NCBI RefSeq assembly: GCF_000214375.1
Contig: NC_015578.1
Coordinates: 3,410,001-3,474,000 of the forward strand
Reading direction: 5' to 3'
Length of the DNA stretch: 64,000 nt
Source: Treponema primitia ZAS-2
GTDB lineage: Bacteria; Spirochaetota; Spirochaetia; Treponematales; Breznakiellaceae
Shown in pieces: positions 1-64,000 of this stretch. Position numbers and translations under genes: made by a program. Under the pieces are notes generated by a model. It made no database searches and had not been told where the DNA came from. It saw nothing but the letters and a program-made list of their open reading frames with translations. Within the stretch, counting starts at the first letter, position 1, and each line of letters opens with the position of its first letter.

Positions 1-1
1 C

Positions 2-319
2 AGTTTCAGCCTCCTCAAGGCGGCCTACGATTCGGCGCTTTCCAAGGGCTGGCAGCCAAAGGTGGGGTCCATTGTTTCGTCGGATATGTTTTACACCGAA
101 GACCCCGAGGACTGGAAGATCTGGGCAAAATTCGGGGTCCTGGCGGTAGAAATGGAAGCCGCGGAACTCTACACCCTGGCGGCCAAATACGACCGGGAAG
201 CCCTGGCCCTGGTAACCATCTCGGACAGCCTGGTAACCCATGAGGCAACCACTGCGGAAGAGCGGCAGACCACCTTTACCCGGATGATGGAAGTAGCGCT
301 GGAGACGGCGATTTCCTGA
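2..319 (+). CDS. deoD: Purine nucleoside phosphorylase, C-terminal part (cut by window edge)
   Basis: Only the last 105 residues are in the window; the reading frame is open from base 2 to the TGA at 317-319. The protein cleaves purine (deoxy)nucleosides with phosphate in nucleoside salvage in the cytoplasm. The family signatures seen are the [15 protein letters not shown] segment, whose Met-Glu contacts the ribose in DeoD-type enzymes, and the [18 protein letters not shown] segment that carries the catalytic Asp and the DeoD-type C-terminus. The stretch [19 protein letters not shown] fits hexameric DeoD rather than the trimeric PNP family. It converges on the hybrid kinase gene on the other strand. 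Confidence 0.93.
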
Positions 320-366
320 GCGAAGCCCGCAAGTGGGTTCTTCGTGGTTAAATTTGGCCCCCCGGT

Positions 367-3306
367 TCAGCCAAGCCGCTGGGACAGTACCTTCATGACT
401 TCGTTAATATCTATAGGTTTAGCCAGGTGGCCGTTCATACCCGAGGCCAGGGCGCGGTCAATATCTTCCCGGTAGGCATTGGCGGTCATGGCGATAATGG
501 GCACGGTTTTTGCGTCATCCCGGTCCAGGGCGCGGATTTGGCGGGCGGCTTCGTGGCCGTCCATGTTCGGCATCTGTACATCCATGAAAATCAGGTCGTA
601 ATAAGCCGCCGGGGAGGCGGCAAAAGCCTTTACCGCTTTGGCACCGTCTTCAGCCTCATCAATTTTCAGCTGGGTATCCGCAAGCAGTTCCTGAATGATC
701 ATCCGGTTAATTTCAATGTCCTCGGCTAAAAGAATCCGCTTCCCGGAGAAAACCTTTACCCCCGTATCTTTCGGTAACAGCTCTTCCCGGGGCATTTCGG
801 TGATGGCCATGTCCAGGGTAAACGAAAAGGCAGATCCCTGGTCGGGAACGCTTTCTACCGTAATAAGGCCCCCCATTTGCTTTACCAGGTTCTGGCTGAT
901 CGCAAGCCCCAGGCCTGTGCCGCCGAAACGTACCGAGATGGAGCTGTCCGCCTGCTCAAAGGCGGTGAATAAATTTTTCATCTGATCCGGCGTCATCCCG
1001 ATCCCTGAATCGGATACCTGGAAAAAAAGCTGTATCCGTTTTTCGTCCCGTTCCACAGCCTGGGCCTTGAAGACGATGGTCCCCTGGTTGGGGGTAAATT
1101 TGACCGCATTCCCCAGGAGGTTTATCAGGATCTGCTTGAGCCTGAGTTTATCCCCCATTACACAAATATCCGTAATGCCCGTAAATTCGTTACCAAAATT
1201 TATTTCCTTCTCCTGGCAGCGCAGGACAATTATCTTGGCCACCTCTTCCATGGCCTGGTTCAGCGCAAAGGGATCGTGGACAATTTCAAATTTGCCGCTT
1301 TCAATCTTTGACATATCCAGCACATCGTTCAGAATGCCCAGCAGGTGATCCGAAGCGGCGGCAATCTCAAAGAGGGAATGATCCTTTTTGCCGATCTCCT
1401 GAGCCCGCCGGGCAATCTCGGTCATCCCGATGATGGCATTCAGGGGGGTACGGATCTCATGGCTCATCCGGGACAGAAATTCCCCCTTGGCCCGGGACGC
1501 CACCTGGGCGGCCTGGGTCTGGACCTCCAGTTCCCCGGTACGTTCCCGCAGTTCATGGGTGCGCTGCTCCACGGTGCGCTCCAACTCGGCGGCCATCTGC
1601 CTGTTGCGCAGCAGTAACACTGTGAGCAGGGCCAATACTACCGCCAGCAGACCCAGGGAGCCGATAAGGTAGGGTTTCTGCGCCCGGGCCATGGCGCCGC
1701 TATAATCAAAGACCCGGCGGGTCCAGTCATCCACCACCCGCCCGGTATTAATCAAACTCTGGGCCTTGCTTATAATGGAGCAGAGCAGCGTTTCTTCCGG
1801 GCCAAAGCCAAAGTACGCCTCGTAGGGCCGATGCAGCACTAAATTTGCCTTATACCCCGTACGTTCCAAATAATTAGTAATATTAAGCAGCAAATTCCGG
1901 GTAGCCATCAGGAGTTCGATATCCCCTTTGGCCAATGCGTTAATTGCAGTCTCCCGATCCGGGTACTCCACAGTATTAGTATGGTGGGGGAAAAACTCCC
2001 GAAAAATTTCCGCAGAGGCGGTCCCGGTAACCAGCCCTATCCGCTTGTAGGGAACATCGCTCATGGTTACATCCTGGTAGGCATTGCCGGATATAAGGGC
2101 GTAATAGTCTATCTGGTAGGGAGAATTGGCAAACAAAAAAGTCCCCTCGCTGGAGGCAGACCGTATAAGCTCCATGGTCATGGAAACCTGGCCCTGGCTG
2201 AGCAGCGCCCTGGTGTCGGTTAAATTTGCACTGGGGGAATTGGCGTAATTAAAGTGAATGCCCGTTAAAAGATTTATTTCCCCCAGCAAATCTACGGCAA
2301 TACCCTGCCATTCATTTTCTTTGGGGTTAAAAAAACTCACCGGATAATTATCCGCTTCGATGGACACCGCTATCGAAGGTTGCGTAGAATTGGCCCGGTC
2401 CCCGTCCCGCAGTTTTTCCAGCAAGGCCCGTTCCTCGTAAGTCAGCCGACTGGATAAATTATAGCGAAGGTAATCCCGGTTTCCCTGGTCATACATTTGG
2501 GCAAAACGGTAGCTGCCGGTACTTTGCAGGTATTTCTGGGTCACCGAAATAATAGCCTGGTACCGGGGATCCCGGGTGGCCATGGTAACCCTGTTATAGC
2601 TCAGGGGCAGAAAATCTTCGATAATAAGATTGTCGTACAGCGCAAAGATACCTTCTACGGTTTCGTCCATAAAAAGGGCGTCAATTTCTTTAAGGATCAG
2701 TTTTTGATAGGCTTCGTTGTAATTGGAAACCGGCTCCGGCTCAAAGGGCAGTTTGCTGTAGGGGGAAACCAAAGCTTCCGTGGTGGTTCCCTTCAAGAAA
2801 CCGAATTTAAGCGGCCGGGAACGGGCAAAAAATGCCAGCCGATCGGACCCTTCCATGCTGACAAATTTGATTCGCCGCTCCGCAATAGAGTCGGTCATAA
2901 AATAGTCCCCCCGGGTATCCTGGGACGAGGATATTTCTCCGGTAAAGGCAACTGTATTGGTTTCCAACCCCTTGAGCAGGGCGTCCCAGCCGTATATGAC
3001 CGGCCGGAACTTCAGCCCAAAAAGGCCGGTGAGCCAATCGCAGACCAGCACAGAAAAGCCCCGGGTATTGCCGGCCTCATCACGGAAACATTCGGTACTG
3101 AGGGTCATACCGTAGATAAGGATAGAAGTACTGCGCCGCAGGCTTTCCACAGCGTTTATCTCCTCCTGGGTAACCCCGGGAATATCTTTATATGAAGCAT
3201 ACTCGCCCAAAGCAGCAGAAGAAGGAACAGGCTTCACCCCATTCCCGCAGGAGGCAAAGGCGATAAAAAGAATTGCTGCTAAAGTTCCCCACCCGGTCAA
3301 ACGCAT
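367..3306 (-). CDS. Hybrid sensor histidine kinase with two periplasmic SBP_bac_3-like sensor domains and a receiver
   Basis: The 979-residue protein begins with a lipoprotein-like signal ([11 protein letters not shown], lipobox Cys near residue 20). Two amino-acid-binding-protein-like sensor regions follow, roughly residues 50-280 and 310-545. A single membrane helix near 570-590 ([20 protein letters not shown]) leads into a coiled coil and the HisKA domain ([14 protein letters not shown], His near 614). The ATPase domain shows [18 protein letters not shown] and [13 protein letters not shown]-terminal receiver carries [10 protein letters not shown] (Asp near 908) and the conserved Lys in LAKPID. 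It probably senses a small periplasmic ligand and passes phosphate to an internal receiver. No DNA-binding output domain is present, so the final target is unknown. It lies 14 bp downstream of a solute-binding lipoprotein gene on the same strand and is probably co-transcribed with it. Confidence 0.9.
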
Positions 3307-3320
3307 GACTTAAACTAACC

Positions 3321-4715
3321 TTATTTGAAGTAATTATCCAGCGCTTCCTGAATAAGGGGCTGATACTCTCCAATCAGGGTTACAACAGAAAGTTCACCCG
3401 CCATAAGGGGCAGGATAGAAAAATCAGTACCCAAATTTTCCCATAGGTCAAACCCGGGCCTGGAAGCCATCATGGTGGCGTATTTATAGTTCCGCTCGGT
3501 GATATACATGTTCCGGGACCACGCAGTATCCTGGCCTATGTCTAAATCGTAGTCGTACCAATTAGTCCAGTCAAAAAGGACATCGTATACCAGCCGGGGG
3601 TTTTCGGTACCCTGGGGAATGAAATACCAGTTGCCCTGGGGCTGGCTATGGTGGTTTTCCGCAAAACTACCGCTGGGCCCCCGGGGCCAGGGGACAACCC
3701 CAATTTCAAAGGGAAGATCCGTCCCGCCCTGTTCGTTAAAAATCCAGTCCGCGCAGACCCAAAAGCCGGATAAGCCTTCAGCGTAGAGCCGGTTATTAAT
3801 TTCCCAGTTAGACCGATCCCAGGGCCGGGCAGTTTTATCTTTATTATAGATAGTATTGATAAAATCCAACACTTCCTGGGTTGCGGGGGAGGATAGTTTT
3901 TCCTGGGTCCCCGGCGCAATGCCGGTATTGTTGGAAAGCAGCAGATTTGAAAGGGTGTAGGTCCAATATCCACTAAAGCCGTAGGTATCGATGTCCCCAT
4001 CATCGTCCGCATCCCGGGTAAGGGCGGTAAGGTAGCTCCGCCACTTTTCCCAGGTCCATTCCCCCTTGTCATACAGATCCTGGGGATTTTCCAGCCCCGC
4101 GGCGCGGATCATGGTCAAGTTGAAAGCCAGGGGGTAGGCATTGGTCGCCCCCGAACCGGAAGGGGAAAAAAGATATGCCTCATCCTGACTGGCCACGCGG
4201 AGGTATTTCATCACATTCTGAGAATTAAAGACATCCGTCCCCTCCAGGCCCATTTCCTTAAGCCCGATAGCATAGTCTTTCAGGACCGCAGGGATACCGA
4301 ATTGAAGATCCACCTCATAAATTTCCACATCCGGATCCCCTGAAGGAATGGAGATATCAATGCTTTCCCGCACCCCTTCAAAGGTTAAATTGACGAAATT
4401 AAAAACAATATTGTACTTAGCCTCGATTTCCCGCATCCTATCCAGCCGCATTTGAGCAGTTACCGGCTGGGACAGGCCCGGATCGTCGTGGATATCCTGA
4501 TGTTTACTTACATAATATTTGTCAAACCAGGTGCCGATGGTGATAATCCGCTTCCCATCGTCGGTATACCGGCCATTCTCCTGGGAATTGCCCTCAGCGG
4601 CGCTTTGTGGTGCCTCGGTTTTCCCCGGGATTGCGCCGGAAGCCGCCTTATTGCCGCAGGAAGCCAGGCTTATTCCCAAACCCAGCATTAGAATGATGGC
4701 TATATGTTTTTGCAT
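3321..4715 (-). CDS. Extracellular solute-binding lipoprotein (family 1 type)
   Basis: The 464-residue protein has a lipoprotein signal (LMLGLGISLASCGNKAA, Cys at residue 20) and the length and layout of family 1 ABC solute-binding proteins, including a Trp/Tyr-rich binding region (WTWEKWRSYL, YGFSGYWTYTL). No permease or ATPase gene is next to it. Its only neighbour is the downstream hybrid kinase, 14 bp away, which itself has periplasmic binding domains. It may therefore present a ligand to that kinase rather than feed an importer; this is inference. The ligand, perhaps a carbohydrate, cannot be named from sequence. Confidence 0.82.
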   Translation of the reverse strand: MQKHIAIILMLGLGISLASCGNKAASGAIPGKTEAPQSAAEGNSQENGRYTDDGKRIITIGTWFDKYYVSKHQDIHDDPGLSQPVTAQMRLDRMREIEAKYNIVFNFVNLTFEGVRESIDISIPSGDPDVEIYEVDLQFGIPAVLKDYAIGLKEMGLEGTDVFNSQNVMKYLRVASQDEAYLFSPSGSGATNAYPLAFNLTMIRAAGLENPQDLYDKGEWTWEKWRSYLTALTRDADDDGDIDTYGFSGYWTYTLSNLLLSNNTGIAPGTQEKLSSPATQEVLDFINTIYNKDKTARPWDRSNWEINNRLYAEGLSGFWVCADWIFNEQGGTDLPFEIGVVPWPRGPSGSFAENHHSQPQGNWYFIPQGTENPRLVYDVLFDWTNWYDYDLDIGQDTAWSRNMYITERNYKYATMMASRPGFDLWENLGTDFSILPLMAGELSVVTLIGEYQPLIQEALDNYFK

Positions 4716-4825
4716 AGTAATACCTCATGAAGTAAAGAGTCACATTCGTTTATAAATAGTTTATACTATAAATCAGCTTCAAATACAACTAAAAAGGCTT
4801 ACGACGAAGAATCGGGGCCGAATAC

Positions 4826-4855
4826 TTGACTTTTCCGCCCTGCCTGGTGTATGTT
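4826..4855 (+). promoter_or_regulatory. Promoter of the tRNA-Leu gene
   Basis: TTGACT at 4826-4831 and TATGTT at 4850-4855 are separated by 18 bp and end 10 bp before the tRNA. Because integration removed the tRNA terminator from this side, transcripts from here can run into the integrase gene at 5105. Confidence 0.6.
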
Positions 4856-4865
4856 GTCAGAACAA

Positions 4866-4949
4866 GCCCGGATGGTGGAATTGGTAGACACGCTGGTTTC
4901 AGGTACCAGTGCCCTCACAGGTATGGAAGTTCGAGTCTTCTTCCGGGCA
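4866..4949 (+). tRNA. tRNA-Leu (CAG)
   Basis: The acceptor stem GCCCGGA (4866-4872) pairs with TCCGGGC (4942-4948), with discriminator A at 4949. The anticodon arm CTGGT-TTCAGGT-ACCAG gives anticodon CAG. A long variable arm of class II type follows, then a T arm with the TTCGAGT loop; CCA is not encoded. The 3' 52 bases are part of the attL repeat, so element insertion kept the tRNA intact. Confidence 0.95.
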
Positions 4950-4952
4950 GAG
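4898..4952. repeat. attL: 55-bp direct repeat at the 3' end of tRNA-Leu
   Basis: These 55 bases, from the anticodon loop to three bases beyond the acceptor stem, recur without mismatch at 48844-48898. Tyrosine recombinase elements typically create such duplications when they enter a tRNA 3' end. The integrase gene starts 152 bp inside. Confidence 0.93.
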
Positions 4953-4960
4953 TTCTTAAC

Positions 4961-4977
4961 TCCTTACGTTGTAAGGA
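4961..4977. repeat. Short hairpin inside attL
   Basis: TCCTTAC and GTAAGGA surround the loop GTT. No T-run follows. It lies between the tRNA and the integrase and could slow read-through or bind recombination proteins. Confidence 0.4.
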
Positions 4978-5030
4978 ATTAGTCAATGATGGCACATGCG
5001 TGAAAACGTGGTGCATGTCTGCGCTAAATC

Positions 5031-5085
5031 CCGAGGATCATTAAAAGGATCATTGGTAAATTTCAACCAATGATCCTTGCCTCGG
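5031..5085. repeat. Inverted repeat upstream of the integrase
   Basis: AAGGATCATTGGT (5045-5057) pairs exactly with ACCAATGATCCTT (5066-5078), and the outer arms CCGAGG (5031-5036) and CCTCGG (5080-5085) also pair. It ends 19 bp before the integrase start codon, so it may act as an attenuator, an operator or a recombinase site. Confidence 0.6.
5032..5054 (+). repeat. Left copy of a 23-bp element-end repeat
   Basis: The sequence CGAGGATCAYTAAAAGGATC (plus ATT) recurs in the same orientation at 48671-48693 with a single T/C difference. Each copy contains GGATCA twice. Paired sites near both ends of an element are typical of integrase arm-binding or excisionase sites. Confidence 0.55.
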
Positions 5086-5104
5086 AGAAATTTGGAGGCA
5101 TGAT

Positions 5105-6313
5105 ATGCGCTCGTTAAATGACCACGCTCTCTATTCGCTTTACAAGAAATCCTTAAAATCCGGTATTTTTTGGTACGTCCGTTTCTGGGACGAATCACTC
5201 AAAAAGTATGCCCACAGCCGTTCTACTGGGATACTCGTTGAAGGGAAGCGGGAGCGGCATCGGGAAGCCGAGGAAGCGGCCAAAGTTATGCTGCCGAGGA
5301 TATGCTTTAATACTAGCGAAAGATCTTTTATAGATTACCTCCGGGATTTTTGGACCCCTGAAAGCCGGTATGTTCGGGAATGTGCCCTGGTCAAGAAACG
5401 TCCGCTCTCTTCCTATTATATAAGAATGAATCATGACGATGTTCGCCGCCATTTGGAGGTATTTCCCGGATTCCTGGGGATCACATTACATGAACTTACC
5501 GCTGGAAAAATCCGGGATTGGATGCTCTGGATGAGCGAAAAAGGACTATCCGGTCGGCGTATCAATTCGGTCCTTCAATCCATGCGGGTTGCCGTCCGCT
5601 ATGCCATCGAACGGGAAGAAATAGAAAATGATCCCTTTAAGAAAGTACATGAGGCTACAGAACAAAGGAAGGAGAAGGGCATCCTCTCTATAGTAGAGGT
5701 AAAAAAGCTCCTGAGTACACCGATACAAGATCTCTATTCGCGTCTAGCTATTCTCCTGGGGCTTCTCTGCGGTATGCGGCGAGGTGAAGTCCGGGGACTA
5801 CTGTGGGGGGATCTTAAGGACGGACTTATCCATCTGTGCCATAACTATCAGGATAGCGATGGATTGAAGGGACCAAAATGCGGCAGTCTGAGGACCATCC
5901 CCATACCACAATCTGTCCAATCTCTCATTGAGAGCATCAAGACTATAATTGGAGAACCGGAAACGTCTTCTTTCGTTTTTATACGCCCTACTGATGAACG
6001 TATCCCTCTCAGTAATAATTTCTTCCGGTATGCTCTGGAACGGGAACTGACCGCTATTGGTATCCCTGGAGAATGGCGGAGAAAAGAGAAGGCTCCTGAT
6101 GGCTACGTTAATGAGCAGAAACAACGTAATCTTACCTTTCATGGGTTACGCCATACCTTCGTTACCTTGGGGCGTCTTGCTGGTATCACCGATTTAGAGA
6201 TCCAAGCTCTTGCAGGTCACAAAGATGCTACTATGATGAACTACTATAGTCATGCTGAACAGGTATTGGACTTTACCAGCGCAAAAGAAAAACTGGAAAA
6301 GGCAGTGGGGTGA
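5105..6313 (+). CDS. int: Tyrosine-family site-specific integrase
   Basis: The 402-residue recombinase probably inserts and excises the surrounding element at the tRNA-Leu 3' end. The catalytic signatures of the phage integrase family are present: Arg in LLCGMRRGEVRGLLW (near 224), HGLRHTF (H-x-x-R, near 345-348), GHKDATMM and the nucleophile Tyr in NYYSHAE (near 379). The N-terminal part (FWYVRFWDESLKKYAHSR) looks like an AP2-type arm-binding domain, and a SAM-like core-binding domain follows. GGAGG at 5094-5098 supports the ATG at 5105. The stop codon overlaps or abuts the parA start. It lies beside attL and is oriented away from the tRNA, so both the tRNA promoter and, in a circle, the right-end promoter could drive it. 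Confidence 0.95.
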   Translation: MRSLNDHALYSLYKKSLKSGIFWYVRFWDESLKKYAHSRSTGILVEGKRERHREAEEAAKVMLPRICFNTSERSFIDYLRDFWTPESRYVRECALVKKRPLSSYYIRMNHDDVRRHLEVFPGFLGITLHELTAGKIRDWMLWMSEKGLSGRRINSVLQSMRVAVRYAIEREEIENDPFKKVHEATEQRKEKGILSIVEVKKLLSTPIQDLYSRLAILLGLLCGMRRGEVRGLLWGDLKDGLIHLCHNYQDSDGLKGPKCGSLRTIPIPQSVQSLIESIKTIIGEPETSSFVFIRPTDERIPLSNNFFRYALERELTAIGIPGEWRRKEKAPDGYVNEQKQRNLTFHGLRHTFVTLGRLAGITDLEIQALAGHKDATMMNYYSHAEQVLDFTSAKEKLEKAVG

Positions 6314-6315
6314 AA

Positions 6316-7086
6316 ATGAAAACCATCGCCATAAACTCAACGAAAGGGGGGACAGGGAAAAGCACTCTGTCAGTCATCTTTGCAAGCGCATTGGTCAATG
6401 CGGGGTATAAGTGTCTTGTGATCGATGCCGATGCCAGTAACAGTTCAGCATCTTTTTTCTTTGACGAAGGGGTCCCCTACGAAATAGTAAAGGAACAGAA
6501 TATTTTTAATGTCTTTTTTGGAGGCAGGATTCAGGATAACGCCATAAAGACGAGTGGGAATATCGACTTAATCCACGGTGATGTTCGGCTCAATGAGTTC
6601 CGCAGTACCGACAGCCTGAAAAAGCTGAAACGTTCCATGCAGGGACTTGAATACGATTATGTCATAATTGACACCGCGCCAACCTATGATAACATTATCG
6701 GTAATGTCCTTACTGCAAGTGATGTTCTCCTGATTCCGGTTCATCAGGATATGTTCAGCTATCAAGCCCTGAAATATCAGTTTGAGAAACTGGCTGATTT
6801 GGAATTGGATAAACTGGAAATCCATATCATTTTTAACCAGTTTGAAAAACCCATGAACGACAACCAAAATACATATCGCCATCAGATTACTAATCTCTTT
6901 TTTGCGGATGAAGTGTTTAGCCATTTTATCAATAATAATTATATCTCGCGGAGTAGTGTGTTTAAGAAATACATTAACAGACGGAATTATCAGATTGATT
7001 CCAAGGCCGAAACCCGCAAAAGTTATGAGGAAATCAAAAGTCTTATTTACAGCGTTTTAGGCATCATTGTGCCGGAGGGGATATAA
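6316..7086 (+). CDS. parA: ParA-family partition ATPase
   Basis: The protein has the deviant Walker A motif of ParA/MinD ATPases, INSTKGGTGKSTLSVIFASA, at its N-terminus, then VIDADASNSSASFFF and the Walker B segment YDYVIIDTAPTYDN. It is expected to segregate DNA together with the ParB encoded next. ATG 6316 is preceded by GTGGGGTGA, a good ribosome site; an in-frame GTG at 6310 that overlaps the integrase stop is the alternative. The stop overlaps the parB ATG by one base. Partition genes on an integrated element imply a phase as a free circle, or stabilisation after excision. Confidence 0.9.
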   Translation: MKTIAINSTKGGTGKSTLSVIFASALVNAGYKCLVIDADASNSSASFFFDEGVPYEIVKEQNIFNVFFGGRIQDNAIKTSGNIDLIHGDVRLNEFRSTDSLKKLKRSMQGLEYDYVIIDTAPTYDNIIGNVLTASDVLLIPVHQDMFSYQALKYQFEKLADLELDKLEIHIIFNQFEKPMNDNQNTYRHQITNLFFADEVFSHFINNNYISRSSVFKKYINRRNYQIDSKAETRKSYEEIKSLIYSVLGIIVPEGI

Positions 7087-7949
7087 TGGCATCAATTAGC
7101 GCTTTAAAAAATATAAAGGCACGAACCGGAACTCAGGACAGTCACTCGGCAAATGTTATGGTCAAGGATATTCCGATTGGGGATATTCGGATAAAAGCGA
7201 ATGTCCGGCAGGACTACACAGGAATTGAGGAACTTGCCGAAAGTATACGGCAGCATGGTCTATTGCAGCCGATAACGGTCTATGCTGATGGGGACCAATA
7301 TATAGTAAAAACCGGACACCGGAGGTTTTTAGCTTGTCAGAAACTATATGAAACTGAACGAGAACGGTTTCATAGTATCCGATGCATTATCTCCAATGCG
7401 GAAAATATCGCCGTTATCCAGCTGGTCGAGAATGTCCAGAGAGAGGATTTGAGTCAGATTGACCTTTACAATGCGCTCTCTTCGCTTAGGGAACAGGGGG
7501 TTTCTCATAAACACATCGCAGAGATGATGGGGAAGAAATTGCATTATATTGAAAATTTGTTTACCGCTATCAATGAAATACAGAGTAACGAAAAGCTTAA
7601 AGAGCATCTAACTACCGCCGGCGGTAGTATTCAGAACATTTCTGAAACCAAGGGGATGCTTGATGGGCAAGCACGATTTGATTTACTTGACCAACGTCAA
7701 AAAGGGAATATCACTCGTGCTGAAATGAGGAAAAAAGCCAAGTATCTTAAACAGGATTTTCTTTTTGATATCCCAAATAACCAAACTGAGGCTTTATCAC
7801 CAGAATTAGATCCAAGCATTAGAATATTGGTATCGGACGATGGACTTGTTATCAATCTTACATTTAATCATGAAGCCTCAGCTAAAATGATGATAGCAGG
7901 GATACGGCGGCTTATAGGCAAGTACGGAATAAAAGAGGAAAAAATGTAA
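7086..7949 (+). CDS. parB: ParB-family partition / nuclease-fold DNA-binding protein
   Basis: The 287-residue protein has the ParB N-terminal (ParB/sulfiredoxin-fold) domain with IRVKANVRQDY-like start (IRIKANVRQDYTGIEELAESI), the motif KTGHRRFLACQKL and VQLVENVQREDLS-type sequence (IQLVENVQREDLSQIDLYNA). A KorB-like helix-turn-helix follows (EQGVSHKHIAEMMGKKLHYI). Its start overlaps the parA stop (TAATG), so the two are translationally coupled. It should bind a centromere on the element. A perfect 18-bp palindrome lies within the gene itself. Confidence 0.9.
   Translation: MASISALKNIKARTGTQDSHSANVMVKDIPIGDIRIKANVRQDYTGIEELAESIRQHGLLQPITVYADGDQYIVKTGHRRFLACQKLYETERERFHSIRCIISNAENIAVIQLVENVQREDLSQIDLYNALSSLREQGVSHKHIAEMMGKKLHYIENLFTAINEIQSNEKLKEHLTTAGGSIQNISETKGMLDGQARFDLLDQRQKGNITRAEMRKKAKYLKQDFLFDIPNNQTEALSPELDPSIRILVSDDGLVINLTFNHEASAKMMIAGIRRLIGKYGIKEEKM
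7611..7628. repeat. Perfect 18-bp palindrome inside parB
   Basis: ACTACCGCCGGCGGTAGT is its own reverse complement. It stands out as GC-rich within an AT-rich gene. ParB binding sites are often short perfect palindromes near parAB, so it is a centromere candidate, but it is a single copy and untested. Confidence 0.35.
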
Positions 7950-8399
7950 TAAATATAATATTTCTACTTGACTATTATTAAGAGTTTAGATATTTTGTAA
8001 TTGAATATGGCGATAAGCCAGCCATCCTTCATTAGTAAGGCGTGGCCATTTTAGAACAAGGATGCGAGGATGACTTAGCGATCATTCACTTATTTTTTGC
8101 TATATTAAGCGTAGTGGTTATGGGTAGGTAATGCGAAAAAATCTAACCCAAAACCAAAGCTTGAGTAATTTAAATGTCAAAAGGGTTTACAAAGAACCAG
8201 CAAGACACAGTAGTAGAAGGTACCAATTGGTTTTTATAGACCACACTTCTTCTATGTATGGGAATCCATATTAAATTATTTGGTTATGTTTGGTGGAGTA
8301 AAGAGTAAGTGAAAAGAGGCATTAAAAAATACCGTCTTTCTTAACTTCCGACTCTTCAATCATAAATCGTTCTATTTAGCCAGTTACAAAAAGGAAAAA
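7950..8399. other. Non-coding stretch after parB
   Basis: These 450 AT-rich bases contain no convincing gene, tRNA or strong terminator. Possible weak promoter sequence (TTGACT near 7973) is present without a good -10 at proper spacing. It could hold control or replication sites for the following HTH gene and helicase. Confidence 0.4.
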
Positions 8400-8612
8400 A
8401 TGGTTAAACTATTCTTGTCACGAAAAGAATTAGCTGAGGTACTTGGAGTATCGGTGGCCACTATTGATAGAGGAATTCGCAATCAGGTATGGCCCTACCG
8501 GTGCTATGTTAAGATAGGGCGCAGAATTTTATACCCAGCCTCTCTTCTGGAAGAAATTGAGAAAAAAGCCAATAAAACAGGACCAACCATTCCAGTTGGG
8601 GCAACTGCATGA
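8400..8612 (+). CDS. Small helix-turn-helix protein, excisionase/AlpA-like
   Basis: The 70-residue protein is almost entirely one MerR-like winged HTH (FLSRKELAEVLGVSVATIDR, then KIGRRILYPASLLEEIEKK). Proteins of this size in integrative elements act as excisionases or as regulators of integrase and replication genes. AAAGGAAAAA precedes the ATG. It is followed 123 bp later by the helicase gene. It could bind the paired end repeats, but which role it has cannot be read from sequence. Confidence 0.7.
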   Translation: MVKLFLSRKELAEVLGVSVATIDRGIRNQVWPYRCYVKIGRRILYPASLLEEIEKKANKTGPTIPVGATA

Positions 8613-8684
8613 ACACAGTAGGGTATCTGTATACATCTGGAAATAGATTCCGTATAAAAGAATACACAGTTTGTTAAAAATCAG

Positions 8685-8707
8685 TATCCAGGGATATTAT
8701 CTGGATA
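8685..8707. repeat. Small hairpin before the helicase gene
   Basis: TATCCAG (8685-8691) and CTGGATA (8701-8707) pair across a 9-base loop, 15 bp ahead of the AAGGAGG ribosome site at 8722. Confidence 0.4.
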
Positions 8708-8735
8708 ATGTTTCTAAAATAATAAGGAGGTTCCG

Positions 8736-10652
8736 ATGGACATGGGAATTGTAAAAAAAATTCAGGAATCGATTTGTAGTACCGGGCAAGTTCATATTAT
8801 AATGGGCCCAACAAATCAGAGGCAATTTTTAGATGCCTGCGCCTATAAACATACGTCAAAGGGTCTGGTGAAATACCAAGCTTTTAGTAACGATGTTTTT
8901 GAATTTCTCTACGCAAACGGAATTACTAATACTGCTGAACAAAAAGAGTATCTCAAGAGAATCAAACTTAATCTGTGCCTAGGCCCTGAGGAAATAAATA
9001 AGGACGCAGATCACCTAATTGTCACTAAAGAAGGGCAGTGTCTCGATATGATCGAATTAGCCCGGATAATCAAAGACGGCCAAGACACTGACAAAGAATC
9101 ACTTCGGTGGCTCAAGCCAATTACCGAATATGAAAAAAACAACCTCATCCAGCGAATGGGGGCAAATTACACTTCGAATTTCAACGATGGAAAGATAGTT
9201 CTTCAAAACTATTTAAAACTGGTTCTGTATGATTCCTCTGACGGAATGGTTGACTGGGTCATAAAGTTTTTTGCCCGATTGGTTTATGACAGAAACCATA
9301 GAAAGGAATTCGTTCGGCTCATTGGCGAAAAGAATTCTGGAAAAACTGCGATAGGAAACTTTTTATATAATCTTTTAGGAACCTATGCGGGTATTTTAAC
9401 TGATAAAGTTTTTTATGGTACTGATTCTGATACGTCAAACAAAGAACTTTTCGCTTTACAATATCACAAGGTACTGATGCATACCGAGTCCAATGCCACT
9501 AAACGGGCAAAGAATATTGACACTACGCAAATTAAGAGAATAACAGGGAATTCTCTGATAAAGTACAAGGACTGTGTTTTTTCACTACAAGTGAAGATAT
9601 TGGATGAAGGTAATGGCTTCCCTGAGTACGATGCGGACGCCGCATTCAATGAACGGGCGTATTTTATCCTATTTCGAAAGAATACAGACGTACCCAGTTA
9701 CGTCATTGATGGAGTAATTGAAGACCTCAAGACCCATAAAGATTCCATATTTTCGTATCTTCTTCATCTAAGTGCGGAAGACTTTGATAAGGAAATACTA
9801 CGGCCAGAGAGCATGAAACTTGTCCAACAATGGGTTCAATACTACAAAGATCCTGTGAAAGCTTTCTATGAGAATGCCTGTATTCGAAATCAGGCAATTA
9901 GCACTCCTGCAATAGTTGCATATCGCTTATTCCAAGAATGGGTGAGGTTATATTTAAGGCCGCATGGTGCAGATATCCCGATTCTGAAAGAAACGACCAT
10001 TCCTATTCCATCAGAGATTATATTCAATCGTAAAATGACGACACTTCATGGTTCCTTTATACCTCATCGTAACAGAGGTGCTGTATTTCAATTGCTAGAA
10101 ATCAAATGCGAAAAGAATTATTGGGGAGACTATCTGGAAGCTAAGCGGGATGGCCTTGATTTTATAGCCCGCCAGAACGTACTGGAAACTCTCGCGGATG
10201 CGAAAGGGAAGATGGAGACTGTGGACCAAGCGGAGAAAAGCGATGCAAAGGTCACTGAAAAAATTGCTGAAGTACAAAAGGATATCCAGGAACTTGCCAC
10301 TGAGAAGCCTCAAAACATGGTTGAATCTCTACTGCAAAACAACAGTATCAAGGACAATAGCTCGATCATTATTTTCAATCAATATTTAGAAGCTATGTTT
10401 TATGCCCAGTTATGCAGGCAAGATTCTCTCACCAACTGCCCGCAGAATTCATTGCTCTCTTCGGCTGCATCCATTCCGCCTCATCAGAAGTCACTTGTTG
10501 CAGAGGTTTTTGAGCCCCTGCAATCAAATCCAGAGCCTGAATATCATGTTACCAAGCCCGGACCTTATGCTGATTTTGGCCCCATTGAATACGGTCCAGA
10601 TGGGTTGATGTTCGACAATTCTACTGGTATATGGACCAAAATAGAAGAATAA
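8736..10652 (+). CDS. SF3-type helicase, phage/plasmid replication protein
   Basis: The 638-residue protein carries a superfamily 3 helicase core of the kind found at the C-terminus of D5-like phage primases: Walker A GEKNSGKTAIGNFLYNLLG (about residues 197-215), a Walker B-like KVLMHTESN, then IDTTQIKRITGNSLIKYKDC and AAFNERAYFILF, matching the sensor and arginine-finger region. No CnxCP zinc ribbon or clear primase domain is visible in the N-terminal 150 residues, so priming may be supplied elsewhere. The C-terminal 200 residues contain a charged coiled-coil region (about 490-530). AAGGAGG precedes the ATG. It is the best candidate for the replication protein of the element's free form. Confidence 0.75.
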   Translation: MDMGIVKKIQESICSTGQVHIIMGPTNQRQFLDACAYKHTSKGLVKYQAFSNDVFEFLYANGITNTAEQKEYLKRIKLNLCLGPEEINKDADHLIVTKEGQCLDMIELARIIKDGQDTDKESLRWLKPITEYEKNNLIQRMGANYTSNFNDGKIVLQNYLKLVLYDSSDGMVDWVIKFFARLVYDRNHRKEFVRLIGEKNSGKTAIGNFLYNLLGTYAGILTDKVFYGTDSDTSNKELFALQYHKVLMHTESNATKRAKNIDTTQIKRITGNSLIKYKDCVFSLQVKILDEGNGFPEYDADAAFNERAYFILFRKNTDVPSYVIDGVIEDLKTHKDSIFSYLLHLSAEDFDKEILRPESMKLVQQWVQYYKDPVKAFYENACIRNQAISTPAIVAYRLFQEWVRLYLRPHGADIPILKETTIPIPSEIIFNRKMTTLHGSFIPHRNRGAVFQLLEIKCEKNYWGDYLEAKRDGLDFIARQNVLETLADAKGKMETVDQAEKSDAKVTEKIAEVQKDIQELATEKPQNMVESLLQNNSIKDNSSIIIFNQYLEAMFYAQLCRQDSLTNCPQNSLLSSAASIPPHQKSLVAEVFEPLQSNPEPEYHVTKPGPYADFGPIEYGPDGLMFDNSTGIWTKIEE

Positions 10653-10696
10653 AAGTATTCCAGACGACATTGTAAGGTTGTATAATAGCGTCAAGG

Positions 10697-10720
10697 GCTA
10701 CTCGAAAGGGTAGCTTTTTT
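10697..10720 (+). terminator. Terminator after the helicase gene
   Basis: GCTAC-TCGAAAGG-GTAGC is followed by a run of six T, 45 bp after the stop codon at 10652. Confidence 0.75.
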
Positions 10721-10753
10721 ATAAAAAAATATACAGGATTGTAAAATTATTCA

Positions 10754-10790
10754 AAAATCGTCACTTTTTGAGTCTAAAAGTGACGATTTT
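10754..10790. terminator. Strong bidirectional hairpin between convergent genes
   Basis: AAAATCGTCACTTTT (10754-10768) pairs perfectly with AAAAGTGACGATTTT (10776-10790) around a 7-base loop. The A-run and T-run on either side fit a terminator that works in both directions. Confidence 0.7.
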
Positions 10791-11166
10791 CGTCAATTTA
10801 AATAAGGTCTTCTAATTACGGATGTCATTTGCTGCATATCACTGGAATCTTGTTCGTATTTTCAGACATTTCCACCTTTATCTTGGAATCATCACGGCCT
10901 ACGTATATAAAGATAGCCCACCTTTCCGCACTAAGTAAAATACGGATAAGATTATGATAAATCGAAAGGAAGGGAAACATTTGGGATACCTATTTTTTAT
11001 GCATACTTAATATGAAACCGCAGTTACCGATGATTTCCTGCTCTAGGCAGCTCATGTAGAGAACGCAATACTCCTAGACCATTTTTGATGAATAAGAAAA
11101 GCATTCAAAATCCCATAGAATATTCTCTCAATGGCGACCTCTTAGTATAGTATATGTTCTTATTTA
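10791..11166. other. Non-coding stretch between convergent genes
   Basis: About 375 AT-rich bases hold no supported gene. I saw no iterons or further strong hairpins. It may be the trailer of the leftward gene that ends at 11167. Confidence 0.4.
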
Positions 11167-12387
11167 TCAATGACAATCAAGAATAGCGTCGGTGGTGATA
11201 GGTGCTAACTTGTTATTATAACAATCTGTATCGATAAATGTGGTAAAATTCACATTACTATGGTTGGCTTTTGGTACCATTTTGTTATTTTCACTACTGT
11301 CATCATTGTTCATCACATCTATATCATGTTTGATGCGGGAGAGTCGAGAACCGAGTGTATTGTGAGTGCTGCGAGCATCTTGCATGCTGTGGTGTTTGAT
11401 AATCGTGTCATCATTATCAAGTAACGAAATGAGATATCCATAACTTGAAACGATTTGATTATAACTTATACGTGTACTACCATCGTTTTTGAATTTCAAC
11501 AAGTCCTTTCCGGTATACCTTAGCTTTTCTTCCTTAGCTCCGTTGTAGATAGAACTAAAAACCGGATGAGTACTGGCATTCGTATCAACGAGAACGACAT
11601 TTAAGAAGTACTTGTAATAAAGTATGCTTAAAAGAGGTGTGAACCTTTGGATAATTTCCTTGTAAGTGCCATCAATATTATCAATGGCCAAGTATTTTGA
11701 ATTGCCCCGTGTGAGACGAAACTCGATTCTGCCTTGGTAAGGGCTGCTGTCGATTAGGCTGTGTTTAGTTTGATTATAAGCCTTATCTTTTTCTGCTGTA
11801 TTGTAGTAATCAATCGATGATTTGCGAAAATGAGGAGTGAAATCGGGCGAATATATCGTATTGAAATACTGTTTTAATACCCTTGTATCCTTATTTGTTT
11901 TTCGAAAATCCAAGTAAGTTCGTTTGCCACTTCCGGTTCCTACATCAAATACGATTGCATTATTAGATAATGATATTGATTCTAATGACATATCGAAGAA
12001 AAACTCAACTTCACTAATGCCGATTATAAATTGACGTATATTCCTAAAGATGAAGTCCTCTGTTATCTCAAAATCTTTGTCTTGTGAAATATATTTGTCC
12101 CATGTTTCGATATAGGCATTTCTGTTTATAATAATCCCTCCCTTTTTTATTCGACTGTAAAGGGCATGAGCTACGTTTTGCAATATGTTTGGTGAATGGA
12201 ATAATTCTTCTGCCTGTATATCAATATAGGTGAAGTTATTAAATCTATTTCTGATTCTTCTGATTGAAATTTTTCTGTTTGACATAAAGAATTTACTTGC
12301 ATCATAGCAATCATCAAGACATGGATGCATGATGACCGTTATTTTATCAATCCCCTCTAGAACCTGCTCGCCGTTTATAAAAACCAT
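11167..12387 (-). CDS. Uncharacterised protein, weakly like plasmid/phage replication-initiation factors
   Basis: The 406-residue protein has no motif I can name with confidence. The central part (DKAYNQTKHSLIDSSPYQGR followed by IEFRLTRGNSKYL) resembles the region of Rep_trans-type initiation factors where a Tyr-Asn-Lys/Thr stretch precedes an R-I-E-x-R-L strand. A Ser/Asp/Asn-rich tail follows residue 360. AGGAG lies at the right distance from its ATG. It is transcribed towards the helicase gene and divergent from the HTH gene at 12537. Its AT-rich codon use matches the left module. The replication link is inference; it may be something else. Confidence 0.5.
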   Translation of the reverse strand: MVFINGEQVLEGIDKITVIMHPCLDDCYDASKFFMSNRKISIRRIRNRFNNFTYIDIQAEELFHSPNILQNVAHALYSRIKKGGIIINRNAYIETWDKYISQDKDFEITEDFIFRNIRQFIIGISEVEFFFDMSLESISLSNNAIVFDVGTGSGKRTYLDFRKTNKDTRVLKQYFNTIYSPDFTPHFRKSSIDYYNTAEKDKAYNQTKHSLIDSSPYQGRIEFRLTRGNSKYLAIDNIDGTYKEIIQRFTPLLSILYYKYFLNVVLVDTNASTHPVFSSIYNGAKEEKLRYTGKDLLKFKNDGSTRISYNQIVSSYGYLISLLDNDDTIIKHHSMQDARSTHNTLGSRLSRIKHDIDVMNNDDSSENNKMVPKANHSNVNFTTFIDTDCYNNKLAPITTDAILDCH

Positions 12388-12536
12388 AATCTTACTCCTA
12401 TTTTCAATTTTGTTGTTGGCTATTATTAGTTTCTATTCTTATGTTACGATAGCTGCTTGCTAGTATGATTCACTTTTATGTACGAACATTATTATAGATA
12501 TAGTCTAAGTAATTAGTAATTGAATGAGGAGAAAAT

Positions 12537-12725
12537 TTGGATACAACTTTGACCATTACGGATGTTGCTGAAAAATTGCAACTATCACTATCGACCGTAT
12601 ATAAGTTTGCGGAAGAAGGAACACTACCGGCATTAAAAGTCGGAAAACAATGGCGATTTACAGAGGAAGATATAAAACAATATCTTCAATCCTGTAAAAT
12701 GACCAATGTAATTAAAGAGGAGTAA
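12537..12725 (+). CDS. Excisionase-family helix-turn-helix protein (TTG start)
   Basis: The 62-residue protein is a typical excisionase/DNA-binding HTH: TLTITDVAEKLQLSLSTVYK, then LPALKVGKQWRFTEEDIKQY. The start is TTG at 12537, supported by GAGGAG six bases upstream. It is the second protein of this kind in the element and lies four bases before the next gene, so the two form an operon. It may control excision or the divergent gene at 11167-12387. Confidence 0.75.
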   Translation: MDTTLTITDVAEKLQLSLSTVYKFAEEGTLPALKVGKQWRFTEEDIKQYLQSCKMTNVIKEE

Positions 12726-12729
12726 TGTT

Positions 12730-13263
12730 ATGAAAACTAAAGAGAAAGTTATAAATAACCAACATGAATTGCAGAAATCAGTCTCTGCGGTAGCAGATGT
12801 GCTTAAAGACGTACCAGCTCAGCCAAAGGAAAAGACCATTTCGTCGCCAAAGCCTGTAACGCCAAAAGCCAAAAAAGAAACCATCAAACAACCTGCACCT
12901 GATCCAGCGCAAGTTGAGAAAAAGCCATCTTTGCTGAGAGTCCAAGCAGAACCAGACCTGATTATCAGGCCAAAACCAGTTAATGTTCATTGCGGAGTCC
13001 CCGCGCTGTCAAGGATGGTGATTGAGGATTTTGATAAAAACCCAAAGGGAGGCGACTTGTTCGCCTTTATCGATAGATGGCATAAAACAATTCAGGTATT
13101 GCAACAAACAGACTCTGGGTCGTGTTTGATAAAGAAAAGGCAAGATAATGCGATGGAATGGCCGAGCCTACCCGGAGATGCGAATGCCCCAGTAGTACTC
13201 AAAGGAATTGCAAAAGATAAGTTTCTTCAACAAATTGGGCTACCAAAAGGCTTGTCCCAATAA
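12730..13263 (+). CDS. IS66 Orf2 (TnpB)-like domain behind a Pro/Lys-rich N-terminus
   Basis: Residues 1-85 are low-complexity and rich in Pro, Lys and Val (PKEKTISSPKPVTPKAKKET), probably disordered. Residues 90-170 resemble IS66 Orf2/TnpB proteins: a basic-residue start, then GGDLFAFIDRWHKTIQVL, SGSCLIKKRQDN and MEWPS, matching the family pattern G-x-L-F-x-F, K-x-L, G-x-x-L-x-x-K-R and W-P. No IS66 transposase or Orf1 lies nearby and no insertion-sequence ends were found. The gene therefore looks like a separate element protein built on this domain rather than a live insertion sequence. Confidence 0.55.
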   Translation: MKTKEKVINNQHELQKSVSAVADVLKDVPAQPKEKTISSPKPVTPKAKKETIKQPAPDPAQVEKKPSLLRVQAEPDLIIRPKPVNVHCGVPALSRMVIEDFDKNPKGGDLFAFIDRWHKTIQVLQQTDSGSCLIKKRQDNAMEWPSLPGDANAPVVLKGIAKDKFLQQIGLPKGLSQ

Positions 13264-13272
13264 AAACTTCTG

Positions 13273-13353
13273 TCATCATCATCATCGGTCTATATATATC
13301 CTATACAGGCTAAAATGCCTATTTTTGGTATATATCCTCAATGATGATGATGA
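13273..13353. repeat. Inverted repeat of TCA/TGA triplets
   Basis: TCATCATCATCAT (13273-13285) pairs with ATGATGATGATGA (13341-13353). The region between has two copies of TATATATCCT-like sequence. It lies just after the IS66-like gene and could end its transcript. Confidence 0.5.
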
Positions 13354-13522
13354 AGGAAATTCAGATATCTGCCAGACATGGAATAACAATTAGTGGCAAT
13401 TTTTTCTCTTATAGCTTGTGATACCGGGACTAGTAGCTCTCCCAAGCGCGGCTTAACTACCCCTACCAAGTTTGAAGGGAATCGAAGATGAAAACACCAG
13501 CCTAGTTTTTTAGGGAAATGTT

Positions 13523-13699
13523 ATGGCAATCAATTGGATTGGAATCGTAATGGCAAAAGCCTCATTTACCTTTACAAATAAAACAATAACAATTACTGAA
13601 TTAGTAATACCTGAAACCATTGGCAAGAAAGAAACAGTTCCCTATACGCTTTCCGGAAACCAGCTGATTCTTGACGGCGATACATGCGCAAATCAGTGA
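13523..13699 (+). CDS. Short ORF, probable tail of a secreted beta-strand protein
   Basis: The 58-residue frame reads MAINWIGIVMAKASFTFTNK, then a part ending PYTLSGNQLILDGDTCANQ. The alternating beta-strand pattern with Y-T-L-S-G-N-x-L resembles the C-terminal strands of small spirochaetal lipocalin-like lipoproteins. There is no signal peptide or lipobox, so it is probably a remnant. Ribosome site sequence (AGGGAAATGTT) before the ATG is only fair. It converges on the DUF2971 gene. Confidence 0.4.
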   Translation: MAINWIGIVMAKASFTFTNKTITITELVIPETIGKKETVPYTLSGNQLILDGDTCANQ

Positions 13700-13708
13700 A
13701 TTAGTTCC

Positions 13709-13754
13709 GGAAAAGCGCTAGGTACCTTCCCTAAACGGTCCCTGGCGCTTTTCC
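13709..13754. terminator. Inverted repeat between convergent genes
   Basis: GGAAAAGCGC (13709-13718) pairs with GCGCTTTTCC (13745-13754). The right arm overlaps the end of the DUF2971 gene. Confidence 0.4.
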
Positions 13755-14570
13755 AGGCGTTGCTCCCGTACTGCCCCAACCGGGAGACTGTGGGATGGGC
13801 TCAATATCATAGGAATCCAATTTCTGGCGCATATTAAAATATTCAATACCGGGAACAATATCCATCAGGTGCATCCAATTTATGGTTAACATTCTCAAGC
13901 CGAAATAAAATTTAACAGGTTTGCAATGAATAAAACAGCGTTTTGGAGCTTTATAAAAACGCAAAGACCTCAGCCAGAAGTAATACGGAATACCTATGCC
14001 GCTTTTCTGCCTCGCTTCATAATCAAGGCGCTCAAGCTCATCAAACTCTTTCCTATCAATTTCCTCCGGGGTTATTTTAAGGACAGCACGCCATTCCTTC
14101 TCGTAGTCCCAATGGCTTGATTTTGTGAGCAACACAGTCTTTACATCCGTATCGGTAACGCCAGATACGACTGGCATGGCAGTCGCATAAGCAACTTGTT
14201 CTAAAAACGAAATGCTTGCTTCGATTTCACTTTTCTTGTAGGCAACACAAAAACCTTGATGGGAATTGGTGTAATGGGACCACATAAGGGGATTGTCATA
14301 GGTTTCGGTAAAACAACCTATCCTATAGTTATGGTTGATTTCAGACATCAGTTCGCTATGGCGTATAAAGGGCGGCGGCGTGGGCCTACCATGTATGGTA
14401 GCGGGAACCGCAACGCCTGGTACATATTTTCCAAAGCCCTCGAAGGGGTCATTGAAATAGCTCACATCATTCAAACAGAGTTCATTTTTACCTATATTAT
14501 CAAAGGCATGCTGAGAATTTGAATAATATTTATACAGTAAATCATCACTCCCAATCGGCGTTGCTGGCAT
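13731..14570 (-). CDS. DUF2971 domain protein
   Basis: The 279-residue protein has the DUF2971 layout: LLYKYYSNSQHAFDNIGKNE near the start, LCLNDVSYFNDPFEG, then RIGCFTETYDNPLMWSHYTN, GFCVAYKKSEI and KSSHWDYEKEWRAVLKI. The conserved F-N-D-P-F, S-H-Y and E-W-R motifs are all there. The function of the family is not settled; members are frequent in accessory and defence regions. AAGGAG precedes the ATG. It is a single gene, convergent with the short frame at 13523 and separated from the polymerase gene by 172 bp on the other side. Confidence 0.8.
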   Translation of the reverse strand: MPATPIGSDDLLYKYYSNSQHAFDNIGKNELCLNDVSYFNDPFEGFGKYVPGVAVPATIHGRPTPPPFIRHSELMSEINHNYRIGCFTETYDNPLMWSHYTNSHQGFCVAYKKSEIEASISFLEQVAYATAMPVVSGVTDTDVKTVLLTKSSHWDYEKEWRAVLKITPEEIDRKEFDELERLDYEARQKSGIGIPYYFWLRSLRFYKAPKRCFIHCKPVKFYFGLRMLTINWMHLMDIVPGIEYFNMRQKLDSYDIEPIPQSPGWGSTGATPGKAPGTV

Positions 14571-14742
14571 ATTTTACTCCTTGTTTAAATCGCCAAAGTT
14601 ATATTCTACACCTAGTATACTTTTTTTCATCGGCCTAAAAAAGGTGCTTGGACAAAAAAAATTTTGGTTATTTATTTATAAAGATGAAATATATGAAATT
14701 ATTATCAGTGTTTGGTAAAGCCTTGTAATACAATCCATACAA

Positions 14743-17691
14743 CTATACCCCCACCACCCGCCCCACCTCCACCGAAACCGCCCCGTTATCCTCACACACC
14801 CTTCCATACACCAGCAGCGGCGCCTGGTCAAACAGCAGCCGCCCATACCGCTCATACACCCCAGGAAAAATCACCGTCTCATACAGCGCCGTCTCATCCT
14901 CAAAGGTCAGAAAGCTCATAGTAAGCCCGTCCTTAGTCCAGACCTCCTTCTGGGTAACAGGCCACCCCAGAAGGCACACAGACTGCCCAATATATTCCCC
15001 AACATACCGCCCCTTAACCCGCCGCAATCCTCTAATCTTATCCTTCCACAGCGCCAGCGGATGCAGCCCCCGCAGAAACCCCAGCGCCCGGTATTCCTCC
15101 CATAACTCCTCATCACCCGTTTTCTGCTTCACCGGAGCCGTAGCCAGTACAGCCCCCCCGCCAGTCCGGTAAACCGGGGTAACCTCCGCAGCAAATAATT
15201 CATCCTGCCCCTTACGGCTCGCCCCGGTATGTGCCTTCAACAATTCCCGCGCCTGCAACGCCCTGGGCAAGCCCCCGGCAATGCCGTCAAACACCCCCGC
15301 AGGGCAGAGCGCGATCACATCATCCCGCCCCAGCCGTACCCGCCGCAGGAAATCTGACAGCGACCGGAACTCCCCGCCCTTTTCCCGCTCAGCAACAATC
15401 GCCGCCCCCCCGGAAGCAGACAGCCCCTTAACCGCCATCAGCCCCACAACAACCCGCTTCCCCATGCCGTAGTACCGCCAGCGGCTGGCATTCACATCAG
15501 GCCCCTCCACAGCCAGCCCCATCCTCCGGCACTCGGCAATATACGCATGGGGCCTATAATAACCACCTTGGTTACTCAGCACCGCCGCCATAAACTCACC
15601 CGGATGGTGAACCCGCAGATACGCCGACTGAAACGACACCATAGCATAGGAAGCCGAATGGGGCTTACAAAAACTATACCCGTCAAAAGACAGCATCATT
15701 TCCCAAATCTTTTGTATCACCTCATCAGCAACACCGTTCTTCCTGCACCCTTCAAAAAACTGCTTTTCATAAACAGCCAGCTTAACCCCCGCTTTCTTGG
15801 CAATAACCTTCCGCAGTTTATCCGCCTCAACTTCGTCAAACCCCGCCAGGGCAACCGCAGTTTTACTCACATCTTCCTGATAACACAGAATCCCGTAGGT
15901 CTCATCCAGGATATACGCCAGCCGTGGATGAAGGGGCGCCCATTCCCCGCCCTTGAGCCGCCTGACATATTCGTTAATAAACTTATTCGCCGCAGGCCGG
16001 ATAATAGACGAATGGATTACAATATGGGAAAAATCCCCAGCCCCGGTCTTTTTCTGCAACTGCCGCATAGCCGGGGACTCGATATAAAACACCCCCATGG
16101 AATCCCCCCGTGCCAGAGCCGCAACAGTAGCCCCATCCTCAACAGGCCGCCATGTATCCCGGTCAATGGCAATGCCCTGTTCCCCCAGATTTGCCAAGGC
16201 ATCCCGGATAACCGCCAAAGACCTATTCCCCAGCAAATCAATCTTCACAAACCCCGCGCTTTCGGTCCCGTCCTTTTCCCAGCTTAAAAGGGGGTATCCA
16301 TCCAGAGAACTTTCAATCGGCACATATTTATCTATCCGCTCAGGCGTAATCACCAGCCCCCCGCAGTGCATAGACAGCCCACGGGGCAGCCCTTCAATTT
16401 TTTTCGCAATGTCAAGAATTTCCAACCAGAGCGGATCACTCACACCCGATTTATCCCCAAAGTGAAACAACTGTTTTTCAATTTGCGAAATCTCAGCATC
16501 CCCAAACCCATAGGCCTTTGCCGCTTCACGAAACGCCGACCGGGGCCTGAACATATTATGGTTTGCCACCCGTGCGCAGTGTTCAGGGCCAAACCGCTCT
16601 ATCACCCGCTTAATCAGATCGTCCCGTTCATCCCAGGCAAAGTCCACATCAATATCAGGCGGGTCAGGCCGCGCCGGATTCAGAAACCGCTCAAAATACA
16701 GCTTGTGCGCCAGGGGATCAACATTGGTAATCCCCAGGGAATAGGACACAATAGACGCCGCCCCCGATCCCCGACCACAGGTCCGGGAAGCCATGCGGAC
16801 AATATCATCCATCACGAGGAAATAGGGCGCAAACCCCTTGCTGTTGATAATTCCCAATTCATACTCAATCCGCCCCAGCTCAGCGTCCCCCAGTTCCCCA
16901 TACCGGGCCGCCGCCCCTTCCAGTACCCGGCTATACAATTCCTCCCCAGGCGATAGTTCCGTTGCGTATCCGGGAAAAATCCAATCTTCAAATAGTTCAT
17001 GGTAAACACAAGCAGCACTAATCTCCTTCGTCCCCTTCACTGCCTCAGGCCATGACCGCAGGCGCCCCTCCAGGGCCGCATCAGAAAGGAGCAAATGGCT
17101 GTCTTTTTTTACCGCGTCCCCTTCGCCCAAATTACCCACCGTTTTACCCAGGCCAATAGCCCGTAAAGCCCGGTGAACCGGGTAATCCTCTTTTTCCAAA
17201 AACAGTGCAGTATCCAGAAAGGCCAGGGGTATACCAAGCCTGCGGCTGGGGCCAATGGCCCCAAGGGAATCAGGCGTTATTGCCCCATACAAAGCGTTAG
17301 CCCGGCCCGCCAAAGCTTCCAAAATAATTTCATCAGATGAAGCCAGAATAAGCCCGGCAGAATTTTGCCGCAGCAATGATACGGGCTTGTAATTTTCCGT
17401 ATCCCGGTTTCTCATGGTCAGCAGTTCGCAGAGCCGGGAATACCCCCGCCGATCCCGGACAAAGCAATACACCAGCCCCTTATCAGGTACAGTCAGGCAA
17501 GCGCCGATAATAGGGCGCACTCCCATTTCCTTAGACTTTTCCAGAATAACCGGAAGCCCGTACAGATTATCCCGGTCAGTAAAACTAATAGTATCAATAC
17601 CCAGAGCCTTGACCGCTTGTATCAAATCCTCCGGCCTCCGCACCCCATAGAGCAAAGAGTAAGCCGAACAAAGCCCCAGGCGTTCAAGCAT
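14743..17691 (-). CDS. dnaE2: DnaE-type DNA polymerase III alpha subunit, error-prone (ImuC/DnaE2-like)
   Basis: The 982-residue protein is a C-family polymerase shorter than replicative DnaE (about 1,150). The catalytic Asp residues are kept in PDPPDIDVDFAWDERDDLI and FVKIDLLGNRSLAVI; GRGSGAASIVSYSLGITNVD and YQEDVSKTAVALAGF are also typical. The N-terminal PHP domain (LGLCSAYSLLYGV) lacks the metal-binding His residues usual in L-H-x-H-S, so it has probably no proofreading activity. The OB-fold C-terminus is present (VCLLGWPVTQKEVWTKDG). Its start overlaps the ImuB-like gene by 8 bp. Together with that gene it matches the ImuB-DnaE2 translesion cassettes, in which this subunit makes the bypass. 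It could instead be a general repair polymerase. Confidence 0.82.
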   Translation of the reverse strand: MLERLGLCSAYSLLYGVRRPEDLIQAVKALGIDTISFTDRDNLYGLPVILEKSKEMGVRPIIGACLTVPDKGLVYCFVRDRRGYSRLCELLTMRNRDTENYKPVSLLRQNSAGLILASSDEIILEALAGRANALYGAITPDSLGAIGPSRRLGIPLAFLDTALFLEKEDYPVHRALRAIGLGKTVGNLGEGDAVKKDSHLLLSDAALEGRLRSWPEAVKGTKEISAACVYHELFEDWIFPGYATELSPGEELYSRVLEGAAARYGELGDAELGRIEYELGIINSKGFAPYFLVMDDIVRMASRTCGRGSGAASIVSYSLGITNVDPLAHKLYFERFLNPARPDPPDIDVDFAWDERDDLIKRVIERFGPEHCARVANHNMFRPRSAFREAAKAYGFGDAEISQIEKQLFHFGDKSGVSDPLWLEILDIAKKIEGLPRGLSMHCGGLVITPERIDKYVPIESSLDGYPLLSWEKDGTESAGFVKIDLLGNRSLAVIRDALANLGEQGIAIDRDTWRPVEDGATVAALARGDSMGVFYIESPAMRQLQKKTGAGDFSHIVIHSSIIRPAANKFINEYVRRLKGGEWAPLHPRLAYILDETYGILCYQEDVSKTAVALAGFDEVEADKLRKVIAKKAGVKLAVYEKQFFEGCRKNGVADEVIQKIWEMMLSFDGYSFCKPHSASYAMVSFQSAYLRVHHPGEFMAAVLSNQGGYYRPHAYIAECRRMGLAVEGPDVNASRWRYYGMGKRVVVGLMAVKGLSASGGAAIVAEREKGGEFRSLSDFLRRVRLGRDDVIALCPAGVFDGIAGGLPRALQARELLKAHTGASRKGQDELFAAEVTPVYRTGGGAVLATAPVKQKTGDEELWEEYRALGFLRGLHPLALWKDKIRGLRRVKGRYVGEYIGQSVCLLGWPVTQKEVWTKDGLTMSFLTFEDETALYETVIFPGVYERYGRLLFDQAPLLVYGRVCEDNGAVSVEVGRVVGV

Positions 17692-18901
17692 TTGAACCCA
17701 CCGGCAAAGCCAGCGCAGGCCCCCTCCGGGAAGCTACCAACACCGTCCCAGTAGTTAGCATAGCCAGCCCATATTTATTCCGTACCTTATCCGCCGCTTC
17801 CTGCAATTTCCGCTGTTTTGTATCTTCCGCTATCTCGAACAAATCAGGCGACCACCCCAAAGGCCGCAGATCCCCCAGGGTCAGCGTAATACTCCGAACC
17901 CTCAGCCGCCGCACCACCGCTTTCAGGTACACCCGTTCCGCCGCCCCCGCAATATCCCTATCCGTAACACAAAGCCGCCTGAGTTTTTCCTGCCCCTCCA
18001 CCCGGACCCCATCAGCGTACACAATGCCCAGAGCCACCGCCCCAGCCCCCCATTTCTGCCCCCGCATTTCAATGCCCCCCGTTTCCGCCAGAAGCATAAG
18101 GCCACCCCGGATAACATCAAAATCCAGGGTATCCTCCGCAAGCTCCAAATGTTTTTCTATCCGCCGTTCCCCCAGGAAAGCCGCCACCACCGGGCTATCA
18201 TCAATACCCCGCGCCGTGTCCCTGAGCCGCCGCCCATGCTTCCCGAAAAGGGCAATCGCCTCCCCGTCAGAAAGGCAAGCCAGCTCCCCAATCTCCCGCA
18301 GCCCCGTAACCGCCGCAGTCCGCAAAAGGGACGGCCCCATACCGGGAAGCAAACACAAATCCTGGTGGATCAAAAAATCCGGTTCCCCCCCGGCCTGAAT
18401 CTGGATAAGCCCCATAGGCCGAATAGTCCGGGTCGCAATCTTGCCAACCAGCTTATTACCCGCCACCGCCGCCGCAGGGCGGATGCCAACCCGTTCCAGC
18501 ATCTCCCGCAGAATCCGGCTCGCACAATCCGCCGCAGGCCCGAACAGCCGGGCCGTCCCGGTCAGGTCCAAATACAAATTGCCAAATTGGTCATTCTCAT
18601 AAATCGGCGCATACACCGAAGCAATCTTTTCCAGTTCCCTATTCATAGCCGCATACGAAGCAGGGTCAGGCGCCAACACCGGCAAATCCCTCACCAGCCG
18701 TTCCGCAACCGCCAACGCCATACCGGGGCTAATCCCCTCCCGCAGAGCCTCAGGCGAAAGGTCAAGCACCAAAGCCCGCCCCCCCGTAGCCCCGGCAACA
18801 ACAAAAGGCCGCCCCCGGAGCGCCCCGTCCTTTTGAGCCGCCACCGCCGCCCGGAACCCGATAATATTAAGATGGCAAACCGCCCGGTTTATGTTCCCCA
18901 T
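17684..18901 (-). CDS. imuB: ImuB-like Y-family polymerase homologue, probably catalytically inactive
   Basis: The 405-residue protein follows the Y-family plan: LNIIGFRAAVAAQKDGALRG, FVVAGATGGRALVLDLSPEA, YLDLTGTARLFGPA and an HhH region (LCLLPGMGPSLLRTAAVTGL). The first catalytic motif, normally D-x-D-x-F-F, reads NIIGFR, and the Asp-Glu pair expected before YLDLTG is replaced by Gly-Asn. Loss of these acids is the hallmark of ImuB, which acts as the clamp-bound adaptor for DnaE2. A clear clamp-binding motif at the C-terminus was not identified. The gene follows the DUF72 gene by 2 bp and overlaps the polymerase gene by 8 bp. Confidence 0.8.
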   Translation of the reverse strand: MGNINRAVCHLNIIGFRAAVAAQKDGALRGRPFVVAGATGGRALVLDLSPEALREGISPGMALAVAERLVRDLPVLAPDPASYAAMNRELEKIASVYAPIYENDQFGNLYLDLTGTARLFGPAADCASRILREMLERVGIRPAAAVAGNKLVGKIATRTIRPMGLIQIQAGGEPDFLIHQDLCLLPGMGPSLLRTAAVTGLREIGELACLSDGEAIALFGKHGRRLRDTARGIDDSPVVAAFLGERRIEKHLELAEDTLDFDVIRGGLMLLAETGGIEMRGQKWGAGAVALGIVYADGVRVEGQEKLRRLCVTDRDIAGAAERVYLKAVVRRLRVRSITLTLGDLRPLGWSPDLFEIAEDTKQRKLQEAADKVRNKYGLAMLTTGTVLVASRRGPALALPVGSNA

Positions 18902-18903
18902 GT

Positions 18904-19707
18904 TCAGCCCGATATTTCGCCCAATCCCGCCCGTTTCAAAATCTCTAACAGCGTTTGTGCGTTCTGTACCGCCTGCCCCCGCGCATGGTTGTTAAAGTAC
19001 ACCAAAATCCTATCCGCCTGCACTTCGATCCGCCGTATCCGGTCAAGCCAGGCTTCAAGCTCCCGCTCGTTGTACAGGTAGTCATACCGGGCCACCTCAT
19101 CGGACCCCCACCATGCCCCGGCATTCCGCCCATGGAGCCGGATATACGCAAAGGGCGCCGTAACCACATCCAGAGCCGGGGGCAGCTTCGCCAAATCCGG
19201 CATATCCAGCGCCACCAGCGCCGCCCCCTGTTTTCGCATACCCTCGATCATCCTCGCGGTATACCAGTCCGCCACCCGGAATTCCACCGCAAGGGGAACC
19301 CCCTGAAAACAAGAAAGCACATCCCGCAAATAGCGCCGATTCTCAGTTGTATAATGGAACGAATAGGGAAACTGGAATAAAACCGCTTCCAGCCTCCCGG
19401 CTTGCAGGACCGGTTCTATGGCTTCCCGGTATGTCTCCGCCTCAGCCTTCCAGTTATTGGGGTCAATTTTATGGGTCAGGCTCTGGTGCGCCTTTGCGGA
19501 AAAGCCCAAGCCCGGCCCCCCGTCAACCAGCATTTTTGCCAAATTTGCCGCCTTGGGCATGGAATAGTAGGTATAGTCCAGCTCGACCGTGTTAAACCGC
19601 TTCGCATACAGGGATAGATAGTCCTCTTTTTTGGTTCCCAGAGGGTACACCGGCCCCAGCCAGTCGGTATAATAAAACCCGCAGGTTCCCACCACAATTT
19701 TTGCCAT
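18904..19707 (-). CDS. DUF72 family protein, first gene of the mutagenesis operon
   Basis: The 267-residue TIM-barrel-like protein has clear DUF72 marks: IVVGTCGFYYTDWLGPVYP at the start, FNTVELDYTYYSMP, FSAKAHQSLTHK, AVLFQFPYSFHYT, LAVEFRVADWY and ILVYFNNHARGQAVQNAQTL. The biochemical role of DUF72 is unknown. The gene is first in a three-gene leftward operon and lies downstream of the 19-bp palindrome. It may take the position that imuA or imuA' fills in other translesion cassettes; that is inference from position only. Confidence 0.85.
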   Translation of the reverse strand: MAKIVVGTCGFYYTDWLGPVYPLGTKKEDYLSLYAKRFNTVELDYTYYSMPKAANLAKMLVDGGPGLGFSAKAHQSLTHKIDPNNWKAEAETYREAIEPVLQAGRLEAVLFQFPYSFHYTTENRRYLRDVLSCFQGVPLAVEFRVADWYTARMIEGMRKQGAALVALDMPDLAKLPPALDVVTAPFAYIRLHGRNAGAWWGSDEVARYDYLYNERELEAWLDRIRRIEVQADRILVYFNNHARGQAVQNAQTLLEILKRAGLGEISG

Positions 19708-19762
19708 ACAATCCTACAAACCCTCTTTACAAATCGGCTAATTGCCTATAAAATTCACTCAT

Positions 19763-19781
19763 GGTGATTAAAATAATCACC
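19763..19781. promoter_or_regulatory. Perfect 19-bp palindromic operator candidate
   Basis: GGTGATTAAAATAATCACC has 8-base arms around AAA. It lies between the divergent DUF72-imuB-dnaE operon and the S24 regulator gene, 56 bp and 38 bp from the two start codons, as expected for the binding site of that regulator. It differs from the Gram-positive and enterobacterial LexA boxes. Confidence 0.65.
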
Positions 19782-19818
19782 GGATTTTAACTGTAGATCA
19801 GGGCAATAGAGGCTGTCA

Positions 19819-20442
19819 ATGGAAACCGAGGAAGAACGCTATAATTTTCTTCAAAAACGCTCCGGTTTATCAAAATTGGAGTTTGCCCGGAGCCTGGGGG
19901 TATCAAAAGAGCGGGGGTATTCCCTCTCAAAAGGCATTTACCACGCTTCCCGTGAAATTCTGGACAAATTGTCCTCGATATATAACGTCAACCTAAACTG
20001 GTTCCTTCTGGGGGAAGGCTCCCCCTTTGAGACCGAAAAAGTCGCTATACGGCTGCTTCGCCAGGAAGCCGCCGCCGGACGGGGCCGGGAGATAGAAGAC
20101 TATGCCGAGGAGGAGACCCTCAAGCTCCCCCGATCCCTTGTCAGCCCCTACCGCCCGGAAAACTTGCAGGCCGTCTATGTCGCCGGGGATTCCATGATAG
20201 GCGAACACATCTACAATGGCGATGCGGTTATTTTTCACCCCGGCCAGACCGAAGGCAACGGCATCTATGTCCTGTCCCTGGACACCGCCCTACTGGTCAA
20301 ACGGGTGTCCTTTGACGAGCTGCCCCGGTCAGTCTCCCTCATCAGCGCCAACCAAGCCTATCCCCCCCGACAAATAGTAGGGGAAGAACTGGAAAATCTG
20401 CGGATTGAAGGACGTGTGGTTACTTGCATTCATAAGGTTTGA
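19819..20442 (+). CDS. LexA/CI-like self-cleaving transcriptional regulator (HTH + peptidase S24)
   Basis: The 207-residue protein has an N-terminal XRE-type HTH (LSKLEFARSLGVSKERGYSL) with the usual phage-repressor tail YNVNLNWFLLGEGSPF. The S24 domain keeps the nucleophile Ser in YVAGDSMIGEHI (near 124) and the Lys in ALLVKRVSF (near 160). An Ala-Gly pair in RQEAAAGRGRE (near 86) is the likely self-cleavage site. Such proteins repress DNA-damage genes until RecA filaments trigger cleavage. It is divergent from the mutagenesis operon across a perfect palindrome, so it probably controls that operon and itself. GAGG precedes the ATG. Confidence 0.88.
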   Translation: METEEERYNFLQKRSGLSKLEFARSLGVSKERGYSLSKGIYHASREILDKLSSIYNVNLNWFLLGEGSPFETEKVAIRLLRQEAAAGRGREIEDYAEEETLKLPRSLVSPYRPENLQAVYVAGDSMIGEHIYNGDAVIFHPGQTEGNGIYVLSLDTALLVKRVSFDELPRSVSLISANQAYPPRQIVGEELENLRIEGRVVTCIHKV

Positions 20443-20451
20443 TGATATAAT
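20424..20451 (+). promoter_or_regulatory. Promoter candidate for the ATPase gene
   Basis: TTGCAT (20424-20429) and TATAAT (20446-20451) are 16 bp apart. They lie across the 3' end of the S24 regulator gene and 23 bp before the GTG start of the next gene, so the AT-rich cargo may have its own promoter. Confidence 0.5.
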
Positions 20452-20473
20452 ATGATTCACATAGGGTATTTTA

Positions 20474-22309
20474 GTGGCAGATAAAATTTCAATTAAGATT
20501 AACCAAGATGTACCAGATTCACAAATAAAAAAATGCGAATTTAAATTGCCATATTTTACAATATTAACTGGAAAGAATGGGACAGGGAAGACCCATTTAA
20601 TAGAAGCAATAAATAATCAAAATTGTACTATTGTAAATGCAAATGACGGTAAAATATGCCAGAAAATAAAATACATCAAATTTGCTGCGTTACGTGCTGA
20701 TATCAATGAAGTTTACAATTCATCTGAAATTCATAATGTATTCGAAAATATAAAAAATTCATATGATCAAGCGTTAGTAAACCATCCGAATAATCCAGAA
20801 CCGATTGATATTATTAACGAAACAGTGGGAAATCTTTGTATGAACTTTGGTTACTCTCAAAATAAAATTAACAACTTAACAACTTTATTCGAGAAAGCAA
20901 TTTTATCATCAGGCGGTAACTTTCGCAAATTAAATATTGATTATATATCAGAAAATTTTGATGTAACCTTATTAGAAAATAATAATGATTTGTTTATAGC
21001 AAATATCACAGGGATATTTTCATATTACCATCGAATGGAAATTGTTAATAAATTAAAAAAGATAGAAGCTACTGAAAAAAGGTATTCTAAAAATTTTTAT
21101 TTATCTGATAGAGAGTTTGTCCAAAAATATGGAAAGGCGCCTTGGGACAGTATTAATACTGTTTTATCAGTGTTAGAATTGCCTTACATGGTAACAAAGC
21201 CAGAGCAATATGAAACTGATTTTGTGTTTCACTTAAAATTAAAAGATATTAGTACTGGCATTGAGATTAGTCCTTCAAAACTCTCAACCGGTGAACAAGT
21301 CTTAATGTCATTGGCAATGGCTAAATATAATTCAGGCAGAGACTTTGAAAAAATAGATTTGTTGTTGATTGATGAACCGGATGCCGGCCTTCATCCTTCA
21401 ATGTCAAAAAAAATGATTGAAATATTAAAGCGAGATATAGTCGACAGCGGTATACCTGTAATAATTAGTAGTCATTCACCGACTACTATTGTGGCAGCAG
21501 ATAATGAAAATATTTATGAAAAAGAACGTGGTATATCAATACCAAAGCAAAGTACCATACAAGAAGCTATTGAAATATTGACAAAAGATATTCCTTTTTT
21601 GGAAGTGTCAATGAACCAAACTCGGCAGATTTTTGTAGAAAGTGAATATGATGCATCTTCTTTTGATAAAATATCGCACATTTTCTGCAAAAATTTGAAT
21701 AGTCTAAATCTTGTATTTCTCCCAACAAAAGGAAAAAAGGAAAATGGGGCAAATTGCGAGAATGTGAAGTTCATTTTAAACAGATGCAAAGATAATCCTA
21801 ATATTTATGGAATAATTGACGGTGATGCCAAAAGAGAGCAAGCGGATAACAGCAAATTGTTAATATTAGGTAATGGGAAAAGATATGCAATTGAAAATTA
21901 CATTCTGGATCCTTTGCTAATGGGGTTGTGGTTTATAAAAATTGGTAAAAGGGAACCTTTGCATTTTGATTTGACATTTTCTTCATATGCGGAAACAATG
22001 AATAATTTAGATGAAATATCTGCTCAAAAAATCATCAATAAAGTATTGACTGATATTGAAATGATTTCTGGTGAAAAGGTAACATATTTAACATTCAACA
22101 ATTGGACGTTAAGTATCACAAATGTATTTTGCAAATGTCAAGGCCATGAAGCAGAAGGCGAGAGTTATAGAAAATATGATTTTTTGAATCCTAATATTTC
22201 GCAATATAAAGGAGATTATCTTAAAAAAGAAGTTATTAAGAGTATATGGACGGATTGCTATCAGTATTCGCCAAAAGAAATATATGATACATTAAAAAAT
22301 ATTCGTTAG
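20474..22309 (+). CDS. ABC-type ATPase with C-terminal DUF4435/TOPRIM-like domain (candidate defence protein)
   Basis: The 611-residue protein has an SMC/OLD-like ATPase: Walker A LTGKNGTGKTHLIEAI (33-40), signature KLSTGEQVLMSLAMA, Walker B LLLIDEPDAGLHPS (near 300) and switch His in ISSHSPTTI. From about residue 380 a second domain reads RQIFVESEYDASSF, then YGIIDGDAKRE and AIENYILDP, matching the acidic residues of TOPRIM/DUF4435 domains. OLD nucleases and the PARIS defence system (AriA ATPase, AriB DUF4435) use these parts; here both are on one chain. The gene starts with GTG, 31 bp after the S24 regulator. GC content falls sharply at this point, which signals separate acquisition. Target and trigger are unknown. 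Confidence 0.72.
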   Translation: MADKISIKINQDVPDSQIKKCEFKLPYFTILTGKNGTGKTHLIEAINNQNCTIVNANDGKICQKIKYIKFAALRADINEVYNSSEIHNVFENIKNSYDQALVNHPNNPEPIDIINETVGNLCMNFGYSQNKINNLTTLFEKAILSSGGNFRKLNIDYISENFDVTLLENNNDLFIANITGIFSYYHRMEIVNKLKKIEATEKRYSKNFYLSDREFVQKYGKAPWDSINTVLSVLELPYMVTKPEQYETDFVFHLKLKDISTGIEISPSKLSTGEQVLMSLAMAKYNSGRDFEKIDLLLIDEPDAGLHPSMSKKMIEILKRDIVDSGIPVIISSHSPTTIVAADNENIYEKERGISIPKQSTIQEAIEILTKDIPFLEVSMNQTRQIFVESEYDASSFDKISHIFCKNLNSLNLVFLPTKGKKENGANCENVKFILNRCKDNPNIYGIIDGDAKREQADNSKLLILGNGKRYAIENYILDPLLMGLWFIKIGKREPLHFDLTFSSYAETMNNLDEISAQKIINKVLTDIEMISGEKVTYLTFNNWTLSITNVFCKCQGHEAEGESYRKYDFLNPNISQYKGDYLKKEVIKSIWTDCYQYSPKEIYDTLKNIR

Positions 22310-22399
22310 GTAATAAGTGCAAATATCAATTAAGAAGTGTAAAATGACTATGGCAGACGAAAAAAAGTAAGAATACTCAGAGCTATATAGGATTGAATA

Positions 22400-23143
22400 A
22401 TGGGATATTCAAAAGGCATTGTTTACTTTATTGATATTCTGGGGTCTAAAAAGAGAATAGATGATTTTGACGGATCATTAAAAATTAATAATATTTTTCA
22501 TGGGTCTTTATATGATCTAGAAACATTAGCAAATTTTGACTGTGGTGAAAAATATGTTACATCATTTTCGGATTGTGCATATATTATATTTAAAATGAAA
22601 GATGAGTATAGTGATGATAAAATGTTTGTAAAATATCTTTATCATAGTTTGGATGAAATTTCAATGTTGATGCGTAATTTTGTTTCCAATAAATTTCTCT
22701 GTAGAGGGGGTATCGCAATGGGAAATTTGTATTTTGATGAAACAAAAAATATTATGTTTGGTCCAGCGATAAATAATGTATATGAATTGGAACAAAAAGC
22801 AAAAATGCCTCGCTTGATATTTGATGATGATTTGGCAAAAATGCTATTAGATTATGAAACAGAACTTAAGAAAAATGATAAGTATTTTAATATTTTTGTT
22901 CGTTATCTTGATATTATAATGAAAGATAATATGGATCATAGATATTTTCTAAATTATCTGGCGGGATCTCCGATGTTGCTAGATAATTCTATCGACTATT
23001 ATGCCCGACAACAAGAATGGGTTAAAAATATCATTGAAAAAGAACCAGATCATGAAATTGTTGCCAAATATAATTGGCATTTGGATTTTTTAACAACCGT
23101 TAAAAATGATTATGTTATAAATCGAGATGAAAGAGATGTTTAA
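22400..23143 (+). CDS. Class III nucleotide cyclase-like protein
   Basis: The 247-residue protein keeps the order of class III cyclase motifs: YFIDILGSKKR with an Asp after a beta strand (near 11), SFSDCAYIIFK (near 55-65), CRGGIAMGNLYF, which matches the cyclase R-x-G-I-x-x-G motif (near 100), and MFGPAINNVYELEQKAKMPR, which matches G-x-x-V-N-x-A-x-x-L-x-x-x-A (near 120-140). No regulatory or membrane domain is present. It follows the ATPase gene by 90 bp, on the same strand and with the same very low GC. Product nucleotide and activity cannot be deduced, and some members of such families may be inactive. Confidence 0.55.
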   Translation: MGYSKGIVYFIDILGSKKRIDDFDGSLKINNIFHGSLYDLETLANFDCGEKYVTSFSDCAYIIFKMKDEYSDDKMFVKYLYHSLDEISMLMRNFVSNKFLCRGGIAMGNLYFDETKNIMFGPAINNVYELEQKAKMPRLIFDDDLAKMLLDYETELKKNDKYFNIFVRYLDIIMKDNMDHRYFLNYLAGSPMLLDNSIDYYARQQEWVKNIIEKEPDHEIVAKYNWHLDFLTTVKNDYVINRDERDV

Positions 23144-23230
23144 ATTAAGCAATATAAAATGAATAAAAATAGTAGTAATACTATTTAAATCGTATCAAAC
23201 CTCTCCTTCGCCTATATATTACTACTTAGA

Positions 23231-23246
23231 ATAACTTATAAGTTAT
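23231..23246. repeat. Perfect 16-bp palindrome
   Basis: ATAACTTATAAGTTAT lies in the gap between the AT-rich pair and the RadC operon, 66 bp before the RadC start. It could be an operator for the downstream genes. Confidence 0.35.
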
Positions 23247-23249
23247 CCG

Positions 23250-23271
23250 GGCCGCTCCGTATGGGGTGGCC
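23250..23271 (+). repeat. Leader hairpin 1 (before RadC-like gene)
   Basis: GGCCGCTCC and GGGGTGGCC pair with two G-T wobbles around GTAT. It is the first of the recurrent gene-leader hairpins of this region and lies 26 bp before the start codon. Confidence 0.55.
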
Positions 23272-23296
23272 TTATTCATTTACAGGAGGAATCTCT

Positions 23297-23764
23297 ATGC
23301 TCTATGAAATCGTCTCTGAACGGAAAGTGACATACACCACCATAATTAAAAACCCCGACGATATGTACAAGCTTGTGAAACGATACGCCCAGGCAAAAAA
23401 AGAGCAGTTTATTGTAGTGACACTTAATACTGCCCATGAACCATTATCAGTCCGTATTGTGAGTACTGGAACTATCAACAGGGCAATCATACATCCACGG
23501 GAAGTATTCTACCCGGCTACCCAAGACTTAGCCTCGGCGGTGATTCTTTGCCACAATCACCCTTCGGGCAGCTTAAAGCCGTCCTGCGGGGACAAGGTTA
23601 TGACTAATAGGCTCATAGCCGCAGGACAAATTATGGGAATCCACATTTTAGATCATCTTATCATTGGAAAATCCGGGTACTTCAGTTTTCGGGAGAATGG
23701 CTGTCTGCTGGAAGGTGATGAAATTCTAAAACTGTCTTTGAAAGATTTTGTTGAGGGAACATAA
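23297..23764 (+). CDS. radC: RadC-like JAB/MPN domain protein
   Basis: The protein has the RadC JAB-domain signature: VVTLNTAHEPLSVRIVSTGT, NRAIIHPREVFYPA and the metal-binding motif CHNHPSGSLKPSCGD, then GIHILDHLIIG. It lacks the N-terminal HhH domain of full-length RadC, like most RadC homologues of plasmids and genomic islands. The ATG at 23297 has GGAGGA eight bases upstream and is preferred to the upstream ATG at 23261. The role of these proteins is unsettled. It opens the rightward series of replication and recombination genes. Confidence 0.88.
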   Translation: MLYEIVSERKVTYTTIIKNPDDMYKLVKRYAQAKKEQFIVVTLNTAHEPLSVRIVSTGTINRAIIHPREVFYPATQDLASAVILCHNHPSGSLKPSCGDKVMTNRLIAAGQIMGIHILDHLIIGKSGYFSFRENGCLLEGDEILKLSLKDFVEGT

Positions 23765-23832
23765 ATCTATGATCCTCAGCGCCTTTACCTTCTTTTTAAC
23801 GGCAGCGTTGCTGTCTGGAAATATCACACAAA

Positions 23833-23853
23833 GGCCGCCCGATAAAGGCGGTC
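23833..23853 (+). repeat. Leader hairpin 2 (before DUF932 gene)
   Basis: GGCCGCC (23833-23839) pairs with GGCGGTC (23847-23853) with one wobble. ATTTCAATTTTGGAGG follows, then the start codon at 23880. Confidence 0.6.
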
Positions 23854-23879
23854 CATTTCAATTTTGGAGGTGCTTAATT

Positions 23880-24833
23880 ATGGCACATGGAATTATGGAG
23901 AACGATTGGATGTTCAGCGGCAAAGGCGTTGTACCCTGGCATGAAATTGGGACAGTGCTGGACGGCGTACTCACTTCGGGCGAAGCTATAAAAGCGGCAA
24001 AACTTACCTGGAAGGTTGACCAGATTCCGGTATTTGCTGCTGGTAACTGGGCTGAGGCAATACCGGGTTTTGTGGCAAATGTCAGGAATGACACAAAAGA
24101 AGTCCTTGGCATTGTGACCGACCGGTACTGTGTTGCCCAAAACCAAGATGTGTTTGCCTTTGCAGATGAATTGATAGGGACAAACAAGGCAAAATGCACC
24201 TATGAAACTGCCGGGAGCCTTTGGAATGGCCGGAGGGTTTTCATGCTGGTGAATATGCCGAAAGGCCGGATAGTGGGTGACGACTACCAGCCCTATCTTT
24301 GCCTGTCCAATGCCCATGACGGCACAGCGTCCCTGCAAGTCTTCCTGACCGGTATCAGGGTAGTCTGTAACAATACCCTGACGGCAGCGCTCCATACCGC
24401 AAAACGGAAAATATCAATCCGGCATTTGACAAACATGGAACAGCGCAAGGATGAAGCCCTGCGGACCATGGGCGTGGCATCCAAATACTTCCACGATCTT
24501 GAAGTATTTGCGTCCATGCTCGCCGGAAAGAAGGTCAACATCACAAAAGTGCTGGACAAACTTTTCCCCGCTTCCAAACAGATGTCCACCCGCCAGGTTA
24601 AATCAAACCTTGAAGTAAAGGAGCTTATCAAGACGCTTTTCAAGCAGAAGGATGACCTGCAAAACTTCCGGGGGACGGCATGGGGGGCATACCAGGCAAT
24701 CGCGGATTACCGCAGCAATGCCGAGCCGAGACGCAAAACAGCGACGTATGCGGATACAAAAATGGCGCGGTTTCTGGACGGCGATGATGTAATGACCCAA
24801 GCCCAGGAAATTATCCTGGAGCTTGCTGCATAG
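23880..24833 (+). CDS. DUF932 phage/plasmid-like protein
   Basis: The 317-residue protein matches the phage/plasmid-like DUF932 family: FSGKGVVPWHEIGTVLDGVL at the start, WKVDQIPVF, GIVTDRYCVAQNQDVFAFAD, YETAGSLWNGRRVFMLVNMP, YLCLSNAHDGTASLQVFLTG and RVVCNNTLTAAL. The family is common in plasmids, phages and islands, often with RadC and SSB as here, but its activity is not known. TTGGAGG upstream supports the ATG at 23880; an upstream ATG at 23748 would add a stretch that overlaps RadC and contains the hairpin. Confidence 0.88.
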   Translation: MAHGIMENDWMFSGKGVVPWHEIGTVLDGVLTSGEAIKAAKLTWKVDQIPVFAAGNWAEAIPGFVANVRNDTKEVLGIVTDRYCVAQNQDVFAFADELIGTNKAKCTYETAGSLWNGRRVFMLVNMPKGRIVGDDYQPYLCLSNAHDGTASLQVFLTGIRVVCNNTLTAALHTAKRKISIRHLTNMEQRKDEALRTMGVASKYFHDLEVFASMLAGKKVNITKVLDKLFPASKQMSTRQVKSNLEVKELIKTLFKQKDDLQNFRGTAWGAYQAIADYRSNAEPRRKTATYADTKMARFLDGDDVMTQAQEIILELAA

Positions 24834-24840
24834 CCTATCC

Positions 24841-24868
24841 ATCCCTTCTGCGCCTTTGCGGAAGGGAT
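24841..24868 (+). repeat. Leader hairpin 3 (before methyltransferase gene)
   Basis: ATCCCTTC pairs with GAAGGGAT; an inner CGC/GCG stem is also possible. It starts 8 bp after the DUF932 stop. Its stem sequence differs from the other leader hairpins, but it takes the same place. Confidence 0.5.
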
Positions 24869-24920
24869 GCGCATTGCTTAAAGTTTACACGATTAATCTC
24901 ACAATAAGAAGGAACATACG

Positions 24921-25469
24921 ATGAAACAAGCGATGGTTGATTTCACCCGGCAGGAAGATGTAGCCGAGGATTACCTTACGCCTATGGGGGCTATAGATGT
25001 GTTGCAGGAACACCTTTTATGGTTCAGTAGCAAGCGCGTGATTTGGGAGCCCTGCGATCCTGATGGATCATCCAATATTACAAAACAGTTCAGGAAGATA
25101 GGGCATACCGTGGTAGCTACCGGGCTACCGGGCGTTGATTTCCTGCAACAGCGGAAACCGCCAAAAGGAACCAAATGCATTGTCACCAATCCGCCGTACT
25201 CATTGAAAGATGAGTTTTTGGAAAAATGTTTCAGCTTTGGGATTCCTTTCTGCCTGCTGCTTCCGATAACGGCATTAGAGGGGGTACGGCGAGGCGCGAT
25301 GTTCCGGGAGCGTGGAATTCAGGTTTTGGTCCTGGACCGGCGCGTGCAATTCATCCCGGGCAGAAGCGTGTACTTCAATACCTCCTGGTTTTGCTGGTCC
25401 CCTAAAACAACACTGCTCAAACATGATTTGGTATTCGCCCAATTACCGGAAATCCGGCGGGCAGCCTGA
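24921..25469 (+). CDS. N6-adenine methyltransferase-like protein
   Basis: The 182-residue protein has the catalytic motif IVTNPPYSLKDEFLE (NPPY, near residue 93), the hallmark of N6-adenine and related amino-methyltransferases. VIWEPCDPDGSSNITKQFRK at residues 40-60 resembles the cofactor-binding motif I, where Gly residues are partly replaced. EDYLTPMGAIDVLQ at the start also fits phage-type methyltransferases. It is short and has no restriction partner nearby, so it may protect the element's own DNA. Activity is uncertain because of the unusual motif I. Confidence 0.65.
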   Translation: MKQAMVDFTRQEDVAEDYLTPMGAIDVLQEHLLWFSSKRVIWEPCDPDGSSNITKQFRKIGHTVVATGLPGVDFLQQRKPPKGTKCIVTNPPYSLKDEFLEKCFSFGIPFCLLLPITALEGVRRGAMFRERGIQVLVLDRRVQFIPGRSVYFNTSWFCWSPKTTLLKHDLVFAQLPEIRRAA

Positions 25470-25494
25470 ACTTACGCACATTTTCCCGTATCAA

Positions 25495-25519
25495 AAGCCG
25501 CCCGGTCATGGGGCGGCTT
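25495..25519 (+). repeat. Leader hairpin 4
   Basis: AAGCCGCCC pairs exactly with GGGCGGCTT around a 7-base loop. TAATTTTAGCAAAGGAACAAAG follows in part as the ribosome site region before the ATG at 25542. Confidence 0.7.
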
Positions 25520-25541
25520 AATTTTAGCAAAGGAACAAAGA

Positions 25542-25766
25542 ATGAATGATTCAGTTTATAAATCACACGGTTATGAGGGCCGGGATGAGTATCTTGAAAA
25601 TCTTGCGGATGATTACGGCGTTGACTCTATGATCATAAACGCGATTGCTGAAATGCTTGGCCCCGATGAAGATTTCGACGGTTTGCTCAGCGATCTTGAG
25701 GATTTCGAGTATTTTGGGCTGCTGGACGATTTCCGCAAGAAAGGGGAGGCCGTGAATGGAAACTAG
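25542..25766 (+). CDS. Small acidic hypothetical protein
   Basis: The 74-residue protein (starts MNDSVYKSHGYEGRDEYLEN) is very acidic, with a run of Asp/Glu and hydrophobic residues from 40 to 65 (DEDFDGLLSDLEDFEYFGLL) that suggests helices. It has no known motif. It overlaps the next gene by 11 bp. Coding is supported by the hairpin-ribosome site leader and by the overlap. Many small acidic proteins of mobile elements are DNA mimics or inhibitors; there is no direct evidence for that here. Confidence 0.7.
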   Translation: MNDSVYKSHGYEGRDEYLENLADDYGVDSMIINAIAEMLGPDEDFDGLLSDLEDFEYFGLLDDFRKKGEAVNGN

Positions 25767-26004
25767 AGGAATCCGTTTTATTAACAGTTCGTATAAAACG
25801 CTGTTTACCATCAATGACGGGGATGAAATTGAGATTGGTTTGGATGACGGTTCTGTGGTACATGAGGTCTGTCAGTATATTGATGAATACCACCTGCGGG
25901 TTGGGAACAGAGTATTTCATATCTGTGAGTTTGCCGAGCTGCGCGAAAAGCTTCATCAAAGCTATAAGCCGGTTATTAAGCAAACAAATATTAATGGAGG
26001 TTAG
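25756..26004 (+). CDS. Hypothetical protein
   Basis: The 82-residue protein (starts METRGIRFINSSYKTLFTIN) has a beta-rich N-terminal half with DGDEIEIGLDDGSVVHEVCQY and a helical tail (FAELREKLHQSYKPV). I do not recognise the family; the pattern resembles small domains found in plasmid polyproteins. Its start overlaps the end of the previous gene, with AAGGGGAGG upstream as ribosome site. Its end lies just before the YubB-like gene. Confidence 0.68.
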   Translation: METRGIRFINSSYKTLFTINDGDEIEIGLDDGSVVHEVCQYIDEYHLRVGNRVFHICEFAELREKLHQSYKPVIKQTNINGG

Positions 26005-26005
26005 T

Positions 26006-26485
26006 ATGCCGAACTGGTGCGAAAGCTGCTTGAAAGCGGAAGGTGATAGGAAAGATGTGGATACTTTTCTGTCTGAATGTTTTTCAGCGAATGAGAATAA
26101 ACGAAAAACTTTAGATTTTGAAAAGATAATCCCTTTAGGGGAACCAGGTGAAGACTGGTATGACCAACATCGTGATAACTGGGGCACAAAATGGAATGTC
26201 TCAGATTGTGATATTGATGATGATGGCGGCCCGGTCACCGTCTGGTTTGAAACTGCTTGGTCTCCCCCGATCCCGATACTGGAAGCCCTTACCAAAAAGT
26301 ATACCGCTCTATCTTTTACGCTGGAATATAACGAAGGCGGCATGGGTTTCAGGGGTGTCTTTGAAAGTCGGCAGGGTGAAGTGATCCGTGATGATAGCTG
26401 GGAAATGACCCGCGAGGACATGGTGGAACTCGGTTATCTGGACGTAGATGCAGATGAGGACGAAGAAGCAACAGGAGGCAACTGA
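26006..26485 (+). CDS. YubB/DUF1281 ferredoxin-like domain protein
   Basis: The 159-residue protein starts MPNWCESCLKAEGDRKDVDT, the typical start of YubB-like plasmid proteins (M-P-N-W-C-x-N). Other family marks are the DNWGTKWNVSDCDI stretch, WFETAWSPPIPILEALTKKY and YNEGGMGFRGVFE. The family is common on plasmids with unknown role. ATG 26006 has GGAGG at 25996-26000; the longer open frame from 25814 overlaps another gene and is not used. Its stop overlaps the next ATG (TGATG). Confidence 0.82.
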   Translation: MPNWCESCLKAEGDRKDVDTFLSECFSANENKRKTLDFEKIIPLGEPGEDWYDQHRDNWGTKWNVSDCDIDDDGGPVTVWFETAWSPPIPILEALTKKYTALSFTLEYNEGGMGFRGVFESRQGEVIRDDSWEMTREDMVELGYLDVDADEDEEATGGN

Positions 26486-27363
26486 TGATTATCACAAACA
26501 AATTGAAACTTCCGGAGGGGCTGGTAAAAGCAGTTTCTGCGGAACGGCACAATCAGCCGGGGTGTATTTCGGCTACTACGCTTTTACAGGGGATTAAACA
26601 AATCATCCTTACCGACCGCCATTGGGAGCATTTGGAGGATGACGTATCAGACCGGGTATGGGCTATCTGGGGCACGGCGGTTCATTCCCTTTTGGAACAG
26701 GAAGGGGAGCATGACTTTACCGAACAGGAAATAAGTTACCCCGTAGGTGATATTACCGTTACCGGACGAATCGATAATTACGATATGCAGAACGGTATTA
26801 TCTGCGATTATAAAACCGCATCGGTCTGGAAGGTTAAGGTAGGGGACTTTGGCGACTGGTACAAGCAGGGAATGATATACGCATGGCTCCTTGCTAAAAA
26901 CGGATTCACGGTCACCAAGTGCCGTTTTATTACCTTACTGAAAGACCACAGCAAAAGCGAGGCTGCCCGTGACCGCCAGTATCCGGTAAATCCTGTATTT
27001 GTCTATGAGTTTGACGTTACCTTTGTGAACCTCATCAAGATAGATACCTTTATCCGCAATAAGGTACGGGAATATGTACGGTGTCAGGAACTTGGGGATA
27101 ACGATATTCCTCCCTGCACTCCCGATGAACGGTGGGATAAGCCGACTAAATATGCCGTCAAGAAGGATGGGCGAAAAACAGCGGTGCGTGTGTTGGATGA
27201 CAAAGAAGCGGCGGAGGCTATGGCAGCCGAACTGGGGAAAGGCCACTCTGTTGAAATACGCCCCGGGGAATCCACCAAATGCCAGTCTTACTGTCTTTGC
27301 TGCGGGTTCTGTAATTACTACCAGGATTGCGTTAAGGTCCAGGATATCAAGGCGGCAGCGTAA
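26485..27363 (+). CDS. RecB-family PD-(D/E)XK nuclease with C-terminal Cys cluster
   Basis: The 292-residue protein has the PD-(D/E)XK fold motifs of the RecB/Cas4-like family: IWGTAVHSLLEQE with the His, TVTGRIDNYDMQNGIICDYK with the catalytic Asp and Asp-x-Lys, and FGDWYKQGMIYAWLL with the Gln-x-x-x-Tyr motif. The C-terminus has four or more Cys (KCQSYCLCCGFCNYYQDC) and could hold an iron-sulfur cluster, as in Cas4 and AddB. With the Sak4-like ATPase and SSB downstream it forms a phage-type recombination set. It starts inside the stop of the YubB-like gene. Confidence 0.82.
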   Translation: MIITNKLKLPEGLVKAVSAERHNQPGCISATTLLQGIKQIILTDRHWEHLEDDVSDRVWAIWGTAVHSLLEQEGEHDFTEQEISYPVGDITVTGRIDNYDMQNGIICDYKTASVWKVKVGDFGDWYKQGMIYAWLLAKNGFTVTKCRFITLLKDHSKSEAARDRQYPVNPVFVYEFDVTFVNLIKIDTFIRNKVREYVRCQELGDNDIPPCTPDERWDKPTKYAVKKDGRKTAVRVLDDKEAAEAMAAELGKGHSVEIRPGESTKCQSYCLCCGFCNYYQDCVKVQDIKAAA

Positions 27364-27377
27364 TGGGAGGTGCTTCA

Positions 27378-27587
27378 ATGAAGTATGCCATTAAGACCCG
27401 GTTTATCTTTGAGGGAACCTTCTTTGTGGGAGCTGAAAACAAATCACAAGCAAAGGAATATGTGGAAAAACATTGCGGCCTTGTACTAGGGGGTGATATT
27501 CATTCCTCCCTTTCCTGCGAGGATGTGGATTGGGATTTTCTGGTTCATCCGGAGAAAGTTATCGCCGGGGGAAGGAGGGTTTCTTAA
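27378..27587 (+). CDS. Small hypothetical protein
   Basis: The 69-residue protein starts MKYAIKTRFIFEGTFFVGAE. ATG 27378 with GGGAGG nine bases upstream is preferred to the ATG at 27363, which lies at the end of the nuclease gene. A beta-alpha pattern is visible, but no motif is recognised. Its stop overlaps the next start (TAATG), so the small genes here are translationally coupled. Confidence 0.65.
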   Translation: MKYAIKTRFIFEGTFFVGAENKSQAKEYVEKHCGLVLGGDIHSSLSCEDVDWDFLVHPEKVIAGGRRVS

Positions 27588-27784
27588 TGCTCAGGCTAAA
27601 AAGTAAGAAAACAGGAAAATTCATAGAAGCGGATTCAATGGGTACCGTATGGATATTTGAAACCCATTCCGAGGCAGCGTACTTCCTGAAAGCGAATGCG
27701 GCAGACCCAAAAGATTTTGTATTTGACCAAATGGAGGAACCGGATGAAAGGGAAAACAATCTATGTTCCCCGGTCGGCACTTAA
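27587..27784 (+). CDS. Small hypothetical protein
   Basis: The 65-residue protein starts MLRLKSKKTGKFIEADSMGT. The part VWIFETHSEAAYFLKANAAD looks like a small alpha/beta domain. GGAGGG lies eight bases before its ATG. Its last 41 bases overlap the next gene in another frame. No family is recognised. Confidence 0.6.
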   Translation: MLRLKSKKTGKFIEADSMGTVWIFETHSEAAYFLKANAADPKDFVFDQMEEPDERENNLCSPVGT

Positions 27785-27962
27785 TTTATCTGATGCCGAT
27801 ATACCCTCGGCAGGCCCTCACCCAAGCATAAAAGGGATGAGGAAATTATTTTGGGGCTATGACTGCGATATTGTACGCCAAGGCGCATATATCTTCAAAA
27901 TAAATAGGCGGCATGGCGAGGGTACTCTTTATCAGCGCCTATATAACCGGCACATGATTTAG
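27744..27962 (+). CDS. Small basic hypothetical protein
   Basis: The 72-residue protein starts MKGKTIYVPRSALNLSDADI and ends IKGMRKLFWGYDCDI and a basic tail rich in Arg and Tyr. GGAGG at 27733-27737 gives good spacing to the ATG at 27744. It overlaps the previous gene by 41 bp. No known motif was found. Confidence 0.6.
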   Translation: MKGKTIYVPRSALNLSDADIPSAGPHPSIKGMRKLFWGYDCDIVRQGAYIFKINRRHGEGTLYQRLYNRHMI

Positions 27963-28063
27963 CAAGACAGCTTGCGGTATGAGAATCCGGTATGGATTAT
28001 GCTCAGTACCGAAGTTGAAGTAAGAAGCTGGGTTACTAAGTAACCCGGCAAAGGAGCAGAAAA

Positions 28064-29125
28064 ATGGCTTTTAAGAAAGCGGAGCGCACCCAACTCTATT
28101 TGCGGTGCGCGTTATTCGGCCCGTCTGGTTCCGGGAAAACCATGACAGCCTTGCGGATGGCGAAAGGGATTGCCGATACGATGGGCGTTCCCTTTGCGGT
28201 CATTGACACCGAAGCCCGGTCAGCGTCCAAATACGCCGACCGGATTCCCTTTGACGTTGACGATCTCGACGGGAAAACCGTTGACCACTACATCGCCGCA
28301 ATGAACGAATGTGTCAAGGCGGGGTACAAGGTGTTGGTGATTGATTCCCTGTCCCATGCGTGGCGGGAGCTGACCGATGAAGTAGACCGCATCGCCCAAA
28401 GCAGCGTGAGCAAAAACACCTTTTCACCCTGGGCGAAGGTAAACCCGAAACAAAAACGGTTTATCGACGCCATCCTTAACTTCCCCGGGCACATCATTGC
28501 TACCATGCGGAGCAAGACCGAATGGGTAATCGGGGAAGGGAAGGGCGGGAAGGTTGCGCCGGAAAAGATGGGCTTGGCACCGGAGCAGGGCAAGGGGATC
28601 GAATACGAATTTGACCTGCTCATGGAGCTAGACCAGAAACACCAGGCAACCGTAACCAAGGATCGGACCGGCAAGTTTCAGGATGAAATTATTGACAAGC
28701 CGGGGGAAGCGTTTGGCGTTGCCCTGTACGATTGGCTTTCAACGGGAACTGCGGTTTCCGCGCCGGAGACGCAAGCTGCCAAAAACGGGAAACCAAAAGC
28801 CGGTGATGCCAAAGCGGCCCCTGCCAAAAAGCCCCTTATGGAACAGCCAACAGCCGGCAGCGTAAAAGATCAGGGCAGGAAGATTGTTGATGAAATAGGC
28901 GCTATTATTACTGCCATTTCAGAATCCGGGAACCCCTATTTTACTGAAATGGAAAAAGGGGAAGCCCGGAAAATCATTGAATCTATCCACCCTGATGAAA
29001 CGGGTATCAAGGACTTGGAAGATCTCAAAATGTTCTTAAACGATGAGCTTTCCAAACGCAAATCCGCTGCTGAGCCGAAAGCGGCGGCCCCCGTATCCCC
29101 GCCAGCGGCTACCCAAGCTGCATAA
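28064..29125 (+). CDS. Sak4-like RecA-fold ATPase (AAA_24)
   Basis: The 353-residue protein has a RecA-like ATPase core: Walker A CALFGPSGSGKTMTALRMAK (19-26), FAVIDTEARSASKYA, and Walker B YKVLVIDSLSHAWREL (93-101). IIATMRSKTEWVI and APEQGKGIEYEFDLLMELD match phage AAA_24/Sak4 proteins, which anneal single strands together with SSB. The C-terminal 100 residues are Ala/Lys/Pro-rich, then helical. SSB and a RecB-like nuclease nearby make a phage-style recombination role likely. AAGGAGCAG precedes the ATG. Confidence 0.8.
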   Translation: MAFKKAERTQLYLRCALFGPSGSGKTMTALRMAKGIADTMGVPFAVIDTEARSASKYADRIPFDVDDLDGKTVDHYIAAMNECVKAGYKVLVIDSLSHAWRELTDEVDRIAQSSVSKNTFSPWAKVNPKQKRFIDAILNFPGHIIATMRSKTEWVIGEGKGGKVAPEKMGLAPEQGKGIEYEFDLLMELDQKHQATVTKDRTGKFQDEIIDKPGEAFGVALYDWLSTGTAVSAPETQAAKNGKPKAGDAKAAPAKKPLMEQPTAGSVKDQGRKIVDEIGAIITAISESGNPYFTEMEKGEARKIIESIHPDETGIKDLEDLKMFLNDELSKRKSAAEPKAAAPVSPPAATQAA

Positions 29126-29144
29126 CCCCCTTCATTGTTTCTCA

Positions 29145-29167
29145 AGGCCGCCTGTCAATGGCGGCTT
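29145..29167 (+). repeat. Leader hairpin 5
   Basis: AGGCCGCC pairs with GGCGGCTT around TGTCAAT. CAATTTTAAGTA and the ribosome site GAGGAGG follow before the ATG at 29198. Confidence 0.65.
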
Positions 29168-29197
29168 CAATTTTAAGTACCCTAGAGGAGGCGCACT

Positions 29198-29968
29198 ATG
29201 AGCGCACCAAACATCGTTCCCCGCCCGGTCCTTGACCGGATGGGCTACACCAATCCGTCTATTACCAGGGATTGGAAAAAAATCTTTTCTAAAAAACCGC
29301 CCAAGAAAGCGGAGCCTAAACCGGCTGTCAAAACAACGGTGAAGCCGCTTAGAAAGGCCAAGGGCAAAAAGAATGAAGCAAAGCCGGAAACCGCCCCGCT
29401 CGTTTTGAACCGCCACGAAAGCCCGGCTGACTTTGAAAAGATAGCCTTTGTCCTTAAAGCCCGTTCAAAAGATGTAAATCGTGCATACCTCGCGGTCCTG
29501 CATATCGAGGAAACCCAAACAGGCAGCCGCCTTATCGCCACCGACGGTAAGCGGCTTCACGTTGCCGAGATTAGCAGAAAAATTAAGGGCGGGGATTACA
29601 AGCCTGCCCTGACCAAAGACTCTGTCAGTTTTGGTAACCCGGTTGAGGACATCACCTTTCCGAATTGGGCAAGGGTCATTCCGGGAAACACCCGGAAACG
29701 GGGAAGCATTGACCTTACTGATACCGGCATGGGAAAAGGCCGCGATCAAACAGAGCGGCTATCCAGGGTGTTTCACAGCTTTGTGAAACAGACCGGGGAG
29801 CTTGTCAATATGCGCCATCTTGAAGACCTTTCCAAGAAAAAATGGTCGGTGTATTGCCAGAACGAAAAGGGCGGGGCAATCGTACTGAAAGAAGATGGCG
29901 CAGCAGGATCGGTGTTTGCGGTCATCATGCCCCTGCCTGAAACCGATGTTGGCAAGGAAGCCGCATAA
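29198..29968 (+). CDS. Hypothetical protein with sliding-clamp-like motifs
   Basis: The 256-residue protein starts with about 65 Lys/Pro/Ala-rich residues. The folded part contains LIATDGKRLHVAEISRKI, close to the D-x-R-L strand of the DnaN third domain, and ends with GSVFAVIMPLPETD, like the C-terminal M-P strand of clamps. SFGNPVEDITFPNWARVIP also resembles the F-P-x-x-x-x-x-I-P strand between clamp domains. A phage-type clamp or clamp decoy next to SSB and a RecA-like ATPase would make sense, but the protein is shorter than DnaN (about 370), so the assignment is tentative. Confidence 0.5.
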   Translation: MSAPNIVPRPVLDRMGYTNPSITRDWKKIFSKKPPKKAEPKPAVKTTVKPLRKAKGKKNEAKPETAPLVLNRHESPADFEKIAFVLKARSKDVNRAYLAVLHIEETQTGSRLIATDGKRLHVAEISRKIKGGDYKPALTKDSVSFGNPVEDITFPNWARVIPGNTRKRGSIDLTDTGMGKGRDQTERLSRVFHSFVKQTGELVNMRHLEDLSKKKWSVYCQNEKGGAIVLKEDGAAGSVFAVIMPLPETDVGKEAA

Positions 29969-29983
29969 TGTGCGGTCATTCAA

Positions 29984-30008
29984 AAGCCTCCCTGGTATGG
30001 GGAGGCTT
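29984..30008 (+). repeat. Leader hairpin 6 (before ssb)
   Basis: AAGCCTCCC pairs exactly with GGGAGGCTT around TGGTATG. Relative to hairpin 4 both arms changed together, so the stem is conserved while its sequence is not. TAATTTTGATCAAGGAG follows. Confidence 0.7.
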
Positions 30009-30032
30009 AATTTTGATCAAGGAGCAAGAACC

Positions 30033-30428
30033 ATGAACAACCTCAATTCTATTATCGTCGAAGGCAATCTGACCCGGGACCCTGAATACCATGAAACAGC
30101 GAAGGGCACCCCGGTTTGTAATTTCAGCATCGCTACAAACCGCTTCTTTAAGCAGGGCGAAGGGCTGGAAAAGGAGGTGAGCTTTTTCGATGTCGAAACC
30201 TGGTCGAAGCTGGCTTTGAGCGTTCAAAACCTGGGGCATAAGGGCCGGGCGGTGCGTGTGGTCGGGCGCTTAAAGCAGGACCGCTGGAATGGGCCTGATG
30301 GAAAGCCCCGTTCCAGGATTTCTATTGTGGCGGAGCATGTGGAGTTCAGGAGGGAGTTTAAACAGGACGAATCCGGGGAACAACCGGACACTGTTGATGA
30401 TGAGGAAAGGTTTGCCGTTTCCTTTTAG
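30033..30428 (+). CDS. ssb: Single-stranded DNA-binding protein
   Basis: The 131-residue protein is a bacterial SSB: MNNLNSIIVEGNLTRDPEYH, VCNFSIATNRFFKQGEG, VSFFDVETWSKLA, and the OB-fold end RAVRVVGRLKQDRWNGPDGK. The C-terminal tip reads DDEERFAVSF, which departs from the usual D-D-D-I-P-F and may alter partner binding. AAGGAG precedes the ATG at 30033. It serves the element's replication or recombination; the host presumably has its own SSB elsewhere. Confidence 0.93.
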   Translation: MNNLNSIIVEGNLTRDPEYHETAKGTPVCNFSIATNRFFKQGEGLEKEVSFFDVETWSKLALSVQNLGHKGRAVRVVGRLKQDRWNGPDGKPRSRISIVAEHVEFRREFKQDESGEQPDTVDDEERFAVSF

Positions 30429-30451
30429 GCGAGCGGCATTTATCAGTAAAC

Positions 30452-30473
30452 AGCCGCCCCAGTAGGGGCGGCT
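30452..30473 (+). repeat. Leader hairpin 7
   Basis: AGCCGCCCC pairs exactly with GGGGCGGCT around AGTA. TATTTCAGCGAGGAGGG follows, then the ATG at 30496. Confidence 0.7.
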
Positions 30474-30495
30474 TATTTCAGCGAGGAGGGTATTC

Positions 30496-31326
30496 ATGTT
30501 TCCAATACTAGGAATAATAGCAGCCGGTGTTGCATCGGCGTTGACTGCTGGTGAAACAGTCGGGCTTGGCTTAACGGCAATCGGCCTTGGGGCAGGCATC
30601 AAGGGCTTGATTGATCAGAATGAGGCGGATGAAATAAGCGCTGAAGCTCTGGAATCGTACCATGCCGTGTATAAGCGGCTTTGCCGAAAGGCGGAATCGG
30701 TGAAAAACAGACTGGAACGTTTTATGGATATGAAAAGATCCGTGTATCAAAATGAGATTAAAAATGCGGTTGAAATACTGTCGTATTATAAGGCAGTGAA
30801 TCTCTCTGCATACCAGGAAACCGGCATTAAGAGCCTGCATTGCATTGCGCAGGATATTAACGATCTTGGGTGTTTCGCCGATGAACCGGAAAACGCAGTA
30901 TCATTTTTTGCCAAAGCCGCGTTATTGGCTATTCCCATCGCCGGCTTTAACCTTGCCGCTAAGGGGACAGAAGCGAAAACCCGGGCAGAACTGATGGCGG
31001 CAAATACGGACATCGAAATCGCCCGGATGGAAAAGACCATGATAGCGCTGGAAGCCATTACCGCCCGGATAAAGGAAGGCGAATATATCATCCAAGAGCT
31101 CATAAGCAGGGCCGCCCCGGTTATATCCGCCCTGACTGCTTACCGCGCAACTGGGGAAAAGCAGCCATCGGTTTACATCATGAAACAGGTTGAGGCAGGC
31201 GTCTTGCTTGCGAAAGCCCTGAAGGCGGTAATCGAAGTTGACATCCTTACACCCCATGGCCATCTCAATGGGAATTCGGGAATAGTGTTTTCCAAGGTTA
31301 GAAGGGAGGTCATCAATGAAGTATGA
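30496..31326 (+). CDS. Hypothetical membrane-associated protein
   Basis: The 276-residue protein starts with a Gly/Ala-rich hydrophobic segment (LGIIAAGVASALTAGETVGL, then a second at 23-40), and a third hydrophobic stretch is near 137-150 (KAALLAIPIAGFNLAAKG). Between and after them are long helices (ISAEALESYHAVYKRLCRKA and others). The pattern of glycine-zipper-like membrane segments with coiled coils recalls pore-forming or membrane-tethering proteins; this is only analogy. It overlaps the next gene by 11 bp. No family is recognised. Confidence 0.7.
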   Translation: MFPILGIIAAGVASALTAGETVGLGLTAIGLGAGIKGLIDQNEADEISAEALESYHAVYKRLCRKAESVKNRLERFMDMKRSVYQNEIKNAVEILSYYKAVNLSAYQETGIKSLHCIAQDINDLGCFADEPENAVSFFAKAALLAIPIAGFNLAAKGTEAKTRAELMAANTDIEIARMEKTMIALEAITARIKEGEYIIQELISRAAPVISALTAYRATGEKQPSVYIMKQVEAGVLLAKALKAVIEVDILTPHGHLNGNSGIVFSKVRREVINEV

Positions 31327-31705
31327 TTTAATCCCATCTTCCCCCCTGCCAATTCCGCAAGGGGAGTTGATCGGCGGGGTAATCAAAGCCATTACCGATT
31401 ATGCCGGGCTTGTAGAAAAGGGGAAAACTGAGCGGCAGGAAATCAGCGCCAAACGGGATCTTGCTTTGGAACTCATTCGGAACGAGCGGGCCCTATTGAC
31501 CCAATACCTCACGAACCGTTTTGGTGAAAAAGCTGTCCTTTATAGCGGGTATTTTAACCTGTTAACCTGTGCTTTGGAGAATCAAGATACCGAAACCACC
31601 AGGGTTATTCTTGAAAACATCCTGGAAGTTTACCGGGATGATCCTTGCCGGGCCGGGATTCTCAGAAAGATTGGCTCTAATTCCCAACGGACAGAACTGA
31701 TATAA
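31316..31705 (+). CDS. Hypothetical protein, partner of the preceding gene
   Basis: The 129-residue protein starts MKYDLIPSSPLPIPQGELIG. Its middle is helical and charged (AGLVEKGKTERQEISAKRD, then ALELIRNERALLTQYL). It overlaps the end of the membrane-associated gene by 11 bp, with GAAGGGAGG upstream, so the two are translationally coupled and may form a complex. No known domain was found. Confidence 0.68.
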   Translation: MKYDLIPSSPLPIPQGELIGGVIKAITDYAGLVEKGKTERQEISAKRDLALELIRNERALLTQYLTNRFGEKAVLYSGYFNLLTCALENQDTETTRVILENILEVYRDDPCRAGILRKIGSNSQRTELI

Positions 31706-31765
31706 TCTTAAAGTCCCTTGGGGAGCGACCATTTTCAGTTACTATTGTTTTATCTTTATTACCAG

Positions 31766-31786
31766 GAGGCGCTGCAAAGCGTCCTC
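31766..31786 (+). repeat. Leader hairpin 8 (imperfect)
   Basis: GGCGCT pairs with AGCGTC (one wobble), extended by GGA/TCC-like bases with a mismatch. CACACTTTAATTGGAGG follows, then the ATG at 31809. It has the same layout as the other leader hairpins. Confidence 0.45.
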
Positions 31787-31808
31787 ACACTTTAATTGGA
31801 GGCTATAT

Positions 31809-32150
31809 ATGGCAAAGGAAAGCGGGGTAGGTATGGATTCTACCGATGGGTTTCAGGATGAGGATAGATTCAGCGAAGGTATCGAAAAGATAACCGGGGT
31901 ATTAGACGAAGCGGCGGATAAATTGTTTGCGCTTGCTGAATCCCTGAATGGCCCTGATGGGGAACTGGAAGAAATCAATACCGGCAAAACCCAGGAGGAA
32001 ATTGACGCGGAAGACGAGCTGGTAGCTCAAATCGCCGGCCCTATCGTAGATGCCCTGGATGCGGCGACTGCCGAAATCTACGGGGTAACCGAAAAGGTTC
32101 TTGAAATGACCGGGGACTTTTTAAACAGCATTTTTTCGGAAAGGGGTTAA
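31809..32150 (+). CDS. Acidic hypothetical protein
   Basis: The 113-residue protein (starts MAKESGVGMDSTDGFQDEDR) is strongly acidic and mostly helical (GIEKITGVLDEAADKLFALA; IAGPIVDALDAATAEIYGV). TTGGAGG supports the ATG. It is followed after 2 bp by another small gene. No known family is recognised. Its charge could fit a DNA-mimic or chaperone-like role, which is speculation. Confidence 0.62.
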   Translation: MAKESGVGMDSTDGFQDEDRFSEGIEKITGVLDEAADKLFALAESLNGPDGELEEINTGKTQEEIDAEDELVAQIAGPIVDALDAATAEIYGVTEKVLEMTGDFLNSIFSERG

Positions 32151-32152
32151 TT

Positions 32153-32344
32153 ATGAATAATGATAAATCAAAGAAGGCGTTACTGCCGGAAGCGGATGTT
32201 GAACTTGATAGCATGATAGACCGCGTTATCAGAGAGCAAAGTGTTATCGGCAATAATGCTGCCGCAGATGCCTTGAGGCCGCTTGTTAACCTGATAACTG
32301 CATCATTACCGCATACGGATAGTATCGACAGTGATGCTGATTAA
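32153..32344 (+). CDS. Small hypothetical protein
   Basis: The 63-residue protein starts MNNDKSKKALLPEADVELDS and is helical and acidic at the end (HTDSIDSDAD). It begins 2 bp after the previous stop, with GGGG as a weak ribosome site in the preceding gene's tail, so it is probably coupled to it. No family is recognised. Confidence 0.55.
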   Translation: MNNDKSKKALLPEADVELDSMIDRVIREQSVIGNNAAADALRPLVNLITASLPHTDSIDSDAD

Positions 32345-32356
32345 GAGGGGGGCCTT

Positions 32357-32878
32357 ATGGTAAATGAGACACTGATTACAGAACTTCGTGACTATATAAA
32401 GAAGCGATACCGGCTTGTGTCAATTCCCCCAATTTTTGGGGGAACGGCCAAGCTGCCCGGCGCCGAGCGGGGCATACGGCCAAATGCCTTTGGGGAAGCC
32501 GCGGAACTGTTGGCATCCTTTGTGAAGCAAAATCGTCATGAGCCATTTGCCTTTACGCTTGAGAAACTGCGGGAAGAAAAGGGCCTGAAACCGGCGGAGC
32601 TTTACAAACAGGCGTGGATTGACAAGCGCCTGTACTCAAAAATACTGACCAGCGGCAATTACAAGCCTAAGAAAGAAACGGCTATTGCATTTGCTCTTGC
32701 ACTGCAACTGCCCATTACAGAGTTTAACAAATTTTTGAAGACCGCTGGCTTTGCATTAAGCGATAGCTCTATATCGGATTTGGTTGTCCGCTTCTGCGTA
32801 GAGCATGAACTTTGGGATATTGCGGATGTAAACGCGCTGCTCTTTGAATCGGGGCAAAAGGTATTATGCCGGGAGTAG
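32357..32878 (+). CDS. HTH (XRE-like) regulator of a defence-associated family
   Basis: The 173-residue protein has the segment FAFTLEKLREEKGLKPAELY, then IDKRLYSKILTSGNYKPKKE, TAIAFALALQLPITEFNKFL, KTAGFALSDSSISDLVVRFC and DIADVNALLFESGQKVL. This is the layout of a family of XRE-like proteins often next to vWA-, macro- or peptidase-domain genes in accessory loci; I recognise the pattern but can give no name. It overlaps the LRAT-domain gene by 13 bp, so the two are probably a regulator-effector pair. GAGGGGGG precedes the ATG. Confidence 0.7.
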   Translation: MVNETLITELRDYIKKRYRLVSIPPIFGGTAKLPGAERGIRPNAFGEAAELLASFVKQNRHEPFAFTLEKLREEKGLKPAELYKQAWIDKRLYSKILTSGNYKPKKETAIAFALALQLPITEFNKFLKTAGFALSDSSISDLVVRFCVEHELWDIADVNALLFESGQKVLCRE

Positions 32879-33420
32879 ATATAAAAAGCAGTATAGGGGA
32901 TGGGAACATGGCGCACCAGGAAAAGCTTTGCCCAAACCCTGGTGACATTCTCAGGGTAAGCCGTGGCTTGTATTACCACTATGGCGTATATGCTGGGGAA
33001 AATCGGGTTATCCACTATGCTTCTAAGACCGGAGACTTTGGAGATGATATCTGTGTGCATGAGACGACACTTAACAGTTTCTGCCGCGGAGGGCGATACA
33101 TGGTTTGCATTTTTTCTAGTACATACCGGAAACCGGACCTTGGAACAAAAGTCCTTGATATGATAGAGCATCCAACGCTTTTTACAATTATGGATTCCTT
33201 GTCTGCTTTGGCGCTTGAGTTATCAAGTTCTGGTTTTCATTTGTATTCGGGGAAAGAAACGGCAGAACGGGCCCGTTCCCGGATCGGAGAGGATAAGTAT
33301 AACATCATCTTTAATAACTGCGAGCATTTTGCGGTCTGGTGTAAGACAGGCATTTCAGAATCCGCACAGGTAAGTTCAGTAGTATCGCTTTTAGCGGCGA
33401 TTCCGGCAAAGACAACGTAA
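32866..33420 (+). CDS. LRAT/NC (NlpC/P60-like) domain protein
   Basis: The 184-residue protein has the LRAT fold marks: NPGDILRVSRGLYYHYGVYA with the catalytic-type His, RVIHYAS, and FNNCEHFAVWCKTGI with the Cys in N-C-E-H-F (near 150). Proteins of this group are acyltransferases or thiol hydrolases that act on lipids or peptides. A hydrophobic tail (SSVVSLLAAIPAKT) could touch a membrane. The ATG at 32866 lies inside the HTH gene; ATG 32908, after AGGGGATGGG, is an equally good start. As the coupled partner of an XRE-like gene it may be a toxin or effector. Confidence 0.8.
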   Translation: MPGVDIKSSIGDGNMAHQEKLCPNPGDILRVSRGLYYHYGVYAGENRVIHYASKTGDFGDDICVHETTLNSFCRGGRYMVCIFSSTYRKPDLGTKVLDMIEHPTLFTIMDSLSALALELSSSGFHLYSGKETAERARSRIGEDKYNIIFNNCEHFAVWCKTGISESAQVSSVVSLLAAIPAKTT

Positions 33421-33464
33421 AGAATTTAAATCGATGGAGTAACCATCAAAAAGGAGGGTAGATT

Positions 33465-34061
33465 GTGATTAATATAGAACACTTGTGGGACCCGGATTGG
33501 GTCGAGCAAAACAAAGAATTCCCGTATCAGTTTCATTTCAAGCTTACACTAATCGGTAAAGTCTGTCGGCTGTTGCTTGGCAAACGTTTTGTTTACTTTG
33601 ATCACATTTTAAGTTTTCACAACATTGGGACTGCTGGTGATCTTGATAAAACAAATATTTTGTATACTGAAAATCGCTTTATCAAACTAAAGGCGATTGT
33701 GGTGTTTCGGGATAGCACTGTTCTCCGGGAATTGTGGAACTATGAGAATCCAAAACGCGGTGATGAGTTTCCATGCCTGCACAAATACCTTCGCCACTGT
33801 TCAAACGAAAGAGTAGGTAAAAGAATGGGTAGCCCATATCAGGATCAATATTACTATGAATCTTTTCGCACGCTCAAAGAACAAGTAGAAAAACAGGTGA
33901 AAAAAATATGGAGGACAATAGTGAGACGTGGCGGAGTTAGGGTAGATCCGGTCTATAGGCATGATTTCCTGGAAAGCTGCCAACGTACTTTTGACGAGAA
34001 ATATTTCAAGGAACAAAAGAAGATGAGAAAAGATACTAAGAAAAAAAATAAAGGAGGGTAA
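33465..34061 (+). CDS. Hypothetical protein (GTG start)
   Basis: The 198-residue protein starts at GTG 33465, with AAGGAGGG at ideal distance. It begins MINIEHLWDPDWVEQNKEFP, is rich in aromatic and basic residues and ends with a Lys-rich tail (KKMRKDTKKKNKGG). A short hydrophobic segment (FKLTLIGKVCRLLLGKRFVY) may touch membrane. It lies 2 bp before the next gene and probably forms an operon with it. No known family is recognised. Confidence 0.68.
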   Translation: MINIEHLWDPDWVEQNKEFPYQFHFKLTLIGKVCRLLLGKRFVYFDHILSFHNIGTAGDLDKTNILYTENRFIKLKAIVVFRDSTVLRELWNYENPKRGDEFPCLHKYLRHCSNERVGKRMGSPYQDQYYYESFRTLKEQVEKQVKKIWRTIVRRGGVRVDPVYRHDFLESCQRTFDEKYFKEQKKMRKDTKKKNKGG

Positions 34062-34063
34062 AG

Positions 34064-34984
34064 ATGTTTGAAAGATTATTTCACCGATCTTACTGGAATG
34101 CACCATCATATATAAAAGAACCATGGGAAGAATATAATTATATTGAACTTGAAATAAAAATCTATAAAGGCGAGTTTGTTCCGAAAGACAAGACCCCAGA
34201 GTATCTTACCAGGAAGTACCATGAAGATGTATTGGCGGAACAAAAAGCCAGATTCGAGCATGACTTAACCGAAGCCCGGCGATTAAACCCTAAACTATCC
34301 TCACGCATGTTTTATTACCGGCAAATCAACAAAGGCATTGGCTATAGGAATTACATACCGTTCATCTCTTGGCAATATCTCGTTTGGTTGATTTATCGCA
34401 AAATAACAGGATTCCTTCAGTGGAATATTGGTTGGCCAATTCGGGAACTTTTACAGTTAGTACCCAGGCGTCCGCCTGACTATCCATCCGATGTGTTGGT
34501 CAGCGGTGATGAAGATGTGATGCCGACATTCCGGGAATGGGTCTCAGAACGGATAGAGGAAATACATACCAGAGGAGGGTATATGGCTAATTATCTGGAA
34601 ATAATTACGAGAAGAAAAGGATTGGATACAATACGTGAGATTATTGAAGATGTTGTAAAATGTCCTGAACCGAAGGACCGGCAAGGAGTATTCATCAGGG
34701 ATGATGATACCAACGAGTTTCTCGGTTTTATTGGCTGTTATGAGAATCCAAAGGATCATCAAGTTGTTGATGAATTATTGGCATTCAGATTTGACAAAAC
34801 CGGTATCCCCACGAATGATGTGGAGGAATATGTTCCCGAACTACTCAAGACTCATCGGGAAGTACGGTGGTCCGCCCATCGGCCAAATAAGCACGTAGTT
34901 ACGGCGTATACTTCGTTTGTAAGGCGTCTTGAAAAAGAAGGCTACAAGGTTAGCATCGGGTACTTGCGGGATTTTAAATTATAG
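34064..34984 (+). CDS. Hypothetical protein with possible internal start
   Basis: The 306-residue protein starts MFERLFHRSYWNAPSYIKEP; AAAGGAGGG precedes the ATG. A Trp/Tyr-rich segment (FISWQYLVWLIYRKITGFLQ) at about residues 103-125 could be membrane-bound. The second half from Met 174 (MANYLEIITRRKGLDTIREI) looks like a separate alpha/beta domain. An in-frame ATG at 34583 with AGAGGAGGG directly upstream could produce this half alone (133 residues). The family is unknown. Confidence 0.65.
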   Translation: MFERLFHRSYWNAPSYIKEPWEEYNYIELEIKIYKGEFVPKDKTPEYLTRKYHEDVLAEQKARFEHDLTEARRLNPKLSSRMFYYRQINKGIGYRNYIPFISWQYLVWLIYRKITGFLQWNIGWPIRELLQLVPRRPPDYPSDVLVSGDEDVMPTFREWVSERIEEIHTRGGYMANYLEIITRRKGLDTIREIIEDVVKCPEPKDRQGVFIRDDDTNEFLGFIGCYENPKDHQVVDELLAFRFDKTGIPTNDVEEYVPELLKTHREVRWSAHRPNKHVVTAYTSFVRRLEKEGYKVSIGYLRDFKL

Positions 34985-35171
34985 CGGAGGGCAGTCAGAT
35001 TTAGCCTGGTGTTCTTTTGTGTAAAGGCAAAAGAACCGGAACAACCGGTACAATAATAAGTATTTAGGAAGTTTTCTAGCAATAGAAAATAAAACCTTAT
35101 TGGCAATTTCGGCTGCCTTTTTTTATTCGAGTCCGGAAAGGGGACATTTAAATAGAGAAATGGGGGTTTCT

Positions 35172-35873
35172 ATGAACCTTTATGAACAACTTGATTATAT
35201 TTTCAGTCTTGAGGACTTTACCGATACCAAAATAAAAGACCAAGCCATTCTGGATGAATATGTGAAATTTCGATACGATGGCCATATCAAAATAGACCCC
35301 TGGCTGGATCATGATGAATTCCGGATAGATTCGCTCCAATATCTCATTGATATAAACGCCAATTATTTCGGATATGCATTTGATACCAATAGAAAATCCG
35401 CAGGCTTCTTAATCGGGAGAATTCCGGGTTTTAATAACCATCGGCAGCAGAGAAACAACGTCAAAAAATACATCGCCTATCTTGAGAGTCAACGGAATGC
35501 GAAAGATGAGTTCATTATGATACAACTTGGCGGTGGTAGTGGAGAACGGTTTAGTGATGTTGTCAGAAACACAATCGGAGTTTCAATATCGCAATGTGCC
35601 TGGCTCACTTTTTTCAAGACCATGGAAAGTTTTCACGGAAAAGGATATGGTAAGCAACTTATCACTGATTTTATAGCGCAAGCGAAGAACTACCCTATTA
35701 TCGTACTAACAACCACCGATTCCAATTTTGGTTTCTATGAACACATGGGCTTTGCGAGAGTATGGGATAAAAAAATCAAGGGAAAAGAACACCATTTTAT
35801 TTATGCGTATACCGCCAATGCTAAAACTATGAAAAAATATCGCCAAAAAGAGAAGGCGCTTAAAATTACATAA
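35172..35873 (+). CDS. GNAT-family N-acetyltransferase
   Basis: The 233-residue protein ends with a GNAT fold: GVSISQCAWLTFFKTMESFH, then GKGYGKQLITDFIAQAK (the acetyl-CoA motif x-x-G-x-G), YPIIVLTTTDSNFGFYEHMG and FARVWDKKI. The N-terminal 90 residues are an extra domain. ATG 35172 follows GGGGG at suitable distance; another ATG at 35160 is possible. GNAT enzymes in mobile elements are often toxins or modifiers of tRNA or antibiotics; the substrate cannot be told. Confidence 0.78.
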   Translation: MNLYEQLDYIFSLEDFTDTKIKDQAILDEYVKFRYDGHIKIDPWLDHDEFRIDSLQYLIDINANYFGYAFDTNRKSAGFLIGRIPGFNNHRQQRNNVKKYIAYLESQRNAKDEFIMIQLGGGSGERFSDVVRNTIGVSISQCAWLTFFKTMESFHGKGYGKQLITDFIAQAKNYPIIVLTTTDSNFGFYEHMGFARVWDKKIKGKEHHFIYAYTANAKTMKKYRQKEKALKIT

Positions 35874-35879
35874 ACCTAT

Positions 35880-35907
35880 CCGGTCCCTTCTATGGGGCCG
35901 GGTTTTT
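35880..35907 (+). terminator. Terminator after the GNAT gene
   Basis: CCGGTCCC pairs with GGGGCCGG (one wobble) around TTCTAT and is followed by G and five T. It also resembles the leader hairpins. Confidence 0.75.
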
Positions 35908-36058
35908 ATCTCTTTTTACCCTGTGGATTGGATTCCTCGTCGGAGACCTTGCCCATGAGTTCCAGCGAGGAGTTTACCAGGGAGGCCATATCAACGGTCA
36001 GCTATATTCAAGAGAATATTAGGGGGCTTGTGGACTACGATAATTTTACCCGGTGGAT

Positions 36059-36307
36059 TTATTCGCGGCAGAAGCTTTTGACATAGTCGGCGTCCGGCTG
36101 CAATTCAGACAATTCCTCTGCGGATAGGCCAGTGATGGCCATGATCTGGTCCGCATACAGACCGTGGTGTTGTAGCTGGTGGGCTATCTCGTCCATCAAG
36201 GCGGTATAGGCTATGATCATGCCCTCCTCTTTGCCTTCGGCAAATCCCTCTCTGCGGCCCTGTGCCAGCCCTTTTTGATAGGCAAAAAACGTAGTTTTTC
36301 TGTGCAT
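36059..36307 (-). pseudogene. C-terminal remnant of an Rpn-family nuclease/transposase
   Basis: The 82-residue frame reads TTFFAYQKGLAQGRREGFAE, then GKEEGMIIAYTALMDEIAHQ and MAITGLSAEELSELQPD. This is the typical tail of Rpn (YhgA-like, PD-(D/E)XK) proteins with their Q-G-x-x-E-G repeats and the I-x-x-x-T-G-L-S-x-E-E-I end. The roughly 200-residue nuclease domain is missing, so it is a fragment, although it has its own ATG. Confidence 0.7.
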
Positions 36308-36391
36308 AAAAAGCCTCCGATACGATACGGCTTGTATATGGATTTTGCTTTAATGGGGGAAAATATTTTTAGGTACTAGTACGGCGATAGC

Positions 36392-36422
36392 AAACAAAGC
36401 CCGGTAACCCCGGGCTTTGTTT
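36392..36422. terminator. Bidirectional terminator
   Basis: AAACAAAGCCCGG (36392-36404) pairs exactly with CCGGGCTTTGTTT (36410-36422). It ends transcription of the leftward BspA-like lipoprotein gene. Confidence 0.75.
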
Positions 36423-36447
36423 CGTCAGCTAGTTTTTCGCCTTGCGC

Positions 36448-38583
36448 TTACCCTTCCACAAACGTTACCGTTACGTTGCCGCCCCAGGGCGTGGAGGTGC
36501 AGGCCGCTTCGTAGGCAGCCTTGCGTCCGGGGGGAACCGTGATGGTGATGGCCTGCCCCACAAGGCCGTTGAAGATGGGCGCTGTTGGGGGGCTGGCCCC
36601 CAGCACCAGTGAGCCCAGGGCGGTACAACCGGTGAAGGCATGGCTGCCGAAGGACACGACCTGGGGGAAGCTCCCGGTTTCCAGGGCGGCGCAGCCGCTG
36701 AAGGCAGCGCCGGCAATGGACGTGGCCAGGGGAAAGTCCACCGCCGCGAGGCTGCCGCAGCCGGAGAAGGCCTCCTTCCCCGCCGATTCAAGCGCCGGGA
36801 AGGAGACGCCCTCCAGGGCAGCGCAGTCCCGGAGCCCGTTTTCCCCAATCGCCGTAACGCCCCCGCCGCTGACCTGCCGGAGCCGGGAAAAGCCGCCCAG
36901 GGCCGACTTAATCGCCGACCCGGCCTTGGCCCCGCCGCCGATAGTCGCCACCGAAGCCGACAGGGTAAGGGCGGTAAAGCGCTCCCGGATAGCCTGCTGT
37001 TCCTCCGCTGACCCGCTGAGGGCATAGGCGATGCTCTCCCCCGTGCAGCCCCCCAGGTCCAGGGCAATGTCGCCGGCGGGCAGGGCCGCCACCGCCGCCG
37101 CATAGAGCGCCCCCAGGCCGCCGGACAAATCCAGGCCGCTGACCCGCAGCTCCCAAGCCTCGCCGGGCCCCGGGCCTGTCCCGCCCGGGGCCGCCGGCAG
37201 GGCCGCCACTGCCGCCCCGATGGCGGCGGCAAGCTCCGCCTGGGAAGCCCCGGCGCCCACGGTTATTGCCAGGGCATAGGGGGTTCCCGTCTCTGGCTCC
37301 GCTTCCGGGTCCGGCTCCGCTTCCGGCAGGTCCGCCGGCAAGGCCGCCGTCACCGTGAAGGGGAGGAGCTTCGCATAAGGAACCCCCTCCCGGACTCCCC
37401 GAAAGGTGAGGGAGTGGGGCCGCGCATCGTAGTCCGCGGCGTTCAGGGTAATGCTGCCATCCCCCGCGCCAATCTCCTCGCCGTCCACATACCAGGCAAC
37501 CGCGCTGTATCCCTCCGCACTGAGAGTGACGGCGCTATTCGCCCCGGTCCCGGAAAGCACGATAGGCCCGCCGTACCCGGAAAGCGTAAGCTCGTGGGCA
37601 AGGCTAAGCCCCACCGTAATACTGAGGCCGCCCGTCGCAGGTGTCCCCGCAGGTGGCTCCGTCGCAGGTGGCTCCGTCGTGGGCGGTTCCGTCGTGGGCG
37701 GCGCAGGAGGCTCCGGCGCGACAGCCAAGTCATCATCGGTAAAGACATAATCCGGCCCCGCCGCCTCGGTGGTCAGGCCGGGGTAGAGGTGGATCAGCTC
37801 GGTCCGCCCGGCGCTCAAGCCGCCCTTGGCAAGCCTGATGGTCAGGAGGTAATACCCCCCCGGCAGCTCGATGGTCCCGGCATTCACCCCCGCCGTCAGG
37901 GTCCGGGTTCCCCCGTCCACCGCCGCATCCGCCCCGTCAAGGCCGGCCCTGGTCAGGGTCAGGGCCCCCGCACTGAGGCCGCCGGGCACGGCCACCGTAT
38001 AGGCGAAGGTCCCCGCCCCGTCCCCCGGCGCCAGGGTGATGCGCTCCGCCACGCTCTCCCCGGCGCTCACCGTAAGCGCCGCCCAGCCCGCCGCCGCCGC
38101 CGTGGCCGCGCCGGCATGGTACGCCCGGGCCGTGATAATCCAGTCCCCAACCGCAAGCTCCACGGTTTCCGCCACACCGGGGCTCAAGGCCACCGTCCCA
38201 TGACTCGCCGTCGGGTGGGAAAAGCTCACCTCAAACCGGTCGAAATCCGCCGCCGGGTACAAGGTCCGAGCGGACTGGCCAAGCGCATCACCAATGGTGA
38301 TAGTCACCCGCCCATACCCGCCGCCGCCCCCGGCCTCGGCTCCGGATGGCCCCGCAGGGCCCGCAGGCCCGGCCGGCCCCATGGGCCCCGCCGGCCCCTC
38401 GCAGCCCGTAAGCAGCGCCCCGGCCAACAGCACAGCAAGCACAGCCTTCCAAGCCCCGGTCCATGGAGTTTTGGCTATGCCAAAACTCCAAGACGAAAAA
38501 GGCGCCACGCGCCTTTTTCGTCCCGCCAGAACCGCCAACTTGGCGGCAGCCCCGGCGCTGACAAAGTAACACCTATCTTTCAT
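36448..38583 (-). CDS. Surface lipoprotein with collagen-like stretch and BspA-like leucine-rich repeats
   Basis: The 711-residue protein has a lipoprotein signal (AVLAVLLAGALLTGC). Directly after the lipid Cys come Gly-x-y triplets (GPAGPMGPAGPAGPAGPSG), then Gly-rich linker, beta domains, a Pro/Thr repeat (PPTTEPPTTEPPATEPP, about residues 294-312) and a C-terminal part with BspA/LRR_5-type repeats (IGENGLRDCAALEGVSFPAL; FSGCGSLAAVDFPLA). Such proteins sit on the cell surface and bind host or neighbour cells. Two palindromic repeats (38465-38489, 38494-38520) are translated within the N-region of the signal peptide. It is convergent with the GNAT side and ends at a strong terminator. Confidence 0.82.
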   Translation of the reverse strand: MKDRCYFVSAGAAAKLAVLAGRKRRVAPFSSWSFGIAKTPWTGAWKAVLAVLLAGALLTGCEGPAGPMGPAGPAGPAGPSGAEAGGGGGYGRVTITIGDALGQSARTLYPAADFDRFEVSFSHPTASHGTVALSPGVAETVELAVGDWIITARAYHAGAATAAAAGWAALTVSAGESVAERITLAPGDGAGTFAYTVAVPGGLSAGALTLTRAGLDGADAAVDGGTRTLTAGVNAGTIELPGGYYLLTIRLAKGGLSAGRTELIHLYPGLTTEAAGPDYVFTDDDLAVAPEPPAPPTTEPPTTEPPATEPPAGTPATGGLSITVGLSLAHELTLSGYGGPIVLSGTGANSAVTLSAEGYSAVAWYVDGEEIGAGDGSITLNAADYDARPHSLTFRGVREGVPYAKLLPFTVTAALPADLPEAEPDPEAEPETGTPYALAITVGAGASQAELAAAIGAAVAALPAAPGGTGPGPGEAWELRVSGLDLSGGLGALYAAAVAALPAGDIALDLGGCTGESIAYALSGSAEEQQAIRERFTALTLSASVATIGGGAKAGSAIKSALGGFSRLRQVSGGGVTAIGENGLRDCAALEGVSFPALESAGKEAFSGCGSLAAVDFPLATSIAGAAFSGCAALETGSFPQVVSFGSHAFTGCTALGSLVLGASPPTAPIFNGLVGQAITITVPPGRKAAYEAACTSTPWGGNVTVTFVEG
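38465..38489. repeat. Palindromic repeat, family A, inside a signal-peptide region
   Basis: GGAGTTTTGGC and GCCAAAACTCC surround TAT. It encodes WSFGIAKTP in the leftward lipoprotein. Related copies are at 41558-41582 and 42016-42040. Confidence 0.8.
38494..38520. repeat. Palindromic repeat inside a signal-peptide region
   Basis: CGAAAAAGGCG and CGCCTTTTTCG surround five bases. It encodes RKRRVAPFS in the leftward lipoprotein, directly beside the family A copy. Confidence 0.75.
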
Positions 38584-38784
38584 AGCAACTCCTCGGACCT
38601 ACTGGTCCACATGCACAGGGTTTTCCCCCATACACCCCCCTTTATGGAGCCGCCGTGAAAAATGCTTTAGCGGGAACTTATTTTTTGTGCGATTTTTTGT
38701 TTTTTTCGGGAAAAACGGCGCCTGCCGCCCAACAGCGTTTTCTTGCTATACAGAGCCGGGTATGGTAGTATAGGGGGTATGGAT

Positions 38785-39036
38785 ATGGAGTTACAGATCA
38801 TCTGTATTCCCTCAGCTTTCAGGCATGGTGTTACTGAAGCGGACATTCAATGGGCCTTTAATACCGTCAAGTATGACCACCTTGTGGTCGGGTTTGATAA
38901 CAAATACCTGTTGTTGGGCTTCGATACCAAGGGTAATCCGCTGGAAGTGATGTACCATGATTTGGGCGAAAACAGGGTGAAGGTATTTCATGCCATGACC
39001 TGTAGGAAAGAACTTATTCCATTGATGAACGAATAG
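38785..39036 (+). CDS. Putative toxin of a type II toxin-antitoxin pair
   Basis: The 83-residue protein has the pattern AFRHGVTEADIQWAFNTVKY, then DNKYLLLGFDTKGNPLEVMY and VKVFHAMTCRKELIPLM. This resembles small toxins of the BrnT-like kind (G-x-D-x-x-G-x-x-L-E-V-x-Y followed by H-A-M-x-x-R). ATG 38785 with AGGGGG seven bases upstream is chosen; ATG 38779 is too close to the ribosome site. An antitoxin-like gene follows 9 bp later. Confidence 0.65.
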   Translation: MELQIICIPSAFRHGVTEADIQWAFNTVKYDHLVVGFDNKYLLLGFDTKGNPLEVMYHDLGENRVKVFHAMTCRKELIPLMNE

Positions 39037-39045
39037 GAGAACCGT

Positions 39046-39276
39046 ATGCAAGACATTACCGACCGGGAAGGGGAAGCGCTGGACGAATACTATACCACCC
39101 ATTTACCAACAACCGATCCGTCCAAAGGCGGCGTTACCACCCGGCAGGGCTTTCGCATGGTGGCGCTCGACCGCCTTTCAGAGGACTACCTGGTAACCAG
39201 GGCGATTGCTACCCACAAGACCCCTACGGAGATCATCGGCGAGCTGGTCCGGGAGAAAATCGCCGCTTCTGCATAA
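39046..39276 (+). CDS. Putative antitoxin
   Basis: The 76-residue protein starts MQDITDREGEALDEYYTTHL and contains RLSEDYLVTRAIATHKTPTE, IIGELVREKIAAS, a pattern like ribbon-helix-helix antitoxins with a C-terminal helix. It follows the toxin-like gene by 9 bp with AGGAG in between. A second antitoxin-like gene and a broken toxin lie on the other strand 100 bp away. Confidence 0.6.
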   Translation: MQDITDREGEALDEYYTTHLPTTDPSKGGVTTRQGFRMVALDRLSEDYLVTRAIATHKTPTEIIGELVREKIAASA

Positions 39277-39305
39277 GCGCACGCTCCGGTTGCTCCCTTT
39301 TCCCT

Positions 39306-39362
39306 GGGAACCGGCGGGGGGCGGCAAGTTCCGCAGGAACTTGCCGCCCCCCGCCGGTTCCC
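39306..39362. repeat. Perfect 27-bp inverted repeat with a 3-base loop
   Basis: The arms (39306-39332 and 39336-39362) match perfectly around GCA and contain GGCAAGTTCC / GGAACTTGCC, the family C palindrome also at 41993-42013. T-rich sequence follows at 39366-39370. It lies between two convergent toxin-antitoxin pairs and probably ends both transcripts. Confidence 0.85.
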
Positions 39363-39378
39363 CCCTTTTTCCGGGCGC

Positions 39379-39582
39379 CTATTCTGCGGCGTCCAACGCC
39401 GCTTGCAGCGCAGCACGCGCCTGGGGGTCCAGCTTCCGGGGTTTCGCGCTGCGCTGGCTGTGGGGGTTTGGGATGGCCCGGTACGCCCCTCGATCCAGTG
39501 CGGCATACACATCGGCCACCAGTACATCGGCCACCGCATCGGTAATCGGCGTGCCATCGTCCAGTGTTTCAATCCTGTCCAT
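39379..39582 (-). CDS. Putative antitoxin of a second, damaged pair
   Basis: The 67-residue protein starts MDRIETLDDGTPITDAVADV and ends LDPQARAALQAALDAAE. ATG 39582 has GGAGG upstream and overlaps the end of the toxin fragment by 14 bp, an overlap usual in toxin-antitoxin pairs. An upstream ATG at 39603 in the same frame would overlap the fragment further. The family is only inferred from this context. Confidence 0.55.
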   Translation of the reverse strand: MDRIETLDDGTPITDAVADVLVADVYAALDRGAYRAIPNPHSQRSAKPRKLDPQARAALQAALDAAE

Positions 39583-39722
39583 CCGGACCTCCCTCGGACC
39601 CACCGGCCCGCTGCAATTTTTTCAGTATGTCGATAACGTTCTTAGTCGCTTTCATGGCGTGGATGACAATCTCCTCGCCGTTAATCTTTACCACGGTAAC
39701 CACTTCCAGCGCCCGCCCCCCC
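39569..39722 (-). pseudogene. Truncated toxin fragment
   Basis: The leftward frame reads ALEVVTVVKINGEEIVIHAM, then KATKNVIDILKKLQ to a TGA at 39569-39571. It matches the C-terminal half of the toxin-like protein at 38785-39036 (L-E-V-x-Y ... H-A-M-x-x-R). The 5' half is missing and a C-run and a terminator of the next gene follow immediately. The antitoxin gene remains intact. Confidence 0.6.
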
Positions 39723-39726
39723 CCCT

Positions 39727-39754
39727 AAAAAAAAGCCCGGTATCCCCGGGCTTT
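39727..39754 (-). terminator. Terminator of the GLUG lipoprotein gene
   Basis: AAAAGCCCGG pairs with CCGGGCTTTT around a short loop, 16 bp beyond the stop codon of the leftward gene. Its core equals that of the terminator at 36392-36422. Confidence 0.75.
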
Positions 39755-39770
39755 TGTATCCGCAGTCTTG

Positions 39771-41876
39771 TTATTCCTGCCAGTAGAGCGTGGGATACAC
39801 CGGGGTGGCGCTGTTGCCCAGGCTCTTCCAGTAGAAGCCCGTATCGGGGTCATTGCCGATACCCCAGCTATTGGTTGCATTATTGGTGGGCCATGAGCTG
39901 CCGCCGAACTTCGTGGTGCCGCTGTCGCCGAGGTCGCCGCCAACGCCTGCGCTTGCAGCGCCTCCCACATCTTTCCAGTAGCAGGCGGTGATGGTGCTGC
40001 CATGGCTCTCCCCCACCACGCCGCCGACATAGCCGTTGCCGGAAACGGGGCCGGTGTTGTAGCAGGCGGTGATGGTGCTGCCATGGCTCTCCCCCACCAC
40101 GCCGCCGGCATAGGTGGTGCCATAAACGGGGCCGGTGTTGTAGCAGGCGGTGATGGGGCCGCTGTTGGACCCCACCACGCCGCCGACCTGGCTGTTGCCG
40201 GAAACGGGGCCAATGTTGTAGCAGGCGGTGATGGGGCCGCTGTTGGACCCCACCACGCCGCCGGCATAGCCGTTGCCGGAAACGGAGCCGGTATTGTAGC
40301 AGGCGGTGATGCTGCCGTAGTTGTTGTTCCCCACCACGCCGCCGGCGTAGTAGCTTTCGCTGGTAACGGTGCCGCTGTTGGAGCAGTCGGTGATGATGCC
40401 TTCGTTGTACCCCGCCACGCCGCCGACAAATAGGTCGCTTGTAACAGAACCGCTCGCTATACGCACATTCTGCACCGTGCCGCCTTCGCCCACCCACCCG
40501 AACAGGCCCTGCACACTTGAGCTTTTGTTTATATACAGGTTCCTGATAGCCTTGCCGCCGCCGTCGAAGGTCCCGGTAAAGGAGTTGTCGTAATCGAAGC
40601 CCACCGCATCCCATTGCTCGCCGCCCCATACGCCGGGAGCGCCGCCCAGCAGGTCCAGGTCCGCTTCCTGCTTGTACTTGTCGTCGCTATGGTCGGGGCC
40701 AAGCTGGGTGTTAATCAACTGGAACTCCGCATAGCTGCCGATGGGGACGAAGCCCGCAGCATCGGGGTCCCGGAACTGGAGATTGCCTTCGCTGTCTATG
40801 TTCAGGAAGACCTGCTCGTCCGCCCGGCGACCGATGAGGATGGGGTCCGTTATGTCCGTGGGGGTGATGCTCTTGATAAGCCTCCCGTCCACGGACTTTT
40901 CAACGGTAAACGTTCCGGTATACTCCCCGATGAGCGCCGGGTCCCCTGCGGCAAAGTCCTTCGCCGTAAACTCAAAGCTCGCCGCCGTGGGGTCCGTGCT
41001 GGGGCCGCCCACGTAGGTGGTCATGTTCCCGTAGATGTGGACCGTCTCGCTCATGCCCGCATACCCTGCGCTGTTCAGCAGTTCCGCCCGGAGCAGGTAG
41101 TCCCCGGCGGCCAGCCCCGCCTTGGTCCCGGTCAGGGTGGTGGGGGGGGTGGTGGTGGGGGTCAGGACGATAGGCTCCCCGCCCTCGTCGGCCAGGTTTT
41201 GCAGGGTCAGGCTGAGGACCGTGGTCCCCGCCGGGTAGGTGATGGTATAGGCCAGGGTCCCGGCCCCGGCCCCGGTCACCGGTTTCAGGGTCACCGTGAC
41301 GGTCTGGCTTTGGCCATTGGCCACGGTGATGTCCTCGGTCCCGGTCCCCACCAGCTTATTGTCGGGAACACTGTCGTCATAGGCCTCCACGTACAGGGTG
41401 TAGGCCCCCACCGCCAGGATGTAGTTCCCAGCGCTGACCTCCTCGGGCTGGGGGTCCATCTCCGTCCCGCTCTTTTTCCAAGTATAGGTATAGTCAAGCC
41501 CCCCCACAGGCGGCGGCGTCGGGTATGCGGTCCGCTGCGGTCCCTGCGGGACCGCTTGGAGTTTCGGCGTAGCCGAAACTCCAGACACAGGCTCAGGCTC
41601 AGTCCCAAGCGCAGTCTCCGGCTCAGTCCCAAGCTCAGTCCCCAGCCCAAGCCCGGAGACCTCCACCCGCACGGTGCCCGCAGGGCCGCCCAGCCCCCCG
41701 CCCACCGGGCCGCCCTCCGGGCCGCCCACCGTCGCCGCACACCCCGCCATCAGCAGGGCCATCACGAAGCCCAGAAGGTGCCAGGCACCTTTAGCCCAGA
41801 AAAGGTGACTGTCACCGTTTTGGTGCCAGGCACCGTTTTTGTCAGCTTTACCATTCATCATACCTATACTCCTCAT
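39771..41876 (-). CDS. Surface lipoprotein with GLUG repeats (701 residues)
   Basis: The signal region is long: start MRSIGMMNGKADKNGAWHQN, hydrophobic part HLLGFVMALLMAGCAA with the lipobox Cys near 46. The mature protein has a Gly/Glu/Pro-rich start, two beta-rich domains and, from residue 440 to 660, about nine GLUG-type repeats of the form VGGVVGxNxGxITACYNTGPVSG. GLUG repeats occur in surface and adhesion proteins. Three short palindromes (41775-41791, 41804-41816, 41822-41834) lie in frame between the start codon and the hydrophobic core, which explains the long N-region with two GAWH motifs. It is paralogous to the next gene (42127-45642). Confidence 0.82.
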   Translation of the reverse strand: MRSIGMMNGKADKNGAWHQNGDSHLFWAKGAWHLLGFVMALLMAGCAATVGGPEGGPVGGGLGGPAGTVRVEVSGLGLGTELGTEPETALGTEPEPVSGVSATPKLQAVPQGPQRTAYPTPPPVGGLDYTYTWKKSGTEMDPQPEEVSAGNYILAVGAYTLYVEAYDDSVPDNKLVGTGTEDITVANGQSQTVTVTLKPVTGAGAGTLAYTITYPAGTTVLSLTLQNLADEGGEPIVLTPTTTPPTTLTGTKAGLAAGDYLLRAELLNSAGYAGMSETVHIYGNMTTYVGGPSTDPTAASFEFTAKDFAAGDPALIGEYTGTFTVEKSVDGRLIKSITPTDITDPILIGRRADEQVFLNIDSEGNLQFRDPDAAGFVPIGSYAEFQLINTQLGPDHSDDKYKQEADLDLLGGAPGVWGGEQWDAVGFDYDNSFTGTFDGGGKAIRNLYINKSSSVQGLFGWVGEGGTVQNVRIASGSVTSDLFVGGVAGYNEGIITDCSNSGTVTSESYYAGGVVGNNNYGSITACYNTGSVSGNGYAGGVVGSNSGPITACYNIGPVSGNSQVGGVVGSNSGPITACYNTGPVYGTTYAGGVVGESHGSTITACYNTGPVSGNGYVGGVVGESHGSTITACYWKDVGGAASAGVGGDLGDSGTTKFGGSSWPTNNATNSWGIGNDPDTGFYWKSLGNSATPVYPTLYWQE
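41558..41582. repeat. Palindromic repeat, family A
   Basis: GGAGTTTCGGC and GCCGAAACTCC surround GTA. It encodes GVSATPKLQ in the mature start of the GLUG lipoprotein, a different reading frame from the copy at 38465. Confidence 0.8.
41775..41834. repeat. Three short palindromes, REP family B, inside a signal-peptide region
   Basis: AAGGTGCCAGGCACCTT (41775-41791), GGTGACTGTCACC (41804-41816) and GGTGCCAGGCACC (41822-41834) follow each other. They are read as part of the signal peptide of the GLUG lipoprotein. Confidence 0.85.
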
Positions 41877-41929
41877 ATACTAATCCTCGCTCATCTACAC
41901 ATTCTCGCTCTAATACTCTCAGCCCGCAG

Positions 41930-42119
41930 AAAGGTGCCTGGCACCTTTCGGAAGCTCTGTCTGCCTGGACGGAAGCTCTGTCTGCCTAGACGGCAAGTTC
42001 CTTCGGAACTTGCTCGGAGTTTCGGCTATGCCGAAACTCCACGGCCTTGGTCGGCTGGGCCTTTTTCGTCCCTGTTCCGAAGGAACTTGCCACGGCCTTG
42101 GTCGGCTGGGCCTTTTTCG
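41930..42119. repeat. Cluster of dispersed palindromes and tandem repeats between two lipoprotein genes
   Basis: The cluster holds a family B palindrome (41930-41948), a 22-bp tandem duplication beginning CGGAAGCTCTGTCTGCC (41949-41992), a family C palindrome GCAAGTTCC-TTC-GGAACTTGC (41993-42013), a family A palindrome (42016-42040) and two copies of CACGGCCTTGGTCGGCTGGG (42040 and 42091). No gene is present here. Confidence 0.8.
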
Positions 42120-42126
42120 GCCCGTT

Positions 42127-45100
42127 TTAGTCCTCCTCCCAATAGAGCTTGGGATACACCGTGCTCGGGCCGCCGGTGTTCCAGGCGCCAAGGTTCTTCC
42201 AGTATTGGCCGCTGGTGCCGGGGTTGGCGGCGGCGGTGCCCCATTGGGTGTGGGTGCCGGTGGTGGGCCATGCGTCGCTGAACTTCGTGGTGGTGTCAGT
42301 GCTGCCGTTGCTGCTGCCAACGCCTACGCTAGCAGCATCGCCTGCCACATCGGTCCAGTAGCAGGCGGTGATGGTGCCGAGCATGTTGACCCCCGCCACG
42401 CCGCCGAATGTGCCGGAGCTTCCGGTTTTGATAACGGCCCCGGTGTTGTAGCAGGCGGTGATGGTGCCTCTGGCGAGGCCTACCACGCCGCCGGTGAAGC
42501 TGCTTTCGCCGCCGCCGGAAACGGTCCCGGTGTTGTAGCAGGCGATGATGTCGCCGCTGTTGTACCCCATCACGCCGCCGGTGTTGCTGTAGTCGCCGCC
42601 GGAAACGGTCCCGGTGTTGTAGCAGGCGATGATGTCGCCGCTGTTGTACCCCATCACGCCGCCGGTGCCGCACTCGGTGCCGATGCCGTTGCCGGAAACG
42701 TCGCCGGTGTTGTAACAGTTGGTGATGGTGCCGTCGCCGTTGTACCCCACCACGCCGCCGGTGCTGCCGTTGCTGCTGCCGCTGGTGGAAACGTCGCCGC
42801 TGTTGGAGCAGTTGGTGATGGTGCTGTAGTTCCTCGCCGCCACGCCGCCGGCGTCGTAGCTGCCGGTAACGGTGGCGTTGTTGGAGCAGGCGGTGATGGT
42901 GCCGTCGTTGTACGCCGCCACGCCGCCGGCAGAGCTGCCGCCGGTAACGGAACCGCTCGCTATATGCACATTCTGCACCGTGCCGCCCACGATGCCGAAC
43001 AGGCCCTGGTCGCCGTCGCTGTTTATATACAGGTTCCTGATAGCCCAGCCGCCGCCGTCGAAGGTCCCGGTAAATCGGGCGCTGTAGCTGCCTATCGCCG
43101 TCCATTGCTGTGCTGGGGCGCCCATCAGGTCCAGGTCCGCTTCCTGCTTGTAGGTGACGCCGCTATGGTCGGTGCCAAGCCGGGTCGTCCTAATCAACTG
43201 GAACTCCGCATAGCTGCCTATGGGGACATTGCCATCAGCATCGACGGCCCGGAACTGGAGATTGCCTTCGCTGTTCAGGCTCAGGGTAACCAGCTCATCC
43301 GCCTTGCGGCCGATGAGGATTTTGCTGCCGGTGGCGAGGGTGATGCTTTTGAGGAGGCCGCCCTGCACCTCAACGGTGATGGCTCCGTCATAGCCGCCCT
43401 CTAGGGCCAGCTTTGCCCCGATGACTTCGACTTCGACCCGGTTCTCGTACCAGTGGCCGTCTGCTGCTTTGGCCCGCACGCCCACGGTGTAGGTCCCCGG
43501 GTTCCGGCCTGCGCCGGTGAAGCTGTAGGTCTGTGCCGCCTCGTCTGCCTCGTCCTTCCCGTTCACCGTCCACTGGAAGGCGGTGTAGTCCCCGGGGCTC
43601 CCCCCGGTCAGGCTGAGGGTGAGGGTCCCGACGGCGCTTACCCAGCCGGGGCTTACCCAGTCGGGGTCGGTGCTTTTGGTGATGCCGAAGCGGTGGGGCG
43701 CCGGGGTTTCCCAGCCGGTGGGATCGGTGACGGCCGCCGTGCCGCCTAAGGTTGCCGGGAAGCTGACGGTGAAGGTGAGGGTGTTCCCGGCGGTGTCGCC
43801 GCCGCCTATGGTCCCGCCGCCCACGGTGGCGCCGGGGAGGGAAGCGCCGCCGGGGCCGGTCACGGCGGCGGTGGCGCCGCTTGCGAACTTGTAGCCGCCG
43901 GCGGCCTGCAGGGTGATGGCCGCCCGGTAGGCGGCCTTGGGGACGAAGGCGGCGCCGGTGGCGACGGTGGCCCAGTCATCGGCGCCGGTCCCGGTGTGCC
44001 GCTCCCAGACGATGCCGGTCACGGCGTAGCGGGGGTCGGCGCTGCCGGCGCTGCCGGTGGCCAGGGCGACGGCTTCCGCCGGGAGGGCGCCGGGGGCGGG
44101 GGTGGGCAGGGCGGTGACCGAGGGGGCGGTGATGGGGGCGGGGGAGACGGCGAAGGATACCTGCGCCGCCGCCGTAAGCCCGTTGTCATAGCTCACGGTG
44201 ATGATCGCCGTATAGCTCCCCACCCCAAGGCCCGCCTCAGGCTGCACGGTCCGGGTGGCAATGCTGCCCCCCGCCGCCACGGTGTCCCCGCTGCCGCCCA
44301 GCGCAAAGGCGGCCTTCCCGTCGCCGCTCAGGGTAAGGGCGCTGATAGTCGCCGCCCCGGTGCCGGTATTGGTAATGGTAATAGGCTGGGCCCCAGGCCG
44401 CGCATACCCATAGTCCGCCCCGGCGAAGCTGACCGCCGCCACCCCCAGGATGGGGGCGGGGCCGGGTTTGGTCCCGGTCTTGGCCGCAGCGGCGGCGGTA
44501 AACACGCCGGTCGCCGTTGCCAGGTCCAGCGCCGCCTGGTCAAGCTGGGCCGCTGTCGCCGCCCCGTCGTCCCGCGCCGCCCGCGCCGCGTCAATGGCCG
44601 CCTGGTACGCCGCCTTCTCCGCGCCGGTAACATAGTGAACATCCAGGGGGACCGCCGCCGCTTCCTCCCCGGTCGCCGTGCCGGCGATCAGGGTTTCCGC
44701 AGCGGTGATGGCCGCGGTAAGGGCCGCGGTTTCCGCCGGGGGCGGGTCCGCAGGCGGGGGGACCGCCGGGGGCGGTGTCAGCAGCGGGTTGGGTTCCGAA
44801 ACCACCGCGCCGGGAGCCAAGTCCCCATCGGCAAGCGTGTCCAGGCCATTCAGTGTAAGGGTCCCATCATCGCCGATAACAAACCCCAGTACCGCATCCC
44901 CGCCGCCGCTTCCGCCGGCAGGGCCGCCGCCGCTCACGATGATGGTATCCCCGCTAATCGTATACGGGTATTCCGTTACAACCCCGTCAATGACAATGGT
45001 GATTATGCCGTCCTCGCCAAAGCTTATGCCGACCTGGGCGCTCCCGCCGCCGGCCCTGGGCGCCGCAAGGGTGATTTCCCCCGCCGTTATCAGGGCCGCC

Positions 45101-45642
45101 TCGTTCAGTTCAGCCCGGTCCTTTGCGGGGTCGGCGCCGGTATGCCGGGGGCTAACCGGGACACCCAGCACCGCCGAAAGGTTCCCCGCCGCGTCCGCCA
45201 CCAGGATATACACCGTGTAACCGATCCCCGGCGTAAGCCCATCCAGGAGGATGGTGTTTATCCCCGCCTGCGCCGGGCCACTCCCGCCGCTGGCGCCGCC
45301 GGCCTGTATCTCCGCCGCTGTAGGTGCGTTATCAGCTGCGGGGAGTACCAGGTAGTAGAAAGTCCCCCCCTCGTCGGCGCTGAATTTGACCGTTGCGGTA
45401 GTTCCCGCCGCGCTGGCCTGGCCCGCCGCCCGGCCCCCGGGCAAAGCGGGGGGCGTAGTGTCCGCCACCGGCCCCGGGGTCCCCGGTTTCTCTTCAGTAT
45501 TAAAGGCATCCCGCAGGATAGGGTTCCCGCACCCGGCCACACCGAGCATCAACAGCGCCAGAAAAGGTGCCTGGCACCATTTGGGAAAAGGCGCCCCGAC
45601 CTTGGTCGGCAGACGCCATTGTGCGATTTGTTTCGTTTTCAT
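42127..45642 (-). CDS. Large surface lipoprotein with GLUG repeats (1,171 residues)
   Basis: The lipoprotein signal ends LALLMLGVAGCGN (Cys near 38). Then come a fibronectin/Ig-like domain, a helical Ala-rich FIVAR-like segment (about 290-385, AAITAAETLIAGTATGEEAA), an abnormal-spindle-like beta domain (AVSFAGADYGYARPGAQPIT), several Ig-like domains and, from about 880 to 1,100, GLUG repeats (GGVMGYNSGDIIACYNTG), two of them nearly identical in DNA. A family B palindrome at 45566-45578 is translated as WCQAPF in the signal region. Its start overlaps the end of the outer-membrane-protein gene upstream (ATGA), so the two are co-translated. The likely role is adhesion or a surface structure. Confidence 0.82.
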   Translation of the reverse strand: MKTKQIAQWRLPTKVGAPFPKWCQAPFLALLMLGVAGCGNPILRDAFNTEEKPGTPGPVADTTPPALPGGRAAGQASAAGTTATVKFSADEGGTFYYLVLPAADNAPTAAEIQAGGASGGSGPAQAGINTILLDGLTPGIGYTVYILVADAAGNLSAVLGVPVSPRHTGADPAKDRAELNEAALITAGEITLAAPRAGGGSAQVGISFGEDGIITIVIDGVVTEYPYTISGDTIIVSGGGPAGGSGGGDAVLGFVIGDDGTLTLNGLDTLADGDLAPGAVVSEPNPLLTPPPAVPPPADPPPAETAALTAAITAAETLIAGTATGEEAAAVPLDVHYVTGAEKAAYQAAIDAARAARDDGAATAAQLDQAALDLATATGVFTAAAAAKTGTKPGPAPILGVAAVSFAGADYGYARPGAQPITITNTGTGAATISALTLSGDGKAAFALGGSGDTVAAGGSIATRTVQPEAGLGVGSYTAIITVSYDNGLTAAAQVSFAVSPAPITAPSVTALPTPAPGALPAEAVALATGSAGSADPRYAVTGIVWERHTGTGADDWATVATGAAFVPKAAYRAAITLQAAGGYKFASGATAAVTGPGGASLPGATVGGGTIGGGDTAGNTLTFTVSFPATLGGTAAVTDPTGWETPAPHRFGITKSTDPDWVSPGWVSAVGTLTLSLTGGSPGDYTAFQWTVNGKDEADEAAQTYSFTGAGRNPGTYTVGVRAKAADGHWYENRVEVEVIGAKLALEGGYDGAITVEVQGGLLKSITLATGSKILIGRKADELVTLSLNSEGNLQFRAVDADGNVPIGSYAEFQLIRTTRLGTDHSGVTYKQEADLDLMGAPAQQWTAIGSYSARFTGTFDGGGWAIRNLYINSDGDQGLFGIVGGTVQNVHIASGSVTGGSSAGGVAAYNDGTITACSNNATVTGSYDAGGVAARNYSTITNCSNSGDVSTSGSSNGSTGGVVGYNGDGTITNCYNTGDVSGNGIGTECGTGGVMGYNSGDIIACYNTGTVSGGDYSNTGGVMGYNSGDIIACYNTGTVSGGGESSFTGGVVGLARGTITACYNTGAVIKTGSSGTFGGVAGVNMLGTITACYWTDVAGDAASVGVGSSNGSTDTTTKFSDAWPTTGTHTQWGTAAANPGTSGQYWKNLGAWNTGGPSTVYPKLYWEED
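45566..45578. repeat. REP family B palindrome inside a signal-peptide region
   Basis: GGTGCCTGGCACC lies between the start codon and the hydrophobic core of the 1,171-residue lipoprotein and is read in a different frame from the copies at 41775-41834. Confidence 0.85.
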
Positions 45643-46199
45643 AACTCACTCCTAGTTCCTGACTTCTCACTCTTTTTAGGCCGCCACCCCGCCGCAACAC
45701 CCGCCCCGGCGATAAAAGGGTATCCCCCGCGAATCCGTGGCTCCACATACCAGTCCCCATTGCCCAGGTTTATGCGCAAGCCCAGTTCCAGGCCGCCCAT
45801 GGGGAAGGTTTGCATGGCGTCGCTGCCCCATATTAGCGCCGCCCCAGCCATACCCTGGGCAAAGAGCCCCGAAAAGGGGCCGGAAGCCCTGGCAAGGGGA
45901 TACCACCGGAGAAAGGCCCCGGGCTCAAACGTGGCGTACTCGGTAAAGTCGTGGAAAAAGCCCACAGAGACCCCGGCAGCCAGGGCCGGCGAAAAGCGGT
46001 ATTCCCCCGCCAGGCCGGGCCCAAAGGCTACACCCTCCGCAGAGTACCAGGCGGCCTCAAGCCCCAGGGATATGCTCAAAGGGGAGCGGTCCCCGGAGGG
46101 TTCCTGGGAAAAGGCCGGGAAGGAAATGGAAAGAAGGATGAGGCAAAAAAGCCCCGCCATGGGCCGGTGGTTCATACAATTACGCGCATTTATCGACAC
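45639..46199 (-). CDS. Outer-membrane beta-barrel-like protein
   Basis: The protein has a cleavable signal (GLFCLILLSISFPAFSQEP, cut after FS). The mature part of about 150 residues alternates hydrophobic residues and glycines (ISLGLEAAWYSAEGVAFGPG; LAGEYRFSPALAAGVSVGFF), typical of small eight-strand barrels. The most likely start is the ATG at 46175 (MNHRPMAG); ATG 46199 adds eight residues. The last four bases overlap the start of the big GLUG lipoprotein, so the barrel and lipoprotein may work together in the outer membrane. Confidence 0.72.
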   Translation of the reverse strand: MSINARNCMNHRPMAGLFCLILLSISFPAFSQEPSGDRSPLSISLGLEAAWYSAEGVAFGPGLAGEYRFSPALAAGVSVGFFHDFTEYATFEPGAFLRWYPLARASGPFSGLFAQGMAGAALIWGSDAMQTFPMGGLELGLRINLGNGDWYVEPRIRGGYPFIAGAGVAAGWRPKKSEKSGTRSEL

Positions 46200-46309
46200 A
46201 AAATACCTCGTTTTAGTGGAATCTATAAAGAGTATATCCTTATTTCTTATAAAATAGCATGAAAAATATACTTTTTTAGTAAAAAAGACGGGGATGGAAA
46301 TGAAAAACA

Positions 46310-46320
46310 GTGCCTGGCAC
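46310..46320. repeat. REP family B half-site near the transposase gene
   Basis: GTGCCTGGCAC lies 41 bp beyond the stop of the leftward transposase gene. Confidence 0.7.
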
Positions 46321-46360
46321 CGTTTTTCCTAGTGTCGCCATCTTTCAGTATACGCTACCC

Positions 46361-46963
46361 CTAGCGGCATATCGGCAGCCCAACCCCCAAAGGTGCCAGG
46401 CACCTTTTTTGTCTAGCGGCATCCCGGTAGGACCCACTCCCATAGCGCAAGTCTGGCAGCAGCAACCGCTCCCGCGCATAGGCCCATTCGGTAAACTCAT
46501 CATAGTCCACCAGCTCCTTACGCCCATGCAGGATATGGAATGCCCCCGACACCTCCCAGACCCCCACAGCATAAGCCAGCCCCGCCTTCACCGGATTCCG
46601 GTCGATATACCCCATCACCGTAAAATAATCCTCCGGCGACCTGACAACCCTGGCAAAGTACCGGTTCCCCCACACATGCCCCGACGAACCCCTAACCCCG
46701 TTGTACCACTTGGACGAATTAGTCTTAACCCAGTGCATAATCCGAGAAAGGTCCCCCCCATCCCCCGGCTGAATCAGCAAATGGATATGGTTCGGCATAA
46801 TGCAGAAATTAAACAGCCTAAACCCAAACCTATCCTTAGCATTCCGCAAAGTCACCAGCAAAATCTTCTTCCCCAGCCTATCCCCAAACAGCCGCTTTTT
46901 ATCATTAGTCCGAGACGTAACATGATAAACCGCCCCCCCAACAAACCCCCGCTTCTTCCGCAT
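46361..46963 (-). CDS. REP-associated tyrosine transposase (RAYT, Y1/HUH family)
   Basis: The protein of about 200 residues has the HUH motif in FNFCIMPNHIHLLIQPGDGG (His-Ile-His), YHVTSRTNDKKRLFGD at its start, WGNRYFARVVRSPEDYFTVM and the catalytic Tyr region GYIDRNPVKAGLA. RAYTs are single-copy relatives of IS200/IS605 transposases that act on REP palindromes. ATG 46963 has GGAGG just upstream; the longer frame to 47053 runs through a palindrome. Family B palindromes lie on both sides (46310, 46389 inside the 3' end, 46978 and 47062) and in nearby lipoprotein genes, supporting a RAYT-REP system. Confidence 0.85.
   Translation of the reverse strand: MRKKRGFVGGAVYHVTSRTNDKKRLFGDRLGKKILLVTLRNAKDRFGFRLFNFCIMPNHIHLLIQPGDGGDLSRIMHWVKTNSSKWYNGVRGSSGHVWGNRYFARVVRSPEDYFTVMGYIDRNPVKAGLAYAVGVWEVSGAFHILHGRKELVDYDEFTEWAYARERLLLPDLRYGSGSYRDAARQKRCLAPLGVGLPICR
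46389..46407. repeat. REP family B palindrome in the 3' end of the transposase gene
   Basis: AAAGGTGCCAGGCACCTTT is a perfect palindrome that encodes part of the RAYT C-terminal tail (KRCLAPLG). Confidence 0.85.
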
Positions 46964-46977
46964 ACCACCTCCAGTTC

Positions 46978-46990
46978 GGTGCCAGGCACC
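46978..46990. repeat. REP family B palindrome upstream of the transposase
   Basis: GGTGCCAGGCACC lies 15 bp before the RAYT start codon. Confidence 0.85.
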
Positions 46991-47061
46991 ATTTTTGCCT
47001 AGCGCCGTTTGAAAGCTATATGCGTCCACCCTGCTTTTTGCTTTAGTCCTCACCGTCCAAA

Positions 47062-47074
47062 GGTGCCTGGCACC
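47062..47074. repeat. REP family B palindrome upstream of the transposase
   Basis: GGTGCCTGGCACC lies 72 bp from the previous copy, the spacing of paired REP elements. Confidence 0.85.
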
Positions 47075-47150
47075 ACTTTTGCCACTTTTGCCGGATAGGG
47101 CGGCGGCCCTATGTTTCGCCCTGAAATTTCGGGTTTATCCTTTCTCCATT

Positions 47151-47390
47151 ATGGGTACTACACCAAAACAAGAACGGCTTTTTTCTCTGGTCCCTCTGGG
47201 GGACTTTAAGGCCCTGCTCGGCATTGACGACCGGGAGGACGCTCTGGCCCGCTACTGCCTGGTAACGGCTTCCTACACCATCGAGGAATACTGCCGGAGA
47301 CGGCTGCTGTGCAGGAAACGGACAGAATTTCTGCACTATTCGGGCGACCCGGTTATCCCTCTGGGGATAACTGGGAGGAGGTTTTTGTAG
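47151..47390 (+). CDS. Phage head-tail connector-like fragment
   Basis: The 79-residue frame reads LFSLVPLGDFKALLGIDDRE, then DALARYCLVTASYTIEEYCR and RRLLCRKRTEFLHYSGD. This resembles the N-terminal part of gp6-like head-tail connectors (L-x-x-V-K-x-x-L-x-I-D ... A-x-x-x-I-E-x-Y). The protein stops shortly after, and no other structural phage genes are near. It is probably a leftover of a prophage. ATG 47151 is preferred to the earlier ATG at 47079. Confidence 0.5.
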   Translation: MGTTPKQERLFSLVPLGDFKALLGIDDREDALARYCLVTASYTIEEYCRRRLLCRKRTEFLHYSGDPVIPLGITGRRFL

Positions 47391-47551
47391 CAGCGTTCAG
47401 AATCACAGAAGAAATAAAGTGAAAAGGATAAAATTTATCGTTTAAAAAGTGCCTGTCTTTTAAGAAAGCCGCTTAAATTGCCCATAAGTACAGTTCGGCT
47501 CCAACATTTCTTTCATGGTATTTTCATCCCTGCAATAAGTTTGATAATAAC

Positions 47552-48037
47552 CTAATCCTTTCTTTTGTATCCCTTATACGCTTTTCTGACAGCCATCTCT
47601 ATCAAGCCTTGCTGCTGCAAATAATAGAGAACATCCAGGGGTTCTCCTTCCCAATGTTTTATAGCTTGTTTGATCCTATGATGGTTAAGCCATTCAAAAT
47701 CGAATACGCTGCTAACATCCATACTGTTAAAATTAGTGAGAAAATTTTCCCTGTATGCTTCCCGTGGCCGCCGGCTCTGGAAATCGTTAAGGATATGATT
47801 TATTTCAGCATAGTATGTATCCCGTATTTCCTTTATTGACAAATAGCATCTATGGGTAGACACCCAGCTTTTCTCATTGGCCGGGTAATACCGGGGGAAA
47901 AGCGTCTCGCCATGGTCAACTGCCATCATTTCCCGGTGGACGCACTGACGTTCCAGTTCGCGAAAATGTTTCCATTTATGTGGTATAAACTCCCCATTAG
48001 GGGAACTGGATGGAAATTTTCGGTAACTCCGTGACAC
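47552..48037 (-). CDS. Hypothetical protein
   Basis: The 161-residue protein starts MSRSYRKFPSSSPNGEFIPH and is basic, with many His, Tyr and Arg residues (CVHREMMAVDHGETLFPRYY; EWLNHHRIKQAIKHWEGEPL). No domain is recognised. Its moderate GC and lone position suggest a separate cargo gene of the element. A good ribosome site is not obvious upstream (GGCAGC only). Confidence 0.55.
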   Translation of the reverse strand: MSRSYRKFPSSSPNGEFIPHKWKHFRELERQCVHREMMAVDHGETLFPRYYPANEKSWVSTHRCYLSIKEIRDTYYAEINHILNDFQSRRPREAYRENFLTNFNSMDVSSVFDFEWLNHHRIKQAIKHWEGEPLDVLYYLQQQGLIEMAVRKAYKGYKRKD

Positions 48038-48193
48038 AAGCTGCCTCCTGCGCTAAAACGCATGAAGACAGCCCCTTTCCTTGTATGTGCTTTCACATTA
48101 ACTAATATGCCATGTCTTTTTTGCTTTTTGGTCCACTGGCAGGCGACCTTTTTATCATTTCCATGAGGTATCTTATAAGAAATGAGGCTTTGT

Positions 48194-48379
48194 ATGTTTA
48201 AACAGATACAGATTATTTCCCCAATACAGGGGATGACCATCCTGTACCGATGTCGGGATTGTAACCATGGATTTATGGGGAAAGTTCCCCTGTTGGGAAT
48301 ATTCAGCGAGCTGCTTGGCAAGAAATGCCCCCATTGTGGCAGCCGGAATATAGAACGGGATAGCCGGGTCCGATACTAG
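48194..48379 (+). CDS. Small zinc-ribbon protein
   Basis: The 61-residue protein has two Cys pairs, YRCRDCNHGF and KKCPHCGSRNIERDS, a typical zinc ribbon, after a short N-terminal strand (MFKQIQIISPIQGMT). ATG 48194 follows GAGG by seven bases; ATG 48182 is an alternative. No partner gene is evident. Such proteins bind nucleic acid or protein; the exact role is unknown. Confidence 0.6.
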   Translation: MFKQIQIISPIQGMTILYRCRDCNHGFMGKVPLLGIFSELLGKKCPHCGSRNIERDSRVRY

Positions 48380-48440
48380 ACGCTTGTCATTTTTCGGCAG
48401 TTTTGTAAAATATTTTTATAATTTATTTGGAGGCGCTGTG

Positions 48441-48503
48441 ATGACTGTACAGACATACGAAGTAAAAACCGTTCGGAAGGTTAGAGTCTCCAGTTATCGG
48501 TAA
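48441..48503 (+). CDS. Very short ORF or leader peptide
   Basis: The 20-residue frame (MTVQTYEVKTVRKVRVSSYR) has a very good ribosome site, TTGGAGG, ten bases before its ATG. It may be a small peptide or the 5' end of a gene cut off by rearrangement near the element end. Confidence 0.35.
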   Translation: MTVQTYEVKTVRKVRVSSYR

Positions 48504-48705
48504 ATCTGTTTTTACCAACCTGCCTTACTCTTGCATCCCAATTATAATCTCGTAGACGAAAAGACACATGGTTTTTCGACCCTAAAAGAGACTATAAACT
48601 CCTGGTTTAATACATTAAGTTACATCGAATTTTCTCCTATTCCTAACCAAAGTATTCCTAACCCTCCTTCCGAGGATCACTAAAAGGATCATTTTAAGAA
48701 CTGAA
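48504..48705. other. Non-coding right end of the element
   Basis: About 200 bases with no gene; it contains only the right 23-bp end repeat at 48671-48693. Confidence 0.5.
48671..48693 (+). repeat. Right copy of the 23-bp element-end repeat
   Basis: It equals 5032-5054 except for one base (C instead of T at the tenth position) and has the same orientation. It lies 151 bp inside attR; the left copy lies 79 bp inside attL. Confidence 0.55.
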
Positions 48706-48734
48706 TTGACAAATTTCTCCTGACATGCTATAAT
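48706..48734 (+). promoter_or_regulatory. Consensus outward-facing promoter at the element's right end
   Basis: TTGACA (48706-48711) and TATAAT (48729-48734) are exactly 17 bp apart, a perfect sigma70-type match. TATAATTTGTTCTGACA at 48729-48745 is nearly repeated at 48757-48773, which may be an operator. No gene follows before attR; in a circular form the next gene would be the integrase. Confidence 0.75.
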
Positions 48735-48843
48735 TTGTTCTGACAATGAATGATGTTATAATTTGTTATGACATAAGAAATTATGACATTTTTCCTGTAT
48801 TAATAGTAGCGTATGACACCCAGTGAAAAGACGCGGATTTTGG

Positions 48844-48898
48844 TTCAGGTACCAGTGCCCTCACAGGTATGGAAGTTCGAGTCTTCTTCCGGGCAGAG
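48844..48898. repeat. attR: 55-bp direct repeat, partial tRNA-Leu
   Basis: It is identical to 4898-4952. The 5' part of the tRNA is absent (TGAAAAGACGCGGATTTTGG precedes it), so it is not a working tRNA gene. Confidence 0.93.
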
Positions 48899-48906
48899 AG
48901 AAATGG

Positions 48907-48929
48907 CCCCGCCGACAGGCGGGGTTTTT
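48907..48929 (+). terminator. Original tRNA-Leu terminator, now outside attR
   Basis: CCCCGCC-GACA-GGCGGGG is followed by five T, nine bases after attR. In a chromosome without the element it would follow the tRNA directly. Now it stops transcription leaving the element. Confidence 0.85.
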
Positions 48930-48939
48930 GCATTTAAGG

Positions 48940-48960
48940 CGGAAGAAGACTCGAACTTCC
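48940..48960 (-). repeat. Inverted partial copy of the att sequence
   Basis: The 21 bases CGGAAGAAGACTCGAACTTC plus C are the reverse complement of the T-arm part of attR (48871-48891). They may be left from earlier recombination. Confidence 0.7.
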
Positions 48961-49061
48961 GGAGGCCCCGCCGACCGGAGGGAGGAAAAGCGCGCATGGA
49001 TGCGTGCGGCAGGGGCCGGAGGCGGCCCGGAGCCCCGAAACAGGAGGTTGAGGGGCGGAGG

Positions 49062-49082
49062 GTTCGAGTCTTCTTCCGGGCA
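49062..49082 (+). repeat. Third direct partial copy of the att sequence
   Basis: GTTCGAGTCTTCTTCCGGGC plus A equals the last 21 bases of the tRNA-Leu. The bases before it do not fold into a tRNA, so it is a scar or tRNA remnant. Confidence 0.7.
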
Positions 49083-49114
49083 TCACGGGTATGATTCACA
49101 AGGGAACCGGAACG

Positions 49115-49143
49115 TTGACAGGGCAGCATTAAAAAGATGATAC
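49115..49143 (+). promoter_or_regulatory. Promoter candidate for the TRAP transporter operon
   Basis: TTGACA (49115-49120) and TGATAC (49138-49143) have a 17-bp spacer and lie 37 bp before the dctP start codon. Confidence 0.55.
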
Positions 49144-49179
49144 TTATTTCTACAATTTAGTGAAAGGAAATAGTAAAAA

Positions 49180-50193
49180 ATGAAAAAATCTTGGTATATA
49201 GCGGTACTTTGTTTTATTTGCCTTTGTATGGTTAACCCCGCTTCTGCCTTTGCGCAGCGTAAAATCACCATTAAACTGGCATCCCTGGTTCCCGAGAGTA
49301 CCCCCTGGGGCGCGGCCTTGAACCAGATGGCGGCGGAATGGGCGGCGGCTACCAATGGCGAAGTGGACTTGAGGATATACCACAACGGTACTGCGGGGGG
49401 TGAAGCGGATGTGCTTCGGAAACTCAAAATGAACCAAATCCAGGCGGCGATCTTAACCACCTTTGGGCTCAATGCCATCACCCCGGGAATTATGACCCTA
49501 AGCTGTCCCTTCCTTATCAGGGATAATACGGAACTGGATCTGGTATTGAATGAGTTGAAGCCCGAACTGGAAAAAGGGATCAACGACAAGGGGTTTTATT
49601 TCCTGGCCTGGTCAAAGGTGGGATGGGTTAAGTTTTTTTCCAAGTCCCCGGTTTTTACTCCCAACGATCTGAAACGGCAGAAACTGGGTACAAGCGACAC
49701 CGAACCGGCCCTAATGGATGCATTCAAGGCTATGGGCTATCAGATGGTCCCGGTGGCCATGAATCAGGTGCTGGTATACCTCAACGGCGGGATGATAGAC
49801 GCGGTGTACCAAAGCCCGGTCAATGTGGGGGGCCTGCAAATATTCGGTCTGGCAAAGAACATGGCGAGTATCAATATCGCCCCCTTCTTGGGGGGTATCG
49901 TCATGAATCAGGCGGCCTGGCGGTCCATCCCGGACCGGTATAAACCGGAACTTATCCGGATTGCCAAGAAAATGGAGGCCGACCTGGATTCCTCCATTCA
50001 GGCCCTTGAGGCGGGTGTCATTGAGACTATGCGCCAGTACGGGCTGGTGATCAACCAGCTTACCCCGGCCCAGGAACAGCTCTGGTATGATGATGTAAAC
50101 CGGGTTATTCCATCACTCTTTGGTACGACCCTTGACCGGGCAACCTATGGAAGGATTGAAGCGATCCTCCAAACCCGCAGGACGGGACAATGA
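49180..50193 (+). CDS. dctP: TRAP transporter solute-binding protein DctP
   Basis: The 337-residue periplasmic protein has a signal peptide (IAVLCFICLCMVNPASAFAQ). The TRAP signatures are KLASLVPESTPWGAALNQMA, VDLRIYHNGTAGGEADVLRK, LAWSKVGWVKFFSKSPVFTP and NQVLVYLNGGMIDAVYQSPV. It captures organic acids or related solutes for a sodium-driven importer. AAAGGAAA precedes the ATG. The stop overlaps the dctQM start by 4 bp. It lacks any marks that reveal the substrate. Confidence 0.92.
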   Translation: MKKSWYIAVLCFICLCMVNPASAFAQRKITIKLASLVPESTPWGAALNQMAAEWAAATNGEVDLRIYHNGTAGGEADVLRKLKMNQIQAAILTTFGLNAITPGIMTLSCPFLIRDNTELDLVLNELKPELEKGINDKGFYFLAWSKVGWVKFFSKSPVFTPNDLKRQKLGTSDTEPALMDAFKAMGYQMVPVAMNQVLVYLNGGMIDAVYQSPVNVGGLQIFGLAKNMASINIAPFLGGIVMNQAAWRSIPDRYKPELIRIAKKMEADLDSSIQALEAGVIETMRQYGLVINQLTPAQEQLWYDDVNRVIPSLFGTTLDRATYGRIEAILQTRRTGQ

Positions 50194-52076
50194 TGAAGAA
50201 AAAAGCGGAACTCCTATGGACCATTGAACAGGCCCTTTGTTATTTCTCTTTGATTTGCCTTGCCTTCATACCTGCCGCAGAGGCCTTTCTCCGGGTTTTT
50301 TTCCATTCGCGGTTTCCCGCTTCCCCGGGGCTTATTGCCCATCTCCTGCTGGTCCTGGGGCTCCTTTCCGGGATGAACACTACGAAAAACGGGGAACATC
50401 TTTCTATAGGGCTGGTCCAATATTTTCATAATGAAAAAATCAAGGACCGGATTATTGCGGGCACGGGTTTACTGTCCACGTTTATTGTTACCATCTTCGC
50501 CTGGTGTTCCGTTTCTTTCATCAAAATCGGCCTTTCCCCCTGGCAAATCATTGGGTTTATCCCGGACCAGATTTTTGCCCTGGTGATGCCCATAGGTTAT
50601 GGGGTGATGGTTTTCCGCTTTGCCCGGATGACGCCCCTGAAAGGAAAACTGAGGCTCCTCTCCGTTTTGGCTATACTTCTGGGGACCCTTTGTTCCCTGC
50701 CAGTGATTTTCAAACTGATATGGAGTTTTGATCTCCCGGACTTTGCCTATACTATAAACGAGGGCTTTGCGAATCTGGCCTTGTCTTTGCGGGCGCCGGT
50801 GTTCATCCTGCTGATCCTCGCCGCACTTGCGGGGACGCCCTTGTTTGTGGTCATCGGCGGCCTGGCGCTCATCCTGATCCAGAGTTCCTGGGGGGAGATT
50901 GATGTTGTTTCAAACCAGGTGTATACCGCGCTGACACAAAACAACATGGTTGCCATTCCCCTCTTTACCCTTGCAGGCTTCATCCTTTCGGAAAGCCGGG
51001 CGGGGGAACGGCTGGTCCATACCTTTCAAAGCCTCTTCGGCTGGCTGCCCGGGGGCTTGATTATCGCCACGGTGATCATCTGCGCCTTCTTCACCTCCTT
51101 TACCGGCGCTTCCGGGGTAACGATCCTCGCCCTGGGGGGTATTCTCCACACGGTGCTTTCCGGTTCTCCCGGTTCCCCCTTAGAGAAGGGAAAGTATTCC
51201 TCGCAATTTTCTATCGGCCTCTTAACAGCTTCCGGCAGTATCGGCCTCCTTTTTCCCCCGAGCCTTGCCATATTTCTTGTAGGGGCCACCACCCGGACCA
51301 ACACGATCCACCTCTTTCTTGGGGGGCTGATTCCCGGCCTGATCCTGGTTTTGGCTACCGTGATTTTTGGTATTGTCATTTCGGTAAAAACGAAAATTCC
51401 CGTGGAACCCTTTAGCCTGAAAAAGGCGGGCCGGGCGCTGAAAAATTCACTGTTAGAAATACTGCTGCCCTTTCTGTTAATCATCGGCTACTTTTCCGGA
51501 ATTCTGTCTCTGGTAGAAATCGGGGCAGCGGCGGCGATCTATCTTTTTGTGGCGGAGGTTTTTGTGTACCGGGATATTGAGCTTGCCGGGATTGTCCAGG
51601 TTTTCAAAAAAGCAATACCCATCATCGGCGGTATACTCTCGATTCTCGCCCTATCCCAGGCTCTGTCCTACTATATCGTTGATACCCAGGCGCCTTATTA
51701 CTTTGCCCAATGGATGGAGAAGGCCATTACGTCAAAATATGTTTTCCTCCTGGTGCTTAACCTGGCTCTATTGGTGGTCGGCTGCCTGGTGGATATTTTC
51801 TCCGCCATACTGATCGTATTGCCCCTGATTATGCCCCTGGGCGAGGTCTACGGCATTGCTCCGGTCCACTTGGGGATTATCTTCCTGATCAACATGGAAG
51901 CGGGCTTCATTACCCCGCCGGTTGGGCTCAACCTGTTCCTTGCCAGCTACCGTTTCAGAAAGCCCTTCCTTGAGACCTCCCGGAATGTGATGCCCTTCCT
52001 GATTATCCAGTTGGCGGTGGTGTTCATCGTAACCTACTTCCCCCTTCTTACCACCTATCTTACGAGACTATACTAA
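50190..52076 (+). CDS. dctQM: TRAP transporter fused small and large membrane subunits DctQM
   Basis: The 628-residue membrane protein combines a DctQ-like part with four helices (residues 1 to about 165; SGMNTTKNGEHLSIGLVQYF is typical) and a DctM-like part of about 12 helices (NNMVAIPLFTLAGFILSESR, AFFTSFTGASGVTILALGGI, LFPPSLAIFLVG, NMEAGFITPPVGLNLFLASY). The fusion is known in several TRAP systems. It overlaps dctP by 4 bp (ATGA) and is followed 10 bp later by an acyltransferase gene. Confidence 0.92.
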   Translation: MMKKKAELLWTIEQALCYFSLICLAFIPAAEAFLRVFFHSRFPASPGLIAHLLLVLGLLSGMNTTKNGEHLSIGLVQYFHNEKIKDRIIAGTGLLSTFIVTIFAWCSVSFIKIGLSPWQIIGFIPDQIFALVMPIGYGVMVFRFARMTPLKGKLRLLSVLAILLGTLCSLPVIFKLIWSFDLPDFAYTINEGFANLALSLRAPVFILLILAALAGTPLFVVIGGLALILIQSSWGEIDVVSNQVYTALTQNNMVAIPLFTLAGFILSESRAGERLVHTFQSLFGWLPGGLIIATVIICAFFTSFTGASGVTILALGGILHTVLSGSPGSPLEKGKYSSQFSIGLLTASGSIGLLFPPSLAIFLVGATTRTNTIHLFLGGLIPGLILVLATVIFGIVISVKTKIPVEPFSLKKAGRALKNSLLEILLPFLLIIGYFSGILSLVEIGAAAAIYLFVAEVFVYRDIELAGIVQVFKKAIPIIGGILSILALSQALSYYIVDTQAPYYFAQWMEKAITSKYVFLLVLNLALLVVGCLVDIFSAILIVLPLIMPLGEVYGIAPVHLGIIFLINMEAGFITPPVGLNLFLASYRFRKPFLETSRNVMPFLIIQLAVVFIVTYFPLLTTYLTRLY

Positions 52077-52086
52077 GGAGCGTCCC

Positions 52087-52908
52087 ATGAAACCTAAACC
52101 AAACCAGGGGCCCTACGTTCCGCAAGTGGGGATTGAATACCCCGCAAACCCCGATGAGCATCTGCTCCAGGCGCCCAAACTGGTGGAGATAAACTTAGAC
52201 GAGCATTATCCCTTTCTTGATAAATCCCTGGGTTTCAGGTTATGGAGCGCCCTTATCTATCTGGGAATTTTTGTTCTGGTCTTTTTTATCAGTCCCATTC
52301 GCTTTGGCCTGCGGATTGAAGGCCGCCGTATCCTGAAAAAGAACCGGAAGCTGTTCAAAAACGGGGCTATGACTGTATCGAACCATGTATTACGCTGGGA
52401 TTTTCTCCATGTGCTCCAGGCGGTTCGGTACAGGCGGCTCTATTTTCCCGCATGGAAAGAGAATATCGCCGGTCCGGACCGGAATTTAATCCGCGCCGTG
52501 GGGGGTATTCCGGTTCCCACGGATATTCATACGATAAAATACTTCAACATGGCCTTTGATGAACTTCACCGGCGTAAAAAATGGCTGCACGCTTTTCCCG
52601 AAAGCAGCAATTGGCACTACTATCAGCCTATCCGTCCTTTTAAGAAGGGGGTGTTCGCCATGGCCTATAAATACAATTTACCCTGTATCCCCATGGCGTT
52701 TTCCTACCGGGAACCCAAGGGCCTGTTCAAGCTATTCAAGAAGAACTATCCCTTTATTACCCTGCGTATCGGGGAGCCGATTATGCCGGATCTGAGCTTG
52801 CCCCGTAAAGAGGCGGTAAATATTCTGCGCGAACAATGTCACAGAAAAATTGTGGAATTGGCAGGTATCCGGGAAGGGGAAAATCCCTATCCCTGCGAAG
52901 GGGACTGA
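52087..52908 (+). CDS. PlsC-like glycerolipid acyltransferase
   Basis: The 273-residue protein has the acyltransferase motifs NHVLRWDFLHVLQAVR (H-x4-D, near 98), GGIPVPTDI, AFPESSNWHYYQP (in place of F-P-E-G-T/S) and LPCIPMAFSYREPKG. A membrane segment (SALIYLGIFVLVFFISPI) is near residue 50. It likely acylates lysophosphatidate or a similar lipid at the membrane. It follows dctQM by 10 bp with AGGAG upstream. Its last 22 bp overlap the convergent HAD gene. Confidence 0.83.
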   Translation: MKPKPNQGPYVPQVGIEYPANPDEHLLQAPKLVEINLDEHYPFLDKSLGFRLWSALIYLGIFVLVFFISPIRFGLRIEGRRILKKNRKLFKNGAMTVSNHVLRWDFLHVLQAVRYRRLYFPAWKENIAGPDRNLIRAVGGIPVPTDIHTIKYFNMAFDELHRRKKWLHAFPESSNWHYYQPIRPFKKGVFAMAYKYNLPCIPMAFSYREPKGLFKLFKKNYPFITLRIGEPIMPDLSLPRKEAVNILREQCHRKIVELAGIREGENPYPCEGD

Positions 52909-53531
52909 AACAGCTCCCAGTCCTTATCGGTTTTTATCCTGATAAAGCCCATGCCCGCAGCGGCTGCTCCCGCACCATCGGTGTCTTCCCGGTCTCCGAC
53001 AACCAGGATTTCCCCGGGGGAAATACCCATGGCTTCTGCGATGGACAAAAAAGGCCGAGCCGCGGGCTTCTGGGCGCCAAAGTTTTCGGGACCGTATAGC
53101 AGGCCGCAGTCTTCCGTGTTTAGGCCCAGAGCCCGTAGGCGTTCGGCGACCAGAGGATAGTCGGAATAGACGGCAAACTTACGAGATTTGCGGGTGAGCT
53201 TTTCAAATAGTTCGCTGAGACCCGGGCGAGGGCAGTAATACTTTTTCAGCACCTGACACATCCCGGGCATAAAGGAATCAAAATACCAGGCACGGAGAAG
53301 ATCTTCCGGTTTATGGGCCGTATGGGACAGGCGGGAAAAATACTCCCGGTAATAGGCTTCCGCCTGTCCGTAATCGGCGCCGACTAAGGATTTCCGTGTT
53401 TTACGTTCCGCAAAAAGGAGACCCGCTTCTAAGGGGCGGGAAAAAATAAGCCGCGCACCGATATGACTGGAATCGTACAGGGTCCCATCAAGATCGAAGA
53501 TAAACGCGCGGGCTTTATTTACCGAACTTAC
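52887..53531 (-). CDS. HAD-family phosphatase without a recognisable start codon
   Basis: The frame encodes a HAD phosphatase of Gph type: ARAFIFDLDGTLYDSSHIGA (motif I, nucleophile Asp), YSDYPLVAERLRAL (motif II region), GAQKPAARPFLSIAEAMGI (motif III Lys) and GDREDTDGAGAAAAGMGFIR (motif IV). The open frame starts after a TGA at 53565-53567 and contains no ATG, GTG or TTG before motif I. The coordinate given (after the GH3 stop) is therefore arbitrary. Its first part overlaps the end of the GH3 gene in another frame. Translation may need a rare start, a frameshift from GH3, or the gene may be damaged. Confidence 0.7.
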   Translation of the reverse strand, partial: VSSVNKARAFIFDLDGTLYDSSHIGARLIFSRPLEAGLLFAERKTRKSLVGADYGQAEAYYREYFSRLSHTAHKPEDLLRAWYFDSFMPGMCQVLKKYYCPRPGLSELFEKLTRKSRKFAVYSDYPLVAERLRALGLNTEDCGLLYGPENFGAQKPAARPFLSIAEAMGISPGEILVVGDREDTDGAGAAAAGMGFIRIKTDKDWELFQSPSQG

Positions 53532-55228
53532 CGTACCAGTTCCTTGAACAGGGCATGGCGTTTTTCATCCTGCATGAGGAGGTTTACCTTGAACTGACCG
53601 TCCCGGTAGCCTTTGTCAATACAGGTTGATTTAAACTTTTCAAAGGATTCGTTTACCAACAGGGCGGTCTCGGGATGCTTGAGGCGATCCGATGAACGCT
53701 TTGCTTCGTATTCGATGTTGTACTGTTTCAGGTACCCGTCAAGAACCCGGGTAAAGCTTTCGGCCTTTTCCTGATTAATATCGGCATTGACAAATTCGTA
53801 GTAAAACCGGTAGGTCGGCTTGGTAATGTCGGCAAAGCCCACAAAGAAAGCCACCCGGTTACCTGTATCCCGCTCCGCCGCATGTACCGCTTCGATAAAC
53901 TGCCGTTCGTGGAGTTTTTCGCCGGTAATGTTTACCGTACCGTTCACTTTTTGGATCAGTTTTAGTGTAGGGAATTGATTAATAAAACCGGTGATTTCCA
54001 CCAGATCGTTCATATTATACCGGTAGAGACCCGCGGAGGTGGTAACGATCATACAGTACCGTTCGCCCCTTTTCACTTCGTACATCTGGTAGATATGGGG
54101 GTTTTCGCTTTCCAGCTCCGACTCATGGATAAATTCAAGGTATACCTTATGCCCAAAGATAACCGTATCCTGGGTATTGCTTTTCAGCACGATACCGGGA
54201 CGGCATTCGGTGGCAAAGTAGCCGAATTCATGGAATACGCAGGTTTCGGGGAAGGAATCCCGTACTTTCTCAAAAAATACATGGGTGTTACCGCAAAACC
54301 AGACATTGACCACCTGCATATTAGGCCAGTAATGCTTGGGTAACACACTCCCGTACCGCACCTTTAATTGCCGCAGTTCCGCTGCCCGCTCCGGGTTCGG
54401 TTTTAGACATGCTTCCAGAACTGTACGGATTTCATCGGGGATGGGGAATTTCCGGCTCAGGGTTCCCTGTTCAATATCCACCACGTATTCATCGTAAAAT
54501 TCATTGGCGTTGCTCTGCATTTCTACCAGGGTACTGGGATTAGCGGTGACGATTGAGGTACAGTCCTGCTCAATACCAAAGCGCATAAGCGCGTAATACC
54601 GGGCCTTGTAATCGGGGATGCTGAAAATATCCGCCGGCGCGATATGAAGCGCCTTCATAAAGTTGGGCATATCCCGCTGGGAGATCCCTGAAATGGAACC
54701 GTATACCGTTCCGTCCGGGGCCGCCCCTTCTATGGCCTTGCCGACTATGGAAAGCATTTTCCCGTAAAACACCTTGGGCTTGTTCATGATCATGGCATAA
54801 AACCAGAGCTGATTCATCACCTTGTATACCTCTTGATAGTACTGTTCGGTGATGGGTACCCATTTTGGCTCTTTGGTGGTGCCGCTGGTGGTGGCATACA
54901 TCTTCGGCTTGCCGGGAAGCAGGACATCCGCTTCCCCCAGCTTGTGCCGCTCAATATAGGGCCTGAAGTTTTCATAGTCGTTGATGGGGACCTGTTTTCG
55001 GTACCGTTCAAACAGATCCTGGGCGCCGGACGCTTCAAGAATCGTATCAAAACGGTGTTCCTTGCCGTAAACTGTATCTTTTGCCGCGGTAAGGAAACCC
55101 CGCAGGGTCTGTTCCTGGGCTTTTATGGCATTTTTAGAAGACTTCATAAGCTCTCCGATGCCCTTTTTGCCAACGATAGTTAAGGCCAAACGGATCAACC
55201 ACCAGCCCTTAACTTTTTTTATAGCCAT
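53528..55228 (-). CDS. GH3-family acyl-adenylate-forming enzyme
   Basis: The 566-residue protein is a full-length member of the GH3 family, known in plants for joining amino acids to auxin or jasmonate. The ATP-binding motif reads TTSGTTKEPKWVPIT; NVWFCGNTHVFFEKVRD, YGSISGISQRDMPNFM, VTTSAGLYRYNMNDLVEITG and VNITGEKLHERQFIEAVHAA are further family marks. Bacterial members have no settled substrate. A single gene with AAGGAG before its ATG; it overlaps the HAD frame at its end. Confidence 0.88.
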   Translation of the reverse strand: MAIKKVKGWWLIRLALTIVGKKGIGELMKSSKNAIKAQEQTLRGFLTAAKDTVYGKEHRFDTILEASGAQDLFERYRKQVPINDYENFRPYIERHKLGEADVLLPGKPKMYATTSGTTKEPKWVPITEQYYQEVYKVMNQLWFYAMIMNKPKVFYGKMLSIVGKAIEGAAPDGTVYGSISGISQRDMPNFMKALHIAPADIFSIPDYKARYYALMRFGIEQDCTSIVTANPSTLVEMQSNANEFYDEYVVDIEQGTLSRKFPIPDEIRTVLEACLKPNPERAAELRQLKVRYGSVLPKHYWPNMQVVNVWFCGNTHVFFEKVRDSFPETCVFHEFGYFATECRPGIVLKSNTQDTVIFGHKVYLEFIHESELESENPHIYQMYEVKRGERYCMIVTTSAGLYRYNMNDLVEITGFINQFPTLKLIQKVNGTVNITGEKLHERQFIEAVHAAERDTGNRVAFFVGFADITKPTYRFYYEFVNADINQEKAESFTRVLDGYLKQYNIEYEAKRSSDRLKHPETALLVNESFEKFKSTCIDKGYRDGQFKVNLLMQDEKRHALFKELVR

Positions 55229-55398
55229 GCAACACTCCTTTTTTTGCTCTTTGTATACTATGATACCTAGATTCAGATAATATTCAAGGTCAAGGGAAAG
55301 TAGTTGCCTACAAAGTGACGGGAATACTTGGAGAGGAGGTGAGTGATTTTACGGGAACTTGCTCTAAATGGGGTATTAGTTTAAAGTTAATTCATATT

Positions 55399-58300
55399 AT
55401 GGATAAATCCAGGGTTAGCTTTTTATCGGCCTTCATCCGGAAATATATCTTCAACGAATTGCTGCCCCTGGAAGCCCGGGTAGGAAATATGATCTACCTG
55501 GTCGGCTTGGGCTCTGCCTTTACCACCATGGTTACCCGCATGGTGATGGGCTCAAATATCTTCCTTGTTTTGGTCATATTGGCCATCAACCTTACCATAA
55601 TAGGGGTGATATTCCTGGCGAACTACCTCAAGTTATACCGGATCTTCCAGCTTATTATTGTGAGTGTGCTCTGCTTTGTCCTCTTTCCCCTGGGCTTTTT
55701 TGCCCTGGGAGGGATAGATAGCGCCATGGCGGGCTACTTTGTCCTCAGTATAGTGCTGATTTTTCTCCTTACTTCGGGGAAAAGCCGCATAATCTTCCTT
55801 GTAGCGCATATTCTGGAGGCCGTTGCCTGTTATTATTTCGGTTCCAGGCCCCCTTTAAACGCTTTTGTATTGCCCACAGCGAATTCTTACCGTTATTTGG
55901 ACCATATTCAGACCTTTGTGGTGGTTGGAATCTGCATAGGCTTGATAATCGCCTTCCAAAACAAGCTTTATGACGAGGAACGGCAAAAGGTAAGCAACGC
56001 CAAAGAGGATCTTTCTTACCGTGATCGGCTTCTCAGGGTGGTGAATCAGGTGGCTGAAATGCTTCTCTCATCTGAAACCGAATATCTGGACAAGACCATT
56101 AAAAAGGCCATGGAAATCATGGCCGGCTGTGTAGACGCAGATCGCATGTATATATGGAAGAATCGTACCATCGATGGCATATTGAACTACGAACAGCAGT
56201 ACGAATGGCTTAACAATGGTGTAGCAGATATGAGCCTCAAGGCCGAGACCGGGAAGTCCTATACCGCCGCCATCCCCGGCTGGGAGGAAAATTTCACTGA
56301 AAGCAGGCAGGTCAACGGTCCGGTTTCGGGCCTTTCCGAAGCTGAACGGATTGGCCTCTCCCTATTCGGCATAAAATCCATATTGGCTATACCTGTTTAC
56401 CTCCAGGAGCAATTTTGGGGGTTTGTGAGTTTTGACGACTGTCACCGGGAACGGGTGTTTTCCGAAGACGATGTAAATATACTCCGATCCGGGAGTCTGC
56501 TCCTGGCCAGCGCAGTGGTACGAAACAACAACGATATCATCCTCAGCTCCCGGCTCAAACAGCAGGAGCTCATGTCGGACATCTCCCAGAGTTTCATCTC
56601 CAAAGAGGCTATGGGCAGCCTTATACAGGAAGCCCTGCGGCGCATGGGGGAATTCCTCAAAGTGACCAGGGTCCTTGTCGCAGTGGCGGATCTTATCACC
56701 GATGAAAGCCGTCCTGCCTACACGTGGTTCTCCAGGGATGAATGGAAACCCGATCCTACCCAGACCGGGTTTAACGAAGCAATAACCACCACATTCCCCA
56801 AAACCATGCCCGAAAAGGGCTATGTACCCACTGTCTACTGCGCCGATACCCTTACAGATAACGAGGGCAAATACCGCATTTTTTACGAGAAGGTGGGGAT
56901 TAAATCCTTTATCTGGGCGCCCCTCTATGTAGATTCTTCCTACTGGGGCATGATCAGCATTGAAGAGTGCGAAACTGCGCGGGTATGGTCAGACAGCGAC
57001 GCCCAGCTGGTGGGGACCGTTTCCAGCGCCATAGCCGGGGCAATTGCCCGTGACATCATGGAGAAGGCCCGTTCGGCCGCATTGGATCAGGCGGTACAGG
57101 CCAGCAAGGCCAAGGGGGATTTCCTCTCCAATATGAGCCACGAGATGCGTACCCCTATGAACGCCATAATCGGCATGACCTCCATCGGTAAAAGCGCCCC
57201 TGACATCGAAAAGAAAGATTATGCCTTTGGAAAGATAGAAGACGCTTCCTCCCACCTCCTGGGGGTCATCAACGATATACTCGATATGTCCAAGATCGAA
57301 GCCAACAAGCTTGAACTGTCCCCGGTAACTTTTGAATTTGAGAAGATGCTCCAAAAAGTGGTGAACGTCATCAACTTCCGTATAGAACAGCGGCAGCAGT
57401 CCTTCTATGTTACTATTGATAAAATGATCCCCAACTCCCTGATCGGGGACGATCAGCGCCTGGCCCAGGTAATCACCAATCTTTTAAGCAACGCAGTAAA
57501 ATTCACCCCCGAACAAGGAACCATACGGCTCAATGCCCATTATGCAGGAGAAGAAAATGGTCTCTGCCTGATGCAGATCGAAGTGACCGATTCCGGTATA
57601 GGCATAAGCCCCGAACAGCAGGCACGGCTTTTCACTTCTTTTGAACAGGCGGAATCCAGCACTACCAGGCAATTCGGCGGTACCGGCCTGGGCCTTGCCA
57701 TCTCCAAACGTATTGTGGAACTTATGGGGGGCAAGATCTGGATAGAATCGGAACTGGGCAAGGGCGCCACCTTTGCTTTCACCGTCAAAATGCAGAAAGG
57801 CGATATAGAAAGTAAAAGCTTCCTCGACCCCGGTGTAAATTGGAGCAACGTAAAGATCCTTGCGGTGGATGATGAAAGCGAAATTTTGCAATACTTTATC
57901 GGTGTAGCGGAAAACTTTGGCGTCAAATGCGATGTCGCTTCGGGCAGTGAAGAAGCCCTGGCGCTTATCAAGGAAAAGGGCGGCTACGATATCTACTTTA
58001 TTGACTGGAAAATGCCCGGCATGAACGGCATGGAGCTTTCGAAAAGGATCAAAGAAACAGGCAGCGGCAAATCGGTGGTAACCATGATCTCCGGTGTTGA
58101 ATGGAGCGCCATTGAAGGGGAAGCCAAAAGCGCGGGGGTGGATAAGTTTATTGCAAAACCCCTCTTTCCTTCAGCAATCGCGGATCTTATCAACGAATGT
58201 CTCGGTGTAGACAATGCCGCTATCCCCAGTGACATCACTGAAGATCAAGACGGCTGCTTCGAAGGTTTCCATTTGCTTTTGGCTGAAGATGTGGAGATAA

Positions 58301-59112
58301 ACCGCGAAATAGTCCTGACTCTCCTTGAATCCACCAAGCTCTTAATAGATTGCGCCGAGAACGGCGCCATCGCAGTAGATATGTTTAGAGAAAATCCTGA
58401 TAAATACGACATGATCTTCATGGACGTTCAAATGCCTCAAATGGATGGCTACGAAGCCACCCGTACCATCAGGGCTATGGATTTTGAAAAAGCCCGGGGG
58501 ATTCCCATCGTCGCTATGACCGCTAATGTCTTTAGAGAAGATATTGAAAAGTCCCTTGCAGCAGGCATGAACGATCATGTGGGTAAGCCCCTGGATTTCA
58601 ACGAAGTGATAGCAAGACTACGAAAATATTTACCCAAAAACAAGACCGGCAATTCCGCCTATATCAAATACGGTGAAGCCGGAGAGGAAAGTGAGCAATG
58701 GAAAAACGGTATTGCCTGGAGCCAGGACCTTGCTACGGGCAATGCCGAAATTGACTCCCAGCACAAGCAGATATTCCGGCTCACCAGTAATTTGGCCGAA
58801 GCCTCCAAAAATGGGCAGGATGCAAAGTTCCTGAAAGAAACCCTGGAATTTCTGATTAATTATACGGTTAAGCATTTTTCTGATGAAGAAGCCCTTGCGA
58901 GCCGATACAGTTATCCGGACTATAGGGATCATAAGAAGCTCCATGATGATTTCCGCATTACTGTTACACAACTCAGCGCAGAGTACGATACCAAAGGAAG
59001 CTCACAGGAGCTTTGGGACAAGGTTACTACAACTGTCGTACACTGGGTGATACAGCATATCAAGCAGCAGGATTTTAAACTTGCAGAGTTTATACGGAAG
59101 ACTACCTTATAA
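55399..59112 (+). CDS. Membrane hybrid histidine kinase with GAF domains, two receivers and C-terminal hemerythrin
   Basis: The protein of about 1,237 residues (from ATG 55399) starts with six membrane helices (residues 25-195). Two GAF-type domains follow (about 215-380 and 395-560), then HisKA with MSHEMRTPMNAIIGM (His near 579), HATPase with NLLSNAVKFTP, DSGIGIS and [11 protein letters not shown], receiver 1 (YFIDWKMPGMNG, near 868), receiver 2 (MDVQMPQMDGYEATR, near 1008) and a bacteriohemerythrin domain (EIDSQHKQIF; HFSDEE; DHKKLHDDF; HWVIQHIKQQDFKLAEF). The last binds a di-iron site and could sense oxygen. The longer frame from 55315 lacks a clear advantage; the true start is uncertain. 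Confidence 0.88.
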   Translation: MDKSRVSFLSAFIRKYIFNELLPLEARVGNMIYLVGLGSAFTTMVTRMVMGSNIFLVLVILAINLTIIGVIFLANYLKLYRIFQLIIVSVLCFVLFPLGFFALGGIDSAMAGYFVLSIVLIFLLTSGKSRIIFLVAHILEAVACYYFGSRPPLNAFVLPTANSYRYLDHIQTFVVVGICIGLIIAFQNKLYDEERQKVSNAKEDLSYRDRLLRVVNQVAEMLLSSETEYLDKTIKKAMEIMAGCVDADRMYIWKNRTIDGILNYEQQYEWLNNGVADMSLKAETGKSYTAAIPGWEENFTESRQVNGPVSGLSEAERIGLSLFGIKSILAIPVYLQEQFWGFVSFDDCHRERVFSEDDVNILRSGSLLLASAVVRNNNDIILSSRLKQQELMSDISQSFISKEAMGSLIQEALRRMGEFLKVTRVLVAVADLITDESRPAYTWFSRDEWKPDPTQTGFNEAITTTFPKTMPEKGYVPTVYCADTLTDNEGKYRIFYEKVGIKSFIWAPLYVDSSYWGMISIEECETARVWSDSDAQLVGTVSSAIAGAIARDIMEKARSAALDQAVQASKAKGDFLSNMSHEMRTPMNAIIGMTSIGKSAPDIEKKDYAFGKIEDASSHLLGVINDILDMSKIEANKLELSPVTFEFEKMLQKVVNVINFRIEQRQQSFYVTIDKMIPNSLIGDDQRLAQVITNLLSNAVKFTPEQGTIRLNAHYAGEENGLCLMQIEVTDSGIGISPEQQARLFTSFEQAESSTTRQFGGTGLGLAISKRIVELMGGKIWIESELGKGATFAFTVKMQKGDIESKSFLDPGVNWSNVKILAVDDESEILQYFIGVAENFGVKCDVASGSEEALALIKEKGGYDIYFIDWKMPGMNGMELSKRIKETGSGKSVVTMISGVEWSAIEGEAKSAGVDKFIAKPLFPSAIADLINECLGVDNAAIPSDITEDQDGCFEGFHLLLAEDVEINREIVLTLLESTKLLIDCAENGAIAVDMFRENPDKYDMIFMDVQMPQMDGYEATRTIRAMDFEKARGIPIVAMTANVFREDIEKSLAAGMNDHVGKPLDFNEVIARLRKYLPKNKTGNSAYIKYGEAGEESEQWKNGIAWSQDLATGNAEIDSQHKQIFRLTSNLAEASKNGQDAKFLKETLEFLINYTVKHFSDEEALASRYSYPDYRDHKKLHDDFRITVTQLSAEYDTKGSSQELWDKVTTTVVHWVIQHIKQQDFKLAEFIRKTTL

Positions 59113-59205
59113 CGACCATATAGATAGACGCCGATTATGAAATAATGTGTATACAGTAAAATTAATTGGCCGTTCTTAATCACCAGAGCGCGGTTATATC
59201 GTCGC

Positions 59206-59841
59206 CTACCCTTTCAGCGCTAGACTCTGTTTGAAGTTCTCCACCACCTGATCCACCGTAGGCTGGGCGTCCACATCCGCCAGAAGGCCTTTCTTGCGGT
59301 AGTAGTCGATCAGGGGCGCGGTCTGGTCCCGGTAAACCTCAATACGTTTCCGGATCGCCCCTTCCCGGTCATCATCCCGGGTATACACCTCGCCGCCGCA
59401 GACGTCACAGACATCCGCTTTTTTAGGCGGGTTAAAAACCTTATGATAATTAAGACCACAGTTCCGGCAGACCCGTCGGCCCCCTAAACGTTCCAGTACC
59501 GCCGGGTCGGGGAGCTCAAAGTTTACCACCCTATCTACGGCGGAAAACCCGGCCAGGGCCTCTGCCTGGGGTATGGTCCGGGGGAAACCGTCCAGGATAT
59601 AGCCCTTTTGGGCATCCCCCTGGGCCAGCCGTTCCTTGACCAGCGCAATAGTGGTAGCGTCGTCCACCAGCTTTCCCGCGTCGATGATAGCCTTCACCTT
59701 GAGCCCCAGGGGACTTTTGGCGGCAATGGCGGCCCTAAAAATAGCGCCGGTGGAAATATGGGGAACCTTGAGTATGTCCACCGCCTTTGCCGCCAGGGTT
59801 CCCTTCCCCGCTCCGGGGGGGCCCAGAAAGATTAATTTCAA
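59206..59841 (-). CDS. adk: Adenylate kinase
   Basis: The 211-residue enzyme converts ATP and AMP to two ADP. It shows GPPGAGKGTLAAKAV, HISTGAIFRAAI, GYILDGFPRTIPQAEAL and DDREGAIRKRIEVYRDQTAP. The long LID holds four Cys (CRNCGLNYH and VCDVCGGEVY), so it is the zinc-binding type. AAAGGAG precedes the ATG. It lies 49 bp downstream of the ZIP transporter gene on the same strand. Confidence 0.96.
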   Translation of the reverse strand: MKLIFLGPPGAGKGTLAAKAVDILKVPHISTGAIFRAAIAAKSPLGLKVKAIIDAGKLVDDATTIALVKERLAQGDAQKGYILDGFPRTIPQAEALAGFSAVDRVVNFELPDPAVLERLGGRRVCRNCGLNYHKVFNPPKKADVCDVCGGEVYTRDDDREGAIRKRIEVYRDQTAPLIDYYRKKGLLADVDAQPTVDQVVENFKQSLALKG

Positions 59842-59889
59842 AGTCCGACTCCTTTTTGCACTTTCGCACAGTTTGTCTTAATTTTACCC

Positions 59890-60699
59890 TTATCCCAGCC
59901 CAAGGTCCAGAGCCATCATAATGGCAAAGCCCAGCATGATCCCCGCAGTGGCGATATGGTCGTTACCCTCCCGCCGAGATTCGGGGATGACCTCTTCGGC
60001 CACCACGAAGATCATGGCTCCAGCGGCAAAGGCCAGGGCATAAGGGAGGATCGGCTGGATATAGTAGACCAAGGCCGCGCCAAGAACCCCTGCCACGGGT
60101 TCCACCAGACCGGAAAGCTGACCGTACCAGAAAGCCTTGCCCCGGGAAAGGCCGTCCCGCCGCAATGGAATGGACACTGCCGCCCCTTCAGGAAAATTCT
60201 GGAGCCCGATACCCAGGGTCAGGGCGATAGCTCCGGTAACTCCCGCACCGGGTATACCCGCGGCAAGGGCGCCGAAACCCACCCCTACCGCAAGCCCCTC
60301 GGGAATGTTGTGAAGGGTAATGGCCAGAACCAGCAGGATGGACCGGCCCAAGTTCGTCTTGGGCCCCTCAGCCTCCTGCATAGGATACTCAATGTGCAGA
60401 TGGGGAAGGATCCGGTCCACCAGCCCCAAAAAAGCACCTCCCAGGAGAAATCCAACCGTTGCGGGGACCCAGGGTATCATGCCTAAGGCTTCCGCCATGG
60501 CAATGGCCGGTTCCAGGAGGGACCAGAAACTGGCGGCGATCATCACCCCCCCGGCAAAGCCCAGCATACCGTCCAGAAGTTTGCGATTGATGCTCTTGAA
60601 GAAAAATACGGTCCCCGCGCCCAGGGCAGTAACCCCGTAGGTAAAGAGGGTGGCCAACAGGGCCTGAAGTATCACAGGGCAATTTAAAAACCATTCCAT
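59890..60699 (-). CDS. ZIP-family metal transporter
   Basis: The 269-residue membrane protein has eight predicted helices and the two metal-site helices of the ZupT/GufA-like ZIP family: [17 protein letters not shown] and [18 protein letters not shown]. It probably imports zinc or another divalent metal. The start ATG 60699 ([15 protein letters not shown]) is chosen; the frame upstream to 60756 is not similar to the family. Confidence 0.9.
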
Positions 60700-60770
60700 A
60701 TACTTATTGTAATGAATTCCCTGGATAAAATGAAGAACCCCGCCGCAAGCACGCAAGCAGCCTATGAGGG

Positions 60771-61640
60771 TTATTCAAACAAGTATAGCTGTCTTTTTTC
60801 GTTTTCTTCAAAGGCACTCATATATCTGAATAATTCATCATTATCACAGACAATATTATTGTCATGGCATGTTTTATTGAATATTTCCATAAGTGTTTTG
60901 TTTCTATCGCTTTTGAGTATGTAATTGTTTCCGTATTTACTTTGATATTTTTGTTTTAGCCCCGGAAAATGCACATCGAGTTTTTCATAAAAATATTCCC
61001 GATCCCCTTCCCGTAATGTTAACCCCATTTCAAAACATAGGATCCCATAGACCTTTGCTTCTATACAATAATGCAATATCCCCCGGATATTTTCTTCCGT
61101 ATCATTAATAAAAGGTAATATGGGACTTAACCATACTATAGTTTGAATCCCATTATCCCGCATGGTTTTTAATATTTCAAACCGCTCTTTCGTGGTAGAT
61201 ACATTCGGCTCAACTATTCTGCACAAAGACTCGTCAAAGCTTGTAAGGGTTATTTCTACAATGCATTTTGCATTATTGTTAATTTTTATCAACAGATCCA
61301 GATCCCGTAATATCAGGCTTGATTTTGTCTGGATTGCCAGGCCGCACCGGTATTTTTCTATAATCTCAAGGCATGTTCGTATATTATTTAAATTTTCGGG
61401 TATAGGAATATAGGGATCACTCATGGCGCCGGTACCGATCATGCACTTTTTACGTTTTGTTTTTAATTTCTGTTCCAGCAATTCAGGGGCGTTTATTTTT
61501 ATTTCCACATCTTCAAAAACATGGTCCATATTGTAACACTTGCTTCTCGCGTCACAATATATGCAGCCATGAATACATCCCCGGCTGATATTCATACCAT
61601 TTTTAGACGATAATATGCCTTTCACTTCTTTAAAATGCAT
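60771..61640 (-). CDS. Radical SAM protein (spore-photoproduct-lyase-like / Rv2578c type)
   Basis: The 289-residue protein binds a 4Fe-4S cluster by C-I-H-G-C-I-Y-C in [56 protein letters not shown] and [19 protein letters not shown] are marks of small radical SAM proteins of this group, some of which are DNA-repair-like, with unknown substrates. Its low GC against the neighbours suggests acquisition. It is separated by 71 bp from the ZIP gene start. Confidence 0.85.
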
Positions 61641-61818
61641 GGCAGTTATTATATCGCCTCATAGTAATACATTATTCTTTAAAAAGTGTTTTGTCAATGG
61701 TTTTTATATTTATTCACCATTCATTAATTCATCTTAATAACGCAATATATTTTATTTTTTCCATAAGCCGTTCTTTTAAATAGTAATTGCGCAGAAAAAC
61801 TGCGCCAGGCGAAGACTT

Positions 61819-63474
61819 TCACTTCGATAGGGCATAGAACCCACTTAATTTCTCCATCGGGGCTAGCCTCACCCGAGGGCCGGTCAGGGCTAAAGGGTAA
61901 GGCTCCACATAAACCAGCTCAGTCCCCCAATACCCCAGCCGGATAAGGAGGCCCTCGTCCCCGCCGCCGGTATTTTCCATGCCCGCAAAAACAAAGTTCC
62001 CCAGGGACCAGAACACGGGCTTTCCTTCGATCCACTCAAAGCCCTGTACGATGTGGGGATGAGAGCCAATGAGGAGGTCTGCCCCGGCGCGAATTATATC
62101 CGTGTACCATTCCCTGGTAGCCCGATCCGGCCTGTTGGTCCATTCTTCCCCGCCATGGAAAAATACGATATTTAGATACTGTTCGGCATCCCCAGCGAGT
62201 ATCCCCGGTGCGTCTTCCCCAATGGCCCCGGCGGAAAGAACCTCCTTGAGCGCCTCGACGCTTCCATAGCCGTGGAGTATCCCTGGTGTGCCCTCCCCGG
62301 CTGCCATCCTTGCCCCGCTCCAGCCGCTCCGCTCAGGCGGAAAGGAGCCGATCCCGAAGGCCCGCACTGTTATCCCCTTTTTTTGGAAGACCCAGGGCGC
62401 CGCCGCTGCCCCCCGATCCGGTCCCGCTCCGAGAATACCCAGCCCTGCGGCGCCGACATGCTCCAGGGTATCCAGGAATGCCTGGGGACCCCAGTCAAAA
62501 ACATGGTTGTTTGCCAAAAGGACTGCGTCTATGCCCGACTTTTTGAGGGCCCCCGCGACTGGGGGAGAAAAGCGGAAGTTGTAGGTTTTTTCTTCCCGAT
62601 ATCCCCGGCTGCTCACGGCGCCCTCCAAGTTTACAATTGCAAGGTCCGCTTCTTCCAAAATTTTTGCAGCCCCAAAAAAGAGGCTTTCCGGTCCCTCCCT
62701 GAGAAGTATCTCCCCGGCGCCCCGGTCCAGCATCAGGTCTCCGGCGGAGGCCAGCCAGAGTATTTCCGGCTTCGGCTCCACCAGGGGATTTGCGACGGCT
62801 GCGAGGGCTACTCCCAGCTTTGCCGCCAACTGCCCGGCCAGGGTTTCTGCCTTGGCACGGGCTTTTTCGGTCAAGCCCTCTTCTGCCACACCCAGCCGCG
62901 CTTCGACCAGCCGAACCAGCGGGTAAGCTTCGTCATCGGCGGAAAGGCCGTCAACCCGGAGTGCCACATAGGGCGGGGCCAGTTCCCGGAGACTGAGGAG
63001 TTCCTCTTTTCCGAGAAGGCAGTCCTCCAGAGCGGCATCCTGCCGGCCATCGGGAACTTTAGTACAGGGAACCATCCAGGTTCTGGATAAAAGAAAGGGG
63101 GTATCCGGCAGCTCTGTTTCTGATAGTTGCGGGGAACCATTGGGGACAGCTCTGTCCCCATGGATAAGCTCAAAAACCCAGCGGGATGACAGTTCCAGTA
63201 CCAGGTCCGGATGCAGCTCTGTCCCCAGGCGCGGTTCCGCTGCCAGCTCTGTCCCCAAAAACTCCATCCCCAGCGGAACCAGCTCCCGGGCCAACAAACC
63301 TGCCAGGAAAGATGCTGCCGCCTGAAGTTCCACCGCCTGCTCCGGCGACAGCTCTGTCCCCGGCGTCGATAGGCCTAGATACACAGGCTGGGGTTTAGTA
63401 CAACTTGCAACGAAGTTTCCCGCGCAGGCACAGAGAAACAGGAGGAGGGTTAAAAGAAGGGGGGATTTCCGCAT
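61819..63474 (-). CDS. CapA-like metallophosphatase lipoprotein
   Basis: The 551-residue protein has a signal with several Cys (LLLFLCACAGNFVASCTKP), a variable N-terminal region (residues 30-240) and a PGA_cap/CapA metallophosphoesterase domain: ASAGDLMLDRGAGEIL, AIVNLEGAVSS, LANNHVFDWGPQAFLDTL, IVFFHGGEEWTNRPDRATRE and LIGSHPHIVQGFEWIEGKPV. CapA-like proteins take part in polyglutamate or envelope polymer synthesis. Four exact copies of AGCTCTGTCCCC are spread through the N-terminal coding region and yield recurrent G-T-E-L motifs. Confidence 0.83.
   Translation of the reverse strand: MRKSPLLLTLLLFLCACAGNFVASCTKPQPVYLGLSTPGTELSPEQAVELQAAASFLAGLLARELVPLGMEFLGTELAAEPRLGTELHPDLVLELSSRWVFELIHGDRAVPNGSPQLSETELPDTPFLLSRTWMVPCTKVPDGRQDAALEDCLLGKEELLSLRELAPPYVALRVDGLSADDEAYPLVRLVEARLGVAEEGLTEKARAKAETLAGQLAAKLGVALAAVANPLVEPKPEILWLASAGDLMLDRGAGEILLREGPESLFFGAAKILEEADLAIVNLEGAVSSRGYREEKTYNFRFSPPVAGALKKSGIDAVLLANNHVFDWGPQAFLDTLEHVGAAGLGILGAGPDRGAAAAPWVFQKKGITVRAFGIGSFPPERSGWSGARMAAGEGTPGILHGYGSVEALKEVLSAGAIGEDAPGILAGDAEQYLNIVFFHGGEEWTNRPDRATREWYTDIIRAGADLLIGSHPHIVQGFEWIEGKPVFWSLGNFVFAGMENTGGGDEGLLIRLGYWGTELVYVEPYPLALTGPRVRLAPMEKLSGFYALSK
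63110..63361. repeat. Interspersed 12-bp repeat inside the CapA-like gene
   Basis: AGCTCTGTCCCC occurs at 63148-63159, 63215-63226, 63245-63256 and 63350-63361, with a variant at 63110-63121. At 63142-63159 it forms the hairpin GGGGACA-GCTC-TGTCCCC. Confidence 0.8.
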
Positions 63475-63501
63475 AAGCGTACTCTCTCTTTTCCGGCTTA
63501 T

Positions 63502-63693
63502 TTAGACCTTTTTCGTGATAAAGTCGCTCTTGAGGCAACGGGCGCAGATTTTAAGGGTGATCGTGGTACCCTGTATTTCGGTCTTTAGCTTGACCAGATT
63601 GGGCTTCCAGGTGCGGCGGGTATGATTTTTCGCGTGGCTCACCTTATTCCCGGTGATGGTGTGTTTGCCGCAAATATCGCAGGTACGTGACAT
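63502..63693 (-). CDS. rpmB: 50S ribosomal protein L28
   Basis: The 63-residue protein has the L28 pattern: [34 protein letters not shown] and [14 protein letters not shown]. Two Cys pairs (C-D-I-C and C-A-R-C) suggest the zinc-binding form. AAGGAAGG precedes the ATG on its strand. Confidence 0.95.
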
Positions 63694-63801
63694 AATAAAC
63701 CTTCCTTTCGGAGTAAATTGCTCTTTAGGGATAGAACTCTACCTGAAATCGAAAATAATGTCAAGCAAGCAAGGCCGAGGGCGCAAAAGACGCTTTGCCC
63801 C

Positions 63802-64000
63802 TTAGGGCTGGCCGAAAAGCTGAACCGCCTGCTCCCGGACCTGGTTAACCATGGCTTGATAATTATCCTTCAGGGCATTCATGTTCTGGTTGTAAAAGCC
63901 CACAAATTCCGGGTCCTGGAAGGGGTCAAGCTGAACCGGGCGGCCTAAGCGCCGGGTAAGCTCCTCCTCTTTCTGACGCAGTTTGGGGGCGTATTGCTGC
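63802..64000 (-). CDS. C-terminal part of an unidentified protein (cut by window edge)
   Basis: The open frame ends at a TAA at 63802-63804 and continues beyond base 64000. The visible 66 residues (QKEEELTRRLGRPVQLDPFQ; NQNMNALKDNYQAMVNQVRE; QAVQLFGQP) are helical and charged, probably coiled coil. They are too few to name the protein. Confidence 0.6.
   Translation of the reverse strand, partial: QQYAPKLRQKEEELTRRLGRPVQLDPFQDPEFVGFYNQNMNALKDNYQAMVNQVREQAVQLFGQP

What the first reader, a model, noticed from the sequence alone, without database searches (positions are those of the whole stretch)
20474..23143. AT-rich ATPase-DUF4435 and cyclase-like pair: candidate new defence or signalling system
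The ATPase-TOPRIM/DUF4435 chain combines parts that PARIS splits into AriA and AriB and that OLD nucleases also use. Beside it sits a compact class III cyclase-like protein with no regulatory domain, as in nucleotide-signal defence systems. Both are about 30 % GC in a 50 % GC setting, in an element that also carries a damage-type regulator directly upstream. ATPase nuclease plus cyclase is not a combination I know.
Basis: partly seen in the sequence, partly recalled or inferred. Interest (0 to 1): 0.78.

Follow-up and report, generated by a model that had tools for sequence, protein, structure and literature searches.

The report
Lone defence-type ATPase beside cyclase-fold gene
Two AT-rich genes on a mobile element in a termite-gut spirochaete are real, one resembling known single-gene phage-defence ATPase-nucleases and the other folding like a nucleotide cyclase, but they are found side by side only here, so they look like two separate cargo genes rather than a new two-part defence system.

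Summary
Both genes are real and were read largely correctly. The ATPase (20474-22309) has an intact ABC-type ATPase domain and a Toprim/DUF4435-like C-terminus. It is close to single-gene PARIS fusions, class 1 OLD and retron ATPases. The second protein (22400-23143) is predicted to fold as a class III nucleotidyl cyclase: the top 50 PDB matches are all such cyclases, first of all a Pycsar uridylate cyclase. It keeps both metal-binding aspartates but lacks the transition-state arginine.

The proposed system is not supported. About 30 relatives of the ATPase (prophages, plasmids, genomes) have no such cyclase nearby. Thirty-three relatives of the cyclase-fold protein have no relative of this ATPase subfamily nearby; two lie near other OLD-type ATPases. 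The pair occurs only here.

Both are cargo of a 44-kb integrative element in tRNA-Leu (55-bp repeats, tyrosine integrase). The genome length equals that of Treponema primitia ZAS-2. The ATPase directly follows a self-cleaving S24 repressor, divergent from an ImuB/DnaE2-type cassette. In phage records its relatives cluster with SOS genes (SRAP, UmuC).

Verdict: an ordinary-to-interesting defence cargo region. The cyclase-fold family has no Pfam, NCBIfam or PADLOC model and deserves attention on its own.

The parts
20474..22309 (+). OLD/PARIS-like ABC-type ATPase with C-terminal Toprim/DUF4435-like domain, 611 aa, GTG start
22400..23143 (+). class III nucleotidyl-cyclase-fold protein (CYC), 247 aa, stand-alone
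19819..20442 (+). S24-peptidase (LexA/CI/UmuD-type) repressor, 31 bp upstream of the ATPase, same strand
19763..19781 (.). perfect 19-bp palindrome GGTGATTAAAATAATCACC in the divergent intergenic region: candidate operator (inference)
23249..23272 (+). terminator-like hairpin after CYC (pattern match only)
18904..19707 (-). DUF72 protein, first gene of the divergent cassette
17684..18901 (-). Y-family polymerase, ImuB/DinB type (IMS)
14743..17691 (-). DNA polymerase III alpha, DnaE2-type
4898..4952 (+). 55-bp direct repeat, left attachment site within the 3' half of tRNA-Leu(CAG) and 3 bp past it
48844..48898 (+). 55-bp direct repeat, right attachment site
5105..6313 (+). tyrosine integrase of the element
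13731..14570 (-). DUF2971 protein, PADLOC defence candidate PDC-S31, a further cargo gene

Best explanation
The two genes are separate cargo of a 44-kb tRNA-Leu integrative element. The ATPase is a self-contained single-gene effector of the OLD/PARIS kind. By analogy, paired ABC-type heads bind ATP and sense an intruder, and the C-terminal two-metal Toprim/DUF4435 domain then cuts nucleic acid (tRNA as in AriB, or DNA as in OLD), stopping the infected cell. CYC is a stand-alone class III cyclase-fold protein that moves between mobile elements on its own. It probably binds a nucleotide with two metal ions, but with a non-canonical site, and its product is unknown. Both probably ride in one transcript behind a self-cleaving S24 repressor, so they are read when DNA is damaged or another phage induces the cell. 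Shown here: ORFs, domains, predicted folds, invariant residues, element borders, lack of pairing elsewhere. Inferred: nuclease substrate, sensing, co-transcription, damage control, defence role.
For: ATPase: AAA_21 1.6e-14. PADLOC ATPase-Toprim_I-B 3.9e-19, AriA 7.6e-18 and AriAB 5.9e-13; these profiles match all 24 family members. Walker A (T32 G33 N35 G36 G38 K39), signature S271 G273 E274, Walker B D300 E301, H334, and Toprim-type E389, D393, D449, D451 are invariant. Model pLDDT 83.7, nearest PDB folds retron PtuA, T. scotoductus OLD and GajA. CYC: model pLDDT 79.9, top 50 PDB matches all class III cyclases; D12 in 33 of 33 aligned and D58 in 34 of 34. No pairing: some 30 ATPase loci and 33 other CYC sequences, none with both of these subfamilies; 12 genomes with CYC relatives hold no such ATPase. 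Element: 55-bp repeats, integrase. Regulator: S24, palindrome between divergent promoter-like sites, no terminator-like site between the repressor gene and 23062. SOS genes near ATPase relatives: SRAP within 2.5 kb in 7 of the 8 phage records that have one (random mean 1.0, P about 1e-5) and UmuC-type polymerase in 3 of 3 (P 0.0014).
Against: No activity or expression is shown. The pair is on one strand, 90 bp apart, with the same low GC, as a real operon would be. Three CYC relatives lie near other OLD-type ATPases: L003 beside a Gabija operon, L093 and L094 near OLD proteins. The DUF4435 call does not reach Pfam level in the window protein itself. SOS clustering in phages may only reflect a shared accessory site, and L068/L069 are close relatives.
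Confidence: 0.72

Rival explanations
1. The two genes are a rare, genuine two-part defence system: CYC makes a nucleotide signal on infection and the ATPase-Toprim protein is its effector.
For: Same strand, 90 bp apart, shared low GC, no terminator-like site between them. The fold of CYC is nearest to a Pycsar uridylate cyclase. Three CYC relatives lie near other OLD-type ATPases.
Against: The pair was found nowhere else. The ATPase stands without a CYC relative in more than 25 phage and plasmid settings. No nucleotide-signal-binding domain was found in the ATPase. The CYC site lacks the usual transition-state Arg and its specificity positions vary.
Confidence: 0.1
2. CYC is catalytically dead and acts as a structural or nucleotide-binding partner of other cargo, or as a guard of the element.
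For: Position 129, the transition-state Arg of class III cyclases, is Glu in 13 of 34 and Arg in only 4 of 34; position 125 (Asn) is kept in 9 of 34.
Against: D12 and D58, the two metal ligands, are essentially invariant, which is hard to explain without metal-nucleotide chemistry.
Confidence: 0.3
3. The ATPase is an SOS-linked DNA-repair or recombination ATPase of mobile elements rather than a defence gene.
For: It follows an S24 repressor opposite an ImuB/DnaE2-type cassette, and phage relatives cluster with SRAP and UmuC. An archaeal OLD ATPase works in the cell cycle, not in defence (PMC12796447, abstract).
Against: Close similarity to defence ATPases; variable accessory position in prophages, typical of cargo.
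Confidence: 0.2

Closest known systems
PARIS, single-gene AriAB fusion (AAA_15/AAA_21 + DUF4435)
   Same: ATPase N-terminus and DUF4435/Toprim C-terminus in one chain; AriAB profile matches all 24 family members
   Different: The window protein does not reach PF14491 itself; best profile stretch covers residues 265-494 only; no anti-restriction trigger known
Class 1 OLD nucleases (P2 Old, T. scotoductus OLD)
   Same: Lone gene, ABC ATPase plus Toprim, often in prophages; fold match to 6p74
   Different: Low identity (10%); no match to Pfam OLD-like_TOPRIM
Retron type I ATPase effectors (PtuA; ATPase-Toprim_I-B)
   Same: Best PADLOC profile (3.9e-19) and best PDB folds
   Different: No reverse transcriptase or retron RNA seen beside it; PtuA lacks Toprim and uses the HNH protein PtuB (established knowledge)
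Pycsar pyrimidine cyclase (PycC) and class III cyclases
   Same: Fold; two metal aspartates in the same motifs (F-x-D; F-S-D hairpin)
   Different: No PycTM or PycTIR-type receptor beside it; non-canonical specificity and transition-state residues; no PADLOC or Pfam match for the window protein
DUF2652 cyclase-like proteins (PMC4886424)
   Same: Uncharacterised cytosolic class III cyclase-fold proteins of bacteria
   Different: DUF2652 members keep specificity pairs and, in mycobacteria, the Arg; CYC does not match that Pfam family

Membership tests
PARIS (fused AriAB) | AAA_15 or AAA_21 ATPase domain above cut-off | tested here: met
   AAA_21 55.2 bits (cut-off 27), AAA_15 48.2 (32.1)
PARIS (fused AriAB) | DUF4435 (PF14491) domain | tested here: inconclusive
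   Not in the window protein, in 4 of 24 relatives, best 6.6e-5; acidic residues invariant
PARIS (fused AriAB) | Activated by phage anti-restriction protein, tRNA cleavage | not testable with these tools
   needs experiment
Class 1 OLD | Lone gene with ABC ATPase and Toprim in one chain | tested here: met
   in the window it lies behind an S24 gene
Class 1 OLD | OLD-like Toprim domain (PF20469) | tested here: not met
   not among the families matched by any of 24 members at E 0.01
Class 2 OLD (Gabija) | Adjacent UvrD-like GajB | tested here: not met
   neighbours are S24 and CYC
Retron type I | Reverse transcriptase and retron RNA beside the ATPase | tested here: not met
   no RT among neighbours, no Rfam hit except tRNA
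Class III nucleotidyl cyclase | Fold | tested here: met
   top 50 PDB matches, best E 2.6e-5
Class III nucleotidyl cyclase | Two metal-binding Asp | tested here: met
   D12, D58
Class III nucleotidyl cyclase | Transition-state Asn and Arg | tested here: not met
   N125 kept in the window protein, Arg position is E129; Arg in 4 of 34 sequences
Pycsar | Adjacent cNMP receptor (PycTM, PycTIR) | tested here: not met
   neighbours are the ATPase and RadC; no PADLOC match for CYC
New ATPase-plus-cyclase system | Recurrent linkage in unrelated genomes | tested here: not met

The most novel reading that the evidence does not exclude
CYC belongs to an undescribed, widely mobile family of stand-alone class III cyclase-fold enzymes with a non-canonical active site, often placed in defence islands (beside Gabija, OLD, TIR/SpbK and SIR2 genes in relatives), which makes a new nucleotide signal or modifies nucleotides in phage defence; here it may be coupled to a damage-induced Toprim ATPase.
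Probability: 0.15. Interest if true: 0.75.

Novelty: new variant of a known kind. Interest (0 to 1): 0.4.

Why it matters
It corrects a tempting claim: a defence-type ATPase next to a cyclase is not a new system when neither gene keeps the other elsewhere. It leaves two testable leads: a cyclase-fold family in several phyla with no Pfam, NCBIfam or PADLOC model and an unusual active site, and a lone Toprim ATPase lineage that sits with SOS genes in prophages and behind a self-cleaving repressor here, suggesting damage-controlled defence.

Tried and rejected
Searched phage records for CYC and ATPase by tblastn: no match. Single-protein scans of viral contigs found none; the ATPase alignment found 29 loci. 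Looked for a copy of the right flank elsewhere in the genome to find an empty site: only the window copy. Hairpin after CYC as a structured RNA: fold no better than shuffles. Retron: no retron RNA or RT. Pycsar: no receptor. A PADLOC check of eight further CYC neighbours gave nothing, so the defence-island link of CYC is partial (5 of about 30 loci, and those neighbours were picked by eye).

Full report
Observation. Their GC is 30.0% and 27.4%, against 49.5% for the element. The genome is one contig of 4,059,867 bases, the published length of Treponema primitia ZAS-2, CP001843 (PMC5039349); the name is therefore an inference from length.

Setting. The tRNA-Leu(CAG) at 4866-4949 ends in a 55-bp stretch (4898-4952) repeated exactly at 48844-48898, with a tyrosine integrase at 5105-6313. 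ParA-like and ParB-like proteins follow, by reading only. The two genes are thus cargo of a 43.9-kb integrative element. Other cargo includes a DUF2971 protein matching the PADLOC candidate PDC-S31 at 1.6e-32 and a DUF72, ImuB-like, DnaE2-type cassette on the minus strand. Facing that cassette is an S24-type repressor gene (19819-20442); in the gap between them lies a perfect 19-bp palindrome at 19763-19781, flanked by divergent promoter-like sites. No terminator-like site is found between the repressor, the ATPase and CYC; one lies inside the end of CYC (23062) and a stronger one at 23249. That these form one damage-controlled transcript is an inference.

The ATPase. Pfam gives AAA_21 and AAA_15 above cut-off. 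PADLOC gives ATPase-Toprim_I-B, AriA, AriAB, Old, PtuA and GajA, and the top profiles match all 24 aligned relatives. Invariant residues cover Walker A, the ABC signature, Walker B, the switch His and the Toprim acids E389, D393, D449, D451. DUF4435 is recognised in 4 of 24 relatives but not in the window protein. The model (pLDDT 83.7, pTM 0.54) is nearest to retron PtuA, SMC/Rad50 heads, T. scotoductus OLD and GajA; TM-scores are low (0.2-0.3), with domain placement uncertain. PARIS is known both as two genes and as a single-gene fusion (PMC9122126), and class 1 OLD are single genes (PMC10568477). So the chain itself is not a new combination.

The cyclase-like protein. No Pfam, NCBIfam or PADLOC family matches it; PHROG 23933, of unknown function, does (2.5e-19). 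The model (pLDDT 79.9, pTM 0.81) finds 50 PDB entries at E below 0.001, all class III cyclases, led by the Anabaena uridylate cyclase of Pycsar. Across 34 sequences the metal aspartates D12 and D58 are invariant where aligned, as are R102 and G15, with S57 nearly so; the Asn position (125) is kept in 9 and the Arg position (129) holds Arg in only 4, Glu in 13 (register). In pyrimidine cyclases the metal aspartates are the conserved catalytic residues and the base-contacting residues differ between clades (PMC11224242). An active but unusual enzyme is therefore possible; activity is not shown.

Do they belong together? CYC relatives came from plasmids, Spirochaetota (14 of 296 genomes), a genome-collection scan (8 loci), the phylum of Pseudomonas viridiflava (8 of 398) and the phylum of a Lachnospiraceae bacterium (3 of 398). 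ATPase relatives came from plasmids (4), Spirochaetota (2 of 296 including the window), viral contigs (29) and the phylum of P. viridiflava (2 of 398, a lower bound since only three candidates per genome were scored). A profile search of these loci found both subfamilies together only in the window. Twelve genomes holding CYC relatives gave no match to this ATPase. One genome (G628) has both, about 866 kb apart. In L003 and L093 CYC relatives lie near ATPases of other OLD lineages: a Gabija operon (GajA 2.6e-203, GajB 8e-181) and an OLD-like protein.

What CYC keeps company with. Its relatives sit in what reads as an integron-like cassette array in T. putidum, on plasmids, next to DUF3800 in two Lachnospiraceae, and in five loci near defence genes: Gabija (L003), OLD-like (L093, L094), SpbK/TIR and SIR2-like (L098), PDC-S62 (L097). 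Those neighbours were picked by eye; eight more gave nothing. The link to defence islands is suggestive only.

SOS company of the ATPase. In 25 phage records with an ATPase relative, SRAP occurs in 8 and lies within 2.5 kb in 7 (random mean 1.0, P about 1e-5); UmuC-type polymerase occurs in 3 and is within 2.5 kb in all (P 0.0014). Related phages and a common accessory site weaken this, but it agrees with the window, where the ATPase follows an S24 repressor beside an ImuB/DnaE2-type cassette.

Conclusion. The most likely reading is two separate cargo genes: a single-chain OLD/PARIS-like defence effector, probably damage-controlled, and a stand-alone cyclase-fold protein of unknown product.

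Noticed in passing
4898-48898: 43.9-kb integrative element in tRNA-Leu(CAG) with 55-bp direct repeats, tyrosine integrase and ParA/ParB-like genes; a shorter copy of the tRNA end also at 49062.
   Followed up: partly
13731-14570: DUF2971 protein matching PADLOC candidate PDC-S31 (1.6e-32): a second candidate defence gene in the same element.
   Followed up: no
14743-19707 and 19763-19781: DUF72, ImuB-like and DnaE2-type cassette divergent from the S24 repressor, with a perfect 19-bp palindrome between them: a candidate repressor-controlled mutagenesis cassette in a spirochaete.
   Followed up: partly
36000-46000: Stretch of 60-72% GC inside the element with very large lipoprotein-like ORFs, one with collagen-like GPAGPMGPAG repeats (36448-38583).
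   Followed up: no
L046-L070: Phage records: relatives of the ATPase cluster with SRAP and UmuC-type genes within 2.5 kb more than random placement gives.
   Followed up: partly
L098 4178-7682: A CYC relative sits between an SIR2-like gene and a TIR protein matching SpbK (5.3e-66), all on one strand.
   Followed up: no
L039 and L040, 7989-9941: In two Lachnospiraceae a CYC relative is followed directly by a DUF3800 gene in different surroundings; a DUF3800 gene also lies in the T. putidum array (L027).
   Followed up: no
8736-10652 and 11167-12387: Two AT-rich ORFs of the element without Pfam or PADLOC matches.
   Followed up: no
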